Positions 1 to 64,000 of a stretch of DNA of 64,000 nucleotides are shown in pieces; positions within the stretch are counted from its first letter, which is position 1; every line of letters begins with the position of its first letter. The stretch lies in contig JAFLBZ010000001.1 of the NCBI GenBank assembly GCA_017303715.1, positions 124,001 to 188,000 of the forward strand, written 5' to 3'. Source of the stretch: Rhodothermia bacterium. GTDB lineage: Bacteria > Bacteroidota > Rhodothermia > Rhodothermales > UBA2364. The notes beneath the pieces were generated by a model, which was not told the DNA's origin, did no database searches, and worked only from the letters and a program-made list of their open reading frames with translations. A program made the position numbers and the translations under genes.

Positions 1-1
1 T

Positions 2-2242
2 GGACATCCTGATTGGCCAAGCCGCCGTGAATTACTACGGCGGGACAGAAGCAACCCTAAACCAATTCTGATTTATGGAACCGGAAACCCCACTGTTTCA
101 GCCCGTTACAAGCAACTTGCAGATTCGATAGACGCAGAAACGCCTTGGTTCGAATTTGAGATAAAAGCAGATACCGAGGTTAAATGGGAGGAAATTATTC
201 AACGGCGGATTTATCTAATTGGAACCCCCAAGTCTAATCTATTGCTTCAAAAAATACTACCACAAACCCCTTTTCGCTTCGAGGAAGGCCGCTTTTTTAT
301 CCATGACGATGTTTTCCCACATCCAGAAGACCGGCTTCACTTTTTATACCCCAATCCATCGAATCCCAAATTCCCACTTTTTGTTGTGACCGGAAACACG
401 GATCAGGCCATCCTCGCAGGGAAATCCATCGAGATCCGTGGTGATTTTCAGGTTTTCCATGGCAGAAAAGCCTCTCTTTTTGGAATGTATTCACAAAAAC
501 CGACTACTCGCTGGGAGGTTGATCCCGCATTGATTCGGCATTTGTATTTCGAGACCAAACCTACTTTAGAAACCCAGCATTATCAATTTTTTGGCGCACA
601 AGACCAAAGAGAAGTTGCCCTTTTCAGTAAACTTGCAACATCGCGCGAGGCCGCCTATTCCAAAATATCCGATTTTATCCAAAATAAGACACCACATCCC
701 AAGTTTCGTTATTACCTCTACAAAACATTTGAAGACTTGGGCTTGGCCACCAACGAAGTAAATTGCACCACACATGGCTTTGTTCGTCCTGAGCGCTTCA
801 ACCGCCCTGCCATCGAAACCGATCCACCCACCTTTGAGGTCTCTTCCGTTTCAGATGATTTTTTTATTTGCAATAACGGATTATTAGATGGCCGCCAACT
901 CATCCGCCATGCCTTGGGTAAGCCCAAAACCATCGCCTTAGAATTGGGCTTGGCCATGTATTTCTCGCAAGACTGGCACAAACAAGGTTATCAATACTGG
1001 ACGTACCGCCTTGCAACTTCTGGTTATCTGCCCACGCTCGAAGAATTGACGGACAACGAGGTTTTGCAAACAGACTCCGGCCTCCTTTTCCAACCTGCAA
1101 CAGGTGCTTTTGTGGCATTTTTAATCGAAGAATGGGGTCGAGAAAAATTCCTCGAAAAATACCTTTCTTGGAAACCAAACCCTGCGGAAATCAATGTCCT
1201 TTCCGGAAAATTTGACGCATTCGCGAGGCGTGAAAAGCCCCATTTTCTCACAATTACGCAACAAATAAAGCGTAACTATTCTGAAGACACTTCCTTTTTA
1301 AAAGGATTTAATTTTGCTCATGAGGGCTATGGAATTTACAATGGCTACATCTCCCGACAAGCAACCGAATCCATCTCCGCACTAAAAAACATTGGTTCTA
1401 ATACCATCGCCGTGATCCCTTATTCTTTTATGCGTGATCCTAAAAAACCAAGCCCATTGCGGTTTTCACACGGTGCGGATGAGGAAAACGACGAGGCTGT
1501 GATCACCGTAGCCAATCATGCACGAGAATTGGGGATGTCGGTTCTCCTGAAACCGCAAGTTTGGATTCCCAAATCATGGCCGGGTGAAGTCGAAATGCAA
1601 ACCGAGGCAGACTGGGAGACCTTTTTCAGGTACTACGAACGCTGGATTCGCCACTACGCACTGCTGGCAGAAATGTACCAAATCCCTATCCTGTGTGTGG
1701 CCACCGAGTTTGGTAAGGCCACAAAAGGCCATGAAGACCGCTGGATCGCCCTTTTTAAGCGGTTGAGAAGTTTGTATTCCGGCAAGATGACGGTTGCCGC
1801 CAACTGGGATGGCGGGTTTGATCATAAGCCGTTTTGGGATGCCTTAGATTTTATTGGGATCAACAATTACAAGACGTTATCACAAAAAACAAATGCTTCG
1901 GATGCGGAACTGCTGGCTGGGGCAAAGACCGAAAATGCCTTCTTTCAGGCCATTTCTGATAGATTCGGAAAAAAAATTGTATTCACCGAAGTTGGATTTA
2001 CTGCTACCGATACCCCTTGGATCCGTCCGTGGGAATATGCAGATGGCAAACAAGTAAACTTAGACCATCAAAAACGGAGCTACCAAGCCCTGCTTTCCGC
2101 CTTATACCAACAACCTTGGCTCGGAGGCTATTATTGGTGGAAATGGCCCTCTTTTTTGGATTATGGTGGCCCAAATGATCCTGACTTCACACCTAATGGC
2201 AAACCTGCCGAAGAGGTCGTCCGAGAATGGTTCAGGAAGTAA
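2..2242 (+). CDS. Large multidomain protein with GH113-like TIM barrel (5' partial)
   Basis: The reading frame is open to the left edge and has no start codon before an internal TTG at 242, so the 5' end lies outside the window. Numbered from that TTG, residues about 200-330 resemble the C-terminal part of a gluzincin (peptidase MA-like) domain, but no HExxH is visible. From about residue 353 to the end is a TIM barrel resembling glycoside hydrolase family 113 (beta-mannanase-like). Two glutamates sit at likely barrel-strand ends, about E489 (ATEFGK) and E583 (FTEVGF), as expected for acid/base and nucleophile. The C-terminus is rich in Trp and Tyr (YYWWKWPS), a plausible sugar platform. Substrate is unknown. 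The first 60 bases read better in the third frame, so a frameshift near the edge is possible. The GH call is fairly secure; the N-terminal call is tentative. Confidence 0.75.
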   Translation, partial: GHPDWPSRRELLRRDRSNPKPILIYGTGNPTVSARYKQLADSIDAETPWFEFEIKADTEVKWEEIIQRRIYLIGTPKSNLLLQKILPQTPFRFEEGRFFIHDDVFPHPEDRLHFLYPNPSNPKFPLFVVTGNTDQAILAGKSIEIRGDFQVFHGRKASLFGMYSQKPTTRWEVDPALIRHLYFETKPTLETQHYQFFGAQDQREVALFSKLATSREAAYSKISDFIQNKTPHPKFRYYLYKTFEDLGLATNEVNCTTHGFVRPERFNRPAIETDPPTFEVSSVSDDFFICNNGLLDGRQLIRHALGKPKTIALELGLAMYFSQDWHKQGYQYWTYRLATSGYLPTLEELTDNEVLQTDSGLLFQPATGAFVAFLIEEWGREKFLEKYLSWKPNPAEINVLSGKFDAFARREKPHFLTITQQIKRNYSEDTSFLKGFNFAHEGYGIYNGYISRQATESISALKNIGSNTIAVIPYSFMRDPKKPSPLRFSHGADEENDEAVITVANHARELGMSVLLKPQVWIPKSWPGEVEMQTEADWETFFRYYERWIRHYALLAEMYQIPILCVATEFGKATKGHEDRWIALFKRLRSLYSGKMTVAANWDGGFDHKPFWDALDFIGINNYKTLSQKTNASDAELLAGAKTENAFFQAISDRFGKKIVFTEVGFTATDTPWIRPWEYADGKQVNLDHQKRSYQALLSALYQQPWLGGYYWWKWPSFLDYGGPNDPDFTPNGKPAEEVVREWFRK

Positions 2243-2316
2243 AGGAGATGGCTTTATTTTGGTGATGATTAATTTGCTTTGATACAAGATCAATCACACC
2301 CAATACGATAAGTTTC

Positions 2317-2910
2317 TCACTCAAACACCCGAAATGCCGGATATGTGGCCAAAGCCAACATGTCGTAGTCCCCCCTTGTATCGCCATAGGCATATAAACA
2401 GATTGAAGAAAGTGGGCCAACGCAGGCTTCGAGCCGAGCAACCTTTTCTGGGCCATAGCAATTTTTACCGTCGAGCCGCCCGGTTAATCGTTCTTTTTGC
2501 ACCTCAAGCCGCGAGCTGCAAACGTCATCAAAGCCGTATGCTTTTGCCCAGGGGCGCAAGTACGCCTCAATAGAAGCGCTTACCAAAACCAAGCGGTGTC
2601 CTTGTTGTTTGTGCCATCGGATTTTTTGCAACGCTTTGGGCCTTAAAAGTTCTGGAAGACGTTGTTCTGCAAACGCTTGGGCTTTCACTTGCATCTCGGC
2701 ATCTGTAAATCCTCCAAAAAAGTATTTTAAAGTGATTTCTTTGGCTTTCTGATTACCTATTAACCCTAATTTAAAGGCCAATATCATAGGTGAAAGCACA
2801 ATCGCACCCTTGACAAAGACCCAATTGGAGTGTGAAAAGCGAATAAAGTGATAAAGCGAATCTGAGGTTGTAATGGTTCCGTCGAAGTCGAATGCAGCTA
2901 CGGTTTGCAT
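2317..2910 (-). CDS. HAD-IB family phosphatase (SerB/PSPase-like)
   Basis: This 197-residue protein has the full HAD set: motif I DFDGTITTSD with nucleophile D8 and acid/base D10, a motif II serine in LVSAS near residue 112, and motif IV GDTRGDYDML near 178-187. The layout is that of the HAD-IB subfamily (phosphoserine phosphatase-like and lipid-linked phosphatases). The start lies 3 bp after the stop of the upstream FAD oxidase gene, so it is the last gene of a three-gene operon. By analogy with decaprenylphosphoribose epimerisation it might dephosphorylate a product made upstream, but that is inference. The substrate cannot be told from the sequence. Confidence 0.85.
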   Translation of the reverse strand: MQTVAAFDFDGTITTSDSLYHFIRFSHSNWVFVKGAIVLSPMILAFKLGLIGNQKAKEITLKYFFGGFTDAEMQVKAQAFAEQRLPELLRPKALQKIRWHKQQGHRLVLVSASIEAYLRPWAKAYGFDDVCSSRLEVQKERLTGRLDGKNCYGPEKVARLEACVGPLSSICLYAYGDTRGDYDMLALATYPAFRVFE

Positions 2911-2913
2911 GGA

Positions 2914-4290
2914 TTAAGGAATTAGGTTCAAACGGCTTCCCAACACCGAGTTAAAGCGATTATTGGGGTCTATAGCGGATTTTATGGATTGCCAAGCCTG
3001 CCAATGGAGGTACATTTTCCTGAAAATTTCTGGCGAAAGGAAGGCATCTTTAGAAAGATACAGCCTACCCGTAGCCTCTAGCACGACATTTTCCAAAATT
3101 TTCATCAAATGTGAGACTTGGTCATCTATTGGAAAATCCATTGTGAGTGTCCAACCGGGTGATCCAAAGGACAACAATCCAAGATCATTTTGTCCCATTT
3201 TTTTAAGGACAGACAAAAAAGAAGGCCGTCCACTTTTTGCGCCGAGTTCAAGTAACGTCCTTAAAACCTCATGTGCATGTTGAAAAGGAATCACGCACTG
3301 GAACTGTACAAATCCGCGCTTCCCATATAATTTATTCCAATTTCCAATGGCATCTAATGGATAAAAAAATGGATCGTAATGAACAATCTTTTCTTGGATA
3401 TTATGCCATTGACGGTGGTAAAAAGCCTTGTTAAAGAGCTGCATATTACGCGAATGGCGTAAAAAAGAAGGTGCTTCTACCGGAACAAATATCCGAGGCT
3501 CCGTATGTATCGGAAGTGGATTATATTGCCATTTTTGAGGCAATTCATCCAGCAACGCATGTCTTCCCAAGATCAAGTGTCCCCGTCCTAAAGCAGCACC
3601 TTTTGCGAGACAATCCACCCATGCCACCGAATAAGGCCAATCGTTTTGGTCTTCCTCAAAAGCCGCCATCAGTGCGCCAAGATGATCGGCTTTCACTTTT
3701 TTCTGCACCACGAATGAGGTTTCTATGGGCAATAACTTTAGGGTGAGTTCTGTGATGATGCCCGTAAGACCTAAGCCCGCTACGGTTGCCACAAAAACGG
3801 GATCACCGGGTTTAAGCAACACAATCTCACCGGTTGCCGTTAGCAATTTTAAGCCCACGACATAGCGAGAAATGGCTCCTGAAAGGTGGTGGTTTTTGCC
3901 ATGCACGTCATGGGCGACAGCCCCGCCCAAGGTCACGTATCGGGTTCCGGGGGTAACAGGAATAAAAAACCCATGTGGCACGATGAAATGCAACAAATCG
4001 CCGATGGAAAGGCCGGCCTCTGCCGTTATCTCCCCCTTATTCGCATCAAAGTACTTAATTCTATTGAGCTTACAGAGGTCTATCCCGATTCCTTTTTGGG
4101 GCAAAGCGGCATCTGCATAACTCCGACGTAGTCCTATGGGCGTGAGCGGATCGGGGTGTTCTGTCGCCCAAGCCTGAAGTGCAGAAAGAGCTTCCGGTTG
4201 CCAAACCAGCGCCTGTGTACGCGGAAAACGCCCCCAACCCGTTACCGTTTGTAGGAAGAACGACGGATCCGACTTGGGGGCATGTTCCAT
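2914..4290 (-). CDS. FAD-binding oxidoreductase, DprE1-like
   Basis: A 458-residue flavoprotein of the FAD_binding_4 (VAO/PCMH) fold. The N-terminal half holds PIGLRRSYADAAL and LGGAVAHDVHGKNHH, the FAD-binding signature of decaprenylphosphoryl-beta-D-ribose 2'-oxidase (DprE1) and relatives. The C-terminal half fits the substrate-binding cap of the same family. In actinobacteria DprE1 works with the SDR DprE2 to epimerise a polyprenyl-phosphoryl ribose; here no SDR partner is adjacent. Two bases separate its start from the stop of the ALDH7 gene, and three separate its stop from the HAD gene, so the three are co-transcribed. Role in a lipid-linked sugar pathway is inference. Confidence 0.8.
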   Translation of the reverse strand: MEHAPKSDPSFFLQTVTGWGRFPRTQALVWQPEALSALQAWATEHPDPLTPIGLRRSYADAALPQKGIGIDLCKLNRIKYFDANKGEITAEAGLSIGDLLHFIVPHGFFIPVTPGTRYVTLGGAVAHDVHGKNHHLSGAISRYVVGLKLLTATGEIVLLKPGDPVFVATVAGLGLTGIITELTLKLLPIETSFVVQKKVKADHLGALMAAFEEDQNDWPYSVAWVDCLAKGAALGRGHLILGRHALLDELPQKWQYNPLPIHTEPRIFVPVEAPSFLRHSRNMQLFNKAFYHRQWHNIQEKIVHYDPFFYPLDAIGNWNKLYGKRGFVQFQCVIPFQHAHEVLRTLLELGAKSGRPSFLSVLKKMGQNDLGLLSFGSPGWTLTMDFPIDDQVSHLMKILENVVLEATGRLYLSKDAFLSPEIFRKMYLHWQAWQSIKSAIDPNNRFNSVLGSRLNLIP

Positions 4291-4292
4291 GA

Positions 4293-5816
4293 TTAAAGAT
4301 CGAATTTAATGCCTTGAGCCAATGGCAAGGCAGTGGAGTAGTTGATGGTATTGGTCTGCCGACGCATATATGCTTTCCACGCATCCGACCCCGATTCGCG
4401 ACCGCCCCCTGTTTCTTTTTCACCTCCAAACGCACCACCAATTTCTGCACCAGAGGTTCCAATGTTTATGTTGGCAATCCCACAATCAGAACCTTGAGCA
4501 GACAAGAAGTACTCACTTTCGCGTAGATTATTGGTAAATATTGCCGATGACAATCCCTGCGGAACCCCATTTTGCAAGCTCAAAGCCTCTTCGATAGTCT
4601 CGTATCGGATGAGGTAGAGGATTGGCGCAAATGTCTCGTGTTGAACACTTTGGTAATGATTCTCCACTTCAACCAAGGCAGGAACCACATAATTATCTTT
4701 TATCACCTCACCACCAAAGAGTACTTTTCCACCTTCATCTTGCACCTCTTTTATGGTTTGCTGCATCAGACTAACGGCCATCTCATCAATTAAAGGCCCG
4801 ATCAATGTTTCCGGTTCCATCGGGTTTCCAATTCTGGAACGCAAGGAGCCATAAGCATTGAGCAACTTTTGCTTTACTTCATCATAAATAGACGATTGAA
4901 CGATGAGTCGCCGGGTAGAGGTGCATCGTTGACCGCACGTCCCGACTGCACCAAATAAGGTCGCTGGAATCGCCAAATTCAAATCTGCATGTTCAGAGAT
5001 GATAATCGCATTGTTACCGCCCAATTCCAGTAAGGAACGACCCAAGCGCCTTGCCACCGTTTCAGAAACGGCTTTACCCATGCGTGTAGATCCCGTCGCA
5101 GAGACCAAGGGAATTCGTTGGTCAGAAGCCATTTTTTGACCTATAACGGAATCTCCAACCACCACATTAAAGACGCCTTCCGGCAAATGATTGCGTTTTA
5201 ATACGTCTTGGATAATGTTCATACAGGCAATGGCCGTCAAAGGTGTCTTTTCACTCGGCTTCCAAATGCTCACATTGCCACAGACCGCAGCAATCATGGC
5301 GTTCCATGACCAAACCGCAACCGGAAAATTAAAAGCAGAGATAATACCCACAACACCTAAAGGATGCCATTGCTCATACATTCGGTGATCTGGACGTTCA
5401 GAGTGCATGGTCAGACCATATAACTGGCGTGATAGACCTACCGCAAAATCACAAATATCTATCATTTCTTGTACTTCACCCAAACCCTCCTGATAAATCT
5501 TGCCCATTTCGAGCGTCACCAAAGCCCCGAGTGCTTCTTTATGTGTCCGGAGTGCATCGCCGATTTGGCGTACAACTTCGCCCCGTTTCGGTGCTGGAAC
5601 CTTGCGCCAGACCTCAAAAGCCTTATTTGCAGCCGCTATAGCGTGTTCATATCCAGCATCGTCTGCCATTTGAACCGCCCCCAGAACCTTCCCATCAATC
5701 GGAGAAGTAATGGTTTTATAGGGTATCTCACCAACGGTGTAGTTTTCGCAACCTGTTATTACACAAGGATTTTGGCCTGATAATTGCAGGGTGCTTAATA
5801 CGTCTTGAAAGTTCAT
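4293..5816 (-). CDS. Aldehyde dehydrogenase, ALDH7 family
   Basis: 507 residues from the ATG at 5816; the open frame runs 55 codons further upstream, but that stretch does not resemble ALDH sequence. Family motifs are clear: the NAD-binding region, general base E264 in LELGGNN, and catalytic C298 in GTCGQRCTS. The GQRCTSTRR context and the N-terminal region are typical of ALDH7A1 (alpha-aminoadipic semialdehyde / piperideine-6-carboxylate dehydrogenase, lysine catabolism). It is the first gene of the operon with the DprE1-like oxidase and the HAD phosphatase, an odd set for lysine breakdown, so the native aldehyde is uncertain. No strong Shine-Dalgarno is visible. Confidence 0.9.
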   Translation of the reverse strand: MNFQDVLSTLQLSGQNPCVITGCENYTVGEIPYKTITSPIDGKVLGAVQMADDAGYEHAIAAANKAFEVWRKVPAPKRGEVVRQIGDALRTHKEALGALVTLEMGKIYQEGLGEVQEMIDICDFAVGLSRQLYGLTMHSERPDHRMYEQWHPLGVVGIISAFNFPVAVWSWNAMIAAVCGNVSIWKPSEKTPLTAIACMNIIQDVLKRNHLPEGVFNVVVGDSVIGQKMASDQRIPLVSATGSTRMGKAVSETVARRLGRSLLELGGNNAIIISEHADLNLAIPATLFGAVGTCGQRCTSTRRLIVQSSIYDEVKQKLLNAYGSLRSRIGNPMEPETLIGPLIDEMAVSLMQQTIKEVQDEGGKVLFGGEVIKDNYVVPALVEVENHYQSVQHETFAPILYLIRYETIEEALSLQNGVPQGLSSAIFTNNLRESEYFLSAQGSDCGIANINIGTSGAEIGGAFGGEKETGGGRESGSDAWKAYMRRQTNTINYSTALPLAQGIKFDL

Positions 5817-6191
5817 TGTAGATAGTAGATTAAAAGGGGAATTGTTCTGAGAGCGTTTTATCCAAAATGCACAGCCCAAATCTAAACGATCTCTAACCTT
5901 CAAGATACCGCTAACCCAACATGAAGTCTGGTAATTTTCTATTGTGACTTCGTGATCTTTCCAAAAACCCGGAAACCACACCTATTTCTTTAAGAAGTGG
6001 GCTGTATTTTATTGCTCTTTGACAGGCTTCCTTTTTTGAACGATGCGGGTGGTTTACCAAATCGAGACTCAAATGAATCATAAATTTCATTTCGAGTCTC
6101 ATTATAGTTAAACGGTTTTGTTTTTTGATACATCTGAGGATTACGAATCTCAGTACAAAATACTGATCCATTAACCTACACCACCACCACA
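5817..6191. other. Intergenic region with a large inverted repeat (6064-6100)
   Basis: This region separates the minus-strand ALDH7 operon from the plus-strand peptide genes. I see no gene in it. It holds an inverted repeat whose arms at 6064-6077 and 6086-6100 pair over 14 bases (GAGACTC/GAGTCTC plus AAATGAA/TTCATTT) with one bulged base. There is no following T-run, so it is more likely an operator or RNA structure than a terminator. It lies about 90 bases upstream of the first peptide gene, where a divergent promoter pair would be expected. Confidence 0.5.
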
Positions 6192-6410
6192 ATGAACACA
6201 CTGACGTTAGCATCAGCAGCTGTTTATGCCTTAGACACTGCTGACGCGGAATTGGTTTCCGGCGGTTTTCGTCGCGCTCGCATAACTTACTTAAAACCCA
6301 CAGCCCAAGGGGTTATTTACCGTATTGTGACGCCGCCCTCGACGGCTTTGGCACCACCTACAAATGACCGATGTCAGAATGCCATCATTGGCGTGGATGA
6401 TCAGAGCTAA
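6192..6410 (+). CDS. Small peptide precursor with double-glycine leader (copy 1)
   Basis: A 72-residue protein, first of four tandem paralogs. The first 25 residues match copies 3 and 4 in length and pattern (M-x-x-L-x-L...A...AL) and end in SGG, a double-glycine processing site. The remaining 47 residues are basic and hydrophobic with an ITYLKP motif near the start and IIGVDDQS at the C-terminus, the latter identical to copy 4. It contains one Cys (NDRCQN). The gene has its own terminator hairpin 30 bases downstream. The leader resembles those of secreted or modified Bacteroidota peptides (GG-type natural-product precursors). No ABC transporter/C39 peptidase or modifying enzyme is in the window. 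Function unknown; the precursor call is inference from leader and paralogy. Confidence 0.6.
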   Translation: MNTLTLASAAVYALDTADAELVSGGFRRARITYLKPTAQGVIYRIVTPPSTALAPPTNDRCQNAIIGVDDQS

Positions 6411-6440
6411 ATAGATCACTACCCCAATATGCCACCACCC

Positions 6441-6466
6441 AGCCTCGTTCGCCACGGGGCTTTTTT
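6441..6466 (+). terminator. Rho-independent terminator after peptide copy 1
   Basis: AGCCTCG and CGGGGCT arms flank a short loop and are followed by six T residues. The hairpin sequence recurs in similar form after copies 3 and 4 (AGCC...GGGGCTTTT), so the 3' ends were duplicated along with the genes. Confidence 0.75.
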
Positions 6467-6529
6467 GTTTCCCTAAAAAGGACCTGCCCGTTGGAGGAAA
6501 ATGGTTTCCACAACTAAAACAATACCCAC

Positions 6530-6709
6530 ATGAAAAACTTGCCTCAAATCGCAACGTACAGACTTGGAAAAGACCAAGCTGACAACGTAAAAGGTGGCAT
6601 CACCAGAAAAGCCTATAGCCAAGTTACATACCTAAAAAAACCAAAACAAAACAATCCACGACGCGAAAACATGCGGGTGGTTTTGGATGAAAGTAACGAC
6701 ACTGTATAA
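6530..6709 (+). CDS. Small peptide precursor with double-glycine leader (copy 2)
   Basis: A 59-residue paralog. The leader is 23 residues (MKNLPQIATYRLGK..., ending DNVKGG), two shorter than the others. The predicted mature part of 36 residues contains SQVTYLKKP, the conserved motif shared with copies 3 (NQVTYRNMP) and 4 (SQVTYRSQP). Its C-terminus (VVLDESNDTV) differs from the IIGVDDQS of copies 1 and 4 but keeps the acidic pattern. No terminator hairpin is obvious after it. The start was chosen because the leader aligns with the paralogs from this ATG. No Cys is present. Confidence 0.6.
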   Translation: MKNLPQIATYRLGKDQADNVKGGITRKAYSQVTYLKKPKQNNPRRENMRVVLDESNDTV

Positions 6710-6919
6710 TACTACATCTGGAGGATATATCTTTCCCTAAAAAGGTTTAGTGCATTGGACGAAAAAAAGGGAGGTTTCGTCGAAATCTTGCTCATATAGA
6801 TCGAAGAATTAGATTGTGAAATGGCCGTAGCCAGTAGTTTCGGAACAGAAATCAGCGGGATTAACCACCTGCTCATCCAAAGACTACCTTCACAACCAAA
6901 CCAATCAATTTCAATCGCC

Positions 6920-7111
6920 ATGAAAAAGCTAAACCTCAAAAACGCCGTAAAATTTGCCCTTGGGAAAGAAGAGGCCAATGCCTCAAAAGGCGGCGTCAGC
7001 AAAAAAACAGGGGTGTATAACCAAGTTACGTATCGCAACATGCCCAGTACTGATCCTAAAAAGAATAAAAGGCGAGAAGGCTCCATTGTTAATTGCGACT
7101 CGCAAAGTTAG
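6920..7111 (+). CDS. Small peptide precursor with double-glycine leader (copy 3)
   Basis: A 63-residue paralog. The first 18 residues (MKKLNLKNAVKFALGKEE) are identical to copy 4, which fixes the ATG at 6920; the open frame extends upstream but without similarity. The leader ends ASKGG at residue 25. The mature part is strongly basic, carries NQVTYRNMP, and ends IVNCDSQS, with a Cys where copy 4 has Val-Asp. A terminator hairpin follows directly. A 124-codon antisense frame across this gene is a shadow. Confidence 0.65.
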   Translation: MKKLNLKNAVKFALGKEEANASKGGVSKKTGVYNQVTYRNMPSTDPKKNKRREGSIVNCDSQS

Positions 7112-7124
7112 GGTTCGTCACATG

Positions 7125-7155
7125 AAAAGCCTCGGTTCAATCGGGGCTTTTCTTT
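7125..7155 (+). terminator. Rho-independent terminator after peptide copy 3
   Basis: AAAAGCC-TCG and CG-GGGCTTTT arms form a strong hairpin beginning 13 bases after the stop codon and running into a T-rich stretch. It is similar in sequence to the hairpins after copies 1 and 4. Confidence 0.8.
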
Positions 7156-7595
7156 TATCGTTAAGTTTGAATCAAAATCGTCACCTCACAAACTTGAATT
7201 ATTGGTCTCAAAGCATTGTTATTAAATGAATAGGCTCTTTTTTAAAAATAGCTACTGCTTCTTTTGACCGTTCATAAAAGGCCATTGCTTTCGGTACGCC
7301 CATACTACCTCGTAGGAGGCTTCCACTCCAATGAGGCTAAATTTGCACCTCCTCGATGAAGTACATCAGCGCATTATCCATAAACCATTTCCGAATAATC
7401 ATGACGGCTGTTTAACCAACCGTAACGACATTACAAAAGGTTTAATTCATTCACCGAAGTGAAATCGGGTTTTATCGAACTATTCTGGTGGTACATCGAA
7501 TCGCGCCCCTTGAAGAAAAAAGGAAGTGGTAGCTTGCATCAGTCAGAGGACATCCCTGACCAAACAACAACCTCCATCTATAAAAATCTTGCGCC
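7156..7595. other. Intergenic region between peptide copies 3 and 4
   Basis: No gene or further GG-leader peptide is visible here in any frame. At 7215-7245 it contains a copy of a dispersed motif (ATTGTTATTAAATGAAT then GCTCTTTTTTAAA) that also occurs after other plus-strand genes at about 10134, 27256, 49537 and 50524. The rest is unassigned; it presumably includes the promoter of copy 4. Confidence 0.5.
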
Positions 7596-7793
7596 ATGAA
7601 AAAGCTAAACCTCAAAAACGCTGTAAAATTTGCACTTGGAAAAGAAGAAACCCAAACCGTTCAAGGCGGCACGGGCAGCCGGAAAATCAAAGTAAGCCAA
7701 GTAACCTACCGCTCCCAACCTGCCGCAACCCGTGTTGCAACCCCAAACCCCAGAAGAGCGGGTGCAATTATTGGCGTTGACGACCAGAGTTAA
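7596..7793 (+). CDS. Small peptide precursor with double-glycine leader (copy 4)
   Basis: A 65-residue paralog. It shares the first 18 residues with copy 3 and the last 8 residues (IIGVDDQS) with copy 1, so it links the members of the family. The leader ends TVQGG at residue 25. The 40-residue mature part carries SQVTYRSQP, several Arg and Pro, and no Cys. An ATG directly preceded by GCGCC is used; no clear Shine-Dalgarno is present. A terminator follows at 7821. The next gene, 130 bases on, encodes an M28 lipoprotein peptidase, but nothing shows a functional link. Confidence 0.65.
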   Translation: MKKLNLKNAVKFALGKEETQTVQGGTGSRKIKVSQVTYRSQPAATRVATPNPRRAGAIIGVDDQS

Positions 7794-7820
7794 TCAGTGT
7801 TTATCAGCATGAAAAGGAGA

Positions 7821-7846
7821 AGCCCTGCATTTGTGGGGCTTTTTTA
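7821..7846 (+). terminator. Rho-independent terminator after peptide copy 4
   Basis: AGCCC and GGGCT arms around a short loop are followed by six T residues, 28 bases after the stop codon of copy 4. This separates the peptide gene from the M28 peptidase downstream. Confidence 0.8.
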
Positions 7847-7923
7847 TTTGGGATATTGCAAAAGACTATAGTAATTACTAAACTGAAAGCAAATTAGTCC
7901 CCAAAACATGAACACATGAACAC

Positions 7924-9333
7924 ATGAAAAAAACAACCTTTTTTGTATTCGCCCTGCTCTTGATACAAGTAGGCTGTAAAACGCACGAAAATGCCCAATC
8001 AGGTACTCAAAAGCAACGCTCCACTGCAACCTCTGGCCCACTTGCTCAACAATACCGGAGTGTGGCCGAAAAAATCATAGCGGCGTCGCTGGCTGATAGT
8101 GTGGCTTGGGATCGGATGGCAGAAATGAGCGACCGCTTTGGCCCAAGATTCTCGGGTAGCCAAAACTTGGAGGATGCCCTCGACTGGATCGTTGCAGAAC
8201 TTAAGAAAGATGGCTTGGAAAAAGTTGCTACCGAAGAGGTAATGGTTCCGAATTGGAAGCGCGGAAAGGAATGGCTCAAACTCGTAAGCCCAAGGCCAAT
8301 GGACTTACCCGTTATGGCATTGGGAGGTTCTATAGGTACGCCGCCGGAGGGCATTCAAGCGGAAGCCATTGTTGTGAGTAGTTTCGATGAGCTTTCCCAA
8401 AAAGCAGATCAGGTCAGGGGGAAAATCTTGGTTTTCAATGCGCCCTTCACGAGTTACGGGGAAACGGTTCAATATCGTGTACGAGGTGCAAGTTTGGCCG
8501 CTCGGAATGGCGCCGTGGCCAGTATTATCCGTTCTGTTGGGCCATATTCGATGGTCTCTCCACACACTGGCGGAATGGGTTATGAAGAAGGAATCCCTAA
8601 AGTACCCGCCATGGCGATGGCCTCCGAGCATAGCGATATGTTGGCCCGAATGCAAGCACGCGGCCAAAAAGTGGTACTCCAGCTTTACTCCGAAGCTCGG
8701 ATGGAACCAGATGCCAAATCCAGAAATGTGATGGTGGAAATCACCGGGCGCGAAAAACCGGAAGAAGTAGTGGTGATTGGCGGGCACATAGACTCTTGGG
8801 ATGTGGGTTTGGGTGCGATGGATGATGGCGGCGGAACAGTGGTCTCTTGGCAAGTCCTTAACGTCTTGAAGAAATTAGGCTTACGCCCTAGGAGAACCAT
8901 TCGAGTCGTCTTCTGGACTAACGAGGAAAATGGACTTCGCGGCGGGCAAAAATACATGGAAAACCAAGGCGATAAGGTCAAAGACCACATCCTTGCCATA
9001 GAATCTGATGCGGGCGTCTTTAAGCCTAAAGGATTTGGCTTTACCGGATCGGAAGCTGCACGTAAAATGATTGAGGACATCGCGACATTGCTCAACCCAA
9101 TCGAGTCTGGGCAAATCCTTCGCGGTGGCGGTGGTGCAGACATCGGCCCGCTCATGCAAAAAGGCGTTCCCGGAATGGGCTTGAATGTAGATGGAACCAA
9201 GTACTTTTGGTATCATCACACCCAAGCAGATACACCCGACAAATTAGACCCACGAGAGATGGGTCTTTGTGTGGCCACGATGGCCGTGATGGCGTATATC
9301 GTTGCAGAGATGCCGGAGCGCTTGCCCCGCTAA
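7924..9333 (+). CDS. M28 family zinc aminopeptidase, lipoprotein
   Basis: A 469-residue exported metallopeptidase. The N-terminus MKKTTFFVFALLLIQVGC is a lipoprotein signal with Cys18 as the lipidation site. A PA-type insert precedes the catalytic domain. Metal ligands are visible: H288 in GGHIDSWD, D300 in MDDGGG, the E334-E335 pair in TNEENG, an aspartate in IESDAG, and a late His in YHHTQADT. Length fits the carboxypeptidase Q-like (PGCP) branch of M28. It probably trims peptides in the periplasm or at the cell surface. The start is preceded by a tandem ATGAACAC repeat (7908-7923) whose other ATGs are out of frame. Confidence 0.9.
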   Translation: MKKTTFFVFALLLIQVGCKTHENAQSGTQKQRSTATSGPLAQQYRSVAEKIIAASLADSVAWDRMAEMSDRFGPRFSGSQNLEDALDWIVAELKKDGLEKVATEEVMVPNWKRGKEWLKLVSPRPMDLPVMALGGSIGTPPEGIQAEAIVVSSFDELSQKADQVRGKILVFNAPFTSYGETVQYRVRGASLAARNGAVASIIRSVGPYSMVSPHTGGMGYEEGIPKVPAMAMASEHSDMLARMQARGQKVVLQLYSEARMEPDAKSRNVMVEITGREKPEEVVVIGGHIDSWDVGLGAMDDGGGTVVSWQVLNVLKKLGLRPRRTIRVVFWTNEENGLRGGQKYMENQGDKVKDHILAIESDAGVFKPKGFGFTGSEAARKMIEDIATLLNPIESGQILRGGGGADIGPLMQKGVPGMGLNVDGTKYFWYHHTQADTPDKLDPREMGLCVATMAVMAYIVAEMPERLPR

Positions 9334-9392
9334 TCGTTTCACCCAAATTGGCGGGGGCGCGAGTCCCCGCTACCCTTTCATTTTGCCCCATT

Positions 9393-10106
9393 ATGCTTAT
9401 TCCTATCTACGACGACGACAGTAAACTTAACAAACCAGCTTATTTCACCATTGGCTTATTGGTGGCGAATATCTTGTTTTTCCTCTTTCAGACGAACGAC
9501 TGGGTCTATGGCTTTGGCTTGATTCCACAAGAATTGGTAAATGGAACAGACTACATTGGCAAGATCAACTTATCTATTGATGGCAAAAGCCTCACAATTC
9601 CACAGCACATGGGGCCATATCCTATTTACCTCACGCTCGTTTCGTCCATGTTTATGCACGGTGATTGGCTACATTTAGGCTTTAACATGCTCTACCTTTG
9701 GATTTTTGGAGACAACATAGAACATATTCTCGGTACTCGGCGCTTTATCTGGTTCTATTTGCTAACAGGAATTATTGGCGGATTGGCACAAGTTGCCATA
9801 GAACCCAACTCTTGGCTTCCGATGATTGGCGCTTCTGGCGCTATTTCTGGTATTTTGGGTGCATATTTGGTTCTTTTACCCAAAAACAAAGTACGGGTGC
9901 TGTTTCTCTTTGTCTTTCGTTTCTCGGTTCCGGCTTTGCTCTTGCTTGGGGTGTGGATTGCGCTTCAGGTGGTGAATGGCCTTGAGCCAGAAGCCACCGA
10001 CCAAACGGCTTATGCTGCCCACCTCGGTGGATTTGTAGCGGGGGTACTTGGAGGGGTCATTATCCGATTTTTTACCAATTTCCACCAAAATCAGACGTTG
10101 ACTTAG
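9393..10106 (+). CDS. Rhomboid family intramembrane serine protease
   Basis: 237 residues from the ATG at 9393; the frame is open further upstream but overlaps the M28 gene and lacks rhomboid similarity there. Six or so hydrophobic segments are present. The catalytic serine is S148 in GASGAISG and the histidine is H210 in AAHLGGF; the loop HGDWLHLGFNMLYLWIFG is typical of the family. Between the two genes (9347-9367) lies a GC-rich hairpin (GCGGGG...CCCCGC). Substrates are not predictable. A second, unrelated-in-position rhomboid gene lies at 45.8 kb. Confidence 0.9.
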   Translation: MLIPIYDDDSKLNKPAYFTIGLLVANILFFLFQTNDWVYGFGLIPQELVNGTDYIGKINLSIDGKSLTIPQHMGPYPIYLTLVSSMFMHGDWLHLGFNMLYLWIFGDNIEHILGTRRFIWFYLLTGIIGGLAQVAIEPNSWLPMIGASGAISGILGAYLVLLPKNKVRVLFLFVFRFSVPALLLLGVWIALQVVNGLEPEATDQTAYAAHLGGFVAGVLGGVIIRFFTNFHQNQTLT

Positions 10107-10133
10107 AATTATGCGAACTATTGGCTTTAAGTC

Positions 10134-10167
10134 ATTGTTCTTAAATGAATTAACTCCTTTAAGTTGG
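10134..10167 (+). repeat. Dispersed 3' motif, copy at 10134
   Basis: ATTGTTCTTAAATGAATTA followed by ACTCCTTTAAGTTGG, 28 bases after the rhomboid stop codon. The same pattern follows other plus-strand genes at about 7215, 27256, 49537 and 50524. The flanks ATGA-TTAA and TTAA-TCAT can form a small stem here. Confidence 0.4.
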
Positions 10168-10252
10168 CTTAATCATCCCCAGGAACTTTTCATTTTATGG
10201 GTTTTCGATTTTACAGATAGTTTTTCGGGCTACGGGCATCATTTCGAGAAGA

Positions 10253-10609
10253 TCACGCAGTTCTCATTTCAACAAACACATGGCGGAGATAATCTTTAAC
10301 CCGATGGGTAAAATGTTGACCGGCTTCACTCAGGGTCTTCGGCTGACTAATTATATATTTATGATAGGCCGCATAAAATTGCATAGAAAAGGCCATTTCC
10401 GCTTCCGAGAAGGACTCCCCCCTGCCCTTTATAAAGAGGGGTGGGAAAGTAATTTCATAGCCATTTTCTTCGTCAAAGGTGACGTCACAGACGAGCGGTT
10501 CATTAAATGTAAAGATAAAATCGTCGAAACGAAGCAAGGAGGGCGCAAATTCCGGAAGTGCGTAAACCGGACTTGGGGGCGAAGGAGGTGTTTTTTTCCA
10601 AAATAACAT
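10253..10609 (-). CDS. Hypothetical protein (118 aa)
   Basis: I do not recognise this protein. It starts MLFWKKTPPSPPSPV, a short hydrophobic and proline-rich N-terminus, followed by a mixed alpha/beta region with aromatic residues (DDFIFTF, GYEITFPPLF) and a helical C-terminal half (EAEMAFSMQFYAAYHKY). No signal peptide or membrane segment is evident. It lies downstream of clpC in the same direction, but a hairpin separates them, so it may have its own promoter. Codon use is like its neighbours. Confidence 0.6.
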   Translation of the reverse strand: MLFWKKTPPSPPSPVYALPEFAPSLLRFDDFIFTFNEPLVCDVTFDEENGYEITFPPLFIKGRGESFSEAEMAFSMQFYAAYHKYIISQPKTLSEAGQHFTHRVKDYLRHVFVEMRTA

Positions 10610-10636
10610 AGCAGACCGACGGTGGTTAGGTAAGCA

Positions 10637-10665
10637 AACAGGGATTCCTAAAGGGAACCCCTGTT
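10637..10665 (-). terminator. Probable terminator after clpC
   Basis: AACAGGGATTCC and GGAACCCCTGTT arms, with a four-base loop and one mismatch, form a strong hairpin 20 bases after the clpC stop on the minus strand. The following T-run is short, so termination strength is uncertain. Confidence 0.5.
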
Positions 10666-10685
10666 ATAAAATAAGGCATTTAGTC

Positions 10686-13277
10686 CTAATCTTCAATAGT
10701 TTTATCGGCTGTTTCCTCGTCGCCCGATTTCTTTTGGCGTTTGGCTTTTTTTACGGGCGCTTTTTCCTTGGGTGTAAACGTAAGCGCATCTGGAGTTTCC
10801 GCTTTGTTATAGGAAATTTCGAGTACATCGCCATCGTTTAGGTTTGCCGATAAGATGGCCTCAGCCATTGGATCTTCGACATATTTTTGAATGGCCCGTC
10901 GTAGTGGTCTTGCCCCGAATTGTGCATCATAGCCTTTATCCACCAAAAACTCCTTGGCATCCTTCGTAAAGGCAAGTTGGATTCCCAAATCATGTACCCT
11001 TTGGAACAAGTCTTTGGCCATCACATCTATGATTTCCAAAATATGTTCTTTTTTCAACGGCTGGAAGACAATTACGTCATCAATCCGGTTTAGGAACTCA
11101 GGGTTAAATACCCGTTTAAGCGCATCCTCTACCGTACTTTTCATGCTTTGATAATTGATTTCCGTTTTTTCTTGGGAAAATCCTATTCCTTTGCCGAGAT
11201 TTTTAATGTCCCGCGCCCCAATATTGGAGGTCATGATGATAATGGTATTCCGGAAATCCACCCTACGACCCAGTCCATCAGTCAAAACACCATCATCTAA
11301 AACCTGCAAAAGGATGTTAAACACGTCTGGGTGTGCCTTTTCGATTTCGTCTAACAAGACCACAGAGTAGGGCTTCCGCCGTACCTTTTCCGTCAGTTGC
11401 CCCCCTTCTTCGTAACCTACATATCCGGGTGGCGCACCAATGAGGCGGCTTACAGCAAATTTTTCCATGTATTCCGACATATCAATCCGGATCATGGCGT
11501 CTGGAGAGTCAAACAAATACTCGGTGAGTACTTTTGCCAACTCGGTTTTTCCCACACCTGTTGGACCTAAGAAAATGAACGAGCCGATGGGTCGCTTTGG
11601 GTCTTTCAGCCCTGCACGGGTACGACGAATGGCACGTGCTAATTTTTCTACCGGTTCCGCTTGCCCAATCACCCGTCCTTTTAAGGCCGCTTCCATTTCC
11701 ATCAATTTCTTGCCCTCAGCTTGGGCAATTTTATCCACTGGAATCCCCGTCATCATCCCAACTACTGCTGCAATGTCTTGGAGGGCGACATCATGGACTT
11801 CGCTTTCAGCGCGTTGTTCCCACTCTGATTTTGCGCGATCCAAGTCCTCCAAAAGCCGTTTTTCACGATCCCGCAACCTTGCAGCCTCTTCAAACTTTTG
11901 GCTTTTCACCACGCGGTTTTTTTCTTCGCGGATACCTTCGATCTCCGCCTCTAAATCCAAAACCTCTTTGGGGACTTTAATATTGGAGAGATGAACCCGC
12001 GCACCCGCCTCATCCATCACATCTATGGCCTTATCTGGCAAGCAACGCTCTGTAATGTACCGATCGCTTAATTTCACCGCCAGTTCGATGGCTTCGTCAC
12101 TAAAGCGTACATTGTGGTGTTCCTCGTATTTTTGACGGATGTTTTTCAGAATTTCCACCGTTTCTTCGGGCGTAGAAGGATCCACCATTATTTTTTGGAA
12201 TCTCCGGTCTAAAGCACCATCTTTTTCGATGTATTGGCGGTATTCGTCTAATGTTGTCGCCCCCACGCATTGGATTTCCCCCCGTGCTAAAGCGGGTTTA
12301 AACATATTACTGGCGTCCAACGAGCCAGAAGCGCCACCGGCTCCGACGATGGTGTGCAACTCATCAATAAACAAAATGACATCTGGGCTTTTTTCCAATT
12401 CGCTCATCACGGCTTTCATCCTCTCCTCGAACTGTCCTCGGTATTTGGTACCAGCCACCAAACCTGCAAGGTCTAAGGTCACAATCCGTTTATCAAAAAG
12501 GATACGACTTACTTTCCGCTGAATAATCCGCAGGGCAAGTCCCTCGGCAATGGCGGTTTTCCCAACGCCGGGTTCCCCAATTAGGACAGGATTATTCTTT
12601 TTGCGCCGGCTCAACACTTGTGCTACACGTTCAATTTCCCGCTCGCGTCCCACAACCACATCCAACTTCCCCTCTTCAGCAAGTTTCGTGAGGTCTCGAC
12701 CAAAGTTATCCAAAACGGGTGTTTTACTTTTTTCCATTTTGTTTCTTTCTTTTGGAGAACCAGCAGTAGGACGATTACCACGGCTCTCCGGATTTCGCTG
12801 GCTCCCCGCAATCGGTTTATTGCGTCCGTGCGAAGTACCACCGCTAATGATGCTGTCTAATTCGGCTCGTGCCCCATCATAGGATACCGAGAATGCCTGT
12901 TGCATAATTTGAGCCGCAAGGTTTTCGTCGTCGCGCAATAGGCTGAGTAAGAGATGCTCGGTACCAATCACCTCACTTTTATAGAGCTTTGCTTCTAAGT
13001 AGGTGATTTTAAGAACTTTTTCAGCTTGTTTGGTAAGGGGGATATTTCCTGCGGTAAGCGTTCCGCCCGAAGTTCGAACAGTCTCCTCAATGGCAAGCCG
13101 GAGCCGATGCAAGTCGCATCCCATATTGCGTAGGATTTTGATTGCAATTCCTTCCCCCTCTCGGATAATGCCCAAGAGGAGATGTTCGGTTCCGATGTAG
13201 TCGTGCCCCAGTCGGATGGCTTCTTCGCGACTGAACGATATGACATCTCGAACCCTATTTGAAAAATTTCCTTCCAT
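10686..13277 (-). CDS. clpC: ATP-dependent Clp protease ATP-binding subunit ClpC
   Basis: An 863-residue Hsp100 unfoldase. Domains in order: two N-terminal Clp repeats ([16 protein letters not shown] and the following copy, residues 1-150), a variable linker rich in Gly, Asn and Pro (about 150-180), AAA domain 1 with Walker [10 protein letters not shown] near residue 235, a UVR-motif middle region ([19 protein letters not shown]), and AAA domain 2 with Walker [10 protein letters not shown] near residue 572. The C-terminal tail is charged and Lys-rich. It feeds unfolded substrates to ClpP, which is not in this window. Length and architecture are standard for ClpC. Confidence 0.97.
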
Positions 13278-13373
13278 GCTGTTTTCACCACGAAAACGCG
13301 GATATTTGGTCTTAGTGTCTTAAAATAGGAACAGGGAAGTTACAAACGGAAATACCGAAAAACCCTATTTGTT

Positions 13374-13409
13374 AAAAAAAAGGAGCGTCGGCAACTGCGA
13401 CCGCTCCTT
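13374..13409 (-). terminator. Rho-independent terminator after the A-type Fe-S gene
   Basis: AAGGAGCG and CGCTCCTT arms form a perfect 8-bp stem; on the minus strand it is followed by eight T residues. It lies about 30 bases after the stop of the Fe-S carrier gene. Confidence 0.85.
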
Positions 13410-13440
13410 GTGGCAAATGATACCGTCTTCTACGGAATGG

Positions 13441-13788
13441 TTATGCCGAAAAACTGGAGCCACAGCCACAAGTACTGGTGGCATTGGGATTGTCAAAAAT
13501 AAATCCTCGATTGCTCAGCCCGTCGTGATAGTCCACTGTCGTATCCATCAGATACAAGCCGTGCCGTTTGTCCATCAACACCTGAATTCCACCTATTTCA
13601 AAGAGTTGGTCGAATTCCTTTTTTTTGTCAAAGCCCAATACATAGGACATTCCCGAACAGCCGCCTCCCTTTACTCCAACCCGCAACGCATAGCCTTCCG
13701 GGATTTGCTTAGCGACCAGAATTTTACGTATTTCCTCTGCGGCCTTCTCGGTAATTTTAATTGGCGTATCAGCAATTACAGTGGTCAT
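13441..13788 (-). CDS. A-type iron-sulfur carrier (IscA/SufA/ErpA family)
   Basis: A 115-residue cytoplasmic Fe-S assembly protein. The three conserved cysteines are C44 in GGGCSGMSY and C107/C109 in the CGCGSS tail. It hands Fe-S clusters to target proteins. Length is typical. It stands alone with its own terminator, not inside a suf or isc operon in this window, so I do not choose between IscA, SufA and ErpA. Confidence 0.92.
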   Translation of the reverse strand: MTTVIADTPIKITEKAAEEIRKILVAKQIPEGYALRVGVKGGGCSGMSYVLGFDKKKEFDQLFEIGGIQVLMDKRHGLYLMDTTVDYHDGLSNRGFIFDNPNATSTCGCGSSFSA

Positions 13789-13886
13789 GTTCTCTTTTAA
13801 TTCCTGCTTGGTTGTTAAATTTTAGCCCTCTAACCTACCATTTCCAAATGTGTTCCAAATGAAAGCGTAAAGTTGTTTAATCCTTT

Positions 13887-15623
13887 TTAGAACTTTCGGG
13901 CCAGTACTATTGGTGCTTTATAGGCTTCAGTAGTACCAGAGGTTCGATCTACTGATTCCAGTAAAACGATATAAATCCCCATCCGCAGCGTTTGGCCTTC
14001 ATCGTCCAAACCATTCCAAAACAAGGTTCCTTCGGTAGTGCCTAAAAGGGCTTCTTCTAAGGTGCGCACCTTTCGGCCAGCACTGTCATAGATCCGCACC
14101 CGAATAAGAGACGTTGCGGTTGTAAGTTTATACGAGATGGCTGCAATATCATCCGTACCATCTTGGTCGGGGGAAAAAGGCGAAGGCGAAATGGCCAAAT
14201 TCCCACCGTTTTGAGGTACTTGTCCCGTATTGAAAACACTGTTTTGTTTACCCGGTGTCCCGCCTTGCAGTCCAGCACTACTCGTCCAGTTGTTTCCCAT
14301 GTTCGAGGCAGAAGTTGGCGAAATACGTTCCAAAGACACCCCTTTTGTGACCAGCAGATTCGCATTGTGCCATTCAGGATCGTAGTGTACTTCGTCTAAA
14401 ACCACTTTGTCGGAGCGATGCAAACGAATGGTTTCTCCGGAATTGGTTAAACTCAGCGAAGTACGGTCTAAAGGTAGAAATGACATCGTCGGCGCATCAA
14501 AATCAACCATAGCAAAGGCTTTGGCCAATTTAGACGTACTCGGCAAAGCAGCGCTATTAAACCCAGACTCCGCAGAGATTACAACATAGCCACCCGCCGC
14601 AACCGATCTATTCCCTGCTGCTACACGAATGGTATCCGCTTTTCCATTTTCATCCGGTGCATTTGTCCAAAAAAGATTGGTGATGTCGAGCACGGCAGAT
14701 GACGTATTGACCAACTCAATGTACTCGGTTTGGTCAGGGATATTGTCTTTTGTATTCGCCAAAGGATCAAACATGATCTCGTTAATGAGTAACTCTCCGG
14801 GTTGTGGGAATCGAGCCAAGACGACTTGAAGTTGTGAAACGGTATTTTTTGCTAGGTCTTGGACGCCCGTAATCACCAAATTCCCGCCTGTTATACTCCC
14901 AAATGTGAGTATGACAGAAAGACCATCTCCGCTTAAATTGACCGCAGATGCCGAAACGCCACCCAATTGAAATCCCGAGCCAATCACCGACGCGGGCAAT
15001 AATGGTTCGTTAAAGACCACCTGAACGGTTGTGCTCGTAAGTTGTCGTGCAATAAGCACCTTAGGTGCTTCCAGGTCTGGTTTATAAATGCTGTTTTGCT
15101 TACCGGGCGTGGCCTTGGCGGGATCGGTGCAAGCCCCCCAATTTGCCGCATTATTTGACGCACTCTTTGGATCTATGCGTTCCAAAGAGACATCTGTACC
15201 ACCCCACGAACTCCGGTAGGCCACCATATCTATGGTTGTCGCTCCATATAACAAAGTGACGACCTCCGAGTCGTTGTTCAACGCTGGCCAAGAAGGCGGC
15301 ACGATGACTTTAACCGAGGGGTATGCCGCTGGAAACAAATTGGCGTCCTTTACCAAAACCGCGTATCCGCCCGGTGGCAGGAGGATTGTGGTGCTGGTGA
15401 TGGTACGAATGGTAGCCGTATCGTCCTTAAACCGGAAGTCTTTCAGGTCGAATGTTTTGTTCGAGACATTGTACAGCTCCAAGAACTCTAAATCGTCTGC
15501 ACCTGCTGGGTTATAATGAATTTCATTGATGACCACCTCAAGGGGTTGTGGCACCGTTTGTGCTCGGCTTGCGGTAGGGAGCCATTGAGCAAGAATAGCG
15601 AACAGTATGGTAATGCGTTTCAT
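13887..15623 (-). CDS. Lamin-tail-domain surface protein with FlgD-like C-terminus
   Basis: About 578 residues from the Met at 15623, chosen because MKRITILFAILAQWLPTASRA is a good signal peptide; Mets up to 15650 are alternatives. Two lamin-tail (LTD) domains start with VVINEIHYNPAG and LINEIMFDP, separated by a beta-rich Ig-like part. The C-terminus (SPFSPDQDGTDD... then RVRIYDSAGRKV and LFWNGLDDEG) is the FlgD-type Ig module common in secreted Bacteroidota proteins. It is likely exported and surface-attached or released. Function is unknown. Repeat of phrases such as SLERIDP/SLERISP and GTPGKQNSVF shows internal duplication of the LTD unit. Confidence 0.85.
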   Translation of the reverse strand: MKRITILFAILAQWLPTASRAQTVPQPLEVVINEIHYNPAGADDLEFLELYNVSNKTFDLKDFRFKDDTATIRTITSTTILLPPGGYAVLVKDANLFPAAYPSVKVIVPPSWPALNNDSEVVTLLYGATTIDMVAYRSSWGGTDVSLERIDPKSASNNAANWGACTDPAKATPGKQNSIYKPDLEAPKVLIARQLTSTTVQVVFNEPLLPASVIGSGFQLGGVSASAVNLSGDGLSVILTFGSITGGNLVITGVQDLAKNTVSQLQVVLARFPQPGELLINEIMFDPLANTKDNIPDQTEYIELVNTSSAVLDITNLFWTNAPDENGKADTIRVAAGNRSVAAGGYVVISAESGFNSAALPSTSKLAKAFAMVDFDAPTMSFLPLDRTSLSLTNSGETIRLHRSDKVVLDEVHYDPEWHNANLLVTKGVSLERISPTSASNMGNNWTSSAGLQGGTPGKQNSVFNTGQVPQNGGNLAISPSPFSPDQDGTDDIAAISYKLTTATSLIRVRIYDSAGRKVRTLEEALLGTTEGTLFWNGLDDEGQTLRMGIYIVLLESVDRTSGTTEAYKAPIVLARKF

Positions 15624-15756
15624 AGTCATAAGATTCAAAAGCATAGGCAACCTCGGAACACGCCAATCGCTTTGTTCTGTTCTCTAAAAAAGACAGGCAA
15701 GAACGTATGGTGCATATAATATAGGGGTCTTTAGGAAAAAAGACGCATGGCTTCCC

Positions 15757-16971
15757 TTAAGAATCCAAAAAATGAATCAAACTTTCCGTCATTAACTGAA
15801 TGGCGAGTTGAAGCGCGTGTTCATCGGCATCAAATCGCGCATCGTGTAAAGGGTAAGCCGTAGAAGCATTGCTTTGTGTTCCCACACGAACCAAATAAAT
15901 GGGCACATGAGCACCATAATGCGAAAAGTCTTCTGCGCCCATACTTGGCCTTGGGATATGAAAAATGGCTTGCGAACCAAAAAGACGGCGTGTAGTTTCT
16001 ACCATGAGTTCGTGCAATTTCTCGTCATTGATTACTGCGGGAGCACCAAATTGGTAAGTCACTTCCGGAAATCCGCTATATAATGCGCCGATTTGCTCAG
16101 CGGTTTGAATCAGTTGTTGCCGCAATTTAAGACGGTCTTGCGGATCAGCCACACGCAATGTACCTCCAAAAGAGGCCGTTTGGGGAATTACGTTTAAAGC
16201 TTTTCCTGCTTCGAGCATACAAATGGTAAGGATGGCAGGGTTTCGACTGTCGGTAATCCGCCCAACCAACTGATAAAGCGCATTCATGATTTGCGAGAGG
16301 ACCCAAACCGGATCGCCAGACTCGTGGGGGCGTGCAGAATGGCCTGTTTTCTCTCCAGAAACCCGTACCTCAAAGGTATCCGCTGCGGCAGTAGAAGCGC
16401 CCGATTTTAGCCCAAACATTCCAGTTGGTAGTGTTGGATCTACATGGATGGCAAAAGCGGCCTCTAAGCCATCTAAAACCCCATCTCGGATCATCAGCGG
16501 CGCACCACTGGGTGAAGTCTCTTCCGCAGGCTGAAAAAAAACACGTACTTTCCCACGAAAGGTTTGCCTTTTTGCATATAGAGAGAGCGCTACCCCAAGG
16601 GCAACAGTACTGTGAACATCATGCCCACATAAATGTGCTTTCCCACTGGTTTTAGAGGCGTAAGAAACGTTTTTTAGGTCTTGAATCGGTAAAGCATCCA
16701 TATCCGCCCGAAAACCTACTGCACGCCCCTCCGGCTGGCCTTCTACGTCCACAAAAAAACCTGTTTTGCCGATCGTCCTACTTGGATTAAGGCCAGATTT
16801 TTCAAGTACATACTTCAAGAACTTTGCCGTTTGAACCTCATGGAAGCCCAATTCTGGGTGTTGGTGAAGATGGCGACGGATACCCGACAAAAAATGAAAA
16901 CTGCCGGAGCCATTCGGGAATTCCGAAAAGTCCGGCAGTACCAAATCTGGATAAACTATATTTCTTTGCAT
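15757..16971 (-). CDS. M20D family amidohydrolase
   Basis: A 404-residue metalloamidase of the M20D branch (hippurate hydrolase, N-acetyl-amino-acid and IAA-amino-acid hydrolases). RRHLHQHPELGFHE near the N-terminus, GFRADMDALP, and the metal-binding AHLCGHDVHS and PAEET motifs are present; the C-terminal GAEDFSHYG supplies a further ligand. No signal peptide is visible, so it is probably cytoplasmic. It starts 3 bp after the stop of the upstream hypothetical gene, so the two are co-transcribed. Its substrate cannot be chosen from sequence. Confidence 0.92.
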   Translation of the reverse strand: MQRNIVYPDLVLPDFSEFPNGSGSFHFLSGIRRHLHQHPELGFHEVQTAKFLKYVLEKSGLNPSRTIGKTGFFVDVEGQPEGRAVGFRADMDALPIQDLKNVSYASKTSGKAHLCGHDVHSTVALGVALSLYAKRQTFRGKVRVFFQPAEETSPSGAPLMIRDGVLDGLEAAFAIHVDPTLPTGMFGLKSGASTAAADTFEVRVSGEKTGHSARPHESGDPVWVLSQIMNALYQLVGRITDSRNPAILTICMLEAGKALNVIPQTASFGGTLRVADPQDRLKLRQQLIQTAEQIGALYSGFPEVTYQFGAPAVINDEKLHELMVETTRRLFGSQAIFHIPRPSMGAEDFSHYGAHVPIYLVRVGTQSNASTAYPLHDARFDADEHALQLAIQLMTESLIHFLDS

Positions 16972-16974
16972 ACC

Positions 16975-17733
16975 TTATTTCGCAGAAAACATCCGTACAA
17001 AGTGTTCGTTCATCATGTGTGCTTCAGCCTCAATTTGGGCAAGTTCTTCTGGCTTGGTGGCATACTTTCTTTTCAAGAGCATCAGAAGTCTTGGCTTTTC
17101 GGCCTCTGAAGACTGTGCGTAATCCCAATAATCAGCCGCTTTACTAAAGGACTCGTCGAAGGCATCTGGATCGGCAGGATCTGTTTTTTCTAACAAAGGT
17201 GCCGCAAAGCGAGCCAAAACATCTGGCGACTGAGACTCCGCATCGTCCTCTTCAGGCAAATAAATCTCGGTAGTTGCGGGCGTGGGTTGGTCTGCATCCA
17301 AAGCCTCGATTACGGCTTTAAACGACTGCGTTTTGTAGCCACTGCTTTCCTCGGCTTGTTGAACAGCTTGTTTGGAAAATCGCTTAAAACTCTCTTCCAT
17401 TTTGGCAACCAATTCTTGAAAATCTTCTCGGTCTTCTACCTCTGGTGCCTCGCCCAACATTCGATCTTCCATGATAGAGAGCGCTTCGTTTTTTTCTTCC
17501 TTATCCGTTCTAAAATAGGCCCAGAACAACCGAGCAGACTCCAAGATAGAGACTGCTGTATCCATCATATCCAAGTCTTCGGCAAATTCCAACTCATCCA
17601 GCACCGTAGATTTTTCCAAGCCATAAAAAACCCAGAGTGGTTCGGAAAAGCGGCTCAAGGCATCAAACGAAAGTCCTGTTGTACCGGACTGCAAGGTTAG
17701 ATAGCGGCTTTGCAGCCATAAAAAATCATCCAT
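16975..17733 (-). CDS. Hypothetical acidic protein (252 aa)
   Basis: I do not recognise the family. The protein is mostly helical and acidic, with no signal peptide or membrane segment. The middle (about residues 90-150) is Glu/Lys-rich and could form a coiled coil, followed by a low-complexity acidic linker near 160-185 and a helical C-terminal end. It lies directly upstream of the M20D amidohydrolase with a 3-bp gap, so it is in the same transcript. Codon use is like the host genes around it. Confidence 0.75.
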   Translation of the reverse strand: MDDFLWLQSRYLTLQSGTTGLSFDALSRFSEPLWVFYGLEKSTVLDELEFAEDLDMMDTAVSILESARLFWAYFRTDKEEKNEALSIMEDRMLGEAPEVEDREDFQELVAKMEESFKRFSKQAVQQAEESSGYKTQSFKAVIEALDADQPTPATTEIYLPEEDDAESQSPDVLARFAAPLLEKTDPADPDAFDESFSKAADYWDYAQSSEAEKPRLLMLLKRKYATKPEELAQIEAEAHMMNEHFVRMFSAK

Positions 17734-17854
17734 TCATTTTTTGATAAAAGGCAGGGCAAAAGGTTGTCATACGGGCTTTGCTATAACGTACCCGAAGATA
17801 TTACGCTAAGATGCACTCAGCACACCTAAGATTATAAAATAAAAAACGAAGATG

Positions 17855-19981
17855 TTATAAAAGACCATTGCGTTTTCTAAGAAACCACTCAATGGTAAGC
17901 AAAACAACCAATAAAACCAAGAGTTGCCACAATGTCCAAGGCTCCACATCAGATTCTTGTTTGGAGAAAGTAGGTTTTATTTTTCCAGAATCGCGCAAAC
18001 GATTGATAAAAGTTGTGGCATTTTTTGCGGTTGAAAAGAGGCCACCCGAACGTTGTGCCAAGCCGCGCATGAGTCCGGCATTGGCAGCCGTTTCCTGAAA
18101 TTCCAAACTAAGCGCTCCTACCGCAAATGCGCCTGCATCCGAGCCAAGCACTTGCTCGCCTAATTTAGCAGTTGCACGATAAGTATAGCTTCCGGGCGGC
18201 AGGGTTCCCGCATCCCCAAAATACCGTCCACTCCCTATTCCGCCTAATGTTAGTGGGATTTCGTCGCCATCTGGCCCATTGACGACAACTTGCACCAATG
18301 CGCGATCTATTGGGTTCAAACTCTCATCAAATACTTGACCAGAGAACTGAACCGCTTCCCCGCTCCCGAAAAGGCTACGGGTTGTACGGACACGGACGGG
18401 CTTATCGTCTTGTCGAGACGTTACCCACCGCAGGCTATTCAGGGTGAGTGCGGGTAAAAAGCCCTTAAGTACGTCCAAATCCTGTGGCAAACTTCGCCAA
18501 CGGAAAATGCCAGCACCAAGCAAGGCGGCAGACCGAATTTTACCACGCGACCGCACTACCAGCAAAGGGTCTGGCAAAATAACCCCATTCACTTGTGGTG
18601 TGGCCAAAACGCGGGCTTCTGGAGCCACCTCCCAACGGCTTTGGTTGAACAGCAAGGGCGGAAGCTGCTTCCAAGATTCCGGTTTGGGATCTTCAATTTC
18701 TAAAACGGGGTGGATGGCTCCACCTGCCGATGGGCTTAAAAAGGATTCTACAAATGTACTCCGCACCACCGAAGGTTTTGCGGGCAACACCTCTCCCAAA
18801 CCATCACGCAACAAGCTGAGATTGGTTTGTTGGCTTAGGAAAAAAAACAAGGGTTTCCCTGCTTTGGCGGCATTCGCCACTTTTTGCACGTCTGTTGCCG
18901 AAGTTCCAGGACCCGGATAGCCATGCAAAACCAATAAATCGTATCCGGAAAAGTTATCTGGAAAACCGCCGAAATAATATTGTCCCGGTGCTTTCTGGAC
19001 CAACTGCGAGACCTCTAAATTGGGGTCGCTCAGCAAAACTTGTTGAAGGGCGGACAAGTCTGGACTGGGCGCTCCGCCCAAAAGCAGTACCCTCAATTTA
19101 TTGTCCAAGACCTGAACCGTCACCGTTGTCTGGTTGTTCTCGTGGGTGAGTTCGCCATCAAAACGTGTCACCGAGGCCGTAAGTCGCCTTAAGCCTGATT
19201 GTGACGGTTGGAAGGAAACCTCTGTTGTTACTTCTTGACCGGCCACCAATTTAACCACTGCACTTCCTACTGGGCGGCCATTGTCTGTTAGCGTAACCGT
19301 TGCGGTTTGCCCGTCAAATCCATCGTTTCGTACACCCACTTGTACAGGAACGATGGTGTTTAGATACGCATATTCATTTGTAATCGCCTTGCGGATTTGC
19401 ACATCTCTTGCACGGGTAGAGTCTCCCGCGACGAGGGTATGAATCGGAACCGGAAAACGTTCGGCCAGAAAAAGCGGATTCCGGCCCGTATTATATTGCC
19501 CATCGGATAAAATCACCACACCGCCCAAATTGTCATCCCCCAATTCTTCCCGAATTTTAACCAAGGCGGAGGAAAAATCAGTGCGTTCACCTGCAAAGGA
19601 CGTACTTGCTAACTTGTCCAACGATTGTGGTTTGGTTGTAGCATCAAACGTATAAACCTTCACGCTGGCATCTAAATCTTGCCATTTTAAGGCTTGCAAG
19701 GCCGAGTGCATTTCTTTTGCCCGAAGTCCCACACTTTTGGAGGTGTCCACCAAAAACGCAATGACAGGGCGCTTGGGCAATTCACGAATCAGCCGCAAAA
19801 CAGGCTCAAACAACAAGACCAACAAAATGGACAATGCCAAGAAGCGTAAAGTGGCCAATAAAAGCCGTTTAGGAAGCGGTAACAACGGGCGGCTCCGCCC
19901 ATACGTCCACCACGTAATGCCAGCCGCAACCAGCAATGCTGGAATCAAAATCCAAGGGGAAAGGCCAAATGTAAGGCTCAT
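17855..19981 (-). CDS. VWA-domain membrane protein (BatA/CoxE-like architecture)
   Basis: A 708-residue membrane protein. Two transmembrane segments lie near the N-terminus (residues 10-28 and 40-66), followed by a von Willebrand factor A domain with a MIDAS motif DTSKS starting at D79 and a later ILSDG. The middle is beta-rich and resembles CARDB/Ig-like and class I glutamine amidotransferase-like regions seen in large Bacteroidota VWA proteins. A final transmembrane helix (LWQLLVLLVVLLTIEWFL) is followed by a basic tail (RKRNGLL). The bulk therefore lies outside the cytoplasm. Function is unknown; related genes often sit near MoxR ATPases, but none is here. Confidence 0.85.
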   Translation of the reverse strand: MSLTFGLSPWILIPALLVAAGITWWTYGRSRPLLPLPKRLLLATLRFLALSILLVLLFEPVLRLIRELPKRPVIAFLVDTSKSVGLRAKEMHSALQALKWQDLDASVKVYTFDATTKPQSLDKLASTSFAGERTDFSSALVKIREELGDDNLGGVVILSDGQYNTGRNPLFLAERFPVPIHTLVAGDSTRARDVQIRKAITNEYAYLNTIVPVQVGVRNDGFDGQTATVTLTDNGRPVGSAVVKLVAGQEVTTEVSFQPSQSGLRRLTASVTRFDGELTHENNQTTVTVQVLDNKLRVLLLGGAPSPDLSALQQVLLSDPNLEVSQLVQKAPGQYYFGGFPDNFSGYDLLVLHGYPGPGTSATDVQKVANAAKAGKPLFFFLSQQTNLSLLRDGLGEVLPAKPSVVRSTFVESFLSPSAGGAIHPVLEIEDPKPESWKQLPPLLFNQSRWEVAPEARVLATPQVNGVILPDPLLVVRSRGKIRSAALLGAGIFRWRSLPQDLDVLKGFLPALTLNSLRWVTSRQDDKPVRVRTTRSLFGSGEAVQFSGQVFDESLNPIDRALVQVVVNGPDGDEIPLTLGGIGSGRYFGDAGTLPPGSYTYRATAKLGEQVLGSDAGAFAVGALSLEFQETAANAGLMRGLAQRSGGLFSTAKNATTFINRLRDSGKIKPTFSKQESDVEPWTLWQLLVLLVVLLTIEWFLRKRNGLL

Positions 19982-20068
19982 GCAAGCAAGTTCAATTCAG
20001 AAAAACCAACAACCGTTTAGGGTTACCCAAAAGCGCAGACCGACACGGGGTATCTTTTGAGACGCATG

Positions 20069-20860
20069 TCAGCTTTTGAGGGTATCACCTATAAACGAAA
20101 AGGGTAGCAAATCTCGTACCTTTATGGTGAAGGGAGGTTCTAAGCCACGATCCATAACAAGTTCCATATCTGGCGCAAATTCCATCATCACCTGCCTGCA
20201 AGCACCACAAGGGGTTCCAGACGGGTCTTTGGGACAACCCAGATACATCACTGTCCAATTTTTGAAGCCATAGGTTATCGCTGTTCCGATCGCATTTCGC
20301 TCTGCACAAATCACCCGTTGCCAATCCGTATTTTCTACGTTACAGCCGGGCCACATGTACCCATCTCGACTAAGAATGACGCACCCCACCGGAAAATCGG
20401 ATTCGGGAATAAAAGCTTGTTGTGCGGCATACGCAGCGGAACGCAGGCCATCTTTCACACCTTGAATATTGGCCGGATAATAGGGGATTAATGGCTCGGT
20501 AGGCTTAACAAGTTCTTTCGTCGCACCCAGCAAGACCACATCTTCACAAACCAGCGAGGCGTGCAATCCCAGCGCATGTTCGAGGTAAAGCAATTCTTCC
20601 CGTTCAATCGGATAACTTGCCACCATGCCAATCACATCCTTCCGCCCCATCGCAACCGCCGTAGAAAAGGCATTGATAACCGCTGGAATTAACAAAGGGA
20701 ACGAGGCATTCTCAACCCGAACACCAGCTACCCAACTCCCATCAGAAAGTTGGAGGATAACCGCTTGTTTTTTATGGGAATAAGGTGCATAGGCCCGTTC
20801 TTGGAATGGCCTTAGATGGCGGCGTAGGGAGGCCATAATGGCATTTTGATCGGACTTCAT
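20069..20860 (-). CDS. Two-domain cytidine deaminase-like protein, C-terminal domain catalytic
   Basis: A 263-residue protein made of two cytidine deaminase folds. The C-terminal domain has the complete zinc site: C185 and E187 in ICAERNAI, and C218/C221 in PCGACRQ, with VENTDW as substrate loop. The N-terminal domain (residues 15-110) aligns well (YAPYS, VENASF) but where CAERTA is expected it reads PAVINA, so Cys and Glu are lost. In the E. coli two-domain enzyme the N-terminal domain is the active one, so the order is reversed here. It likely deaminates cytidine/deoxycytidine in pyrimidine salvage. Length is close to the two-domain family. Confidence 0.85.
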   Translation of the reverse strand: MKSDQNAIMASLRRHLRPFQERAYAPYSHKKQAVILQLSDGSWVAGVRVENASFPLLIPAVINAFSTAVAMGRKDVIGMVASYPIEREELLYLEHALGLHASLVCEDVVLLGATKELVKPTEPLIPYYPANIQGVKDGLRSAAYAAQQAFIPESDFPVGCVILSRDGYMWPGCNVENTDWQRVICAERNAIGTAITYGFKNWTVMYLGCPKDPSGTPCGACRQVMMEFAPDMELVMDRGLEPPFTIKVRDLLPFSFIGDTLKS

Positions 20861-20915
20861 GTCGGTTCTTTTTCGCTAAGATACGGTCAAAAGACGAAAA
20901 TTAACATCCTATTGT

Positions 20916-20944
20916 TTGATTTCTTTTGATTACGTGCGTACATT
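20916..20944 (+). promoter_or_regulatory. Probable sigma-70-type promoter of tRNA-Leu
   Basis: TTGATT and TACATT are separated by 17 bases and lie 15 bases upstream of the tRNA 5' end, the expected spacing for a housekeeping promoter. Confidence 0.5.
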
Positions 20945-20958
20945 AGCAGTCCTGTTTA

Positions 20959-21043
20959 GCCGAAGTGGCGGAATGGTAGACGCAACGGACTTAAAATCCG
21001 TCGGTGAGCGATCACCGTGGGGGTTCGAGTCCCCCCTTCGGCA
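20959..21043 (+). tRNA. tRNA-Leu (anticodon UAA)
   Basis: An 85-nt class II tRNA. The acceptor stem GCCGAAG pairs with CTTCGGC, followed by discriminator A. The anticodon stem ACGGA/TCCGT encloses loop CTTAAAA, giving anticodon UAA (reads UUA/UUG). A long variable arm (CGGTGAGCGATCACCG) and the TPsiC loop GTTCGAGTC are present. The CCA end is not encoded. Confidence 0.97.
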
Positions 21044-21052
21044 CAGAACAGC

Positions 21053-21085
21053 AAGCGCGAACCCTAAAAGTCCGCGCTTTTTTTT
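21053..21085 (+). terminator. Rho-independent terminator after tRNA-Leu
   Basis: AAGCGCG and CGCGCTT arms around a 13-base loop, followed by eight T residues, begin ten bases after the tRNA. Confidence 0.85.
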
Positions 21086-21110
21086 GTTTTATACGGATCG
21101 GTATTCAGTT

Positions 21111-21647
21111 TCACATTGAGGCACGCCGGAGTCGGCTTCGCTGAAGATTAAGAACCGAATAATTGGTCACGTCATTTCCAGTGGAGTTCAACCATTTTCC
21201 AGAAGTGACCTCAAAAACAAGCGTTTCTCCTTGCAATTCATAGGTAGCGGTTAGGTAAAGCCCAGACACACCAAATAAATGAAACAACTTATTACCCAAT
21301 AAATAAGCATCCAGAACAATCCCATCTCCCTCATCCAACCAATAATGCCCCTTTGTAGCGTCTGCTGTTTTCAGGGTATAGTCTTTCGTAATGGGATTTT
21401 TAGGCGATAGATAGACGGTTTTCCAACGCCATGAATTTGGTTCTTCTGCTGGATTAATCGTCATTTCCACGTCCAGACTGTCCTTTGTTGCTCCTTGGGA
21501 GTAGATCAGCATTTTTCCAGACCACTTGCCCACCCAAGACGTCGGGAAGTTTACCGTTTGTCCAAAGGTAGCGGTGGGGAACAACATTCCCGCCAGCAAA
21601 AGCGTCACAAAAGAATGTACCCAATGTATTTTTTGCCGCACAGTCAT
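21111..21647 (-). CDS. Hypothetical exported protein (lipocalin-like size)
   Basis: About 178 residues from the Met at 21647, chosen because it gives a clean signal peptide (MTVRQKIHWVHS then a hydrophobic stretch ending PTATFGQ); a Met 12 codons upstream is an alternative. The mature part is beta-rich with conserved-looking Trp residues (WVGKWSGKM, WRWKTVYLSP, HYWLDEG), the pattern of small periplasmic lipocalin-like proteins. I do not recognise a specific family. It stands alone, facing the tRNA gene. Confidence 0.65.
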   Translation of the reverse strand: MTVRQKIHWVHSFVTLLLAGMLFPTATFGQTVNFPTSWVGKWSGKMLIYSQGATKDSLDVEMTINPAEEPNSWRWKTVYLSPKNPITKDYTLKTADATKGHYWLDEGDGIVLDAYLLGNKLFHLFGVSGLYLTATYELQGETLVFEVTSGKWLNSTGNDVTNYSVLNLQRSRLRRASM

Positions 21648-21752
21648 ATCAGTTAAACCATTGTATTTTAATTGCTTACACATGAAATATTATGCCCTTG
21701 GGTTATCATTGGCTGTTATAAAATCATATAAGGGTTAAGTCCATAAGATGAC

Positions 21753-23102
21753 TCAGGCCTTCTCAATTTTATCCGCTTCACGCAGCCCACTCCGGTACGC
21801 CCCATGCGCTGTTGAGAAATAATCCACTTCGGTATGTTCTCCGGCAAAGAATACCCGACCAGCAACGGCCTCTGCCAAAGACTCGAAATGTGCCATCTCT
21901 GTTCCTACGGCAGTGAAGGAATAAGCCCCAAAAGAATAGGGATTACTGTCCCATTTTGTACGGAGGAGGTTGGTGGGATTGGGAATACCCATTCCGTACA
22001 GATCCCGAAGGTGGGTCATAATTTCTTGGACAACCTCGGCATCGCTCATTTTTTCTGTTTCACGCCCGTATTCAGCATAAGCAAAGGTCATTAGGGCATT
22101 TACATTGGGGTGAAATTTCTTCACATTTACAAAATAATTAAACTTATCACGTTTTTCGGGGGTGTAAGAAATATATTGCACATCATCCCAGAAAGCCGTT
22201 TCCCACGTCAATAAAAACTTATTTACACAATTCATTCCCACCTTGTCAATGGCCGTTAATTTTTCGGTTGGTAGCGCAGGCAAAAATTGGATTTTTTTAT
22301 TTTTTAATACGCCTAATGGAACCGAAACCAAAACATAATCAGCTTCTGTTATTTGGCCATTGTGAGTAATTTTAACAGCACTATTGGTATAATCTATTGC
22401 AGTAACCACTTGATTTAGCTGGACATTAAGCGCTTTTGCCAAGTACATCGGAATGGTATCGTACCCATTGGTCGAGATCACTTCTATACCGCCAAATTCC
22501 TCACCTTCATCGTATAATTGAGACGATAATTTGTCTAAATCGCCGGTATCAAACGTTAAATAAGTGGATAAGAAGAACTTCCAAAGCCGATTGTTTATTT
22601 TATCTGGATATTGCGAAGTAAAAACCTCTTCAAAGCTCTTGGAAGGATTTCCTTTATTCATCAACACCTCCAGCATCGAGTAGAATGCGTCTTCTGCATC
22701 GTCTAAGGTGGATGTTGGATACGCCTTTCCTCCTACATCATACACCTTCCGGCTGTCGTCGTTGGTATGGAAGGTCTTCATCCCTGCTTTTTCGGCTAAT
22801 GTTGTGATGGGGTTGCCTTGAATGCCATGAATCCAGCTTGCGCCTTCATCAAAAGCGATACCCAAAGATCGGTTGCTGCGAAGCCTGCCGCCCACACGAT
22901 CTTGCGCTTCGAGAATGATCACCTCGAAACCATTGTTTTTTAATTGTGTAGCGGCGGCAAGCCCTGAAATGCCTGCTCCTACCACCACAACTTTTTTTCC
23001 GTTTTTTGGCACTTCGTTATCACACGCAGAGAATAATGAAGGAGCAAATCCAACCAAGCCTAATTGCATGACTGTTTTTTGGACAAATGTGCGTCTGTTC
23101 AC
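21753..23102 (-). CDS. Flavin monoamine oxidase family protein, exported
   Basis: A 449-residue FAD enzyme. The N-terminus MNRRTFVQK carries a twin-arginine-like motif, and LFSAC supplies a lipobox, so it may be a Tat-exported lipoprotein. The FAD-binding VVVGAGISGLAAA starts near residue 40, followed by EAQDRVGGRLRS, and the C-terminal FFAGEHTEVDYFSTAHGAY is the second FAD contact of amine oxidases. Substrate (polyamine, monoamine or amino acid) is not clear. A single-gene unit between the hypothetical exported protein and accD. Confidence 0.88.
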   Translation of the reverse strand: MNRRTFVQKTVMQLGLVGFAPSLFSACDNEVPKNGKKVVVVGAGISGLAAATQLKNNGFEVIILEAQDRVGGRLRSNRSLGIAFDEGASWIHGIQGNPITTLAEKAGMKTFHTNDDSRKVYDVGGKAYPTSTLDDAEDAFYSMLEVLMNKGNPSKSFEEVFTSQYPDKINNRLWKFFLSTYLTFDTGDLDKLSSQLYDEGEEFGGIEVISTNGYDTIPMYLAKALNVQLNQVVTAIDYTNSAVKITHNGQITEADYVLVSVPLGVLKNKKIQFLPALPTEKLTAIDKVGMNCVNKFLLTWETAFWDDVQYISYTPEKRDKFNYFVNVKKFHPNVNALMTFAYAEYGRETEKMSDAEVVQEIMTHLRDLYGMGIPNPTNLLRTKWDSNPYSFGAYSFTAVGTEMAHFESLAEAVAGRVFFAGEHTEVDYFSTAHGAYRSGLREADKIEKA

Positions 23103-23187
23103 AAAAAATAGATGATTAATGTTTTTTGGGAAAGGATTAGGTTTTGCACCTCGAAAGATGCGTTTATCAAAAGGATATGACCTTCCA

Positions 23188-24045
23188 TTATTTTGAAGGT
23201 TCTAAAAGCAAGTTGAACAAATTGGCGAGATAGGCTTTTAGGTTTCTACGATCCACTACATCATCTAAGAACCCTTTTTCGAGCAAGAATTCTGACCGCT
23301 GAAAGCCCTCTGGAAGGTCTTGTCCGATGGTTTCACGGATGACCCGTGGGCCAGCGAAGCCAATCAAGGCGCCCGGTTCTGCCAAGTTAATATCTCCCAA
23401 CATGGCAAAAGAAGCCGAGACCCCACCTGTTGTCGGATCCGCCATAATGGAAACATAAGGCAGTTTATGCTCGGCCAGCACCGCCAGATTGGCACTTGTT
23501 TTGGCTAATTGCATCAGACTCAAGGCGGCTTCCTGCATCCGTGCGCCTCCAGAACGCGAAACGATGATAACCGGACTTTTACGTTCGACACCACGACGAA
23601 TCACCCGCGTAAGGACTTCTCCTACGACCGAACCCATAGAGCCGCCGATGAACGAAAAGTCCATACAGCCTACCGAGACAGGGATACCGCCAATTTTGCC
23701 AAATGCGCCTCTTGCAGCGTCATTTAGTTGTGTTTTGGCTTTTGCAGCAACAATTCGTTTGTGATAAGGCTGTCGATCCACAAATTCCAAGACGTCTAAA
23801 GACGACAAGTGGTCGTCAAAAACCTCAAATTCGGCATCATCAAACAACATGCGGAAATAACTATCGCTGTCTAAGCCGAGATGAAAACCACATTTGGGAC
23901 AAACATGCCATTCGTTGGCAAGTTGGCGCTGGCTCAAGACCTCGTTACAAGAAGGACAGTTTTTCCAGTAACCTTCCGGCGCGTCAATTGATTTGGTGCT
24001 TGCAGCGCTAATTCCTGTGGATTTACGACTAAACCAAGTGGCCAT
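23188..24045 (-). CDS. accD: Acetyl-CoA carboxylase carboxyltransferase subunit beta
   Basis: A 285-residue subunit of acetyl-CoA carboxylase (first step of fatty acid synthesis). The N-terminal zinc ribbon has all four cysteines (C30, C33, C49, C52). The crotonase-fold carboxyltransferase core carries SRSGGARMQE and the GGVSASFAMLGD and GFAGPRVI motifs. Length and order are standard. It is 32 bp downstream of tsaB on the same strand and probably shares its transcript. Confidence 0.97.
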   Translation of the reverse strand: MATWFSRKSTGISAASTKSIDAPEGYWKNCPSCNEVLSQRQLANEWHVCPKCGFHLGLDSDSYFRMLFDDAEFEVFDDHLSSLDVLEFVDRQPYHKRIVAAKAKTQLNDAARGAFGKIGGIPVSVGCMDFSFIGGSMGSVVGEVLTRVIRRGVERKSPVIIVSRSGGARMQEAALSLMQLAKTSANLAVLAEHKLPYVSIMADPTTGGVSASFAMLGDINLAEPGALIGFAGPRVIRETIGQDLPEGFQRSEFLLEKGFLDDVVDRRNLKAYLANLFNLLLEPSK

Positions 24046-24077
24046 TATGGTATAATAGTTTAAGTTTGCAGGTCATA

Positions 24078-24815
24078 TCAAGATTGCGGCGTTCGCTCGC
24101 GAATACTCCGAGAGGGCTTTGCCGCTGTAAATGCTTTATAATAGAACGGTTCTAAGTCCCGAATGGTTTGTGGGTCAACCTCTAAAAATTCCGTTATACA
24201 AGCCGCAATTGCACGCGCATTGGGATAAAAATCGGTATCAGGCAGGCATTGAATCGTTTCCAAACCGGCATTTTGAAGCGGTAATAGGCTTTTGGCCGCA
24301 CCATCTCCCACCAACCACACCTTGCTGTCGTGGCGCTCCCGATTTCCCAGCAACCAATCTTGTAGGCGATCGGTGGTTAGTGCTATGGTTTCCCGCTCGC
24401 ACACCAAGCCGTCTCCTTCCTTTCGGAAAGCAGCCGTATAGACCTCGTCTCGTCGGGCGTCAATCAGAGGGCACACCCAGTCATGAGCCGCCATTATCGG
24501 CAAAACCAATTGTGCCAAACCGTGTAAGGAATTTACGCCGATCAGCGGCTTTTCATGTGCAAATGCAATGGCTTTTGCTGTAGAAACCCCGATCCGTAGT
24601 CCGGTATAAGAGCCAGGGCCTACCGAAACAGCAATTCCCGTTACGTCCGACCATTCCGTTTCTGCAAAACGCATCACTTCTTTTACCATTTCGGGTAGAT
24701 GTGTGGCATGGCTCCGCGAAAGGTTCAGGGTACATTCGGCCAGCAAGTTCTGTTCTTTTACAAGCGCAACGCTACAACGTGCAGTCGCGGTTTCGATGGC
24801 TAAAATTGTGGGCAT
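24078..24815 (-). CDS. tsaB: tRNA threonylcarbamoyladenosine biosynthesis protein TsaB
   Basis: A 245-residue ASKHA-fold partner of TsaD in making t6A37 of ANN-decoding tRNAs. The N-terminus ILAIETATARCSVAL and SVGPGSYTGLRIG are diagnostic, together with SHATHLPE. TsaB has no metal site of its own, as seen here. Length is usual. It is divergent from the EF-G paralog and upstream of accD. Confidence 0.95.
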   Translation of the reverse strand: MPTILAIETATARCSVALVKEQNLLAECTLNLSRSHATHLPEMVKEVMRFAETEWSDVTGIAVSVGPGSYTGLRIGVSTAKAIAFAHEKPLIGVNSLHGLAQLVLPIMAAHDWVCPLIDARRDEVYTAAFRKEGDGLVCERETIALTTDRLQDWLLGNRERHDSKVWLVGDGAAKSLLPLQNAGLETIQCLPDTDFYPNARAIAACITEFLEVDPQTIRDLEPFYYKAFTAAKPSRSIRERTPQS

Positions 24816-24893
24816 GAGTTATGGGAGATTTAGCGAAAGATACGTAACAAACCTAAAATTTATCGGGTCTTGGCGCAACTTTTAAACTGGGAC

Positions 24894-24921
24894 TTGAAAT
24901 TTTAACACGGGGTTGTATCTT
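24894..24921 (+). promoter_or_regulatory. Probable promoter of the EF-G gene
   Basis: TTGAAA and TATCTT with a 16-base spacer lie about 70 bases upstream of the ATG at 24993. A clear Shine-Dalgarno (AAAGGAG) precedes that ATG, which fixes the start. Confidence 0.4.
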
Positions 24922-24992
24922 GCACTTGCTTCATGATTTAGTTGATTGATAGCGTTTACAATTCATTTCACCCATAAAGGAGAAACGATCTT

Positions 24993-27119
24993 ATGAAAGT
25001 CTATGATGCAGATCATACGCGGAATATCGCTTTGGTTGGACACTCCGGCAGCGGCAAGACCACCATCGCCGAGGCCATGCTCTACAACGCAGGTGTCATC
25101 AACCGGATGGGCAGTGTTGAAGAAGGGAATACCGTCAGCGATTACCACAAGAGCGAACAAGATCGCCAAATGTCCATCTTTACGTCCATTCTACATACCG
25201 AATGGCAAGAACACAAAATCAACATTTTTGATACACCCGGTTATTTGGATTTTACAGGGGAAGTCATCTCCGCCTTAAAGGTGGTGGACACTGCTGTATT
25301 TGTCATTGATGGGGTCGCGGGCGTACAAGTCGGAACCGAAGTTGCATGGCAGTTCGCCAAGGATTTCGAAACTCCAGCCATGTTTCTAATTAATGCGTTA
25401 GACAAAGAAGAGTCCAGTTTCGAAGCCCGTATCGCTGAAATTCAAGAGCGCTTTGGCCGAGGTGCTGCCATTGTTCAAGTGGCTGCCGGACAAGGAACAC
25501 GCTCCATCATTGATGTTTTGTTGATGAAGTACATCACCTTCCCTGAAGGCTCTCGCGAAATGGTGGTGCAAGACATCCCCGAACAGTTTAAAGAACGGGC
25601 AGATCAGCTCCACAATGAGCTAATCGAAAGCATTGCCGAAAACGACGAAGGGTTGATGGAACTCTATTTTGAAGAAGGAACCCTTACCGAAGACCAAATG
25701 CGCGAGGGCTTACATAAGTCTATGCTCAAACGGGAACTTTTCCCCGTTTTTGTATGCAGTGGCAAGTACAACATTGGCATTACCCGCTTCATGCAATTTG
25801 TGGACAAAACCTGCCCACGACCCTCCGAAATGCCCCCTCCGGCAATGGCCTCCGGCGCACCCATTATGCCCGAAGCCAGTGGCACACCTGTGGCCTTTAT
25901 CTTCCGTACCATGGCCGAAGAACATGTAGGTGAGTACTCTTTCTTCCGTGTATATCATGGAACCATCGAGACCGGTATGGATTTGGAAAATGCACAAACC
26001 CGCGAAGTTGAACGCCTCGGACAAATTTATTCCCTGAATGGCAAACAGCGCGATACCGTTCAGAAAATTGTGGCCGGGGATATTGGCGCCGTCGTTAAAC
26101 TCAAAAACACCCATACCAACAATACCTTGCGGGCTAAAGGGACGGAGTTCGAAATCCAACCCATTACCTTCCCAAACCCACGATTCGTGGAGGCCGTTGT
26201 AACCAATAAACAAGGGGAGGAAGACAAATTGGCGCAGGGCCTACATCGTTTACACGAAGAAGACCCGTCTCTGGTCGTGGTTCACGATGCAGATTTGCGC
26301 CAAACCCTGCTGGGAGGACAAGGCAATATGCACCTCGATGTTGCAAAAGACCGCTTACTCAACCAATTTAAGGTCGGTGTACAGTTCAAAAAGCCCAAAG
26401 TCGGCTACCGAGAAACGGTTACCAAACAGGCAAGGGCGCAATACCGCCACAAAAAACAAACAGGTGGCGCAGGTCAGTTTGCCGATATTTCGATGCTGGT
26501 GGAGCCATTGTTGGGGGAATTTGTCCCTCCGCCCGATATTCAGCCCCGTAATGTTGCCGTTATCGAAACTGCATGGGGATCCAAAATCGAATTTATTGAC
26601 GCAATTGTAGGGGGCGTAATTGATATGCGGCGCTTTTTTGGTGCTATCCAAAAAGGGGTAAGCGAGCGCCTGCAAACCGGCCCAATGGCAGGTTATCCCG
26701 TTGGCGATGTGCGGGTAGTCATTTATTATGGCGGGATGCACGCCGTGGATTCTAACGAAAACGCCTTTAAGACTGCTGCAAAAATGTGCTTTATTCAAGC
26801 TTTTAAAGACGCCGCACCCGTACTCTTGGAACCAATCCACGAAGTAACTGTGACCGTGCCCGACATTTTTATGGGCGATGTGATGGGCGACCTTAATACC
26901 CGCCGCGCCCGTATATTGGGCATGGAATCCGTTGGCGCATTACAGGCAATAACGGCACTAACTCCTCAATCGGAGTTATACCACTATTCTACCGATTTGC
27001 GCTCAATCACTCAAGGACGCGGCATTCATAAAGAATCTTTCCATTCCTACGAAAATGTACCCCGTAACGAACAGGAAAAGATCATTGCCGCTGCCGAGAA
27101 AATCAAAGACGAGGAATAA
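24993..27119 (+). CDS. Elongation factor G paralog (EF-G2-like)
   Basis: A 708-residue translational GTPase with all EF-G domains. The G1 loop reads GHSGSGKTT (residues 16-24) instead of the AHVDAGKTT of canonical EF-G, G3 is DTPGYLDF and G4 is NALDKEE; these and the VEEGNTVSDYH segment mark the EF-G-like second-copy group rather than the main fusA product. Domain III-V follow, with the domain IV loop KQTGGAGQFAD. Canonical EF-G is usually in the str operon with rpsL/rpsG, which is not here. It may act in ribosome recycling or translocation under special conditions; that is inference. A strong Shine-Dalgarno and a downstream terminator make it a single-gene unit. Confidence 0.88.
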   Translation: MKVYDADHTRNIALVGHSGSGKTTIAEAMLYNAGVINRMGSVEEGNTVSDYHKSEQDRQMSIFTSILHTEWQEHKINIFDTPGYLDFTGEVISALKVVDTAVFVIDGVAGVQVGTEVAWQFAKDFETPAMFLINALDKEESSFEARIAEIQERFGRGAAIVQVAAGQGTRSIIDVLLMKYITFPEGSREMVVQDIPEQFKERADQLHNELIESIAENDEGLMELYFEEGTLTEDQMREGLHKSMLKRELFPVFVCSGKYNIGITRFMQFVDKTCPRPSEMPPPAMASGAPIMPEASGTPVAFIFRTMAEEHVGEYSFFRVYHGTIETGMDLENAQTREVERLGQIYSLNGKQRDTVQKIVAGDIGAVVKLKNTHTNNTLRAKGTEFEIQPITFPNPRFVEAVVTNKQGEEDKLAQGLHRLHEEDPSLVVVHDADLRQTLLGGQGNMHLDVAKDRLLNQFKVGVQFKKPKVGYRETVTKQARAQYRHKKQTGGAGQFADISMLVEPLLGEFVPPPDIQPRNVAVIETAWGSKIEFIDAIVGGVIDMRRFFGAIQKGVSERLQTGPMAGYPVGDVRVVIYYGGMHAVDSNENAFKTAAKMCFIQAFKDAAPVLLEPIHEVTVTVPDIFMGDVMGDLNTRRARILGMESVGALQAITALTPQSELYHYSTDLRSITQGRGIHKESFHSYENVPRNEQEKIIAAAEKIKDEE

Positions 27120-27143
27120 ACAACTCCTCTTTCTGCTTTCACA

Positions 27144-27175
27144 AACACCCTGCCTATATGGTGGGGTGTTTTTTT
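27144..27175 (+). terminator. Rho-independent terminator after the EF-G gene
   Basis: AACACCCTGCC and GGTGGGGTGTT arms enclose a short loop, followed by a run of T residues, 25 bases after the stop codon. Confidence 0.85.
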
Positions 27176-27547
27176 ATGGGCATTTCCATCTCAACAAGGT
27201 CGAATCTGGCAGGGACTATAAATCATGTGTTTTAAACGTAAATAATGGAATTTGAATTGTTGTTATTAAAGAAGTTAACTCCTTAAAATTGGTCTCCGTT
27301 TTTCTATTTACGCATAAAATCCGCCAACAGATTTCGACTATGCGCAGCCACTATTTCTCGACATAGAAAGGCCCCTCAGCGATGAGGCTACCAAAGACTT
27401 CTCATAAAACACTATAACAAAATGTATTTAATAGACTTATACAAAATCAAAACATAGAATTCAATTTTCTTGCAACCCCTTTCAAACGCACCTATATTAC
27501 AACTGCCCTTACTGAAGCCCTATAAATACCTTCAAATCCCTAAATAG
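27176..27547. other. Intergenic region left of the CRISPR island, with a dispersed motif
   Basis: No gene is visible. At 27256-27293 it holds a copy of the dispersed motif (TTATTAAAGAAGTTAACTCC then TTAAAATTGG) seen after other plus-strand genes. No CRISPR-like direct repeats were found. Base composition turns AT-rich towards the island. Confidence 0.5.
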
Positions 27548-27991
27548 ATGTGTGCATCCATCGTACCCGATTTAACGTTTGGTGTTTTCCGGTTTGAAAT
27601 CCGATGCACCACCCACCTTCACCTTCGGCCATTTGTAGCTTCGGTTTTTCGCGGTGCGCTTGGCGGGGCATTCAGAAGATGGACTTGCCTGACGCGCATA
27701 GAAAGTCGCAAGGACTATTTACTTCGGCCACTGTACTTCTATAGTATGCAAAACTTGGAACCTTGGCTTTGCGAAAACCTTTCCCGAGGCCATCACCCTC
27801 ATCAATCGCAATACCCACTGGCAGTCCAAAAGGAGATACACCGCTCGGTTAGAAGCCGAATGAGAGAACGAGGGCTTTGTCGGAAAAATCACCTTCTCAG
27901 GAAATTTGGATCTTTTTGGCAAACCCTATTCGTCGGACAGTTTTTGCACTTTGGCCACGCCGCCATCTTTGGCTTAGGACATTCTACCTGA
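27548..27991 (+). pseudogene. cas6: Degenerate cas6 (crRNA-processing endoribonuclease remnant)
   Basis: The first part (27548 onward) reads as a Cas6/RAMP N-terminus, with FRFEIRCTTHLHLRPF and VFRGALGGAFRRWTC. From about 27774 the similarity continues in the third frame (ITLINRNTHWQSKRRY, then an in-frame TGA at 27861-27863, then GFVGKITFSGNLDLF). From about 27915 it returns to the first frame with FLHFGHAAIFGLG, the C-terminal glycine-rich loop of Cas6. Intact Cas6 proteins are roughly twice as long, so the central part is also deleted. The 147-codon open frame across the region is therefore a by-product of decay. It lies 380 bases upstream of cmr1 in the same direction. Family assignment rests on my reading of these motifs, not on a search. 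Confidence 0.72.
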
Positions 27992-28371
27992 TCTGTTTCC
28001 AATTTGAACCAAAGCACAACCTAAATCTTATAAAAACCCACCACCCCTCACCCATCGGATGCTCTACATCCGATCTGGTTTTTTCATGTGTTTTATTACA
28101 TATTACACACCTAAAAATAATTTGATTAACATCTTATTTTATATGTTTGGGGGTTTACTTTGGGATATTTTTTTTTTATTTTACCATGGAGTAAGAAATA
28201 AAGTTTTGTATTTTTGTCTATCATTAATGGTTCTCTGACAATTTTTGTGGAAAGCGACTCCTCAAAGCCTTTTAAACGCTTTGAGAGGTGTTAGACACAT
28301 CGAAATCATAAAAACTGTCAGAGAACCTCATTAATTTGACGTTCTTGACTTTACCGCTTATAATTTTTCTT
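27992..28371. other. AT-rich region upstream of cmr1, holding a MITE and a possible promoter
   Basis: No gene is visible. TTTG (28121) and TATGTTTG (28142) with a 17-base spacer resemble a Bacteroidota-type promoter (TTTG / TAnnTTTG), though the spacer is short. A 99-bp inverted-repeat element occupies 28229-28327, between this candidate promoter and cmr1. No CRISPR repeats are present. Confidence 0.4.
28229..28327. mobile_element. 99-bp MITE with 8-bp target-site duplication
   Basis: The element begins GGTTCTCTGACA and ends with its exact complement TGTCAGAGAACC; pairing continues to about 20 bp with two mismatches. Both sides are flanked by the identical octamer TCATTAAT (28221-28228 and 28328-28335), a perfect target-site duplication. 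The interior forms a second hairpin (CCTCAAAGC/GCTTTGAGAGG). Terminal GG and an 8-bp duplication fit ISL3-type transposition, but no transposase of that family is in the window. It sits 44 bp upstream of cmr1. Confidence 0.85.
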
Positions 28372-29295
28372 ATGGAAAGTTTATCATACACTTGTGAAGT
28401 TATAAGCCCCATGTTTCTAAATGGAGCAGACGGGGAGACACCGGAACTACGTCCTTCCAGTTTAAAGGGAGCCATGCGTTTTTGGTGGCGGGCTTTAAAT
28501 GGTCATTTACAATTTACGGATCGAACAGAGACACGCAACGACAAGACCACTGTACTCAATACAGGCTTGAAAACCCGCGAAACTCTAATTTTTGGAGGCG
28601 CAGGCGGCGGCAAAGCAGCACAACGCAGTTCCTTTTCGATTCAGATGCGGCCCAAAGAGATGTCTGTAGAGCAAGAAGCTTTCGTACCCCATAAACAAAA
28701 CATGAAAGCTAAAGCATTTAAGGTTGATTCCACTTTTGAGGTCATCTTTAGATTCCCAAAAGAGTATCGTGTCTGTGTGGTAGAAAACGGAAAGGAAATC
28801 GAAATATTTAACCAAGAGAAATTAGATGCCTTATTTCGACTCACGTGTATTCTTGGAGGCTTAGGAAAAAGAGTTCGAAGGGGAATGGGGAGCATAGGTA
28901 TAGAAACTATATCATTGGAAAATATTTACAATTACATTTCTATTTTATCACCACACTACTCTATAAAAAACAACTCAATCATCAATACATTCAGAGGAGG
29001 GACGCCAAGCTATGGTTTAATTGAAAAAATTGAAATCGGGAACTCAACAGAGCTTAAGTCCTATCTTGAAAGAATAAGCTATGCCACACATACAATTAAG
29101 TTAAAATATAAAGAAGCATATGAAGTCTCTATGGGACATGCCTCTAAAGGGAGGTATGCATCTCCAGTATTTGCTTCTATTGGTAAAGGCTCATATATCC
29201 CTGTAATTACAACACTTAAATTAGCTCCTGAAAGGAACAAAGATATTGCAAGTTTGAGGATCCAAGACGAATTTAAAGACTTAGTAATTAAATAA
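28372..29295 (+). CDS. cmr1: Type III-B CRISPR RAMP protein Cmr1
   Basis: 307 residues from the ATG at 28372; the frame opens 12 codons earlier but that stretch (MTFLTLPLIIF) lies outside the family. The N-terminal SPMFLNGADGETPELRPSSLKG block and MRFWWRAL are the Cmr1 signature, followed by LIFGGAGGG and the glycine-rich GGLGKRVRRGMGS. Cmr1 sits at the head of the Cmr complex and contacts target RNA near its 3' end. First gene of a ten-gene operon; the next gene starts 15 bp on. The second half is strikingly AT-rich compared with the first. Confidence 0.92.
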   Translation: MESLSYTCEVISPMFLNGADGETPELRPSSLKGAMRFWWRALNGHLQFTDRTETRNDKTTVLNTGLKTRETLIFGGAGGGKAAQRSSFSIQMRPKEMSVEQEAFVPHKQNMKAKAFKVDSTFEVIFRFPKEYRVCVVENGKEIEIFNQEKLDALFRLTCILGGLGKRVRRGMGSIGIETISLENIYNYISILSPHYSIKNNSIINTFRGGTPSYGLIEKIEIGNSTELKSYLERISYATHTIKLKYKEAYEVSMGHASKGRYASPVFASIGKGSYIPVITTLKLAPERNKDIASLRIQDEFKDLVIK

Positions 29296-29310
29296 AAGCT
29301 GTATATCATT

Positions 29311-31089
29311 ATGCGTGAAGTAATTTCTAAAAAATTGCCATTTCAAATCAAAGATGTTCAGCTACAAAACTTCCGTGGCTTTGGTAATTTCCAGTTGGCG
29401 GCTATAGATACAGAAGATACAGAAGATACAGAAGATACAGAAGATACAGAAGATACAGAAGATACAGAAGATACAGAGCATAATATTTCTGCTTTGGTAG
29501 CAGAAAATGGAAATGGAAAGACAACAATCCTTGACATTATTTCTGAGTTATTAAATCTCTTTCTATTCGAAACGATCCTTGAAGCAAATTATGTTCCGAA
29601 TATAAAACCTTCAGATATTAGGAATGATTCATTAGTTGCCAATGGCTCAATCAAGATTCTTGCTGAATATTACACTCATAACACTGATATATTAGAACTT
29701 TGCTCTAATATAATAGAACACATTTGTAGTATTGAATTTATAGTTGATATTTTGTCAGAGCATTCTAATCAAATAGCCTCTATCAAAGCAGAATTTGATA
29801 ATACTTGGAGACTTCTTTTCACAATTAAAGATTTAATTTCATTTGAAGATTCAATTTCATTTGAAATTGAATCAACTGCTGATATTAGTAACAATCTTTC
29901 AAATATTCAATCTAAATATGTTAACATTTCATCAATTGAGATTTGCGAATATATTAACAGTAAGTGGGTTCCACTTTTTGATCTAATTGAACCGACTAAT
30001 AAAAGAAATGAAATTGAATTAAAGTTTGAACTTAACAAAAACAATTTTAAGGTAACAGATGAATTTACGAAATTCACCTTCAACTATAACAATCAAAAGG
30101 CCACAAAAGAACAGCACTTACCCGAAGTATCAAAACTGAAAGATAATCTTGAAAGAAATATTGGTAGTTTGTGGGCTTATAATCTATCTCATAAATTTAA
30201 ACCTCAAGATATTGTATTTATTTACCAAGGAGATATGCCAATTACAACTACCCATCAAGACCTTAGATGGAAAGAAGAGTTGAGTATAGCTGATGTATAT
30301 TTAAACACCTTAAACAAAGATCGTTTTATACTCTCTGATTTCAATGATTGGCTATTTTCACTTTGGATTGACAATAAAAACATGTTCGAATCTATAAAGG
30401 AGATCATTATTGATTTTCTAAATGTAAATATTTTTAATAAATACACTTCTTTGTTTTTTGAAAAAAATTATTTAATGATTAAAAAGAGCACAACTACGTC
30501 TAAAGGAGGGGATTCAGAGATATCTTTTGAGATACACAAACTATCTACTGGCGAGCTGCACTACATAGGAATTATCGGGGAATTATTAATGAAATCATCA
30601 CCGTTTATCAAAGTTAATTCTGAAAATATAAAAACGGATTTAGAAAAACTCTCAGGAGTTGTTCTTATTGATGAGATAGATATGCATCTACATCCGCAGT
30701 GGCAAACGCATATTTGCGAAAAGTTAGAAAGTTTTTTTCCAAAAATACACTTTATTTTATCAACACACAGCTTATATGTAATTAATAATATTCCCGCAAA
30801 AAATATCTACATATTAAACGATTTCACTAGCCAAAATGCCCCACGATCTTATGGGCAGCCTATTGAATTTATCTCTGATGAAATAATGAATACACGTACA
30901 TCTGTTTTTAAGGAAGACTTCAATGACATATACCAACATATTTCTAATAGAAAAATTGATAAAGCCGAAAATCTTATTGCTGAAATTGAGAATAAAATTC
31001 GAAAGTACGAATCCGACTCTAATCTAACTAATTCTGAATTAATCAAACTAAAATCCATTATTGATAGAATCAAACTATTAGAAAAATGA
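29311..31089 (+). CDS. Septu PtuA-like AAA ATPase with (DTE)8 insert
   Basis: A 592-residue ABC-type ATPase of the AAA_15/AAA_21 (OLD/RecF-like) group. Residues 12-30 form the first strand (KDVQLQNFRGFGNFQL), residues 33-56 are eight tandem Asp-Thr-Glu triplets, Walker A is ENGNGKTT (residues 65-72), the signature is LSTGE near 411-415, and Walker B is VVLIDEID with D454/E455, followed by an H-loop (LSTHS). Together with the HNH gene, which overlaps its stop by 4 bp, this is the PtuA/PtuB arrangement of Septu and of some retron effectors. Here the pair sits inside the Cmr operon between cmr1 and cas10. Its partner role to Cmr is unknown. Very AT-rich. Confidence 0.8.
   Translation: MREVISKKLPFQIKDVQLQNFRGFGNFQLAAIDTEDTEDTEDTEDTEDTEDTEDTEHNISALVAENGNGKTTILDIISELLNLFLFETILEANYVPNIKPSDIRNDSLVANGSIKILAEYYTHNTDILELCSNIIEHICSIEFIVDILSEHSNQIASIKAEFDNTWRLLFTIKDLISFEDSISFEIESTADISNNLSNIQSKYVNISSIEICEYINSKWVPLFDLIEPTNKRNEIELKFELNKNNFKVTDEFTKFTFNYNNQKATKEQHLPEVSKLKDNLERNIGSLWAYNLSHKFKPQDIVFIYQGDMPITTTHQDLRWKEELSIADVYLNTLNKDRFILSDFNDWLFSLWIDNKNMFESIKEIIIDFLNVNIFNKYTSLFFEKNYLMIKKSTTTSKGGDSEISFEIHKLSTGELHYIGIIGELLMKSSPFIKVNSENIKTDLEKLSGVVLIDEIDMHLHPQWQTHICEKLESFFPKIHFILSTHSLYVINNIPAKNIYILNDFTSQNAPRSYGQPIEFISDEIMNTRTSVFKEDFNDIYQHISNRKIDKAENLIAEIENKIRKYESDSNLTNSELIKLKSIIDRIKLLEK
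29407..29478 (+). repeat. Eight tandem 9-bp repeats inside the ATPase gene
   Basis: Eight head-to-tail copies of GATACAGAA; the last has one change (final A to G). The unit is 9 bp, so gain or loss of copies by replication slippage keeps the frame and changes the number of Asp-Thr-Glu triplets just before the Walker A motif. Confidence 0.97.
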
Positions 31090-31802
31090 AAAACATTACA
31101 AAAAAAGAAGAACCAGTTGAATTTAAGAACTGGAAAGAAAACGAAGAAACCAAGTGCGCCATAAAAAGATATACCGATAACAAAGATGCCCAAGGCTTGT
31201 GGGATTATTTCCCGTCTTCACCTGAAAAGGAAGATAAAAAAGATTTAGATATTAATTATTATTCCAGAGCAGAACTTAAAGAGTATATAGCAAGTGAGCA
31301 AGGATATATTTGTTGCTATTGTAATTGCGAAATAAAAGAAGATTTATCCAAATATAACATTGAGCACCTTATTCCAAAATCAACAAACATTAACCTTACT
31401 CTTTCATATGAGAACCTTGCACTTTCGTGCGAGAAAAACGAAACTTGTAACAAAAAAAGGGGAAACATTTGTTTACCAATATTGCCAACCGATCCAAACT
31501 GTGAGCTATCTTTCCGTTATCAATTAGATGGGAAAGTAAATCCAAATTATAAAGAAAATCAAGAGGAATATAAGCCTCTTGAAAAAATGATCGAAGATAC
31601 ATTAAATCTAAATAATACATCGCTTAAATTAGATAGAAAACAAGTGATAGAAGGATATATTTTTGACAGTGGAAATACACTTTCAAGTGAAGATTTAGAA
31701 AAAATAAAAAACAAACTGTCTGAAAAGAACAAAAAAGACGACAAGTACAAATATAAAGAATTTTGTAGTGCAATTATTTCTTGTATCAATCAACTAATTT
31801 AA
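31086..31802 (+). CDS. Septu PtuB-like HNH nuclease (TIGR02646-type)
   Basis: A 238-residue HNH endonuclease. The core is YICCYCNCEI (C76, C77, C79, C81), then IEHLIP with H94 and the pattern LSYENLALSCEKNETCNKKRG, which supplies the Asn/His of the HNH fold and the second Cys pair of the zinc site. The N-terminal 65 residues and Lys-rich C-terminal part match the PtuB/TIGR02646 layout. Its ATG overlaps the ATPase stop (ATGA), indicating translational coupling, and its stop is 3 bp before cas10. In Septu, PtuB is held with PtuA and cuts DNA; here control by the Cmr complex is possible but unproven. AT-rich like its partner. Confidence 0.8.
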   Translation: MKNITKKEEPVEFKNWKENEETKCAIKRYTDNKDAQGLWDYFPSSPEKEDKKDLDINYYSRAELKEYIASEQGYICCYCNCEIKEDLSKYNIEHLIPKSTNINLTLSYENLALSCEKNETCNKKRGNICLPILPTDPNCELSFRYQLDGKVNPNYKENQEEYKPLEKMIEDTLNLNNTSLKLDRKQVIEGYIFDSGNTLSSEDLEKIKNKLSEKNKKDDKYKYKEFCSAIISCINQLI

Positions 31803-31805
31803 TAT

Positions 31806-33626
31806 ATGCCGCACCTATTTACATTCACAATAAGCCCAGTTCAATCCTTCATTGAACAATCAAGGAAAGTAAAGGACTTACTTTCTGCAAGTAGGATTCT
31901 AACCCGACTTATTGAGGCGGGGATGAAAGAGTTTTTATCCAAAACCAAAGACGCTAGCGAATGTAGGATTATTTATCCTGCTTACGAAGAGAGATTCAGC
32001 AACACAGACAAGTCTTATCCCAACATCTTTAAAGCAATTTTATCAGGCAAAGTATGGTCTAATGAACAACTTCTCGATATAGGCCGTGCTGTAGAGGCTA
32101 CCGTTAGGGAATCACTACGGCAAATTGCAATTAATTTACTTGAAGAACATACACGAGAAGGAAGCGCTATTTTAGAAAAGCAATATGATTTGATCATGAG
32201 CCAGTCTAATCCTGTAGAGGGCAGTAACGCAACGGCTCAGTTCTTTCAGCAACTTAAGAACTTCCCTGAGTGTTATTGGGTCTTTGAGTCCTATACTGAT
32301 CAAGAGGGGTATGCAGACGCTGATATAAAACTGAACAGGTCTCTTGCCGCAATCAAGAACCTTAAAACTTTCGATCAGCTTCATGAAGAGCCAGGAAGAA
32401 AATGCAGCCTGACAGGAACAGCTAATGCCCTATTTTTTAAAAAAGAAGGCAAACTTCCTTCATATGCAATCAATGAGCCGATTAGATTATATAGTAGCCA
32501 AGTAGAAGCAGGAGAAGGATTGTCTGCTTTAGGTTTCCTGAAACGTTTTTATTCTTCTATTCCTCCAACAGCGTCAACAGCAGAGGTTGCCTTGTGGGAT
32601 GATATTTGCAGCATATCAAATGAAAAATTCCAAGACTTACTCACCGATGAGCGTTTTGATCACCAAATGCTATACGAGGAGAATAGAAACCAAATTCCCG
32701 ATAAGTTAAGACCAACATTTAAAAAGCTCTTAGAGGAGTCCAAGACTGGATTTAATACTAAATACTATGCCGTGATTCACTTTGATGGCGATCAGATGGG
32801 AAAATGGATGTCAGGCGAATATCTTCAAGATGGAGCAGACCTGTCAAATTTTCAAAATGAATTATCCAAACATATAGCAAAAATGGCAAATGACGTACGC
32901 TCGATGCTCAATATAGAAACTGGGTTTAATAGAAGTGAAAAGTTTGGTGGCTATACGGTATATGCAGGAGGTGACGATTTTCTGGGATTGGTTAATCTAC
33001 AGAGTTTGTTTGGTTTTTTAGAAAAGATACGAATCTCTTTTCACACCTTAAATACAGAGATCGAACACAGCCCTTATATTCAACTAAAAGAGCCTAAAAA
33101 GATTACTTTTTCAGCAGGCATTGTCGTTGCTCACTACAAAACACCGCTTTCAGAAGTCCTAAAACAAGTTCGGGCAGCCGAAAAATATTCTAAAATAAAT
33201 GGACGAGATGCTTTTACATTTAAAATCCTGAAACACTCTGGCGAAGTTCACCAATCCACATTTAAGTGGGGAGTTGATGATGTAAATCTTAAAGCCTTAA
33301 AAAACATAACGGATGCCTTAAAACAAGAGAAGCTAACCAATACTTTTATCCAACAATTAACCAAAGATCTTCAATATTTATCTGGTTACTCTTTTAAAAG
33401 CATTGATGATCAACAAATGGAAGCCTCTATAAATGAGATAGTCCATGTCGAAATTCCACGCTTAATTAAGCGATCCAATCCTTCAAAAGAAAACAACATA
33501 GCTAACCTCATAAAACATATTCAACAATTATGGGAAACAGGTGAAGAAGAAACACATAAAGAAAAACAAGTCACTAATTTTATTCATGCCTTACATACGA
33601 CTGATTTTTTAAGCCGGAAGCTTTAA
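31806..33626 (+). CDS. cas10: Cas10/Cmr2, cyclic-oligoadenylate synthase, no HD domain
   Basis: A 606-residue Cmr2. It opens with LFTFTISPVQSFIEQSRKVKDL, the usual start of the Cmr2 N-terminal palm region, so there is no room for the HD nuclease domain found in longer Cas10 proteins. The first palm shows HFDGDQMGKW (D327, D329), and the active cyclase motif is AGGDD with G388-G389-D390-D391, intact. It should sense target RNA and make cyclic oligoadenylate, which activates the CARF protein three genes on. Starts 3 bp after the HNH gene. Helical C-terminal D4-like domain follows. Loss of HD means no expected ssDNA cleavage. Confidence 0.93.
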   Translation: MPHLFTFTISPVQSFIEQSRKVKDLLSASRILTRLIEAGMKEFLSKTKDASECRIIYPAYEERFSNTDKSYPNIFKAILSGKVWSNEQLLDIGRAVEATVRESLRQIAINLLEEHTREGSAILEKQYDLIMSQSNPVEGSNATAQFFQQLKNFPECYWVFESYTDQEGYADADIKLNRSLAAIKNLKTFDQLHEEPGRKCSLTGTANALFFKKEGKLPSYAINEPIRLYSSQVEAGEGLSALGFLKRFYSSIPPTASTAEVALWDDICSISNEKFQDLLTDERFDHQMLYEENRNQIPDKLRPTFKKLLEESKTGFNTKYYAVIHFDGDQMGKWMSGEYLQDGADLSNFQNELSKHIAKMANDVRSMLNIETGFNRSEKFGGYTVYAGGDDFLGLVNLQSLFGFLEKIRISFHTLNTEIEHSPYIQLKEPKKITFSAGIVVAHYKTPLSEVLKQVRAAEKYSKINGRDAFTFKILKHSGEVHQSTFKWGVDDVNLKALKNITDALKQEKLTNTFIQQLTKDLQYLSGYSFKSIDDQQMEASINEIVHVEIPRLIKRSNPSKENNIANLIKHIQQLWETGEEETHKEKQVTNFIHALHTTDFLSRKL

Positions 33627-33646
33627 TCTTTATTTAAACAAACATT

Positions 33647-34720
33647 ATGGCACGTATTACAATTACAGCACTTGATACCTTATTCTTTAGAGATGGGAAA
33701 CCTTTTTCTAAAGGAGAAGAGACTTGGGCAGACAGCACATTTCCACCACCACCTTCGGTACTCTATGGTGCGATTAGCACATGGTATATTGAACAAAAGA
33801 AGGGATCGGATGCTGCAACACCGTTTGATCTTTTAGTCGAAGAAAGTAAAAAGATAGAAATAAAACATATCTTTTTAGAAATTGAACATAAAGGAGTTTA
33901 TGTGCCCTTGCCTTTAGACTTGATGCTGGCGGAAGAAAAAAACAAAGAATTAACTGTAACAAAAATGCGACCAATAGCTAAACCAATCTCTCATTTAGAT
34001 GGTTTACTTTTTAATAATTTGCCGATTGAATCAGTACTCACACCTGATGAAAAACTATCTTCAAAGCCAGTCACAAATGGTTTAATTGCCATCGAAGATA
34101 TTACTAATTATCAAAAAATCGAAAAGCCTGACACGCTAAGGCTAATGCCCCTTATTAAGAGTGAGCCTAAATTAGGGATTTCTATTTCAAAAAAACTACA
34201 AAGTGCTGCTGACGGTAATCTCTATCGCGTTGACCTAAAACGCCCTCTGGGTGTTAGCATTGTTTTGGAAGTTGAATTTCCAGACTTCCCTTTTCCACCG
34301 TCTTCTGAACATATCATCAAATTAGGGGGCGAAGGACGCTTTGCAAACATGAGTTTAGACCATAACCCAGAGCCTATCTCTATCAAGCCTCCCACCATTC
34401 AAAGTGATGGCTTTTTTAAACTTTATCTCTCTACTCCAGCATTTTTCAAAGACGGTTGGAAGCCCGACCTCATACCTTTTGGTTTTTCTAAAGAAACCAG
34501 ACTGATTGCTGCGGCTGTAGGACGACCTCTACATATTGGTGGATTTGATATGCGTTACCAAAAACCCAAACCCATGAGACGCGCCGTCCCTGCTGGAAGT
34601 GTGTATTATTTTCAAACACCTTCTCCAGAAGCCATTACCAACATACATGGAAATACGATATGCTCAACAAAAGTTGACTGTAATCAAGGCTTTGGCATTG
34701 CTTATGTTAGCGCACTTTAA
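33647..34720 (+). CDS. cmr3: Type III-B CRISPR RAMP protein Cmr3
   Basis: A 357-residue Cmr3. The N-terminus ITITALDTLFFRDGKPF and the FPPPPSVLYGAI block are diagnostic; KLGGEGRFANM and the C-terminal PAGSVYYF...NQGFGIAYV supply the RAMP glycine-rich loop. Cmr3 caps the 5' tag end of the crRNA together with Cmr2. It begins 20 bp after cas10 and ends 21 bp before the CARF gene. Less AT-rich than the ATPase, HNH and CARF genes that flank it in the operon. Confidence 0.93.
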   Translation: MARITITALDTLFFRDGKPFSKGEETWADSTFPPPPSVLYGAISTWYIEQKKGSDAATPFDLLVEESKKIEIKHIFLEIEHKGVYVPLPLDLMLAEEKNKELTVTKMRPIAKPISHLDGLLFNNLPIESVLTPDEKLSSKPVTNGLIAIEDITNYQKIEKPDTLRLMPLIKSEPKLGISISKKLQSAADGNLYRVDLKRPLGVSIVLEVEFPDFPFPPSSEHIIKLGGEGRFANMSLDHNPEPISIKPPTIQSDGFFKLYLSTPAFFKDGWKPDLIPFGFSKETRLIAAAVGRPLHIGGFDMRYQKPKPMRRAVPAGSVYYFQTPSPEAITNIHGNTICSTKVDCNQGFGIAYVSAL

Positions 34721-34741
34721 ATCTTTAATTAACCATCACCT

Positions 34742-36184
34742 ATGAAAACCATTATCACAACTGTTGGAACATCTTTGTTCAATAATTACCAAAAGAAAGA
34801 GGTTAGTGAACTTTTTGACCGTTACTATTCGCCTATTGACGTTTCTCTCAAAAGATTCGATAGTCTTAATGCAAATTCAATTTATTCAGAAGTACATGCT
34901 TCTCATATAGAAAAAATTTCCAACAACATTAGAAACTGGTATAAAAGACTAAGCGACTTAGAACCCGACTCTACCTATAGGCAATACCCATCTGCTGAAA
35001 TTTCCAGTTGTATCCAAATTGCCGAAGAAGCCCAAGAAGAAGATTTTCGTATTCACTTGATTGCTACGGATACCTTGCTGTCTGTTCTGGCTGCGGAGTT
35101 AATTACTGTTTGGTTTGAACAAAACTTAAATGGCGCTACGAATATAAAAGAAGTTCTTTTTCAAAGACACGAAAAAGATGAGATTGAAACAAGCCAATAT
35201 GTTATATCTAAACTGTCTATTCAATCCCAAGAAGAATATGAAGAAGGATTACTGAACTATATAGATAAAATTAATACGATAGTTAGTAAAAATAAAAAAG
35301 AAAGAAAAAAATGTATTCTAAACATTACTGGTGGATATAAGGCCCTTATACCGATTGCAACAGTATATGGTCAAGTGATGGATATTGAAATTAAGTACTT
35401 ATTCAATGATGAAAATATGAACATTATTACAATACCTCAGCTTCCTTTTGCATTCAACACAGATATATATGAACTATTCTTCGATTTCATTAATAGTCAA
35501 AAAATCGCAGAAGGCAAGGATAGAACAGATGGAGATAAAAAACTAATAAATGTTCTAAGCAATCAAAAGATAATTAACCCTGAAACCTTAGAACCAACCT
35601 CAATAGGTAAAATTATAAAAACAAAAATAGAAAATAGTCATAATGATCAAAAAACAATCACAGGAAGAATTGTTGAATTACTAATCAGTGAACACCTTCA
35701 CGCTGAACATAAAACTCTAACTAATAGAAATTATAATATTGCGAGAGGTTTAAAATTTTCATGGGACAAACCAAACTCCAGATTTTACTATAGCTACAAA
35801 GATGACTACGAAAATTTTGAAATTGATTTTCAAATTTCACACGAAAATATAAATAAAATCACAGAGTTAACATGGATAGAAGTAAAACCGTTAACAAATT
35901 CAGGATTAAATGGTTTGCTTAAGCAAATAAAAATTCGTACAGATTTTTTACTTGAATTTAAAACAGAATTTAATGTAACAATATTTAAAATTATTCTTTA
36001 CACAATCAGTCTTTCTCTAAAACACAATCAACAATTACAAAACATTATTAACTTGTTTAATGATCGTAATATTAAATACGAAATACAATACATCATTATT
36101 CCAATTACAAAGAATGGACTACCTAATGAAAAGGAGCTATGCGAACAAAAAATAGAACTACTTAACGAATTACCATCATTTTAA
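34742..36184 (+). CDS. CARF-domain nuclease with PD-(D/E)XK C-terminus (Card1/Can2-like)
   Basis: A 480-residue protein. Residues 1-230 form a CARF domain of the APE2256/Csm6-Csx1 type, with TTVGTSLFNNY at the N-terminus and NITGGYKALIP near 197, the two cyclic-oligoadenylate contact motifs. The C-terminal half (about 300-480) has a restriction-like core: a glutamate helix, FEIDFQI near 358, then WIEVKP near 378, i.e. D-(x)n-ExK. This is the layout of cOA-activated DNA/RNA nickases such as Card1 and Can2, and not of HEPN-type Csm6/Csx1 (no Rx4-6H seen). It sits between cmr3 and cmr4 in the operon and is the expected output enzyme of Cas10 signalling. Very AT-rich. The nuclease call is inferred from the motif. 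Confidence 0.78.
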   Translation: MKTIITTVGTSLFNNYQKKEVSELFDRYYSPIDVSLKRFDSLNANSIYSEVHASHIEKISNNIRNWYKRLSDLEPDSTYRQYPSAEISSCIQIAEEAQEEDFRIHLIATDTLLSVLAAELITVWFEQNLNGATNIKEVLFQRHEKDEIETSQYVISKLSIQSQEEYEEGLLNYIDKINTIVSKNKKERKKCILNITGGYKALIPIATVYGQVMDIEIKYLFNDENMNIITIPQLPFAFNTDIYELFFDFINSQKIAEGKDRTDGDKKLINVLSNQKIINPETLEPTSIGKIIKTKIENSHNDQKTITGRIVELLISEHLHAEHKTLTNRNYNIARGLKFSWDKPNSRFYYSYKDDYENFEIDFQISHENINKITELTWIEVKPLTNSGLNGLLKQIKIRTDFLLEFKTEFNVTIFKIILYTISLSLKHNQQLQNIINLFNDRNIKYEIQYIIIPITKNGLPNEKELCEQKIELLNELPSF

Positions 36185-36196
36185 ACCATAACCATC

Positions 36197-37207
36197 ATGT
36201 ATAGAACAGCAAACCCGATGTTCCTCATCTGTGAAAGTCCCACACATGTGGGAAGCGGGTCAGATGTAGGCATTATTGACCTTCCTATTCAAAGAGAGCG
36301 TCACACCGACTACCCTAAATTTGAAGCAAGTAGTATTAAGGGCAGCATTCGTGAAGCCTTTGAGCGAAAATTTCCTGCACCAAATCAAATAAATGATGAT
36401 CTTTCGAGTGACCTGCAAAGTGAGTGGGTCAAAATCCATCGTGTATTTGGATACGATAGCAACAACAAAGCCTTGGAGAGATCGCTAAAAAAGGTAAAAG
36501 TACAAAATGCTGAAAACAATACGGGAACGTTAAGTTTTGCCGGATCACTTGGCTTTAGCGATGCCAGAATTTTGTTTTTTCCGGTCAAGTCTATGAAAGG
36601 GGTATTTGCTTGGGTTACATGCCCATCCGCCTTAAGTACCTTTTATAAAGAAGCAAAAATGGCAAGCATATCCAACTTAAAGGAATTACAATCTCTCAAA
36701 GAAGTTGATGTAGAACCAACAAACGCCATTACCATGCCATCAACCCGGTTAGGCATTGCAGAAAAAATTGTACTTGAGGAATTTACCTTTAGTTTGCAAG
36801 AAGAGGTTGGTCTTGAAGAATCTTTTACATGGCTTGCCAATCAACTATTCTCCGAAGAGGATCCAAGACGTGCTAAATTTGCCCGTGATGTCGTCATTTT
36901 ACATGATGATGACTTCAAAGACTTTGTCAACCTTTCAACAGAAGTGATTACCCGAACCAAAATCAACAATCAAACGGGAACTGTGGAGAAAGGGGGCTTA
37001 TTTACCATTGAGTACCTTCCAACCGAAACGATTCTATATAGTTTAGCTCTTACAGCACCTGAATTTACGGAAACTCAAAACGGGCTTAAAGAAGAGGATG
37101 TCTTTAATTTCTTAACCCAATTACCAGACTATTTCCAAATTGGTGCTGATGCCACTTTGGGGAAAGGTATCGTTCGCCATAAAATCTTAAGAGGAGGTAT
37201 ATCATGA
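36197..37207 (+). CDS. cmr4: Type III-B CRISPR RAMP protein Cmr4 (target RNA nuclease)
   Basis: A 336-residue backbone subunit. HVGSGSDVGIIDLPIQRERHTDYP contains D28, which aligns with the catalytic Asp26 of Pyrococcus Cmr4, so cleavage of bound target RNA at 6-nt steps should be intact. The SSIKGSIREAF block and the C-terminal GADATLGKG loop are typical RAMP elements. Its stop overlaps the cmr5 start by 4 bp. Several copies per complex are expected. Confidence 0.94.
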   Translation: MYRTANPMFLICESPTHVGSGSDVGIIDLPIQRERHTDYPKFEASSIKGSIREAFERKFPAPNQINDDLSSDLQSEWVKIHRVFGYDSNNKALERSLKKVKVQNAENNTGTLSFAGSLGFSDARILFFPVKSMKGVFAWVTCPSALSTFYKEAKMASISNLKELQSLKEVDVEPTNAITMPSTRLGIAEKIVLEEFTFSLQEEVGLEESFTWLANQLFSEEDPRRAKFARDVVILHDDDFKDFVNLSTEVITRTKINNQTGTVEKGGLFTIEYLPTETILYSLALTAPEFTETQNGLKEEDVFNFLTQLPDYFQIGADATLGKGIVRHKILRGGIS

Positions 37208-37620
37208 GTTCAACCATTCCCACGCTTGAACGCGGACGCGCTACTGCGGCCTATAGCGCAGTTTACAAGATCAAAGATCGAGGTAAGGTCAGCAAAGAGT
37301 ATAAGTCTTATGCGAAGAAGTTACCCATGATGATTAAAACCAATGGGCTTGGTCCTGCGCTTACGTTTGCTTGGTCAAAAGGCTCCAATAAAACCGAATC
37401 TGCTTGGGGATTGCTTTTCAGTCATATTCGAGAATGGTTAACCCATTCTCAAAACAAGCACTTAGTGCCTCAATATCAACCCGGGCAAGAATTTATTCAA
37501 TACCTTATCGGCTTAAATAGCTTTGAATATAGGGCAATTGCTATTGAAGTTTTGGCTTATCTGGGTTGGGTCAAACGGTTTGTAGATGGTTTAATTGAAG
37601 GAGAAGCCGACGATTTATAA
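37204..37620 (+). CDS. cmr5: Type III-B CRISPR small subunit Cmr5
   Basis: A 138-residue helical protein. TLERGRATAAYSAVYKI at the N-terminus, YAKKLPMMIKTNGLGPAL and the WGLLFSHIREWL region are the Cmr5 pattern. It forms the minor filament of the complex. Start overlaps the cmr4 stop (ATGA), so translation is coupled. Length is normal. Confidence 0.93.
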   Translation: MSSTIPTLERGRATAAYSAVYKIKDRGKVSKEYKSYAKKLPMMIKTNGLGPALTFAWSKGSNKTESAWGLLFSHIREWLTHSQNKHLVPQYQPGQEFIQYLIGLNSFEYRAIAIEVLAYLGWVKRFVDGLIEGEADDL

Positions 37621-37644
37621 TCTCTATTTTTGGGAGTATTTAAC

Positions 37645-38796
37645 ATGGAAAAAGGCACTTTACTCATACAACCCACCAAGAAGGGGTATGCAGCAAGGAT
37701 TCGATTTACAAAACGTTCAGGTCAACAATCTGAATTGATTGTTACGTCATTCAAGCCAACCCAAGAACACTTTGAAAAATACCACGATCAGCCTTGCGAT
37801 TTTTTAAGGGATAACGGGAGCCTCACAACGCTCATTGCACATGATGGCTCATATTTGGTGGGTAAGATCGTAGTGGCGGATGCAAAGAAAACGCATGGAA
37901 ATTCCGACAGTGCATATGTCGAACAGAAAAAGAGATACCCAGATGCTTTTGATCCTCATCAAACGAAACTACCTCAAGACACCCGCAATGCACTCAAAAA
38001 CATTGCTTCGCCCGACAACTTTGCTCTTAAGTTTTCGCAAGCTGCACGTTTTGATGAGAAACATTTCTCCTTTTATAAAAAGGATAAAAGAAGCGACAAA
38101 AGTTACTTAATTCAAGCGAATTATGGTGATACATCTTTTGAAGCATTGGTTAAACGTTCTGAACAACAAGCAAAAGTCTTGTTCAAAGCCAACAATGTGG
38201 TTGTAAAGACCTATAAAATAGACTGGCGCTACATACAGGGACTTGGTGGAGCATCTGTATATGAAGTTGGAATGACCTTGCATCCTGTTTATGGATTCCC
38301 TTATGTGCCTGCAAGTGTCATAAAGGGGATTGTCAGGAGTTGGATTATTACGAATGCTTTTTCCAAAAACGGGCTTCCCTCGGAAAAAAATGCGCTTTTA
38401 GATCCTACTTTTTGTGATATTTTTGGATGTCCTACAGAATCTTATTATAAAGAGGCACGGAAGGGAAATGTCACGTTCTTCGATGCTCTCCCACTTAATG
38501 CCCCTGAAATTGAGGTGGACATTATGAGTCCACATTATGGGGGTTATTACGGCGATTCTACAGGCAAGGTACCTCCCGCAGATTACTTAAGAGTGATACC
38601 TGTACCGTTTTTGGTTATTACCAATACCTCTTTTCGGTTTTTGATGGCATCTCATGAATTGTCCTACATCAAAGAGAAAAAAATCCAAGGTCAAACGTTA
38701 AGTGGATGGTTTGACGATGCCTTGAGAAATCATGGTATTGGTGCTAAAACCGCACTCGGTTATGGGCTTATGAACCCTGCCCCCCATGCTTCTTAA
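37645..38796 (+). CDS. cmr6: Type III-B CRISPR RAMP protein Cmr6
   Basis: 383 residues from the ATG at 37645, which follows a TGGGAG Shine-Dalgarno-like sequence; an upstream TTG at 37630 is less likely. The first 90 residues form an extra beta-rich segment (MEKGTLLIQPTKKGYAARIRF), longer than the shortest Cmr6 proteins. The RAMP core shows YPVY-type VYGFPYVPASVIKGIVRSW, DIMSPHYGGYY and the C-terminal GIGAKTALGYG loop. Cmr6 contacts the 3' end of the crRNA. Its last 11 bp overlap the following small gene. Confidence 0.93.
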   Translation: MEKGTLLIQPTKKGYAARIRFTKRSGQQSELIVTSFKPTQEHFEKYHDQPCDFLRDNGSLTTLIAHDGSYLVGKIVVADAKKTHGNSDSAYVEQKKRYPDAFDPHQTKLPQDTRNALKNIASPDNFALKFSQAARFDEKHFSFYKKDKRSDKSYLIQANYGDTSFEALVKRSEQQAKVLFKANNVVVKTYKIDWRYIQGLGGASVYEVGMTLHPVYGFPYVPASVIKGIVRSWIITNAFSKNGLPSEKNALLDPTFCDIFGCPTESYYKEARKGNVTFFDALPLNAPEIEVDIMSPHYGGYYGDSTGKVPPADYLRVIPVPFLVITNTSFRFLMASHELSYIKEKKIQGQTLSGWFDDALRNHGIGAKTALGYGLMNPAPHAS

Positions 38797-39157
38797 TCTA
38801 TCCAATCATCCTTATGCGACTTGGCAGGACGTACAGAAGGCAGAGGCGGAGAAGCGTTTTGGCGCAGTGATGGACTTTCCTTTTCCGGCGGTAGATCCGG
38901 CATGGTCTTCTGAGGCCGTGTCGGACTTGGCGAAATCGGTGGTGGAAGCAATCAAGCCCATGTCTCCTTCGGCCATACATGTAATGGGAGAAATGACCCT
39001 CACGTTTACCCTTGTGGCGCTATTTCAGGCGGCGGGATTTGCCTGTGTGGCCTCTACCTCCGAGCGTTTGGTACATGAAACTGCGGATGGAAAAAAAGTG
39101 GTTACGTTTACCTTTACACAATTCAGGGCATATCCTCGACTTTCTTATGGGGATTAG
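38786..39157 (+). CDS. Small type III-associated protein (NLSNHP family), CARF-like accessory candidate
   Basis: A 123-residue protein whose ATG overlaps the cmr6 stop by 11 bp, making it the last gene of the operon. It reads NLSNHPYATWQ at the start, MDFPFPAVDP at about 32, HVMGEMTLTFTLVALF near 66 and CVASTSER near 86, an alternating alpha/beta pattern like a minimal Rossmann or CARF fold. I have the impression that similar small proteins recur next to type III loci, and a ring-nuclease or cOA-binding role would fit, but I cannot name the family securely. GC content and codon use match the host chromosome, unlike the AT-rich ATPase/HNH/CARF genes. Confidence 0.6.
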   Translation: MLLNLSNHPYATWQDVQKAEAEKRFGAVMDFPFPAVDPAWSSEAVSDLAKSVVEAIKPMSPSAIHVMGEMTLTFTLVALFQAAGFACVASTSERLVHETADGKKVVTFTFTQFRAYPRLSYGD

Positions 39158-39565
39158 CAAAATTCGGCTAAAAAAGCAAGACGAATAACCTATCGAATCC
39201 AAATGAAACAAGTTGGTAAGTTGCATATTTTGCAATCCAAAAATGGATCAAATAAAAATGTTTATCGAACTGATTACAATAGCATCCCCATTTCTTCTTG
39301 ACCGTTTAGAAAAAGATGGTTCTTTATTGAAATTCCATCTGTATTTTTGAATGTAAAGACGCTAAGAATGGTTGTTTTTTTTTCTTTCCGCTGTACCGTC
39401 ACTGCGTACTTTTTTAAAACTAAGAAGGAGCAATTTCAACTTGTCTCCCGCACTTAAAAGTAGTGTCACCTTATATTTTTCCAAGAGCGATGATCCTATT
39501 TATTTTTTAGAGGAATACACCAATACCAACGTAAGTCACTTAGAACCATTTTATTATTCTCATTA
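39158..39565. other. Intergenic region between the Cmr operon and the IS630 element
   Basis: No convincing gene is visible; a 64-codon frame at 39372-39566 has no recognisable similarity and runs up to the IS end. No CRISPR repeats or leader are present. The IS inserted at a TA dinucleotide at 39564-39565. Confidence 0.5.
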
Positions 39566-40782
39566 GTGTTTTAACGTTTTAATTTTCAATGTTATTACTA
39601 CAAGCGGCTTGATACCTATTTTTCAACTTTTGTCTTGCCTTGTCTGTGGTAAATGACCAATCAATCTTTATAGCCAAATCGTTGCGATTGCATTGCCATG
39701 CCAATACTTCTTGTTCTAAAATCTCTTTCTGACCTATTCTATGGTCTAAACATTGACGGGAAAGTGCAGAAAATTCTATCTCTGCCATATTTAACCACGA
39801 TCCGTGTTTAGGGGTGTAATGAAATTCAAGTTTGCGGCTCAATGCGCTCGCTTGGTCAAGGGGCAAGTTCTCGTAAAATGAACCTTTACTATGAGTAGCG
39901 TAATTGTCTTGAACCACACATATTTTCTTCTTATCTGGGTAATGAGTGGTCACTAACCAGTGCATAAATTGGGCATAATCGTTTCGCTTTTTCGTTTCGG
40001 TTACTTGTACATAACGTTGTCCTGTGTCTATGTCATAAGCTAATAAGACATTGCACACCCCATTACGAAGGTATTCACAATGTTCTTTGGCTGTTTGATT
40101 CGCTTTCGGTGGTAAAGGCGCTAAGACTTCGCCATGTAACACACAGGGTCGCTCGTCAAAACAAATACGAGAAACGTCAGCTTCAACTTCTTCTTGATAC
40201 AACGTTAAAACATCTTCCATACAGGCTATATAATCTCCTGTAATTGTGCCAAAACACCATTGTTGTTTTAACCAAGGTTTAAGGTGGCTTTTTTTAAAAC
40301 GGAGGCAATGGCATCTTCCGAAATCGAGTCGATGTATTCTAATTTTACCAACTGTTCGGCAATCAGTTTCAGAGTCCATCGTCCGCGCCCTTGTATGGGA
40401 GCAGAGCAAGCAATCGCGGTAATGTGTGCTTCTATTTCAGGCGTTACTTTTCTGGGTTGTCCTGATCTCGGTTTTTCAGTCAAAGCAGCATTTAAGCCTT
40501 CTTTTTCATAACGGTTTAAGGTCTGATATACTCTTGCTACACAGACACCTAAATCGGTGGCAATGTCTTGGGCATGTTTGCCTTGAGCATTATCCCGTAA
40601 GATTTGGCAGCGAATAATCGTACGGCTGGAGTGAACTCCTTTTTTTAACGTATTGTGGATCACAACAGCATCGTTGTCTGTTAATTTGATCTTTTTATAA
40701 GGCTTGCTCATCATATTTTGTGTTTAAAGTGGAAATGTCTCAAGATACCAATTTAAATACAAAAACTAAAACGATGGAACAT
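39566..40782 (-). mobile_element. IS630-family insertion sequence (1217 bp)
   Basis: Imperfect terminal inverted repeats of about 22 bp (left GTGTTTTAACGTTTTAATTTT, right complement ATGTTCCATCGTTTTAGTTTTT; five mismatches) flank the transposase. Both ends are bordered by TA (39564-39565 and 40783-40784), the target duplication of the IS630/Tc1 group. The transposase stop codon lies within the left repeat. No gene is clearly interrupted. Confidence 0.85.
39579..40714 (-). CDS. IS630-family transposase, two frames joined by -1 frameshift
   Basis: The first frame (40714 to 40268) encodes 148 residues: a helix-turn-helix with the IS630 pattern (DIATDLGVCVARVYQTLNRY) and EKPRSGQPRK. The second frame, running to 39579, encodes the DDE catalytic domain: D in ICFDERP, D in CVVQDNYATHS and E in NMAEIEFSAL. 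The frames overlap at a T-TTA-AAA slippery heptamer (around 40290-40300, reading GTT TTA AAA AAA), so a -1 shift gives a single full-length enzyme of about 378 residues. All three acidic residues are present, so it could be active. Confidence 0.85.
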
Positions 40783-40901
40783 TAGGTAAAGAAGCGGGTT
40801 TGTAGCATTTCGGCAAAGCCAACATTAATGGCATACATACGATAATAAGAAGGAACTTGTCCCAACTTGAGCCGTTTTTGTCGTTAATAAAACCCAGCGA
40901 T

Positions 40902-43124
40902 ATGTCCAAAAATTCCAGTACCAAGCCATTGGTTGAAATCACCTTACCTGTCGAGGGCATGACTTGTGCTTCGTGTGTTGCCCGCATAGAACGAAATTTG
41001 AACAAACAGAAGGGCATTACGGAGGTACGGGTAAATTTGGCTACAGCACAAGCAAACATCTTATTTGATCCACAAGAAATCATGCGGGATCAGATGGTTC
41101 ATACCATTGAAAAAACAGGCTTTACCGTTCCAGACCTTACAGAGGACGTGGCTCCACACAGCGCCTTTTTCGATGATGAGTCGGGGGATTATCAGAAGCG
41201 TTTTTGGGTTGCCTTGTGTTTTTCGCTTCCGGTATTTGTCATCTCAATGGCGCATGGGGCTTTAGATTTTCCGCAAGTTAACCTTGTTTTGTTCCTCCTC
41301 ACCACACCTGTCGTTTTTTGGAGTGGAGTACCTTTTTTTAAAGGGGCTTGGCGGGTAGGTCGGCATGGTGGTGCAGACATGAACACCTTGGTTGCCTTGG
41401 GTGTCAGTGCCGCTTATTTATTCAGCGTCTATTCCATGTTTCAGCCAATGGCCTTGCATGCGGTGGGAGCACACCATACCCAAGTTTATTTTGAGGCTGC
41501 GGCGGTCATCATCACCCTACTCCTTTTGGGTCGGTGGCTGGAGGCCAAGGGCAAGCAAAAAACCGGACAAGCGGTACGTGGCTTGATGGATTTGGAGCCG
41601 CCCACGTCCCTCGTGCGCCGATATGAAGGCATAGTAGAGGTTCCTTCTTCCAAATTACAAGTGGGCGATGTGGTTTTGCTCAAGCCCGGCGCTCGGATTC
41701 CCGCGGATGGCGTGGTGGTGGAAGGACAAGCTGCGGTGGATGAAAGTAGCTTGACAGGAGAACCCATTCCTGTCGAGAAAAGCCTTGGCAGTGCAGTGCG
41801 ATCGGGCACGGTTCTGCTGAGTGGGGCCTTGCAAATGGTGGCCACACAAGTTGGGGCTATGACCACCTTACAGCAAATTATCCGGCTGACCAAAGAAGCG
41901 CAAGGACGTAAAGCCCCCATACAGCGATTGGCAGACCAAATCGCTGCGGTATTTGTACCGATCGTCATCTTTATTGCCTTGGTTACTTTTGGCATCTGGT
42001 ACGTATTTGGCCCCACGCCCGAACTCAAAACGGCGCTTTTAGTGTCGGTATCGGTGCTGATTATCTCTTGTCCTTGTGCATTGGGCCTTGCAACACCAGC
42101 AGCCGTAATGGCTGGTACGGGTTGGGCAGCCCGAAATGGTGTCTTGTTCCGAGGTGGCGATGTTTTAGAAAAACTCCACCAAGTAAAAACGCTTATTTTG
42201 GACAAAACGGGAACCCTGACCCTTGGTAAGCCACATCTAACGGCTGTCTGGACTGTGCGGGAATGGGCGGAAAATGACCTTTTGTCCTATGTAGCTGCCG
42301 CCGAAAACTTCTCCGAGCACCCGCTTGCCAAAGCGGTGATCAACGAAGTAGCCTCCAGAAACCTCGTGCAACGGACTGCCACAAACTTTAACAGCGAAAC
42401 TGGCGGCGGTGTAGAGGCTGTGGTGGAGGGGAAACAAGTTATGGCTGGACGGGCCACTTGGTTAGAACAAAATGGTGTCAAAATTCAGATGGAACACCAT
42501 GCGGAACATCGGGCGCAGAGCAAAATATTTGTTGCCATAGACCATGTTTTTGCCGGTGTCCTCTTCTTAAACGATCCCTTAAGACCGGAGGCCAAAGAAG
42601 TGGTTCGCGGACTTAAACAAAATGGTATTGAAGTGGTTTTGGCAAGTGGCGATTTAGACGAAGTTGTACAAAATATTGCGTCTCAGTTGGGAATACGAAC
42701 CTACTACGCCCGTGTTTCCCCTTCCGAAAAAGCACATTTGGTGGCAGAACTCCAGACAAAAGGCCCTGTAGCCATGATGGGCGATGGCGTTAATGACGCT
42801 CCCGCGCTTGCAACAGCGGATGTGGGTATTGCCGTAAATTCCGGAACCGACATTGCGATGGAGGCTGCTGGGGTTACCTTATTAAATGCCGATCTCAAAA
42901 CACTTTTTACGGCTTTTAAAGTCTCCAAAGCAACCATGAACATCATCCGGCAAAATTTATTTTTTGCTTTTATATACAATATCATCGGAATTCCCTTGGC
43001 CGCTGGCGTATTTTACCCGTTCTTCGGATGGCTCCTTAATCCCATGATAGGATCTGCGGCTATGGCTCTTTCCAGTGTCTCGGTCTTGAGCAATAGCCTC
43101 CGATTGACCAAAATGAGAACCTAA
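40902..43124 (+). CDS. Copper-translocating P-type ATPase (CopA-like)
   Basis: 740 residues from the ATG at 40902 (a TTG 15 codons upstream is less likely). One N-terminal heavy-metal-associated domain has GMTCASC (C22, C25). Transport motif is SCPCALGLATP (C390-P391-C392), phosphorylation site DKTGTLT at D434, actuator LTGEP, and hinge GDGVNDAPAL. Eight membrane helices are expected. CPC with this set points to Cu(I) export. The next gene is a CopZ-like chaperone 26 bp downstream, supporting copper detoxification or delivery. Separate from the CcoI-type ATPase at 57.4 kb. Confidence 0.94.
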   Translation: MSKNSSTKPLVEITLPVEGMTCASCVARIERNLNKQKGITEVRVNLATAQANILFDPQEIMRDQMVHTIEKTGFTVPDLTEDVAPHSAFFDDESGDYQKRFWVALCFSLPVFVISMAHGALDFPQVNLVLFLLTTPVVFWSGVPFFKGAWRVGRHGGADMNTLVALGVSAAYLFSVYSMFQPMALHAVGAHHTQVYFEAAAVIITLLLLGRWLEAKGKQKTGQAVRGLMDLEPPTSLVRRYEGIVEVPSSKLQVGDVVLLKPGARIPADGVVVEGQAAVDESSLTGEPIPVEKSLGSAVRSGTVLLSGALQMVATQVGAMTTLQQIIRLTKEAQGRKAPIQRLADQIAAVFVPIVIFIALVTFGIWYVFGPTPELKTALLVSVSVLIISCPCALGLATPAAVMAGTGWAARNGVLFRGGDVLEKLHQVKTLILDKTGTLTLGKPHLTAVWTVREWAENDLLSYVAAAENFSEHPLAKAVINEVASRNLVQRTATNFNSETGGGVEAVVEGKQVMAGRATWLEQNGVKIQMEHHAEHRAQSKIFVAIDHVFAGVLFLNDPLRPEAKEVVRGLKQNGIEVVLASGDLDEVVQNIASQLGIRTYYARVSPSEKAHLVAELQTKGPVAMMGDGVNDAPALATADVGIAVNSGTDIAMEAAGVTLLNADLKTLFTAFKVSKATMNIIRQNLFFAFIYNIIGIPLAAGVFYPFFGWLLNPMIGSAAMALSSVSVLSNSLRLTKMRT

Positions 43125-43150
43125 ACCATCACCATTAAACCACACAAATA

Positions 43151-43366
43151 ATGAAAGCGCAAATACAAATCGAGGGTATGGGATGTAATCACTGCATCGG
43201 TGCCGTTAGAGAAGCCCTTGGCGCACATCCAGAAATTGCCGTAACATCGGTTGAGATTGGAAAAGCCATTGTTACTTTTGATGAAAACCAAATTTCTCAA
43301 ACCATTATCCAGCAAGCCATTGATGATGCCGGATACGAAGTGAAGCGGTTTGATAACATCTCATAA
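43151..43366 (+). CDS. Heavy-metal-associated (CopZ-like) chaperone
   Basis: A 71-residue single HMA domain. IEGMGCNHC carries the CxxC metal site (C12 and C15). Ferredoxin-like beta-alpha-beta pattern is complete. It lies 26 bp after the copper ATPase and probably passes Cu(I) to its N-terminal domain. Confidence 0.92.
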   Translation: MKAQIQIEGMGCNHCIGAVREALGAHPEIAVTSVEIGKAIVTFDENQISQTIIQQAIDDAGYEVKRFDNIS

Positions 43367-43431
43367 CACCATTTTTCGGTGTTTATCTAAAACCCATTAA
43401 ACGGTTATACGCCGTCGAGACTCAACCTCTA

Positions 43432-44229
43432 ATGAAACTTTCATCCATACACGTTTATCCCGTAAAATCGTTGGCAGGACGTGCCCAAACAGAGGCATAC
43501 GTCACACGCCGCGGATTACAGATGGACAGGCGGTGGATGCTGGTGGATGAAGATGGAGACTTCCTCTCGCAGCGAGAATGTCCGGAAATGTGTTTGATCC
43601 AAACGTCCTTCAAAAACAACAACCTTAGACTTACCTTTGACCGAGAAACTTATACCATCCCACTAAACCTTCCTCTACAAGCCGAGCGATTATGGGCTAC
43701 CGTCTGGGGAGACGAAGTGGAGGTACAAATGGTGGATGAAACCGTGAACAAGTGGCTTTCCGATATTCTTGGAACCGACTGCCGATTGGTCTATATGCCC
43801 GACACCAGTAAACGGTTGGTCAATGAAACATTTGCCACACACGCCGATGACCATGTCAGTTTTGCAGATGGTTATCCCGTTTTACTCACCAACAAAGCCT
43901 CATTGAACCTTCTTAACACACAATTAGAACGGCCAATTGGCATGGATCGTTTTAGGCCAAATTTGGTGGTATCGGGATTTGAGCCTTTTGCAGAAGATCA
44001 ATGGAAGAAAGTGATCATTGGGGATATCCCCTTTGCCGTTGTGAAACCCTGTGAACGATGTAGCGTCATCACCATAGACCCACAAACAGCAAAGCGTGGT
44101 AAAGAACCCTTGCGAACACTGGCAAAGTTTCGTAATATCGAAGGTAAAGTAACGTTTGGACAAAATCTGATTCCGCTTAGAGAAGGCTCCCTCCGCCTTG
44201 GCAGTACTGTAACCGCAACCGTTAAGTAA
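43432..44229 (+). CDS. MOSC domain-containing protein (mARC-like)
   Basis: A 265-residue protein with an N-terminal MOSC_N beta-barrel (SSIHVYPVKSLAGR, RGLQMDRRWMLVDEDGDF) followed by a MOSC domain with GMDRFRPNLVVSG and the conserved cysteine in KPCERCSVITID that coordinates molybdenum. Such proteins transfer or use the molybdenum cofactor, for example in N-hydroxylated compound reduction. A moeA gene follows two genes on, which fits. Cytoplasmic; no signal peptide. Confidence 0.9.
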   Translation: MKLSSIHVYPVKSLAGRAQTEAYVTRRGLQMDRRWMLVDEDGDFLSQRECPEMCLIQTSFKNNNLRLTFDRETYTIPLNLPLQAERLWATVWGDEVEVQMVDETVNKWLSDILGTDCRLVYMPDTSKRLVNETFATHADDHVSFADGYPVLLTNKASLNLLNTQLERPIGMDRFRPNLVVSGFEPFAEDQWKKVIIGDIPFAVVKPCERCSVITIDPQTAKRGKEPLRTLAKFRNIEGKVTFGQNLIPLREGSLRLGSTVTATVK

Positions 44230-44312
44230 AATTAGCTTTACTTACCTTTTTTCTTGTCTGTGGGAAATGGTCATCATTCCCCTCGTTCTGAGCACCCTTA
44301 TTTAGAGTTTAC

Positions 44313-44600
44313 ATGAGCGCGCCTATTCAAAATATAGATGCAGAACTGCTTGCCCATTATTGTAAGGCAATGGGGCATCCGGTTCGAATTCAAATCATTA
44401 ACATCCTCAAAGACACCGAGCAATGTGACTGTGGGGATATTGTAGATCAGCTACCACTTGCCCAATCCACCGTAAGCCAGCATTTAAAGGTGCTGAAAGA
44501 TGCCGGTTTGATTCGGGGAAACGTGGTTGGAACCCGAACCTTGTACTCTTTAAACCCAAAAGGACTGACCCACTTTAAGAAAATCGTGGATCATTTCTAA
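44313..44600 (+). CDS. ArsR/SmtB family transcriptional regulator
   Basis: A 95-residue winged-helix repressor. The recognition region is LAQSTVSQHLKVLKDAGLIRG. Upstream of it TEQCDCGDIVDQL has two Cys at the place where ArsR-type metal sensors carry a CxC site, so a thiol metal or redox signal is possible. It is 7 bp upstream of moeA, so it may regulate that gene and itself. The nearby copper genes are further upstream with separate spacing; control of them is only a guess. Confidence 0.9.
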   Translation: MSAPIQNIDAELLAHYCKAMGHPVRIQIINILKDTEQCDCGDIVDQLPLAQSTVSQHLKVLKDAGLIRGNVVGTRTLYSLNPKGLTHFKKIVDHF

Positions 44601-44607
44601 TACGCCT

Positions 44608-45816
44608 ATGTCGCCACCGATTTCCTTTTCGGAAGCACGTAAACGGGTTATATCAAATATTCTCCCACAACCAACCGAGACGATTCCGCTTGAAAAAAGC
44701 ATCGGGAGAACCTTGGCTGTTGCGGTATCGGCACAAAATGATCTCCCGTTGTTTGACAACAGCGGCGTGGATGGCTTTGTGCTTCGACTCGACGGCTTGG
44801 TAACAGGTGCAGCATTAAAGGTTTTTGGTACTATTGCGGCTGGAGAGGTATGGGTTGGTGATTGGCCAAGAGGGACGTGTTTACGCATTATGACGGGAGC
44901 GCCAATCCCACATGAGGCCGAAGCAGTCGCAATGGTGGAGTGGACTTCACCATTGGCAACGGACGTTATACGCCTAAACCAATTACCGCAACGAGGGGAA
45001 CACATCCGAAAAAAAGGTAGTGACCTCAAAAAAGGCAGCAAAATTGCAGAATCCGGCCAGAAAATAAGCCCCGCGCTGTTGGGTGCTTTTGCATCTCTGG
45101 GCTTGGACAAGATTGAGGTCTTTCAACAACCGCGTGTAGCCATATTAACCACAGGTAACGAAGTTGTGGATCTCCAAACGCCCCTGACGCCCGGAAAAAT
45201 CCGGAATACAAGCCGTTACCTCTTAGAAGGCATGGTCTCAGAAGCAGGCGGCACAGTGGTTTGGTGTCAACATGCAAAGGACGATGTCCAAGAACTTCAA
45301 CACCGACTACTGGCAGCCTTAGCGGATTCAGACATCTTGGTGATTTGCGGGGGCGTTTCGGTAGGGGATTACGACTTTGTAAAGCCCGTTTTGCAATCGC
45401 TCGGCTGGAAAGCGATTGTGACGGGTGTACGCCAAAGACCGGGAAAACCATTCTCTTTTGGACGATTGGGGGACAAATTGGTCTTTGGATTACCCGGAAA
45501 TCCCGTTTCTACGGCAGTATGTTTCGATCAGTACGTTCATCCGGCCATGCGTGCCATGATGCAGCAAAAACCTAATTTCAGAACCATGGAGTGGGCAAAT
45601 TTAACCACTGGGGTTTCAAAAGTCGCACACTTGCATCATTTTGTACGTGGTGTTCTTTGGTGTGACGAATTGGGGCAAAACCACGTAACGCCTACTGGTC
45701 CACAAGGCTCTCACGTTTTTGTATCAATGGTGCAAGCAACTTGTTTGATTCATCTACCGGAAGGCCCAGATTATCTTGAAGCCGGAACCATTGTGGCGGT
45801 CGAGCGGTTGACTTGA
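44608..45816 (+). CDS. moeA: Molybdopterin molybdenumtransferase MoeA
   Basis: A 402-residue enzyme that inserts molybdate into adenylated molybdopterin. The N-terminal region reads LPLFDNSGVDGFVL where most MoeA proteins have FDNSAMDGFA, and RIMTGAPIPHEAEAV follows. The core has LTTGNEVVD and the substrate loop CGGVSVGDYDFV, with KPFSFG and GLPGNPVSTAV towards the C-terminus. Length is standard. It follows the ArsR gene by 7 bp. Confidence 0.95.
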   Translation: MSPPISFSEARKRVISNILPQPTETIPLEKSIGRTLAVAVSAQNDLPLFDNSGVDGFVLRLDGLVTGAALKVFGTIAAGEVWVGDWPRGTCLRIMTGAPIPHEAEAVAMVEWTSPLATDVIRLNQLPQRGEHIRKKGSDLKKGSKIAESGQKISPALLGAFASLGLDKIEVFQQPRVAILTTGNEVVDLQTPLTPGKIRNTSRYLLEGMVSEAGGTVVWCQHAKDDVQELQHRLLAALADSDILVICGGVSVGDYDFVKPVLQSLGWKAIVTGVRQRPGKPFSFGRLGDKLVFGLPGNPVSTAVCFDQYVHPAMRAMMQQKPNFRTMEWANLTTGVSKVAHLHHFVRGVLWCDELGQNHVTPTGPQGSHVFVSMVQATCLIHLPEGPDYLEAGTIVAVERLT

Positions 45817-45831
45817 GAAAGTCTATGCCGT

Positions 45832-46728
45832 ATGACCGAAGACAACCTGACGGATTTAACGCCTTTTCTCCCTAAAACACTATTGGATCCGGGAAATTTA
45901 AGGCAGGCAGAATTGGTCTTGCAGTCCAAACGTATTCCGTACCGAATCACAAAAGAGGGTGAAATGGGACGGCTGTGGGTCCCAACAGCATTTTCCAATT
46001 CCGCCATAACGGAATTAAATGGTTTTTTGAACGAACAGCCCGTTGTAACCGAAAAATCACCGGCATTGGGAGAAGGAAAAGGTTTTGAACCTATCTTAAT
46101 GGCCATTGCGGGCTGGATTTTTTTTCACCTTTTTGTACACCAAGCCCATCACGCTTCTTGGATTCCGCTGGGTGCTGCGCAAAAAAGTGAAATCATCGCT
46201 GGTTCATGGTGGCGTGCCCTTACGGCCCTAACGCTTCATGCAGACGCACAGCATCTTCTGGGAAACATGCTCTTTGGCGGATTTATCTTTTTTTGGTTAA
46301 GCCGCATGGTGGGCAATGGCATGGTCTTTTTTTTGGCGCTCTTATCGGGCTTTTTTGGAAACCTGTTGAATGCCTACGCTCAACCAATTGGGCACATTAG
46401 TATAGGCGCCTCCACCGCCATTTTTGGCACTCTTGGTGTTCTGATGGGTATTCGGATTACCCTAAGCCGAGCGGATCTGATGCGGGGTGTGGGGATTCCA
46501 CTGCTAACAGGGGCCATTATGTTGGGTCTTTTTGGTGCTGGCTCCGATCCTCGGACGGATGTTGGGGCGCATATTTTTGGATTTTTTACAGGACTTCCGA
46601 TTGGGTTCCTTTGGTTCCAAATCTGGAAGAAACATACATCGGGAATCATTGAGAAAAACGTTTTTTGGGGCATTTTTTCCTTGATGACCCTTGTCTTGGC
46701 TTGGGGGTATGCCTGGGCAACCGCTTGA
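45832..46728 (+). CDS. Rhomboid family protease with N-terminal cytoplasmic extension
   Basis: A 298-residue membrane protease. The first 90 residues are soluble (MTEDNLTDLTPFLPKTLL...), with an arrangement reminiscent of DUF2007-like extensions. Membrane segments start near residue 85. The catalytic serine is S194 in GASTAIFG and the histidine is H247 in VGAHIFGF; the loop HADAQHLLGNMLFGG is typical. It sits between moeA and topA, 15 bp after moeA. Substrates unknown. Confidence 0.88.
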   Translation: MTEDNLTDLTPFLPKTLLDPGNLRQAELVLQSKRIPYRITKEGEMGRLWVPTAFSNSAITELNGFLNEQPVVTEKSPALGEGKGFEPILMAIAGWIFFHLFVHQAHHASWIPLGAAQKSEIIAGSWWRALTALTLHADAQHLLGNMLFGGFIFFWLSRMVGNGMVFFLALLSGFFGNLLNAYAQPIGHISIGASTAIFGTLGVLMGIRITLSRADLMRGVGIPLLTGAIMLGLFGAGSDPRTDVGAHIFGFFTGLPIGFLWFQIWKKHTSGIIEKNVFWGIFSLMTLVLAWGYAWATA

Positions 46729-46856
46729 TGGATGACTATTTACAACCGCTAAAAACCCCGTAATTTTACCGATATTTGGTTCAGATGATTGACGGAAGGT
46801 GATTAATAGCCTACATTCCGACGCTTATTGAATCCTCCACGATTAAAACCAGCATA

Positions 46857-49415
46857 ATGAAGCGACTCGTATTGGTTGAATCGCCCACGAAAGCCAAAAC
46901 CATCCGTAAGTTTCTACCGAAAGAATATCAGGTAGAAGCTTGTATGGGTCATATCCGCGACTTGCCCGGCTCGGCATCCGAAATTCCGGCCAAGTTCAAA
47001 GGAGAAAAATGGGCAAGGCTTGGGGTGAATGTAGAAAAGAATTTTGAACCGCTTTATGTGGTTTCCACCGATAAAAAGAAGATTGTTGCAGAGATCAAGG
47101 ACGCCCTAAAATCCGCAGACGAGCTATACATCGCAACGGACGAAGACCGCGAAGGCGAGTCTATTGGTTGGCACTTACTTGAGGTTCTCAAGCCCAAGAT
47201 TCCAGTTAAGCGGATGGTTTTTCATGAAATCACCAAAGAAGCCATCATGGAAGCTCTTCGTAAAACCCGTCAGGTGGATGTCCATCTGGTTAATGCACAA
47301 GAAACACGCCGTATTTTAGATCGTTTGGTTGGCTATACCGTTTCTCCGTTGTTATGGCGAAAGGTCATTCCCAAACTTTCTGCTGGGCGTGTACAAAGTG
47401 TGGCGGTACGGCTATTGGTGCTTAGGGAACGTCAACGGATGATGTTTGTCTCGGCAGGATATTGGGACTTACGCGCCCTGTTGTCGCAGGCCGGTAAGCA
47501 ATTTGAAGCCGTGATGACACACCTTAATGGCAAACGCTTGGCAACCGGCAAAGACTTTGACGACCATTCCGGTTCCTTAAAAGAGGGATCGGATGCCTTG
47601 TTGCTTTCTGCCGAGCAAGCCGAGAGCCTTGCAAAGCGTCTTTCGGGCGAACCTTGGAAGGTGGTGCAGATCGAGGAGCGATTAACAGACCGCAAACCGT
47701 ATGCACCGTTCATCACTTCTACGCTACAGCAGGAAGCAAGTCGTAAACTCCGGTTTTCTGCAAGACACACTATGCGATTGGCACAAGGGTTATACGAAAG
47801 AGGTTTAATTACCTACATGCGTACAGACTCTACAAACCTATCTAATGAAGCCCTTGAGGCCGCTCGAAATACGGTTTTAGATCGGTATGGAAAGGATTAT
47901 CTGCATCCATCGCCGCGCCAATTTGCTTCAAAGTCCAAAAATGCACAAGAAGCACACGAGGCGATTCGTCCTGCCGGTACAGCAATGCAAACAGCAAAGG
48001 AATTGGCCTTGACGGGCGATGAAGCCGCTTTGTATGACCTCATTTGGAAGCGTACCGTAGCCTCTCAGATGGCGGATGCTAAGCTTAAATTTACGACAGC
48101 CACCATAGAAGCGGGACGAGAAGACATTGCCCATTTCCGCGCTTCCGGCAGAACAGTGATTTTCCCCGGCTTTTTCCGCGCTTATGTGGAAGGCTCCGAT
48201 GACCCAGAATCCGCTTTGGATGATAAAGACCAACCCTTGCCCGATTTAAAGAAGGGCGATCAGCCCATTTGCAAAAAAGTAGAGGCTGTAGGCCACGAGA
48301 CAAAACCGCCGGCACGTTATACCGAAGCCTCGTTGATTCAAACCCTTGAGGCGGAAGGCATTGGACGACCAAGTACCTATGCCTCCATTATGGACACCAT
48401 CGTGGAACGGGGCTATGTACGGCGCTACAACAACCAATTGATTCCGACCTTCACCGCCTTTGCAACCACACAGCTTTTAGAGGCAAACTTCTCCTATATG
48501 GTGGATGTGGGCTTTACCGCAGAGATGGAGCAGGTTCTGGATGACATCTCCGAAGGTTCCAAAAAAGCCTTGCCCTATTTAGAGGGGCTTTATAACGGGA
48601 CAGAAGGCTTGGAAAAAAAGGTGGAGCGCGGCTTGGATCAGATTGATGCCCGCGAGGTGTCCACCATTCGTTTTCACAAGTGGGAACCCTATTGTGTGCG
48701 TGTTGGGAAATTTGGGGCTTATTTAGAATATGAGGAAGCCGGAGAACGCCAAACCGCGCCCATTCCCGAAGATGTAGCACCCGCAGATTTGTCAATAACG
48801 GACTTTGCCGAATACATTGACAAGAAGCAAAAAGGAGACGAGGTTTTAGGCATCCATCCCGAATTGGATAAGCCCATCTTTGTAAAAAAAGGACCTTACG
48901 GCGAATATGTGCAATTAGGCGAGGACGAAGAGAAGCCGAAGCGGGTTTCTTTGCCAAAAGGGGTTAGCATGGAACAGGTGACGCTTGAAATGGCCTTAGA
49001 CTTGCTTCGTTTACCTCGAACGGTGGGCAATCATCCCGATACTGGCAAAACCATCGTGGCAAATGTCGGGCGATTTGGCCCTTATGTTCAACACGAGAAA
49101 ACCTTTGCGTCCCTAAGCAAAACGGATGATGTTTTGACGGTTAGCTTAGAACGTGCTTTGGTATTGATTGCGGCGAAGGAGGGCAAAAAATCCCCAATCC
49201 GCGTTCTGGGGGTTCATCCACAGACCAAAGAACCTATCGAGGTCTGGGAAGGACGTTACGGCCCTTACGTGAGCCACCAAAAAACAAATGCGACCTTGCC
49301 CAAGGATTTGTCTCCAGAGGAAATAACGTTCGAGGGAGCGATGCAGTTGCTTATAGCGAAAGCGGCAGAAGGTCCTACCAAAAAAGGAACACGTAAACGA
49401 ACGAGCAAAGGCTAA
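46857..49415 (+). CDS. topA: DNA topoisomerase I
   Basis: An 852-residue type IA topoisomerase. The Toprim domain starts LVLVESPTKAKTI; ATDEDREGESIGWHL supplies the acidic triad; catalytic Y320 lies in LITYMRTDS. The C-terminal 250 residues hold several GxFGPYV-type repeats (KFGAYLEYE, GPYGEYVQL, GRFGPYVQH, GRYGPYVSH) and no four-Cys zinc fingers, unlike E. coli TopA. It relaxes negative supercoils. A rho-independent terminator-like hairpin follows. Confidence 0.96.
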   Translation: MKRLVLVESPTKAKTIRKFLPKEYQVEACMGHIRDLPGSASEIPAKFKGEKWARLGVNVEKNFEPLYVVSTDKKKIVAEIKDALKSADELYIATDEDREGESIGWHLLEVLKPKIPVKRMVFHEITKEAIMEALRKTRQVDVHLVNAQETRRILDRLVGYTVSPLLWRKVIPKLSAGRVQSVAVRLLVLRERQRMMFVSAGYWDLRALLSQAGKQFEAVMTHLNGKRLATGKDFDDHSGSLKEGSDALLLSAEQAESLAKRLSGEPWKVVQIEERLTDRKPYAPFITSTLQQEASRKLRFSARHTMRLAQGLYERGLITYMRTDSTNLSNEALEAARNTVLDRYGKDYLHPSPRQFASKSKNAQEAHEAIRPAGTAMQTAKELALTGDEAALYDLIWKRTVASQMADAKLKFTTATIEAGREDIAHFRASGRTVIFPGFFRAYVEGSDDPESALDDKDQPLPDLKKGDQPICKKVEAVGHETKPPARYTEASLIQTLEAEGIGRPSTYASIMDTIVERGYVRRYNNQLIPTFTAFATTQLLEANFSYMVDVGFTAEMEQVLDDISEGSKKALPYLEGLYNGTEGLEKKVERGLDQIDAREVSTIRFHKWEPYCVRVGKFGAYLEYEEAGERQTAPIPEDVAPADLSITDFAEYIDKKQKGDEVLGIHPELDKPIFVKKGPYGEYVQLGEDEEKPKRVSLPKGVSMEQVTLEMALDLLRLPRTVGNHPDTGKTIVANVGRFGPYVQHEKTFASLSKTDDVLTVSLERALVLIAAKEGKKSPIRVLGVHPQTKEPIEVWEGRYGPYVSHQKTNATLPKDLSPEEITFEGAMQLLIAKAAEGPTKKGTRKRTSKG

Positions 49416-49543
49416 TGCTTCGGTGTTTATTTCTTGGCAAACAACCTATCAGGTTAAGTATATATTTAAAGCACTTAATCAGGGTGTAAATTTGCCAATA
49501 GATACGCATAAAATATAATTTTTGGGTTTTAGATTATTCTTAT

Positions 49544-49582
49544 AAAAGGAATTAGACCTTTGATTTTGGCCTAATTCCTTTT
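49544..49582 (+). terminator. Hairpin terminator after topA, within a dispersed motif
   Basis: A perfect 12-bp inverted repeat, AAAAGGAATTAG and CTAATTCCTTTT, encloses a 15-base loop. Its left arm and loop match the dispersed motif found after several other plus-strand genes. Confidence 0.65.
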
Positions 49583-49710
49583 AATTTCGCACCCACGCGA
49601 TTTTCTATTTCACCCTCGGTTTGGTAAAGAAAGCTTTAGGAAATTCGATCGTGCAGGTAACAACCAAAATAAGCGAAGCGTCCACAAATAAATTCTAAAT
49701 GGGCCTCTTC

Positions 49711-50496
49711 ATGCAAACACCTTCCCGCGTTGCCCTACATCTCCTTGGGATTCTTTTTGGTTTCTGTTCTGTACATGCACAGGTCAATACAGAGCGTTTG
49801 CGTGTTTTTGGAGACAAAGAGGGTTGGCATCATGGTCTGCAAGCAACATTTGCCTATGCTTCGGGAAACTCAAATTATGCCCGAATAAGCGGTACTTGGC
49901 GAACAGATTTTGAACAAAAACCGCGTGAACTTCTCTTTATCGCCAACGTTGAGCGGGGGGTGTCGAACGAGAAGCGATACCTCAACAAAGGCTTTGGGCA
50001 TTTACGCGCCCTTTACCGCATTATGGAACCACTTAAAGCAGAGATTTTTTTGCAAAAGGAATACAATGAATTTACCCGTTTACAAGACCGACAATTAGCG
50101 GGCGGCGGATTACGTTGGAAATTGGTCACCCGTTCCCCATTGTCCAAAACGAAGCCTTCAGGATTTTGGGCCTATGCTGGCCTCGGCGGGATGTATGAAG
50201 TCGAACGGATTAAGGACGATCCGGCGGCCACCACACGGCTATTTCGCTCTACCAACTACCTTACACTATATTTAGATTTGGGAACGCAAGTTTCCATGAA
50301 CACCGTCGGATATTTTCAATTTGTTCCAAAACACGCGCATGATTTTCGGATTCTCGCCGAAAATAACCTTACGATCAACCTCACCAAAAAAATAGCACTC
50401 ACCTCTGGACTCGCTTTTCGCTACGACCATCAGCCTCCAGAAAATGTAAAATCGCACGATTTTTCGGTCACACAGGGTTTTAGATTGGCGTTCTGA
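49711..50496 (+). CDS. DUF481-type outer-membrane protein
   Basis: About 261 residues from the Met at 49711, which gives the signal peptide MQTPSRVALHLLGILFGF ending near VHAQ; a Met four codons upstream is an alternative. The mature protein is a series of amphipathic beta strands ending in FRLAF, with a terminal Phe, consistent with a beta-barrel. ATFAYASGNSNYARISGTW matches the DUF481 start. Role is unknown; distant relatives are called salt-induced outer-membrane proteins. Confidence 0.8.
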   Translation: MQTPSRVALHLLGILFGFCSVHAQVNTERLRVFGDKEGWHHGLQATFAYASGNSNYARISGTWRTDFEQKPRELLFIANVERGVSNEKRYLNKGFGHLRALYRIMEPLKAEIFLQKEYNEFTRLQDRQLAGGGLRWKLVTRSPLSKTKPSGFWAYAGLGGMYEVERIKDDPAATTRLFRSTNYLTLYLDLGTQVSMNTVGYFQFVPKHAHDFRILAENNLTINLTKKIALTSGLAFRYDHQPPENVKSHDFSVTQGFRLAF

Positions 50497-50833
50497 ATGA
50501 ACCTAAGGGATGAATGCTACCTTATTGTAATTAAACGAATTAGCTTTTTTCATACATTCTGACGTCTTCCACATACGCAAGACAACACGCAATTTCTCTC
50601 ATCACACTCGGATTATACGCGGCGGCACTTAGAAATAATCACCCAAAAACAGATCCGCCACGTAGGGGCAGTCATCTTTGCAAACGCTGGCCATTGTGTT
50701 AGCCGGATTCGCCCATCTCAACATTTATACAAATGGGATTCAAATAGCTTTTGGCTTTTCCTGCCTACAAAAAGCCATGAGAACCCCACCGTCATAAACC
50801 ATTACAGCTCGCTCGATTATTCTATACCATGAC
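50497..50833. other. Intergenic region with a dispersed motif copy
   Basis: No gene is visible. At 50524-50551 ATTGTAATTAAACGAATTAG then CTTTTTTC is another copy of the motif found 20-150 bases after plus-strand stop codons elsewhere in the window. The remainder shows nothing I can assign. Confidence 0.45.
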
Positions 50834-51739
50834 TTAACGCGCTGTTTTAATCAGACGTTTATGAAAAACGTGCTGGTCTTGTTTTATCTGCAACACGTAA
50901 ACGCCTTGTGGCAGGTTGGAAGGCAAGTTCAACCGTAAGCCCCCATCCTCAGAATTTGCGGCCTCTTGCTCAAACAGTTTCCGCCCAATCAGGTCAAATA
51001 CGGTTATCTGGATCTGCCCAGATTTGTCAGACTGGAAACGGATATTGGGGTTATTCTGAAAGGGGTTGGGGAAAACATCTAAACGAGCGAATGTTTGAGG
51101 TGTCGTTTCTTCCTCACGTGCTACAAGTGATGTTGCACGCCATTTTGCAGCAATCTGAAAAATATATTCGTTATTAAATTGTGTATCCCGCATCATCATC
51201 CAGCCCGTGCCCGATACATATGCTGCTGCCCTGCCCAAAGCCGGAATTTCAGCATTATCCGAAATCAGCACCAAGGTATCTTGTTTCCCCACAGTCTCCA
51301 CTTCTAACGTAACCCAAACATTTGTCTTAGGAGCAAAAACGAGGTTTCTTTTACCCAAGCCAATGGTATTGATACTCCCTCTCGATAAACTGCTGAGGAC
51401 TACTTTAAATGGTTTTACAAACTGTGCGTTTTCATCGGGCGTGCCATCTGGCGTGGAAGATAAAAAGCGCACAACCAGTGAATCGTTAAAACCATCTTGG
51501 CTTTTGGAAGTCCCCCAGACCCTAACATCAATAGAGGTCATCTGGCTATTGAATGGCGTATTATGTGGCGCGGTAAACCTAACAGCTTGTTTTGTAAAGG
51601 TTTGGGGAATATGCGCAAATGGTATGGGCCATGTAAATGCCGCAGCGTTCCCGCCAAAACTCTGAACAATATCTGCTGGGGTTTGCCCTTTCACTACCGA
51701 AGTAAAGCAAAGAAGTAAAAAGATAATTTTTTTGCTCAT
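50834..51739 (-). CDS. Exported protein with T9SS type A C-terminal sorting domain
   Basis: About 301 residues from the Met at 51739, chosen because MSKKIIFLLLCFTSVVKG is a signal peptide; the frame extends further upstream without signal character. The body is beta-rich (repeated Phe/Val strands, no recognised enzyme domain). The last 80 residues (FPNPFQNN, QITVFDLIGRKLFEQE, LPQGVYVLQIK, KRLIK) are the type IX secretion C-terminal signal. It should be exported across the outer membrane and surface-attached. No T9SS components are in the window. Confidence 0.85.
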   Translation of the reverse strand: MSKKIIFLLLCFTSVVKGQTPADIVQSFGGNAAAFTWPIPFAHIPQTFTKQAVRFTAPHNTPFNSQMTSIDVRVWGTSKSQDGFNDSLVVRFLSSTPDGTPDENAQFVKPFKVVLSSLSRGSINTIGLGKRNLVFAPKTNVWVTLEVETVGKQDTLVLISDNAEIPALGRAAAYVSGTGWMMMRDTQFNNEYIFQIAAKWRATSLVAREEETTPQTFARLDVFPNPFQNNPNIRFQSDKSGQIQITVFDLIGRKLFEQEAANSEDGGLRLNLPSNLPQGVYVLQIKQDQHVFHKRLIKTAR

Positions 51740-52220
51740 TTTACAGATGTTTAAAAAATTTAGAAAGGTTAAATAAAGACTAAAATTACCTTTCCATACG
51801 GTCTTAGTCAATACCATTCTCAAAATTAGTTAACCTGATAAACAAATCTCTCCAGCGGCAACAATGTAGATCAAATTGGGCAAGCCTACGCCAGTACAAG
51901 ACCTGACATTGTGTTTTTTGGCCAACTGAACCGACGATCATTCTCCGCGACACAGGAACGATCTTCGCTGCTACGCTCAACAGGGATGACAAAGCCGCCA
52001 ACTTGCGAACTGGATTTAACCAATGGTTGCTCATCTTAAGAAGAATAAAATCTCACGGTAAAAGTAGTGATTCAGCGCTAATCGTTAACGAAGTACGAAA
52101 AACAAGCGGTGATGCAGAAAATTTGGCGTCACCGTTTTACTTTATGGCAACCCAATATTCTCGTTTATCCGTACAGCACATACAGAACCTCAAAACCCAA
52201 TATTTGAACCTCAAACCAAG
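51740..52220. other. Intergenic region upstream of purU
   Basis: No convincing gene. A hairpin at 52108-52133 (GGTGATGC / GCGTCACC) precedes a T-rich stretch, about 90 bases before purU, and could be an attenuator or a decayed terminator. The 76-codon minus frame at 51804-52034 has no similarity I recognise. Confidence 0.4.
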
Positions 52221-53084
52221 ATGCAAGACGCGAATACCGCCCGTTTATTGATTTCCTGCCCCGACCGATCTGGCATTGTTGCTGCCGTGTCCCAATTTAT
52301 GTTTAGCCATGGCGCAAATATTTTGGATGCCGACCAGCACAGTACAGATCCCACCGGAGGCACTTTTTTTATGCGTATGGTTTTTTATTTAGAGGGATTG
52401 GATATTAGTCGGGCACAATTTGAAAAAGCCTTTTCGCGTGTTGTTGGCGTGCCTTTCCAGATGGAATGGCAAATTTCCTACGCCGATCAACCAAAGAAAA
52501 TGGCCATTTTGGTTTCTAAATATGATCATTGCTTTTTAGAATTGCTTTGGCGCTGGCAAAGAAAGGAACTTGGCGTGGAAATCCCGATGGTCATCTCGAA
52601 CCATCCAGACCTCCGGGGCGTTTCTGAACAATTTGGCATCCCCTATCATCACCTCCCTGTCACCAAAGAGACAAAACCAGAGCAAGAAACACAGATAATA
52701 TCACTGCTCAAAGAGGAAAGTATAGATCTGGTTATACTTGCACGTTACATGCAAATTCTTTCTGCGGAGTTCACTGCCCACTACCCGAACAAAATAATTA
52801 ATATTCACCATTCCTTTTTGCCCGCATTTATTGGTGCAAATCCTTATCAACGGGCATACGACCGAGGTGTTAAATTAATCGGAGCTACGGCGCATTATGT
52901 GACTTCTGACTTAGACGAAGGCCCCATTATTGACCAAGATGTGCAACGGGTTTCTCACCGCGAAGATGTTTCCGATTTAATCCGAATTGGACGCGATATT
53001 GAACGGCGGGTATTGGCGCGTGCAGTACAAGCGCATATCGAAGATCGTGTCTTGGTCTATCAAAACAAAACCGTTGTATTTTGA
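52221..53084 (+). CDS. purU: Formyltetrahydrofolate deformylase
   Basis: A 287-residue enzyme releasing formate from 10-formyl-THF. The N-terminal ACT domain starts [18 protein letters not shown]; the formyltransferase-like domain has [16 protein letters not shown] and [17 protein letters not shown] with the catalytic His/Asp. Length and architecture match PurU. A plus-strand single gene followed by a hairpin shared with the convergent neighbour. Confidence 0.95.
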
Positions 53085-53156
53085 TGGCTGCAATAGCCAT
53101 ACATGTAACATAATTCAATGAGCGTTGTCATGCAAAGTACATAATCAAAAAACAAC

Positions 53157-53190
53157 AAAAGGCACACCTTAAGTCCAAAAGTGTGCCTTT
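53157..53190. terminator. Bidirectional terminator between purU and the convergent lipoprotein gene
   Basis: AAAAGGCACAC and GTGTGCCTTT arms form a 10-bp stem around a 13-base loop; A and T runs lie on both sides, so it can serve either strand. Confidence 0.75.
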
Positions 53191-53208
53191 CTCCTTTATT
53201 TTCCATTT

Positions 53209-53913
53209 CTAACGAGCAACAAAGCTCCTCATCTCGTCTAAATCTTTTTTGATTTCTTGTACTTTAGCTAATTGCGCCTCGTTGACCTCTTGCTTTTGCT
53301 TTGCTTTTTCGGTGAGCGATTGATCCGGCATTGTCCCATTGCACTCCTCGCAAATTGGATTATGCTTGAGCCACTCCGAGGTTGTTTGAACCACGGCCTT
53401 ATATGCCTCTTTGACTTGATACTTATTCCAAGTACCCGATTCGGCCAAGCGGTCAATGCTGTTTTTCAAAAGATGCCCTTCAGGATTTTTTCTACGGATC
53501 AACTCATTCACATAATATGCAGAAATTTGCACTCCGGTATCCGATTGATTCAGGGTCTCCAAAATTTCCAACGACAAACGTTCAACGGTGATGTACGCCA
53601 ATGGTTGTCCCTTGATGCGTTCAAAATAGGCAACCGTCTGACGATGAGCCGTATCCATATCTGCGTTTTTCCAAAGGCTTTTGATTTTCCCCTCTTCCAC
53701 GCCGTTATCAGCAACCCAAGCCATGATTGCTTTGTAATCTCCTTTTTGGGTCGAAATATCATCCCAAGCTTGTTTTTCCGCCGCTGTACGCTCCGTAGAA
53801 AGAGGATGCACTTGGCTGCCTTTTTTATGGCTTATATTTGCCTTATCAACCTCAACAGCCGCACAAGCCATAAAGCAACAACAAAACACCGTGAGCATAA
53901 CTATATTTTTCAT
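53209..53913 (-). CDS. Hypothetical lipoprotein (234 aa)
   Basis: Start placed at the Met at 53913 because MKNIVMLTVFCCCFMAC gives a signal peptide with a lipobox-type Cys near residue 17; a Met 17 codons upstream lacks this. The mature part is helical, charged, with one CxxC (ICEECNG) near residue 190 and a Glu/Lys-rich C-terminal coiled coil. I do not recognise the family. It converges with purU. Confidence 0.7.
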   Translation of the reverse strand: MKNIVMLTVFCCCFMACAAVEVDKANISHKKGSQVHPLSTERTAAEKQAWDDISTQKGDYKAIMAWVADNGVEEGKIKSLWKNADMDTAHRQTVAYFERIKGQPLAYITVERLSLEILETLNQSDTGVQISAYYVNELIRRKNPEGHLLKNSIDRLAESGTWNKYQVKEAYKAVVQTTSEWLKHNPICEECNGTMPDQSLTEKAKQKQEVNEAQLAKVQEIKKDLDEMRSFVAR

Positions 53914-54161
53914 CTTTACTTTTGTTTTTGATGTTAAGAACAAAATTTTCAACCAATTAAACATAATTAAAAGCGCTCATATTATGCATTAGACGTAAAC
54001 TAAAAAAAAAACACAGTTATCAAGAGCGCGTGAAAATATATTTTTACTTTTATTTGGAAGAGTTTGGAAGTCTTATGTTAGTGCATAACGCAACTCATTT
54101 TGATGTAGTGGGCGATAGATACCTATCAAATTAGAAGTAGCCGAAGTTGGTTTAGATGGTT

Positions 54162-55106
54162 TCACGATTGTTTTATTATGGGATCAAAGCGTTCCCCGAT
54201 AATCCCTGTATTTCCGGCCAAAAATGCCTCTGCGGATAATCGCTTTCTCCCTTCCAGTTGCACCTCCACCAACGAAACCGCCCCTTGGCCACACGCCACC
54301 AACAACTTCCCGTCTTCGGCAAAGAGCGTGCCAGTAGGTTTTTGCGATATCTCCACCTGCATCACCTCCGAGCGATAGACTTTAAACAACTTGCTTTGTA
54401 AGGTTGATCTTGCACCGGGAAAAGGCGACAATCCTCGTATGAAATTGTGAACTTCTTGCGCCGAAGCTCCCCAGTTCACAAAACAATCTTCAGGAAAGAT
54501 TTTAGGTGCTGGAGAAGCCAAAGCATCGTCTTGTTGTTGGGTTTCTACGGCCCCATGTTCAATCAATTTCACCGTTTCCACCACCAAATCCGCCCCAATG
54601 TGCATCAATCGTTCATAGACTTCACCCGTTGTTTCATTTGGCCCGATGGGCGTTTTGGCACGCAAAATCACGTCTCCTGTATCAACCTGCTTCCGAAGGA
54701 AAAATGTCGTAACGCCCGTCTCTTGTGCGCCCGCCATCACTGCACGATGGATCGGAGCAGCACCACGAAAAGCAGGCAGTAACGATCCGTGAAGGTTAAA
54801 AGCGCCTTTCCTTGCCAAGCCATAAACGGCTTCTGGTAAGATGCGGTATGCAACCACCGCCATCACATCCATTTCGATGGCGGCAAGTGCAGCAATAAAT
54901 TCGGGGTCTTTCACCGAGTCCGGCTGCAAAATTGGGATTCCATGTGCCGATGCACACGCTTTGACGGGCGTGATGTCCACCTTTTGTCCTCGACCGCGTG
55001 GCAAATCTGGCCGAGTTACCACCAAAACGGGCTTATAACCGGCCTTAATTAAGGCTTCTAAAGAAGGAACGGCAAAGTCCGGCGTTCCCATAAAAACGAT
55101 ATTCAT
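54162..55106 (-). CDS. fmt: Methionyl-tRNA formyltransferase
   Basis: A 314-residue enzyme formylating initiator Met-tRNA. It begins MNIVFMGTPDFAVPSLEAL; FNLHGSLLPAFRGAAPI carries the catalytic Asn and His, and DTGDVIL the Asp; RPDLPRGRGQK is the insertion loop. The C-terminal anticodon-region domain follows. Divergent from msrA with a 100-bp gap. Confidence 0.96.
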   Translation of the reverse strand: MNIVFMGTPDFAVPSLEALIKAGYKPVLVVTRPDLPRGRGQKVDITPVKACASAHGIPILQPDSVKDPEFIAALAAIEMDVMAVVAYRILPEAVYGLARKGAFNLHGSLLPAFRGAAPIHRAVMAGAQETGVTTFFLRKQVDTGDVILRAKTPIGPNETTGEVYERLMHIGADLVVETVKLIEHGAVETQQQDDALASPAPKIFPEDCFVNWGASAQEVHNFIRGLSPFPGARSTLQSKLFKVYRSEVMQVEISQKPTGTLFAEDGKLLVACGQGAVSLVEVQLEGRKRLSAEAFLAGNTGIIGERFDPIIKQS

Positions 55107-55207
55107 GTAATTTCTTCGATTTTACGTTGCGGTGAAGAATCTAAGCCTTATCCATGCAAGTATCAAACGAACATTCTTTAATATCCCAAAACATTTACTT
55201 TAATCTA

Positions 55208-55756
55208 ATGACCTCACTCACAGAAAGAAATGCAAAAGCCACTTTAGGATCGGGTTGTTTTTGGTGTACCGAAGCTGTTTTTAAGCGGATCCGCGGCGTT
55301 TCGGAGCTTAAGAGCGGTTATACCGGAGGAAAAATCAAAAATCCTACCTACCGTGAAGTCTGCTCAGGTCTCACAGGCCATGCCGAAGCCATTCAACTCA
55401 CATATGATCCCGCAGTGGTGTCCTATGAAGACCTTTTGGCGGTATTTTTTTATACGCACGACCCAACCACCCTCAACCGACAAGGAAATGACGTGGGTAC
55501 GCAATACCGATCGGCCATTTTCTTTCATGACGAAATACAAGCAACTTTAGCACAAGCCTTCATTCAAAAACTGACGGATGAAAGGGTATATGACTCGGCA
55601 ATTGTTACTGAAGTGCGCCCATTAACCGTTTTTTACGAAGCTGAATTGTACCACCAAGACTATTACGACCGCAATACCGACCAAGCATATTGCTCTTTTG
55701 TGATCAGTCCTAAATTGGAAAAGCTAAGAAAACGATTTAGCGGCTTGCTAAAGTAA
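55208..55756 (+). CDS. msrA: Peptide methionine sulfoxide reductase MsrA
   Basis: 182 residues from the Met at 55208; a Met at 55154 in the same frame is possible. The active-site motif GSGCFWC has catalytic C17, and the family's GYTGG and DPTTLNRQGNDVGTQYRSAIF follow. It reduces methionine-S-sulfoxide in proteins. No MsrB fusion. The C-terminus has no resolving cysteine pair that I can assign with confidence. Confidence 0.93.
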   Translation: MTSLTERNAKATLGSGCFWCTEAVFKRIRGVSELKSGYTGGKIKNPTYREVCSGLTGHAEAIQLTYDPAVVSYEDLLAVFFYTHDPTTLNRQGNDVGTQYRSAIFFHDEIQATLAQAFIQKLTDERVYDSAIVTEVRPLTVFYEAELYHQDYYDRNTDQAYCSFVISPKLEKLRKRFSGLLK

Positions 55757-55827
55757 AACGACCTTTAACGCCTTACAGAAATTGGCAATAACGGGCAAAG
55801 TGTCACGGTCTTTTAAACATGAATAAC

Positions 55828-56328
55828 TCAAGATTCGATCGGCACTTCCTCAAATTTTTCAACTTCTAAGGCTTCATACATCCCACCCGCAACGGCTCCA
55901 AAGATGATGTGTGTGAAGACCATTACCCCGCTCCGCATTGCAAAAAACCAAGGAAAGAAATAGGTAAAGGTATAAAAATTTATGGCATAAAGTGCTAATC
56001 CAAGAACAGCGCCTCCCAAAATTCCGGTGAGCATTCCGCCTCTGTGTACCACCACCGATATAAGGGTTGTGAAGAGCAACGAAAGACCAAGTGTACCAAT
56101 CACCGAAACCGAAAGCGCTCCCCAATCAAAAGTTGCCGGTGGTGCAAGAATTTGGTCTCCCATCAAGGGCGAAGCCAATAACCGTACTACAGCCCACTCA
56201 TTTGCACCGATCAACAATGGTGTGAGTAACAAATTAAGGCAGTAAAAAAAAACGCCAGCAAGGATACCAGCCCAAAAAGTGGCATTCCAATCTACAACTT
56301 GTCTTAAGGCTTTACTTGGCTTGTTCAT
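55828..56328 (-). CDS. Hypothetical membrane protein (166 aa)
   Basis: Four hydrophobic segments are visible (about residues 19-38, 65-95, 103-125 and 132-150) in a short protein with cytoplasmic-looking, Lys/Glu-rich ends. The third and fourth segments are rich in Gly, Phe and Tyr (AINFYTFTYFFPWFFAMR). I do not recognise the family. Two Mets (56334 and 56328) can serve as start. Confidence 0.7.
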   Translation of the reverse strand: MNKPSKALRQVVDWNATFWAGILAGVFFYCLNLLLTPLLIGANEWAVVRLLASPLMGDQILAPPATFDWGALSVSVIGTLGLSLLFTTLISVVVHRGGMLTGILGGAVLGLALYAINFYTFTYFFPWFFAMRSGVMVFTHIIFGAVAGGMYEALEVEKFEEVPIES

Positions 56329-56447
56329 AAGCACGGACTTTTGGGTTTAAGTACAGCCCGAAAATACGATAAATAACCTACAAAAAAACAATCTTTAATC
56401 CATACAACCGAAAAACAACTTCGGTAAGCGGTCCGAACAAATGGAGT

Positions 56448-57197
56448 TTAGTGTTGCGAGTGATCCATCCCCGGCATATTGTGCTTGGTGTGGTCTGCTC
56501 CCTCCGTCTGGCTGTGGTCATGCCCACTGTGCATCACGGACAACATCTCACGTCCCTTTTCGGTTCCACGTAAGACACTCATAACCCCCATAACGATGAT
56601 TAAAATACCCGCAAAAACATTCATACGCCGTTTCCAGATGGGCGTAAGCAAATGGCCAAACATGCCCAAAAGCCACATGGCCGGAACGGTCGCAATGCCA
56701 AACACAAACATCATCATGGCCGCTTGAACGGGCTTGCCGGTTGCCGCAGCCTTAGCCAAAACCCCATAAAGCAAGCCACAAGGCAGAAGGCCATTCAACA
56801 ACCCCAAGCCATAAGCCCCCACCACCGACTTTTGCTGTACAAATTTCCGAAAAGACGTTTTATAAAAAGAGGTTTTGTTAAGTCCGCCCAAGCTGTCCAC
56901 ACTACGTACAACCCCAAAAATCCCTAAGCCAGCCAGAATCATAAAGATACCCGCACCAATGCTAATCCAATCTTGAAGCCCTGAAATATTGGCTGTCACC
57001 GCCATGCCCAACATCCCAACGACAAAGCCAAACATCATGTAGGTGAATGTTTTTCCGATGAAATAGGCAGTTTGACGAACCATCTGGTTGCCCACTTCGT
57101 TTGGTGCTTGGATCATTAAGACAAAACCGCCACACATGCCCACGCAATGTGCGCTTCCCATCAATCCGGTCAAAAAGACCAACCAAAGTTCACTCAT
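56448..57197 (-). CDS. Sulfite exporter TauE/SafE-type (DsbD_2-like) membrane protein
   Basis: A 249-residue protein with six hydrophobic segments. It starts LVFLTGLMGSAHCVGMCGGF, the HCxGMCGG signature of the cytochrome-biogenesis/urease-accessory-type transmembrane family next to cbb3 oxidase assembly genes. The C-terminal tail is His-rich (GHDHSQTEGADHTKHN). Its start overlaps the ccoS stop by 4 bp. A role in metal handling for oxidase assembly is likely by context; the SafE label is a family name, not evidence of sulfite export. Confidence 0.85.
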   Translation of the reverse strand: MSELWLVFLTGLMGSAHCVGMCGGFVLMIQAPNEVGNQMVRQTAYFIGKTFTYMMFGFVVGMLGMAVTANISGLQDWISIGAGIFMILAGLGIFGVVRSVDSLGGLNKTSFYKTSFRKFVQQKSVVGAYGLGLLNGLLPCGLLYGVLAKAAATGKPVQAAMMMFVFGIATVPAMWLLGMFGHLLTPIWKRRMNVFAGILIIVMGVMSVLRGTEKGREMLSVMHSGHDHSQTEGADHTKHNMPGMDHSQH

Positions 57198-57361
57198 GAA
57201 TTTTTCTGTTTAACTTGTCCGTCTTCGTCGTCCCAGAGCATTCGCATGGCTGGCGTTTCGGTATCTTCGTATTGGCCTGAACGAATGGCCCACGTGAAGG
57301 CATAAACCGCAACCGCTGCCAGAAGAATTGCAATGGGAACCATGACCATCAAAATATTCAT
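57194..57361 (-). CDS. ccoS: cbb3-type cytochrome oxidase assembly protein CcoS
   Basis: A 55-residue protein from the ATG at 57361; the longer frame upstream is not supported. One transmembrane helix (ILMVMVPIAILLAAVAVYAF) is followed by WAIRSGQYEDTETPAMRMLWDD, the CcoS signature. It lies 4 bp after ccoI and overlaps the next gene by 4 bp, so the three are co-translated. Confidence 0.9.
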   Translation of the reverse strand: MNILMVMVPIAILLAAVAVYAFTWAIRSGQYEDTETPAMRMLWDDEDGQVKQKNS

Positions 57362-57365
57362 AGGA

Positions 57366-59888
57366 TTAGGCTTTATTAAACGTTTTTTGAAGGACAGAAG
57401 AACCAATCACGACCAAGGAGCTTAAGGGCATTGCAATGGCTGCGACCAAAGGACTTACGGCGCCAAACATAGCAACAAGTGCCATAACGAGGTTATAGAG
57501 CAAAGAGAAGGCGAGGTTCCGCTTCACCACATGTTTCACCTTTCGCGAAGAAACCAAGAGGTTTTGCACAGGTGAAAGCCCTGCAGAAGTCACGAAAACA
57601 TCCGCTGAAACCATACTTGCGGTGCTACTTCCTTGAACAGCGATGCCCACATCTGCTACACCAAGTGCTGTGGCATCATTCACCCCATCACCCAACATCA
57701 ACACCTTTTTGTTGTCCTTTTTCAGGGTTTCCACAAAAGACTGCTTCATTTCCGGCGTCTGGTGACCTAGTAAATGAGAGGACGGAATTTCCAACTTCTC
57801 GCCCAATTTATGTACCACATCAGGATGATCACCCGATAGGATAAAGACTTGTTTATTTTGGAGTTGCCACGTTTTAATTAGCGCTGGAGCATCTTCACGC
57901 ATTTGATCGCCTACTTGGGCAACAGCGACCAAAACCCCCTCCGATGCGATGGCAATCGGTGTTGCACCATTTTGGGCATACATGGCCAGTGCGTTTACTA
58001 ATGCGGCATCGTGGAATTTTGCTTGCTCAAGCACCCAATCTGGTCGCCCAACCACAATTTGTCGGTTTTCAATCTCGCCACAAATGCCATTGGAAAAGAC
58101 TTCGACCTTTTTAATGGTAGCGCGTAATTGGCGCTTTAAAGCCTCTGTCTCTGGAAATGCGGCTAAAAAGGCTTGTGCAATAGGATGTATGCTTTGCGAC
58201 TCTAAGACCGCCGCCAACTGCATTGCCCGTACATCTCCCTCCCAAGAGATGAGGTTCATTTTGCCCGCAGTAATCGTTCCGGTTTTATCCAAAACTATAG
58301 TATCGGCCTCAAGGACATCATCAAAAATAGCCGTTTGTTTTAGATAAATCCCGGCTCTTGCGGCTCGTCCCGCGCCGATGGCCAATGCCAAAGGTGTAGC
58401 CATCCCCAAGGCACACGGACACGTCACCACCAGTAACGCAACCACATGCGACATTGCGGTATCCACGCCTTGTTCCCACCACCAATACCCTGTGATCACT
58501 GCCAAAATCAAAACCACAAACACAAACCATCCACCAATCCGATCTACCCATTGTATAACCTCGGCGGGCTTTTCGGCTCCTTCGCGTACCCAAGCCACTA
58601 ATTTCCCGATCCGTGTGTCTTCGCCCGAAGCCTGAACGGCCACGTGCACCATACCCGTTAGATTGGTAGAACCAGCCTGAACCCGATCTCCAACGGTACA
58701 AGAAATCGGCAAACTCTCACCTGTGATTACCGCATTGTTCACTTTGGTTTCGCCTACCGCAATGATGCCATCAATTGGAAAGACCTCTCCAGCATAAACA
58801 ACCGCTACCTCACCCGGATTTAACAGATCGGAGGAGACCACTTCAAAAGGCTGGTTCCTGTCTCCAACCCATTTCCCTACCACGCGCCGCGCCATAGACG
58901 GAACGAGGGTTAACAACTGATCACTGGCATCCATGGCAAGACGTGTACTTTTCAGGTGTAACCATCTTGCGGTGAGCAGTGCTGCTGTAAGAACCGTGAT
59001 TGAATCGAACCACACATCACCCCTATGCGTAAGGGTTGCCCAAAAGCTGTAAAAATAACCAATTAGGATGCCAAAAGAGATGGGAACATCCATATGAAGC
59101 CTGTTTAAGGATCGGATGTACCAAGCCATTCGGAGGGACTGAAGGGCTTTTTGGAAGAAAATTATACCCCCAATACCCAAAGAAAAAGTGGCGAGAATCA
59201 GGCTCATCCATCTGCCAGCAATGGTCAATTCCGACTGATTGCTCATGTCTAAGCCCGAATAAAACGCCAATGCCAATAGCATTACATTTCCAGCCAAGGC
59301 CCAAGAGATGCCCAAACGTATCAACAAACGTTGTTCGTCTTGGGTACGCTCTTTTAGGTTGGTTTGGCGGGCCGGTTGGAGTTTATAACCAAATGGAGCC
59401 AACCACTTTGCCACTTCGGAGAGTTGAATCACCTCGTTGTTCCAAATTAACCGCAATTGGTTACGCACATAGTCCACTCGCGCTTCAACAACGCCCTTCA
59501 ACATTTTGGGCATTTGCTCGATGAGCCATACACATGCCGTACAATGTAATCCTTCTAAAAACAACAAGGCTTCTCGATTGCCATCAAGTCTTAAAAGGGT
59601 ATGTTTTTCGACAAACTGCGGAGAATCCAAGCCCACCAAATCCAATTCTTTTTCAGAAATAGCCAAAACCGGTTTATTGGCAAGCCCGTCTGATGCACGG
59701 AGTTTGTAATAAGTTGCCTCAAGACCAGAGACATGGAGTGCATCAAAGACTATTTCGCATCCAGCACAGCAGAATACGGCATTTTCTGAAAGGATTGGAT
59801 ACTTCCCGACAGGTAGTCCGCAATGGTCACACGCGGTTTCTGGTGTAACATCTTGCCGCACTAACGGCTGTTCTTCAATAACAGACAT
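57366..59888 (-). CDS. ccoI: CcoI/FixI-type copper P-type ATPase for cbb3 oxidase assembly
   Basis: An 840-residue P1B ATPase. The N-terminus has a Cys-rich zinc-ribbon-like segment (CDHCGLPV, FCCAGCEIVF) found in CcoI-type pumps, then an HMA domain with LHCTACVWL. The membrane CPC motif is TCPCALGMATP, phosphorylation site DKTGTIT, and hinge GDGVNDATALG (the usual ...APAL becomes ATAL). Gene order ccoI-ccoS-SafE is the usual assembly set. It supplies Cu to cbb3-type oxidase; ccoNOP are not in the window. Confidence 0.93.
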   Translation of the reverse strand: MSVIEEQPLVRQDVTPETACDHCGLPVGKYPILSENAVFCCAGCEIVFDALHVSGLEATYYKLRASDGLANKPVLAISEKELDLVGLDSPQFVEKHTLLRLDGNREALLFLEGLHCTACVWLIEQMPKMLKGVVEARVDYVRNQLRLIWNNEVIQLSEVAKWLAPFGYKLQPARQTNLKERTQDEQRLLIRLGISWALAGNVMLLALAFYSGLDMSNQSELTIAGRWMSLILATFSLGIGGIIFFQKALQSLRMAWYIRSLNRLHMDVPISFGILIGYFYSFWATLTHRGDVWFDSITVLTAALLTARWLHLKSTRLAMDASDQLLTLVPSMARRVVGKWVGDRNQPFEVVSSDLLNPGEVAVVYAGEVFPIDGIIAVGETKVNNAVITGESLPISCTVGDRVQAGSTNLTGMVHVAVQASGEDTRIGKLVAWVREGAEKPAEVIQWVDRIGGWFVFVVLILAVITGYWWWEQGVDTAMSHVVALLVVTCPCALGMATPLALAIGAGRAARAGIYLKQTAIFDDVLEADTIVLDKTGTITAGKMNLISWEGDVRAMQLAAVLESQSIHPIAQAFLAAFPETEALKRQLRATIKKVEVFSNGICGEIENRQIVVGRPDWVLEQAKFHDAALVNALAMYAQNGATPIAIASEGVLVAVAQVGDQMREDAPALIKTWQLQNKQVFILSGDHPDVVHKLGEKLEIPSSHLLGHQTPEMKQSFVETLKKDNKKVLMLGDGVNDATALGVADVGIAVQGSSTASMVSADVFVTSAGLSPVQNLLVSSRKVKHVVKRNLAFSLLYNLVMALVAMFGAVSPLVAAIAMPLSSLVVIGSSVLQKTFNKA

Positions 59889-60060
59889 GAAAAGGGGGGT
59901 AAGTGATTTTTGGGTAGGTATAAATATCGTAATCTTCCTTAACCAAAAATGCGATCCTCTATTGACGAAGTCCGTAAAGAATCACCCTACAAAACCCGTA
60001 GGTGAATCACTCACACACATTTCATCATTATGCAAATTTTCGTCTATATTTATTATTTTT

Positions 60061-60729
60061 TCAAAATGGCGCAGGCGCTGTAAGGACTTTGGGCGGTAGG
60101 GCAAAAAAAGCATCCTCAAAGGGCTGTTTTTCAACTGTTCTCGCAACCAGGGTTATTTCATAATCTGTCAAATTGATGACCATTTTCAGGGGCAACGCAC
60201 CCGATTCTTTTAGGAAAGCAGCCCAGTTGTTATAGGCGTGCTTAGACATGCCTTGTGCGTCTGCCTTAAGTTTTGGGGAAAACCAATACGTTTCCTTTCC
60301 GGTTTTGGTGGTAAAGATCAACGTTTCGCAATCATATCCGGCAATTTTCCCGCCGTCTTTTTCGCGCTCCATTTTTTGAATGGGGCTTCCATTTTTTGTG
60401 CCATCCATCCAAAGCAACGTGTCCGACTCCGTGGTCTGGAAATAGAGTTTATTTTCCTTCGGCTCGTATAATTGCATGACCACCATTTCCCCATTACTTA
60501 GCGTAAGATAACGGCTTCCTTTGACATGAAAAGACTGAACACTGCCCATCACCTTTGTCAAGGCTTCATCACTTAGGCCAGCAATTCGGCTTTTGTATTG
60601 GACATCATAGGTAATGACGCCTTCAAAAAATTGGCCGATTGCATTTTCAGGCCAAAAGCCGATCAAGAGGAACACCGTAACCACCACAAATTTAGGGGTT
60701 TTAAGCAAACTGGAAGCGACTCGTTTCAT
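60061..60729 (-). CDS. Hypothetical exported protein, DUF4412-like
   Basis: A 222-residue protein with an N-terminal signal (VVVTVFLLIGFWPENAIG) then FFEGVITYDVQYKS, the pattern of DUF4412/GLPGLI-type periplasmic proteins of Bacteroidota. The body is beta-rich with DTLLWMDG and KETYWFSP. No catalytic residues stand out. The C-terminus ends Pro-rich. Upstream is the divergent aldehyde dehydrogenase. Confidence 0.72.
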   Translation of the reverse strand: MKRVASSLLKTPKFVVVTVFLLIGFWPENAIGQFFEGVITYDVQYKSRIAGLSDEALTKVMGSVQSFHVKGSRYLTLSNGEMVVMQLYEPKENKLYFQTTESDTLLWMDGTKNGSPIQKMEREKDGGKIAGYDCETLIFTTKTGKETYWFSPKLKADAQGMSKHAYNNWAAFLKESGALPLKMVINLTDYEITLVARTVEKQPFEDAFFALPPKVLTAPAPF

Positions 60730-60797
60730 AGTGGCATTTTTTTGGAAAAAGATGGCTTAATGAAGTACATTACAATTAAACCCAATATTTTGATGTT

Positions 60798-62285
60798 ATG
60801 AAAAACGGAAACGTTGTCCTCGCCGAGAAATCGGCAGTATCAGAACTTTTATTTGGCGATCTTTGGACTTACGCCCCGGCCCCAGAGTCTTCGTCCGTCG
60901 CAAAAATCAAGCCACAATACGGCCATTTCATCAATGGCGCATGGGAAGAAGGCCAAGATTTCTTTCCCACCATCAATCCAGCAACGGAAGAGGTCTTGTC
61001 CCATTTTCCCTCCGCCGATGAAGCCACCGTTGCGCGGGCAGTAGAAGCCGCCCGATTGGCCTACGAAAAATACTGGAAGGCATTGTCTGGCATTGAGCGT
61101 GCCAAATACCTTTACAAAATTGGCCGTGCATTACAAGAACGTGCAAGAGAATTTGCGGTTTTGGAAACAATGGACAATGGAAAACCTATCAAAGAAACAC
61201 GCGATGTGGACATTCCGCTTTCTTCCGCACATTTTCTGTATTATGCAGGCTGGGCGGACAAGTTAGATTATGCCTTTGCTGGTGCGAAACCCGAACCTCT
61301 TGGTGTTGCGGGCCAGATTATCCCTTGGAACTTCCCACTCCTTATGGCAGCTTGGAAGCTCGCACCGGCCTTAGCAACGGGCAATACAGTTGTGCTTAAA
61401 CCTGCCGAAACAACGCCCTTAACCGCCGCCTTACTCGCCGAGGTTATCCAAGAAGCCGACCTCCCTCCGGGCGTGGTGAACATGATTTTTGGTGCGGGGA
61501 AAACAGGAGCGGCCTTGGTGCGACATCCCGACTTAGACAAGGTGGCCTTTACGGGTTCTACCGAAGTTGGACGGTTGATCCAAAAAACCATTGCTGGAAC
61601 CAAGAAACGATTGACGTTGGAACTCGGCGGAAAAGGAGCCAATATGATCTTTGAAGATGCTCCGATAGATCAAGCGGTGGATGGAATTGTTCAAGGCATT
61701 TATTTTAATCAAGGACACGTTTGTTGTGCTGGCTCGCGGTTACTTGTCCAAGAAAGTATTGCAGATGAAGTCATCCATAAACTTAAAATCCGCATCGCTT
61801 CGCTCCGATTGGGCGATCCGTTAGACAAGAATACGGACGTTGGTGCGATAAATTCGCGGCCACAGTTGGAAAAAATACAAGAATTGGTGGCGGCTGGCGT
61901 AGAAGAAGGCGCGCATCTTTGGGCGGCTCCTTGCGAATTGCCGAATAGAGGCTTCTTTTACAAACCATCCATCTTTACCGAGGTTGCTCAAAGTCACCGC
62001 ATTGCTCAAGAAGAAATCTTTGGGCCTGTTCTGTCCGTCATTACCTTTAGAACACCTGCCGAGGCCATTGAGAAAGCCAATAATTCGCCTTATGGCTTGG
62101 CTGGCGGAATCTGGTCGGACAAGGGAAGCAAACTTTTCAAGCTGGCAGGGGCACTCCGAACAGGCATTGTGTGGGGAAATACCTACAACCACTTTGATCC
62201 TGCAAGTCCGTTTGGAGGCTACAAAGAATCTGGATATGGTCGCGAAGGTGGGCTACATGGCCTTCTTCCCTACATCCGACTATAA
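60798..62285 (+). CDS. Aldehyde dehydrogenase family protein
   Basis: A 495-residue NAD(P)-dependent ALDH. General base E275 lies in LELGGKG; catalytic C309 lies in HVCCAGSR; the cofactor loop is VAFTGSTEVG. It has about 50 residues of unrelated N-terminal sequence before the family start GHFINGAWEEG. It is a single gene between two exported hypotheticals, so its substrate is open. Different family branch from the ALDH7 at 4.3 kb. Confidence 0.93.
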   Translation: MKNGNVVLAEKSAVSELLFGDLWTYAPAPESSSVAKIKPQYGHFINGAWEEGQDFFPTINPATEEVLSHFPSADEATVARAVEAARLAYEKYWKALSGIERAKYLYKIGRALQERAREFAVLETMDNGKPIKETRDVDIPLSSAHFLYYAGWADKLDYAFAGAKPEPLGVAGQIIPWNFPLLMAAWKLAPALATGNTVVLKPAETTPLTAALLAEVIQEADLPPGVVNMIFGAGKTGAALVRHPDLDKVAFTGSTEVGRLIQKTIAGTKKRLTLELGGKGANMIFEDAPIDQAVDGIVQGIYFNQGHVCCAGSRLLVQESIADEVIHKLKIRIASLRLGDPLDKNTDVGAINSRPQLEKIQELVAAGVEEGAHLWAAPCELPNRGFFYKPSIFTEVAQSHRIAQEEIFGPVLSVITFRTPAEAIEKANNSPYGLAGGIWSDKGSKLFKLAGALRTGIVWGNTYNHFDPASPFGGYKESGYGREGGLHGLLPYIRL

Positions 62286-62306
62286 AACGATCTCACACAA
62301 AGAATT

Positions 62307-62336
62307 AGGGCAGAAATTCCAGATCTTCTGCCCTTT
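62307..62336. terminator. Hairpin between convergent ALDH and TPR genes
   Basis: AGGGCAGAA and TTCTGCCCT arms form a 9-bp stem around a short loop, followed by a T-rich stretch. It can serve both convergent genes. Confidence 0.7.
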
Positions 62337-62342
62337 ACTGTT

Positions 62343-63242
62343 TTATACCCGCACATACATTGCATCAAAGGTGCTGTGCCATGTACCTCCTCCATCAAAG
62401 GAGTCCTCAAAATATTGACGAACATCGCCATTTGGTTGTTTGACAAAGGATAGACGGGTGATTTTGGTCTTTTTATCCGTTGGGTTCATAATATTCGCTT
62501 CAAAGATCATCTGGTTTTCGTCTGATTTTACCTCTACAAATTCCATTGGCCCGCCTTGCGTCCCCACCCATGTTTGTTTCCATTTCCCAAGCGCCGCATC
62601 ATAAAAATTAATGCTCTTTCCGGTTCCACCGTTTGTTGCTACCCAATTTTCCAACAACGCACATCCACCGGAAATGACCTCGATGGTGTTTTTTCCAACC
62701 AATTGCCCACTTACCTTTACCTCCCAAGCGCCAACCCAGAAATCAAACTTCCGATATGCTGCTTCATACATACAAGGCGTTTGCCGCTTTTTGGCTAAAA
62801 GAAGCAACTCTTGGAAGGCCGGATCTGCCTTGAGTGACACAAACTCTTCGGCTTGTTCGATTGCGGAAGCCTGCGAAAAACCTGCATTGAGCGCGTCCTC
62901 TAAATGGGAAAGTGCCGTTTGAGGATTGGAAAGGGAAGCAAATATCCGAGCTAACTGGAATTGCAACATTGGTGCATTGGGATTCATGCCCAAGCCTTTT
63001 TGATAGGCTGCGATCGCTTCTTGCATTTTTTTCTGCATCTGACGGGCATACCCTAAACGATACCAATTCAGGAAAACATCCGGTTTTTCTTGTACTAAAC
63101 GTTGATACGCCCTTTCCGCATCTTCCCATTTTTGTGCCTGAAAAAATTGGTTGGCAAGCATGGGCGAGGACTGCGCAAAAAGCCATGGCGAAGTCATCGC
63201 AAACAAGAACAAGCAAATAACTGAAACTTTCTTCATCATCAT
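62343..63242 (-). CDS. Exported tetratricopeptide repeat protein
   Basis: About 299 residues from the Met at 63242 (three consecutive Met codons; the frame extends upstream without signal character). A signal peptide (VSVICLFLFAMTSPWLFA) is followed by three or four TPR-like helices (AERAYQRLVQEKPDVFLNW, AIAAYQKGLGMNPNAP, ALSHLEDALNAGF). The C-terminal 120 residues are a beta-rich domain (KFDFWVGAWEVKVSGQ, GGTWHSTFDAMYVR) like that of DUF1579/heme-nitrobindin-type proteins. Periplasmic or surface role unknown. Confidence 0.82.
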   Translation of the reverse strand: MMMKKVSVICLFLFAMTSPWLFAQSSPMLANQFFQAQKWEDAERAYQRLVQEKPDVFLNWYRLGYARQMQKKMQEAIAAYQKGLGMNPNAPMLQFQLARIFASLSNPQTALSHLEDALNAGFSQASAIEQAEEFVSLKADPAFQELLLLAKKRQTPCMYEAAYRKFDFWVGAWEVKVSGQLVGKNTIEVISGGCALLENWVATNGGTGKSINFYDAALGKWKQTWVGTQGGPMEFVEVKSDENQMIFEANIMNPTDKKTKITRLSFVKQPNGDVRQYFEDSFDGGGTWHSTFDAMYVRV

Positions 63243-63465
63243 TAAAAGGTCAAAATGGAAAAAGGAGGGCGGACATTCCAAAATAAACACCTTGCATCAT
63301 TACGTGCCAATCTTATTCAACTGAACGGTTATAATGCGCTCCCGAATAGGCATTCTACGAGAAATTTCCCAAAGATGAATAACACTTTGTAACATTTTTT
63401 GGAACAAAACGAAACCTAACACATATGTATCAACACACTATCTCAATCACCAAATCTATAAACAC

Positions 63466-64000
63466 ATGTTTGGAAAATTAGCAGCAGATGCGCTTGGAAT
63501 CAGCGATATTGGTTCAGTGATCTCACCCGCAGATTATAACAAAGTGGATTCCGACGATTATGTGATGCACGAAGAAGGTGAACGCATTTTCTTCCTCATC
63601 AAGTCCAAAACGGACGAGTATTGTTTTACCAATACCGCTTTTATCCATGTGGATGGCGCTTCTGCCGTCAGTAAGAAACGTAACCTATACCGACGAGAAT
63701 ATGCCCACAACCAAATTCATCATGTCTCGATGGAAACGGCTGGCACCATTGACATGGACGTGGAAATTAAATTCAGCATGGGCGATAAGCACTACTCCAT
63801 TGACATTCATAAAAAGCACTTGGAAGAAGTTAAGGATCTCTACAAAACCCTTGTACGCATCGGGACAATCCAAAAGGAAAACAATGTGATGCTCGGCTAT
63901 GCTCAAACCAGCCTAAACCACGCCACAAGTGCCGTTGGACGAGCAACCGCCTCCACCAGCCTTGAGGCCGAATTTAAAGCCATCAATCAGTACTCCTTCG
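63466..64000 (+). CDS. Bacterial PH-domain protein (YvbH-like), 3' partial
   Basis: The ATG at 63466 begins a frame open to the right edge (178 codons seen). FGKLAADALGISDIGSVISP and DDYVMHEEGERIFFLIKSK are the bPH_1 (PF08000) signature of B. subtilis YvbH and relatives: a pleckstrin-homology fold followed by an oligomerisation region. The 3' end lies outside the window. Function of the family is unknown. Confidence 0.85.
   Translation, partial: MFGKLAADALGISDIGSVISPADYNKVDSDDYVMHEEGERIFFLIKSKTDEYCFTNTAFIHVDGASAVSKKRNLYRREYAHNQIHHVSMETAGTIDMDVEIKFSMGDKHYSIDIHKKHLEEVKDLYKTLVRIGTIQKENNVMLGYAQTSLNHATSAVGRATASTSLEAEFKAINQYSF

What the first reader, a model, noticed from the sequence alone, without database searches (positions are those of the whole stretch)
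6192..7793. Four tandem paralogous small peptides with double-glycine leaders
Four genes (59-72 residues) share a 23-25 residue leader ending in GG (SGG, KGG, KGG, QGG) and a downstream motif xQVTYxxxP (ITYLKP in copy 1). Copies 1 and 4 end in the same IIGVDDQS, copies 3 and 4 share 18 identical leader residues. Conserved leaders with divergent cores are the mark of exported or modified peptides (bacteriocin, signal or RiPP precursors). No transporter, C39 peptidase or modifying enzyme is in the window.
Basis: partly seen in the sequence, partly recalled or inferred. Interest (0 to 1): 0.75.

Follow-up and report, generated by a model that had tools for sequence, protein, structure and literature searches.

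The report
Four exported peptides sharing wall-protein tail
A little-known bacterial genus carries four small genes for peptides that are very likely exported and trimmed by one transporter located elsewhere in the genome; unexpectedly, two of them end in the same short sequence that a cell-wall-binding protein of the same bacteria carries, and two are preceded by an unusual three-part genetic switch.

Summary
Four ORFs (72, 59, 63, 65 aa) share double-glycine leaders and a core pattern. All four sit in the same place in two other species of the genus (one is MAG Bacteroidetes bacterium UBA2364) and were not found in 96 other genomes of the order or a sample of the phylum. Copies 3 and 4 are under strong purifying selection. 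Each genome has exactly one, unlinked, C39 exporter with an intact-looking active site, and all leaders carry Leu at -12 as such proteases need.

(1) The tail RRxG[AG][IV][IV]GVDDQ of copies 1 and 4 also occurs, in different codons, in a LysM wall protein in all three species (one to three copies in a linker), and once in a broken RHS gene. (2) Copies 3 and 4 each have three boxes at exactly 21-bp spacing, 29 bp before a Bacteroidota-type promoter, in all three genomes; the full module occurs nowhere else there.

Most likely: secreted surface or matrix peptides, inducible, analogous to cyanobacterial EbfG proteins. Rivals: autoinducing pheromone, bacteriocin, RiPP. Secretion is well supported; the final function is inferred. 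New variant of a known kind.

The parts
6192..6410 (+). copy 1 precursor, 72 aa, 25-residue leader ending SGG, tail NAIIGVDDQS
6530..6709 (+). copy 2 precursor, 59 aa, 23-residue leader ending KGG; least conserved, truncated in G002
6920..7111 (+). copy 3 precursor, 63 aa, leader ending KGG, strong purifying selection
7596..7793 (+). copy 4 precursor, 65 aa, leader ending QGG, tail NPRRAGAIIGVDDQS
6363..6407 (+). tail motif of copy 1 (NDRCQNAIIGVDDQS)
7746..7790 (+). tail motif of copy 4 (NPRRAGAIIGVDDQS), shared with the LysM protein at G000:C4:126353-126526 (-)
6759..6805 (+). three HCGAA direct boxes at 21-bp period upstream of copy 3
6835..6840 (+). promoter-like TAGTTT element of copy 3, 29 bp after the third box
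7454..7500 (+). three HCGAA direct boxes at 21-bp period upstream of copy 4
   Evidence: conserved island
7530..7535 (+). promoter-like TAGCTT element of copy 4, 29 bp after the third box
6441..6467 (+). intrinsic terminator after copy 1
7124..7157 (+). intrinsic terminator after copy 3
7819..7846 (+). intrinsic terminator after copy 4
   Evidence: hairpin followed by a T run

Best explanation
A genus-specific family of four small secreted peptides. Steps: (a) [shown] four conserved precursor genes, two of them under strong purifying selection; (b) [strongly inferred] the single, unlinked C39-ABC exporter binds the leaders (Leu-12, mostly Val-4), cuts after GG and exports basic cores of about 36-47 residues; (c) [inferred from conserved DNA] copies 3 and 4 are separate transcription units switched on by an activator that sits on three boxes two helical turns apart, as LytTR-type regulators do; (d) [inferred] the mature peptides are disordered surface or matrix components whose RRxG[AG][IV][IV]GVDDQ tail engages the same partner, or the same kind of assembly, as the tail copies in the secreted LysM wall protein. 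The closest working analogue is the cyanobacterial EbfG1-4/PteB system (four GG proteins exported by a C39 transporter for biofilm), not a classical bacteriocin.
For: Conserved, syntenic and constrained in three species. One C39 exporter per genome, catalytic residues aligned, Leu-12 in all 12 leaders, as in the LahT co-crystal. Three boxes, 21-bp period, then 29 bp to TAG[TC]TT, six sites of six; the full module occurs only at copies 3 and 4. Tail motif shared with a LysM protein in all three species in different codons, nothing else above noise but one RHS gene. Core predicted disordered. EbfG precedent.
Against: No transcription, secretion or binding data. The exporter is unlinked to the peptide genes, so the pairing rests on there being only one. 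Position -7 is Ala/Thr/Gln/Ile, not Leu, and copy 3 has Ser at -4. The box sequence is not the LytTR consensus and no regulator is assigned. Copy 3 carries only a modified tail and copy 2 hardly any, so the tail cannot be essential to every member. The box pattern was chosen after seeing the alignment.
Confidence: 0.45

Rival explanations
1. Peptide pheromones in an autoinduction loop: the exported peptides are sensed by a histidine kinase/LytTR response regulator that activates copies 3 and 4 through the triple boxes, as in ComC/ComE or plantaricin systems.
For: 21-bp period direct repeats close to the promoter are the LytTR layout (9 bp + 12 bp, PMC6193735); boxes precede the peptide genes themselves; 8-11 LytTR proteins per genome.
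Against: No receptor/regulator gene beside the cluster; LytTR genes examined have no such boxes upstream; box sequence differs from the LytTR consensus; four different cores and a tail shared with a wall protein are unusual for a pheromone.
Confidence: 0.25
2. Bacteriocins: a set of basic antimicrobial peptides exported against close relatives.
For: GG leaders, basic cores with calculated charge about +2 to +5, several paralogues, C39 exporter.
Against: No recognisable immunity gene nearby, each core strongly conserved between species for copies 3 and 4 rather than diversified, proline- and charge-rich disordered cores without an amphipathic helix in the prediction, no match to known bacteriocin families.
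Confidence: 0.15
3. RiPP precursors, modified by enzymes encoded elsewhere before export.
For: Bacteroidota GG-leader precursors with C39 exporters are often RiPPs (PMC10352776); the conserved VxYR and tail positions could be modification sites.
Against: No tailoring enzyme among the flanking genes and no precursor family match. Enzymes elsewhere in the genome were not searched for.
Confidence: 0.1
4. The shared tail is not a functional tag but an old duplicated or inserted segment that has been moved between genes.
For: The RHS copy is a roughly 16-residue insertion in a loop of a gene that is now broken, and the LysM copies expanded in tandem, which shows that the segment can land in, and multiply within, unrelated genes.
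Against: Between the peptide and LysM genes many codons differ while the residues are kept; a LysM copy is kept in all three species.
Confidence: 0.25

Closest known systems
EbfG1-4 / PteB of Synechococcus elongatus (PMC4997328, PMC9981879)
   Same: Four small GG-motif proteins encoded together, exported through a C39 cysteine-peptidase transporter, without homologues elsewhere.
   Different: EbfG genes lie beside the transporter gene and are cotranscribed; here the exporter is unlinked and copies 1, 3 and 4 end in their own terminators. The shared tail and the triple boxes have no reported counterpart there. No biofilm data here.
LytTR-controlled bacteriocin and pheromone promoters (ComE, HdrR/BrsR; PMC6193735)
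   Same: Direct repeats of 21-bp period just upstream of the promoter of peptide genes.
   Different: Three boxes rather than two, CGAA core instead of the LytTR consensus, regulator unknown.
LahA/LahT-type double-glycine precursors and PCAT exporters (PMC6363468)
   Same: Several precursors with conserved leaders and divergent cores; C39 domain aligns with LahT150; Leu-12 and Val-4.
   Different: Not Nif11-type leaders; no lanthionine synthetase nearby; exporter unlinked.

Membership tests
GG-leader peptides exported by C39 (PCAT) transporters | Leader of about 15-30 residues ending GG/GA with hydrophobic residues at -4, -7, -12 | tested here: met
   GG and Leu-12 in 12 of 12; Val or Leu at -4 in 9 of 12; -7 is Ala/Thr/Gln/Ile, so only partly hydrophobic
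GG-leader peptides exported by C39 (PCAT) transporters | A C39-ABC exporter with catalytic Cys, His, Asp in the genome | tested here: met
   one per genome, unlinked
GG-leader peptides exported by C39 (PCAT) transporters | Cleavage after GG and secretion | not testable with these tools
   needs protease assay or mass spectrometry
Class II bacteriocins | Antimicrobial activity with a dedicated immunity gene | tested here: not met
   no recognisable immunity gene among the flanking genes; activity itself not testable here
RiPPs | Known precursor family | tested here: not met
   no NCBIfam or Pfam match up to E 10
RiPPs | Tailoring enzyme in the gene neighbourhood | tested here: not met
   nine flanking genes plus the M28 gene are unrelated enzymes; the rest of the genome was not searched
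LytTR operators | Direct repeats with 21-bp period (9 bp + 12 bp) just upstream of the promoter | tested here: met
   six of six sites; layout as in PMC6193735
LytTR operators | Repeat sequence close to the LytTR consensus | tested here: inconclusive
   core is CGAA; read by eye, only some units contain GTTTAT; the paper notes low sequence conservation of such repeats
LytTR operators | Binding by a LytTR protein | not testable with these tools
   8, 10 and 11 candidates in the three genomes
EbfG-type biofilm proteins | Sequence homology to EbfG1-4 and a role in biofilm | not tested
   claimed only as working like them

The most novel reading that the evidence does not exclude
The RRxG[AG][IV][IV]GVDDQ tail is a new portable surface-docking or assembly tag: peptides exported by the C39 route and a LysM wall protein exported by a signal peptide carry the same tag, so that the peptides are fixed to, or compete at, the same site on the cell surface, two of them under a triple-box inducible switch.
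Probability: 0.3. Interest if true: 0.75.

Novelty: new variant of a known kind. Interest (0 to 1): 0.5.

Why it matters
GG-leader peptides without a neighbouring exporter are easy to miss or to label as orphan bacteriocins. Here three related genomes tie such peptides to a single distant exporter, to a dedicated promoter architecture and to a wall protein carrying the same tail. If the tail is a shared tag, it links two export routes at the cell surface and gives a concrete, testable function (envelope or biofilm matrix) to a class of peptides usually assumed to be antibiotics.

Tried and rejected
Curated families (NCBIfam, Pfam, PDB): nothing. Rfam in the cluster: only a sub-threshold hit. 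Plasmid relatives: none. Idea that the tail is a recently copied DNA element: rejected for peptide versus LysM because codons differ; still possible for the RHS copy. Raw count of triple HCGAA: not beyond the reversed-pattern control in G000, because both also occur in genes coding for repeats; only the full module with promoter is specific. Boxes upstream of the LytTR, LysM and C39 exporter genes: none in the DNA examined. Structure prediction: disordered, so no fold search was made. A profile of all four copies had no stretch conserved enough for the genome-contig search.

Full report
WHAT IS THERE. The four ORFs are as described: 6192-6410, 6530-6709, 6920-7111 and 7596-7793, all on the + strand. 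Aligned, they share M1, L6, L14, the GG pair and several core positions; with orthologues the invariant core residues are V36, Y38, R53 and D62 of copy 4, so the core pattern is VxYR ... RRxx[AGM][IV][IV]GVDDQ[SN]. Copy 2 has lost most of the tail and copy 3 has a modified one.

RELATIVES. A profile of the four finds only these four in the window's genome at a meaningful E-value. In 98 related genomes it finds four copies in each of the two other species of the genus and nothing convincing in 96 others of the order; a profile of copies 3 and 4 over 394 genomes of the phylum adds only weak hits (E about 0.006 or worse) inside long ORFs. One relative is Bacteroidetes bacterium UBA2364: contig DDTM01000116.1 has the length of G001:C57, and its motif-bearing peptide is the G001 copy 4. 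Flanking genes are the same in all three (aldehyde dehydrogenase before, M28 peptidase and rhomboid after). In G002 the cluster is split over two contigs between copies 3 and 4, and copy 2 is truncated.

CODING AND SELECTION. Between species, differences in copies 3 and 4 fall mostly at third codon positions; dN 0.04-0.22 against dS 0.44-2.3. Copies 1 and 2 are less constrained. The last 30 or so bases of copy 1 are almost identical in DNA between species, more than the protein alone needs; I have no explanation.

EXPORT. Each genome holds exactly one C39 peptidase domain, in an ABC-exporter-sized frame; in G000 the Pfam scan shows C39, membrane and ATPase domains. In G000 and G001 an HlyD gene lies next to it; in G002 I did not read the neighbours. 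The C39 domain aligns with LahT150 (6mpz, E 1.5e-19) and ComA, with Cys, His and Asp in place. All 12 leaders have Leu-12 and Phe/Tyr-14, and Val or Leu at -4 in nine. [quoted passage not shown] position -7 is not Leu here. With no second C39 exporter and no other member of the peptide family in the genome, this pairing is the most economical, but it is an inference.

THE SHARED TAIL. Searching with the family brought up weak hits in unrelated long proteins, which proved to be one motif: RRxG[AG][IV][IV]GVDDQ. It occurs in copies 1 (as RCQNAIIGVDDQ or RRQNAIIGVDDQ) and 4 of all three species; in a protein with a signal-peptide-like start and five LysM stretches, as three tandem 20-residue units in G000 and G002 and one in G001; and once in an RHS/YD-repeat gene in G000. 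A profile of the motif finds nothing else above noise in the three genomes. Many codons differ between the peptide and LysM genes, so residues rather than DNA have been kept. In the LysM protein the motif lies in a linker of otherwise variable sequence, while its last copy is conserved; matches to this protein in other families of the order cover only its later LysM part. In the RHS gene the motif is an extra stretch of about 16 residues in a loop compared with paralogues, and that gene is interrupted by a short repeated element.

THE SWITCH. Copies 1, 3 and 4 end in intrinsic terminators, so they look like separate units. Upstream of copies 3 and 4, in all three genomes, there are three direct boxes HCGAA at exactly 21-bp spacing, followed after exactly 29 bp by TAG[TC]TT, which resembles the Bacteroidota TAnnTTTG element (PMC9723704). 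Upstream of copy 4 this is a conserved island in an otherwise unconserved spacer. Two boxes plus 29 bp plus TAGYTT, without mismatch, occur exactly twice per genome, each time at copies 3 and 4; with one mismatch, hits are no more than the control. I chose the pattern after seeing the alignment. A partly independent check: a matrix built only from the peptide sites scores a third triple box in G001 and G002 as high as its own sites; it lies between a secreted-protein gene and a 5'-nucleotidase-like gene, without the promoter element. A 21-bp period close to the promoter is the layout of LytTR operators (9 bp + 12 bp, PMC6193735), and 8, 10 and 11 LytTR proteins exist in the three genomes, but the box sequence is not the LytTR consensus and none of those genes has boxes upstream in the DNA examined.

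READING. Secretion through C39 is well supported. For function, the lack of an immunity gene and tailoring enzyme next to the cluster, the conservation between species, predicted disorder and a tail shared with a wall protein favour a surface or matrix role, like EbfG1-4/PteB in Synechococcus (PMC4997328, PMC9981879). A pheromone loop is the strongest rival. I put the composite best explanation at 0.45, with secretion alone near 0.8. The rivals overlap in part (a tail of no function is compatible with any of the others), so the confidences need not add to one.

LIMITS.

Noticed in passing
L056:9238-9300; also L264, L265, L261: A short repeated DNA element (ATTCCGCTTCGCTCCAT...CTCGTGTGG) interrupts several RHS genes of G000 and G002, in most cases right after the GLDYF codons, and breaks the frame.
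   Followed up: partly
L223 1501-1547 (+), L230 1547-1501 (-): A third triple 21-bp box, conserved in G001 and G002, between a secreted-protein gene and a 5'-nucleotidase-like gene; a short stretch with no clear ORF and a terminator-like hairpin follows, perhaps a small RNA.
   Followed up: partly
window 6150-6192 and 6375-6405: The DNA just before copy 1 (ACCTACACCACCACCACA) and its last 30 bases are almost identical in three species, more than the coding need.
   Followed up: no
L055:1-1540 (G002:C26): In G002 unrelated genes lie upstream of copy 4 at the contig break, so an insertion or an assembly join may separate copies 3 and 4 there.
   Followed up: no
L056:9274-10077: The motif-bearing RHS gene continues, after the frame break, into a C-terminal Ntox33 domain.
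   Followed up: no
L054:9131-9268: Copy 2 of G002 has lost its normal C-terminal half through a frame change.
   Followed up: no

Follow-up and report, generated by a model that had tools for sequence, protein, structure and literature searches.

Organization of the locus

The window analysed here (64 kb of DNA, G000:C1:124001-188000, from a draft genome of 4.35 Mb and 62 contigs) harbors the broken remains of a cas6 gene and, downstream of it, an operon (28372-39157) in which the genes follow one another in the order cmr1, PtuA-like, PtuB-like, cmr2, cmr3, CARF protein, cmr4, cmr5, cmr6, csx20. The features, in window coordinates, are as follows.

27425-27547, + strand: upstream stretch, putative old cassette promoter (blastn homology with sister genome G002 starts at 27425)
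27548-27991, + strand: cas6 pseudogene by sequence, an open 147-aa frame with an out-of-frame middle (PADLOC profiles; frame switches relative to G002)
27746-27904, + strand: middle piece of the remnant, ancestral reading in the next frame, with a TGA at 27861-27863 (PDLC01477 positions 226-269, E 6.2e-7; alignment)
28229-28327, no strand: 99-bp MITE-like insert with inverted ends and an 8-bp target duplication (absent in G002)
28372-29295, + strand: cmr1 (TIGR01894, 43.5 bits, cut-off 28.65)
29311-31089, + strand: PtuA-like ATPase (PADLOC PtuA, E 3.8e-52; NF041760, 103 bits, cut-off 500)
31086-31802, + strand: PtuB-like HNH nuclease (PADLOC PtuB, E 1.1e-40; TIGR02646, 76.8 bits, cut-off 52.15)
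31806-33626, + strand: cmr2 (Cas10), GGDD motif read in the ORF, no HD domain seen (TIGR02577, 148.5 bits, cut-off 79.4)
33647-34720, + strand: cmr3 (PF09700, E 8.6e-51)
34742-36184, + strand: CARF-domain effector (PF09651, E 2.4e-21; PADLOC CARF_RelE, E 8.1e-48)
36197-37207, + strand: cmr4 (TIGR02580, 221 bits, cut-off 87)
37204-37620, + strand: cmr5 (TIGR01881, 69.4 bits, cut-off 27.9)
37630-38796, + strand: cmr6 (TIGR01898, 115.5 bits, cut-off 51.1)
38786-39157, + strand: csx20, probable cA4 ring nuclease (PADLOC Csx20, E 1.7e-37; NF040559, 28.3 bits, under its cut-off of 70)

All of cmr1 through cmr6 were found at full length (Cmr3 by Pfam, and Cmr1, 2, 4, 5 and 6 by NCBIfam profiles), constituting a type III-B (Cmr) effector module and bearing out the impression of an initial annotation, made from the DNA letters, that the Cmr genes are intact. 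The cmr2 reading frame displays the AGGDD motif of a Cas10 cyclase (a predicted activity), and Csx20 is described as degrading cA4 (PMC12409355). The closest Cmr operons within a phylum sample were found in 8 of 394 genomes, the window's own included, at a limit of 1e-20, and the five full-length relatives display 34-37% identity. The five related loci that were fetched are ordered cmr2-cmr3-CARF-cmr4-cmr5-cmr6, with cmr1 placed after cmr6 in four of the five and the fifth stretch (L082) ending within cmr6; none of them yielded a match to PtuA or PtuB. A Cmr2 scan of a further contig collection returned no relatives.

Two mobile-element features were also noted near these genes. The MITE-like insert, which lies between the cas6 remnant and cmr1 and might affect transcription, has inverted ends of 21 bp and is flanked by the 8-bp target duplication TCATTAAT, and a second copy elsewhere in the genome (C9:108981) is 99% identical and carries an 8-bp duplication of its own. 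Immediately beyond csx20, and on the other strand, lies a DDE_3 transposase ORF (39579-40409) that appears IS630-like by eye.

Structure of the cas6 remnant

The 147-aa ORF at 27548-27991 runs uninterrupted from ATG to stop. The initial annotation had recognized three Cas6 blocks distributed over two reading frames upstream of the Cmr genes, and its peptides lie exactly where it placed them: VFRGALGGAFRRWTC and FLHFGHAAIFGLG share the reading frame of the 147-aa ORF, and GFVGKITFSGNLDLF is in the next frame. Searched as it stands, the ORF matches the PADLOC profile PDLC01477 with its N-part (profile positions 2-57 of 296, E 2.5e-13) and PDLC01496 with its C-part (positions 233-275 of 281, E 1.4e-8), while the middle piece, translated in its own frame with an X at the stop, again matches PDLC01477. 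Because the two ends and the middle frame all match Cas6 profiles, both ends of Cas6 are present and positions from approximately 58 to 225 are gone (some 170 of 296), in agreement with the earlier claim that the centre is missing. These absent positions, together with the frame changes, leave the remnant without a complete two-domain Cas6 in any one frame, and the element at 27548-27991 is, judged from its sequence, a cas6 pseudogene.

Several details of the earlier description required adjustment. The TGA said to interrupt the gene at 27861 is indeed found at that position, but it interrupts only the ancestral middle frame, and a ribosome starting at 27548 would read on to 27991. In addition, the 'LDLF' of the second block is located just beyond the second frame change, near 27905. 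Of the families proposed for an alignment, PF10040 aligned to ORF residues 28-145 with E 0.011, its 16.9 bits falling short of the cut-off of 25, and an NCBIfam search of the ORF (the collection that includes TIGR01877) returned no match; a remnant scoring over cut-off for either family is ruled out by those scores, and it is the PADLOC Cas6 profiles and the sister copy that place it instead.

Divergence from sister copies within the genus

A sister species of the same genus (G002) carries the same cas6 upstream of cmr1 (locus L016). In blastn comparisons, its copy is 76% identical to the remnant across 240 nt and 69% identical across 267 nt, and its cmr1 is 71% identical to that of the window across 681 nt. 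A cmr1 query in the correct reading frame gave 66.9%. The alignment indicates that approximately 190 bases of the G002 copy, located 5' of the middle piece, are deleted in the window, and that a one-base frame difference exists near 27905.

The codon positions at which the two copies differ agree with the initial description of the reading frames. At 27548-27745, 33 of 66 frame 2 third positions differ, versus 31 of 132 other positions (one-sided Fisher p 0.0002); at 27746-27904, 26 of 53 frame 3 third positions differ, versus 31 of 106 others (p 0.012); and at 27905-27991, the excess returns to frame 2 third positions, with 14 of 29 differing versus 13 of 58 others (p 0.014). When the middle segment was taken in frame 2, no third-position excess was observed (p 0.996). 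The segment limits were picked from the same alignment, and the p values thus lean toward the frame-switch reading; with that proviso, the divergence appears to switch from frame 2 to frame 3 and back to frame 2.

The same comparison offers a rough view of when the gene failed. Per site, the N-part of cas6 (50 codons) shows 0.21 nonsynonymous and 0.72 synonymous differences and its middle part (60 codons) 0.32 and 0.62, as compared to 0.19 and 0.74 for cmr1 (256 codons); synonymous sites are near saturation, which makes any estimate of constraint rough. Since the cas6 values resemble those of cmr1, cas6 would have been under constraint before its loss, and would have evolved much as a functional gene does over most of the interval since the two copies diverged. 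The homology extends upstream into the non-coding stretch 27425-27547, which resembles G002 about as closely as the gene does (30 of 123 positions differ, compared to 64 of 198 in the cas6 N-part), while the genes farther upstream differ between the window and G002. This stretch may correspond to the cassette promoter; a search for its counterpart in another species of the genus (G001) gave no clear match.

In all three species of the genus that were examined, the cas6 gene that adjoins a type III locus is disrupted, and the lesions differ. In the G002 copy, an in-frame TGA occurs, the frame shifts early, and profile positions 65 to 164 are uncovered; the cmr1 of this species is itself cut, with homology stopping at about position 11727 of L016 and being followed by transposase-like ORFs (by eye). 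The G001 copy covers profile positions 3-130 only and directly precedes a distinct type III operon, comprising CARF_Card1, Cas10 (PF22335) and further RAMP-like genes (by eye); the csx20 gene of that species is 55% identical to that of the window. A class-wide search for Cas6 at a limit of 1e-10, which the window's remnant does not reach, yielded matches in 21 of 244 genomes. All 18 matching genomes outside the genus include a match whose open frame spans 288 aa or more, as judged by frame length, with neighbours checked for some only.

Intact Cas6 genes and arrays elsewhere in the genome

The initial annotation had proposed that the system would depend on a Cas6 and an array encoded elsewhere, or else had gone silent, and that an intact second cas6 with an array would make the window's copy a relic. 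Two intact Cas6 genes, each accompanied by arrays, were found on other contigs (C21 and C5), which supports that interpretation and, by the same reasoning, makes the window's copy a relic. The C21 protein matches the same profile as the remnant (PDLC01477, 170.8 bits, positions 2-294 of 296) within an open frame of 346 aa, and adjoins 28 + 8 = 36 repeats of one type. Its locus (L003, G000:C21:53000-70000, positions 1034-10715) comprises a second, divergent Cmr operon (PF22335 identifies its Cas10, and Cmr2 and Cmr4 match as well), an RT-Cas1 fusion, a DHH-like ORF (by eye) and a CorA-like protein (Pfam, 15.7 bits, under the cut-off of 27). The genome thus holds two type III-B systems, which probably employ different second messengers.

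The C5 protein belongs to another Cas6 family (245 aa; PF01881, 47.6 bits, cut-off 23; TIGR01877, 48.1 bits, under the cut-off of 58.65), and accompanies a type I-PGING locus with Cas5p and Csp1 over cut-off, Csp2 under it, a Cas1 of the I-B kind, and approximately 148 repeats. The possibility that this type I locus lacks Cas6 and relies upon Cas5 was ruled out by that 245-aa protein, detected through TIGR01877 and then PF01881. Counterparts of the C5 system (Cas1, Cas6 and the same repeat) exist in both G001 and G002, and thus in all three species; on that comparison, it is the shared resident system of the genus.

Within the 64-kb window, no array was found (arrays of at least three exact 22-mers were sought), nor was any C5 or C21 repeat with up to 3 mismatches, and those searches rule out a hidden array or repeat remnant. 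With neither its own array nor a working cas6, the window's locus is not a complete autonomous CRISPR-Cas locus. The earlier suggestion of a 'pure effector module' fits that composition (cmr genes whole, no array, cas6 broken), whether such a module is in use or silent.

A PtuA-PtuB pair within the operon

The ATPase and HNH genes between cmr1 and cmr2 match PtuA and PtuB by PADLOC (that is, they are Septu-like), with the NCBIfam equivalog cut-offs for PtuA and PtuB unreached. The two genes overlap one another by 4 bases, and the pair ends 3 bases before cmr2. The PtuA-like protein also displays approximately nine tandem DTE units, a short in-frame repeat tract early in the ORF, just ahead of the nucleotide-binding motif.

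Relatives of the pair were drawn from 32 loci of a contig collection (at least one of which, L114, matches the DTE repeat tract only) and from a phylum sample, which gave 13 matches in 9 of 394 genomes, one being the window itself. At the other PtuA/B loci, a Cmr neighbour was found at 0 of 44, both by tblastn and by profiles that do detect the divergent Cmr2, Cmr4 and Cmr6 of C21; the flanks extended up to 10 kb for 32 loci and approximately 1.5 kb or less for 12, such that distant neighbours would be missed. A literature search for PtuA together with Cmr found no paper containing all of the terms sought.

Proposed function of the module and alternative explanations

The observations are that cas6 is broken, that the cmr genes are whole, and that two other sets of Cas6 and arrays exist in the same genome. 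The reading that we favour, at a probability of roughly 0.7, is that a type III-B cassette lost its own redundant cas6, and that its Cmr proteins now rely on crRNAs processed by a Cas6 from another locus. A cassette comprising cas6, cmr1-6, effector genes and csx20 would have entered the lineage carrying its own cas6, at a time when Cas6 and arrays were already supplied by the type I-PGING system resident there (and by the second type III-B system in the present genome). Given that supply, the cassette's cas6 would have been redundant, and could have been lost by way of one large deletion within the gene, together with a stop and shifts of frame. From then on, Cmr would be loaded with crRNAs processed by the Cas6 of C5 or that of C21 (which of the two serves, like crRNA sharing and signalling themselves, we infer rather than observe), and upon sensing target RNA, Cas10 would make a cyclic nucleotide that switches on the CARF effector and that Csx20 would clear. 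The use of a Cas6 from elsewhere finds support in precedents: most type III systems are said to apparently use Cas6 supplied in trans (PMC12669027), and a III-B system is reported to use I-F-processed crRNAs (PMC5576922).

A rather unlikely alternative, although one with observations behind it, is that the whole cassette is decaying, with cas6 as its first casualty and the cmr operon silent. In G002, cas6 is lost and cmr1 is cut; the locus is thus dead in one relative, which counts against the favoured reading in that decay could be general, and in the window itself an insert separates the remnant from cmr1. Against silence, the ten genes downstream of the remnant, across roughly 10 kb, are all open and match their families, whereas a neutral operon of that length should gather stops.

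It is highly improbable that the 147-aa reading frame encodes a functional small protein of Cas6 descent. That frame is open from ATG to stop across the whole remnant, with both ends in the ancestral frame, but approximately 53 middle codons are out of that frame (the third-position divergence following the other one), the greater part of the Cas6 profile is missing from it, and the 147-aa reading is not kept in G002. Finally, although the assembly is a draft, an error of sequencing or assembly in a healthy cas6 is scarcely credible, given a gap that far exceeds base-calling error, three separate lesions within 450 bases, and other lesions in the same gene of two sister genomes.

An extension of the favoured reading would assign a role to the embedded pair as well: an array-less Cmr module, having shed cas6 and running on resident crRNAs, took in PtuAB, and target recognition by Cmr controls or couples to the PtuAB nuclease. 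This proposal is distinctly doubtful; if true, a Cmr-coupled PtuAB would represent a CRISPR-linked Septu effector, and the embedded pair would matter more if it were wired to Cmr.

Comparison with known systems

Since borrowing of Cas6 is reported for the majority of type III loci, the loss of cas6 beside this Cmr operon is ordinary in kind, a well-documented new case of a known situation, and the PtuAB pair within the cmr genes is the oddity of that otherwise ordinary case. A literature search for broken cas6 returned a match that, at title level, concerns CRISPR proteins of M. tuberculosis as secreted virulence factors. The remnant catches a type III module in the course of becoming dependent on another system's Cas6, and the presence in three sister species of separate lesions and a shared resident type I system makes redundancy-driven loss of cas6 testable by strain comparison. 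The repeated loss within one genus, and PtuAB inside a cmr operon, are the parts that a specialist might follow.

Three known systems invite direct comparison. The III-B system of Marinomonas mediterranea that operates on I-F crRNAs (PMC5576922) likewise consists of a cmr operon without an adjacent intact cas6, in a genome that also encodes a type I system with its own Cas6 and arrays; it differs in that, in the window, a pseudogene still marks the lost cas6, and in that crRNA sharing is here inferred. The Bacteroides fragilis-type III-B system with CorA, NrN and Cas6 (PMC10600005) resembles the C21 locus, with its cas6, cmr genes, CorA-like protein, RT-Cas1 and arrays, rather than the window's locus, and in C21 the CorA match is weak by Pfam and NrN was named by eye. 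The PtuA-PtuB effector pair of Septu and of retron Ec78 has its counterpart in the two ORFs spanning 29311-31802, which match the PtuA and PtuB profiles, whereas the window's pair is set in one tight gene string between cmr1 and cmr2.
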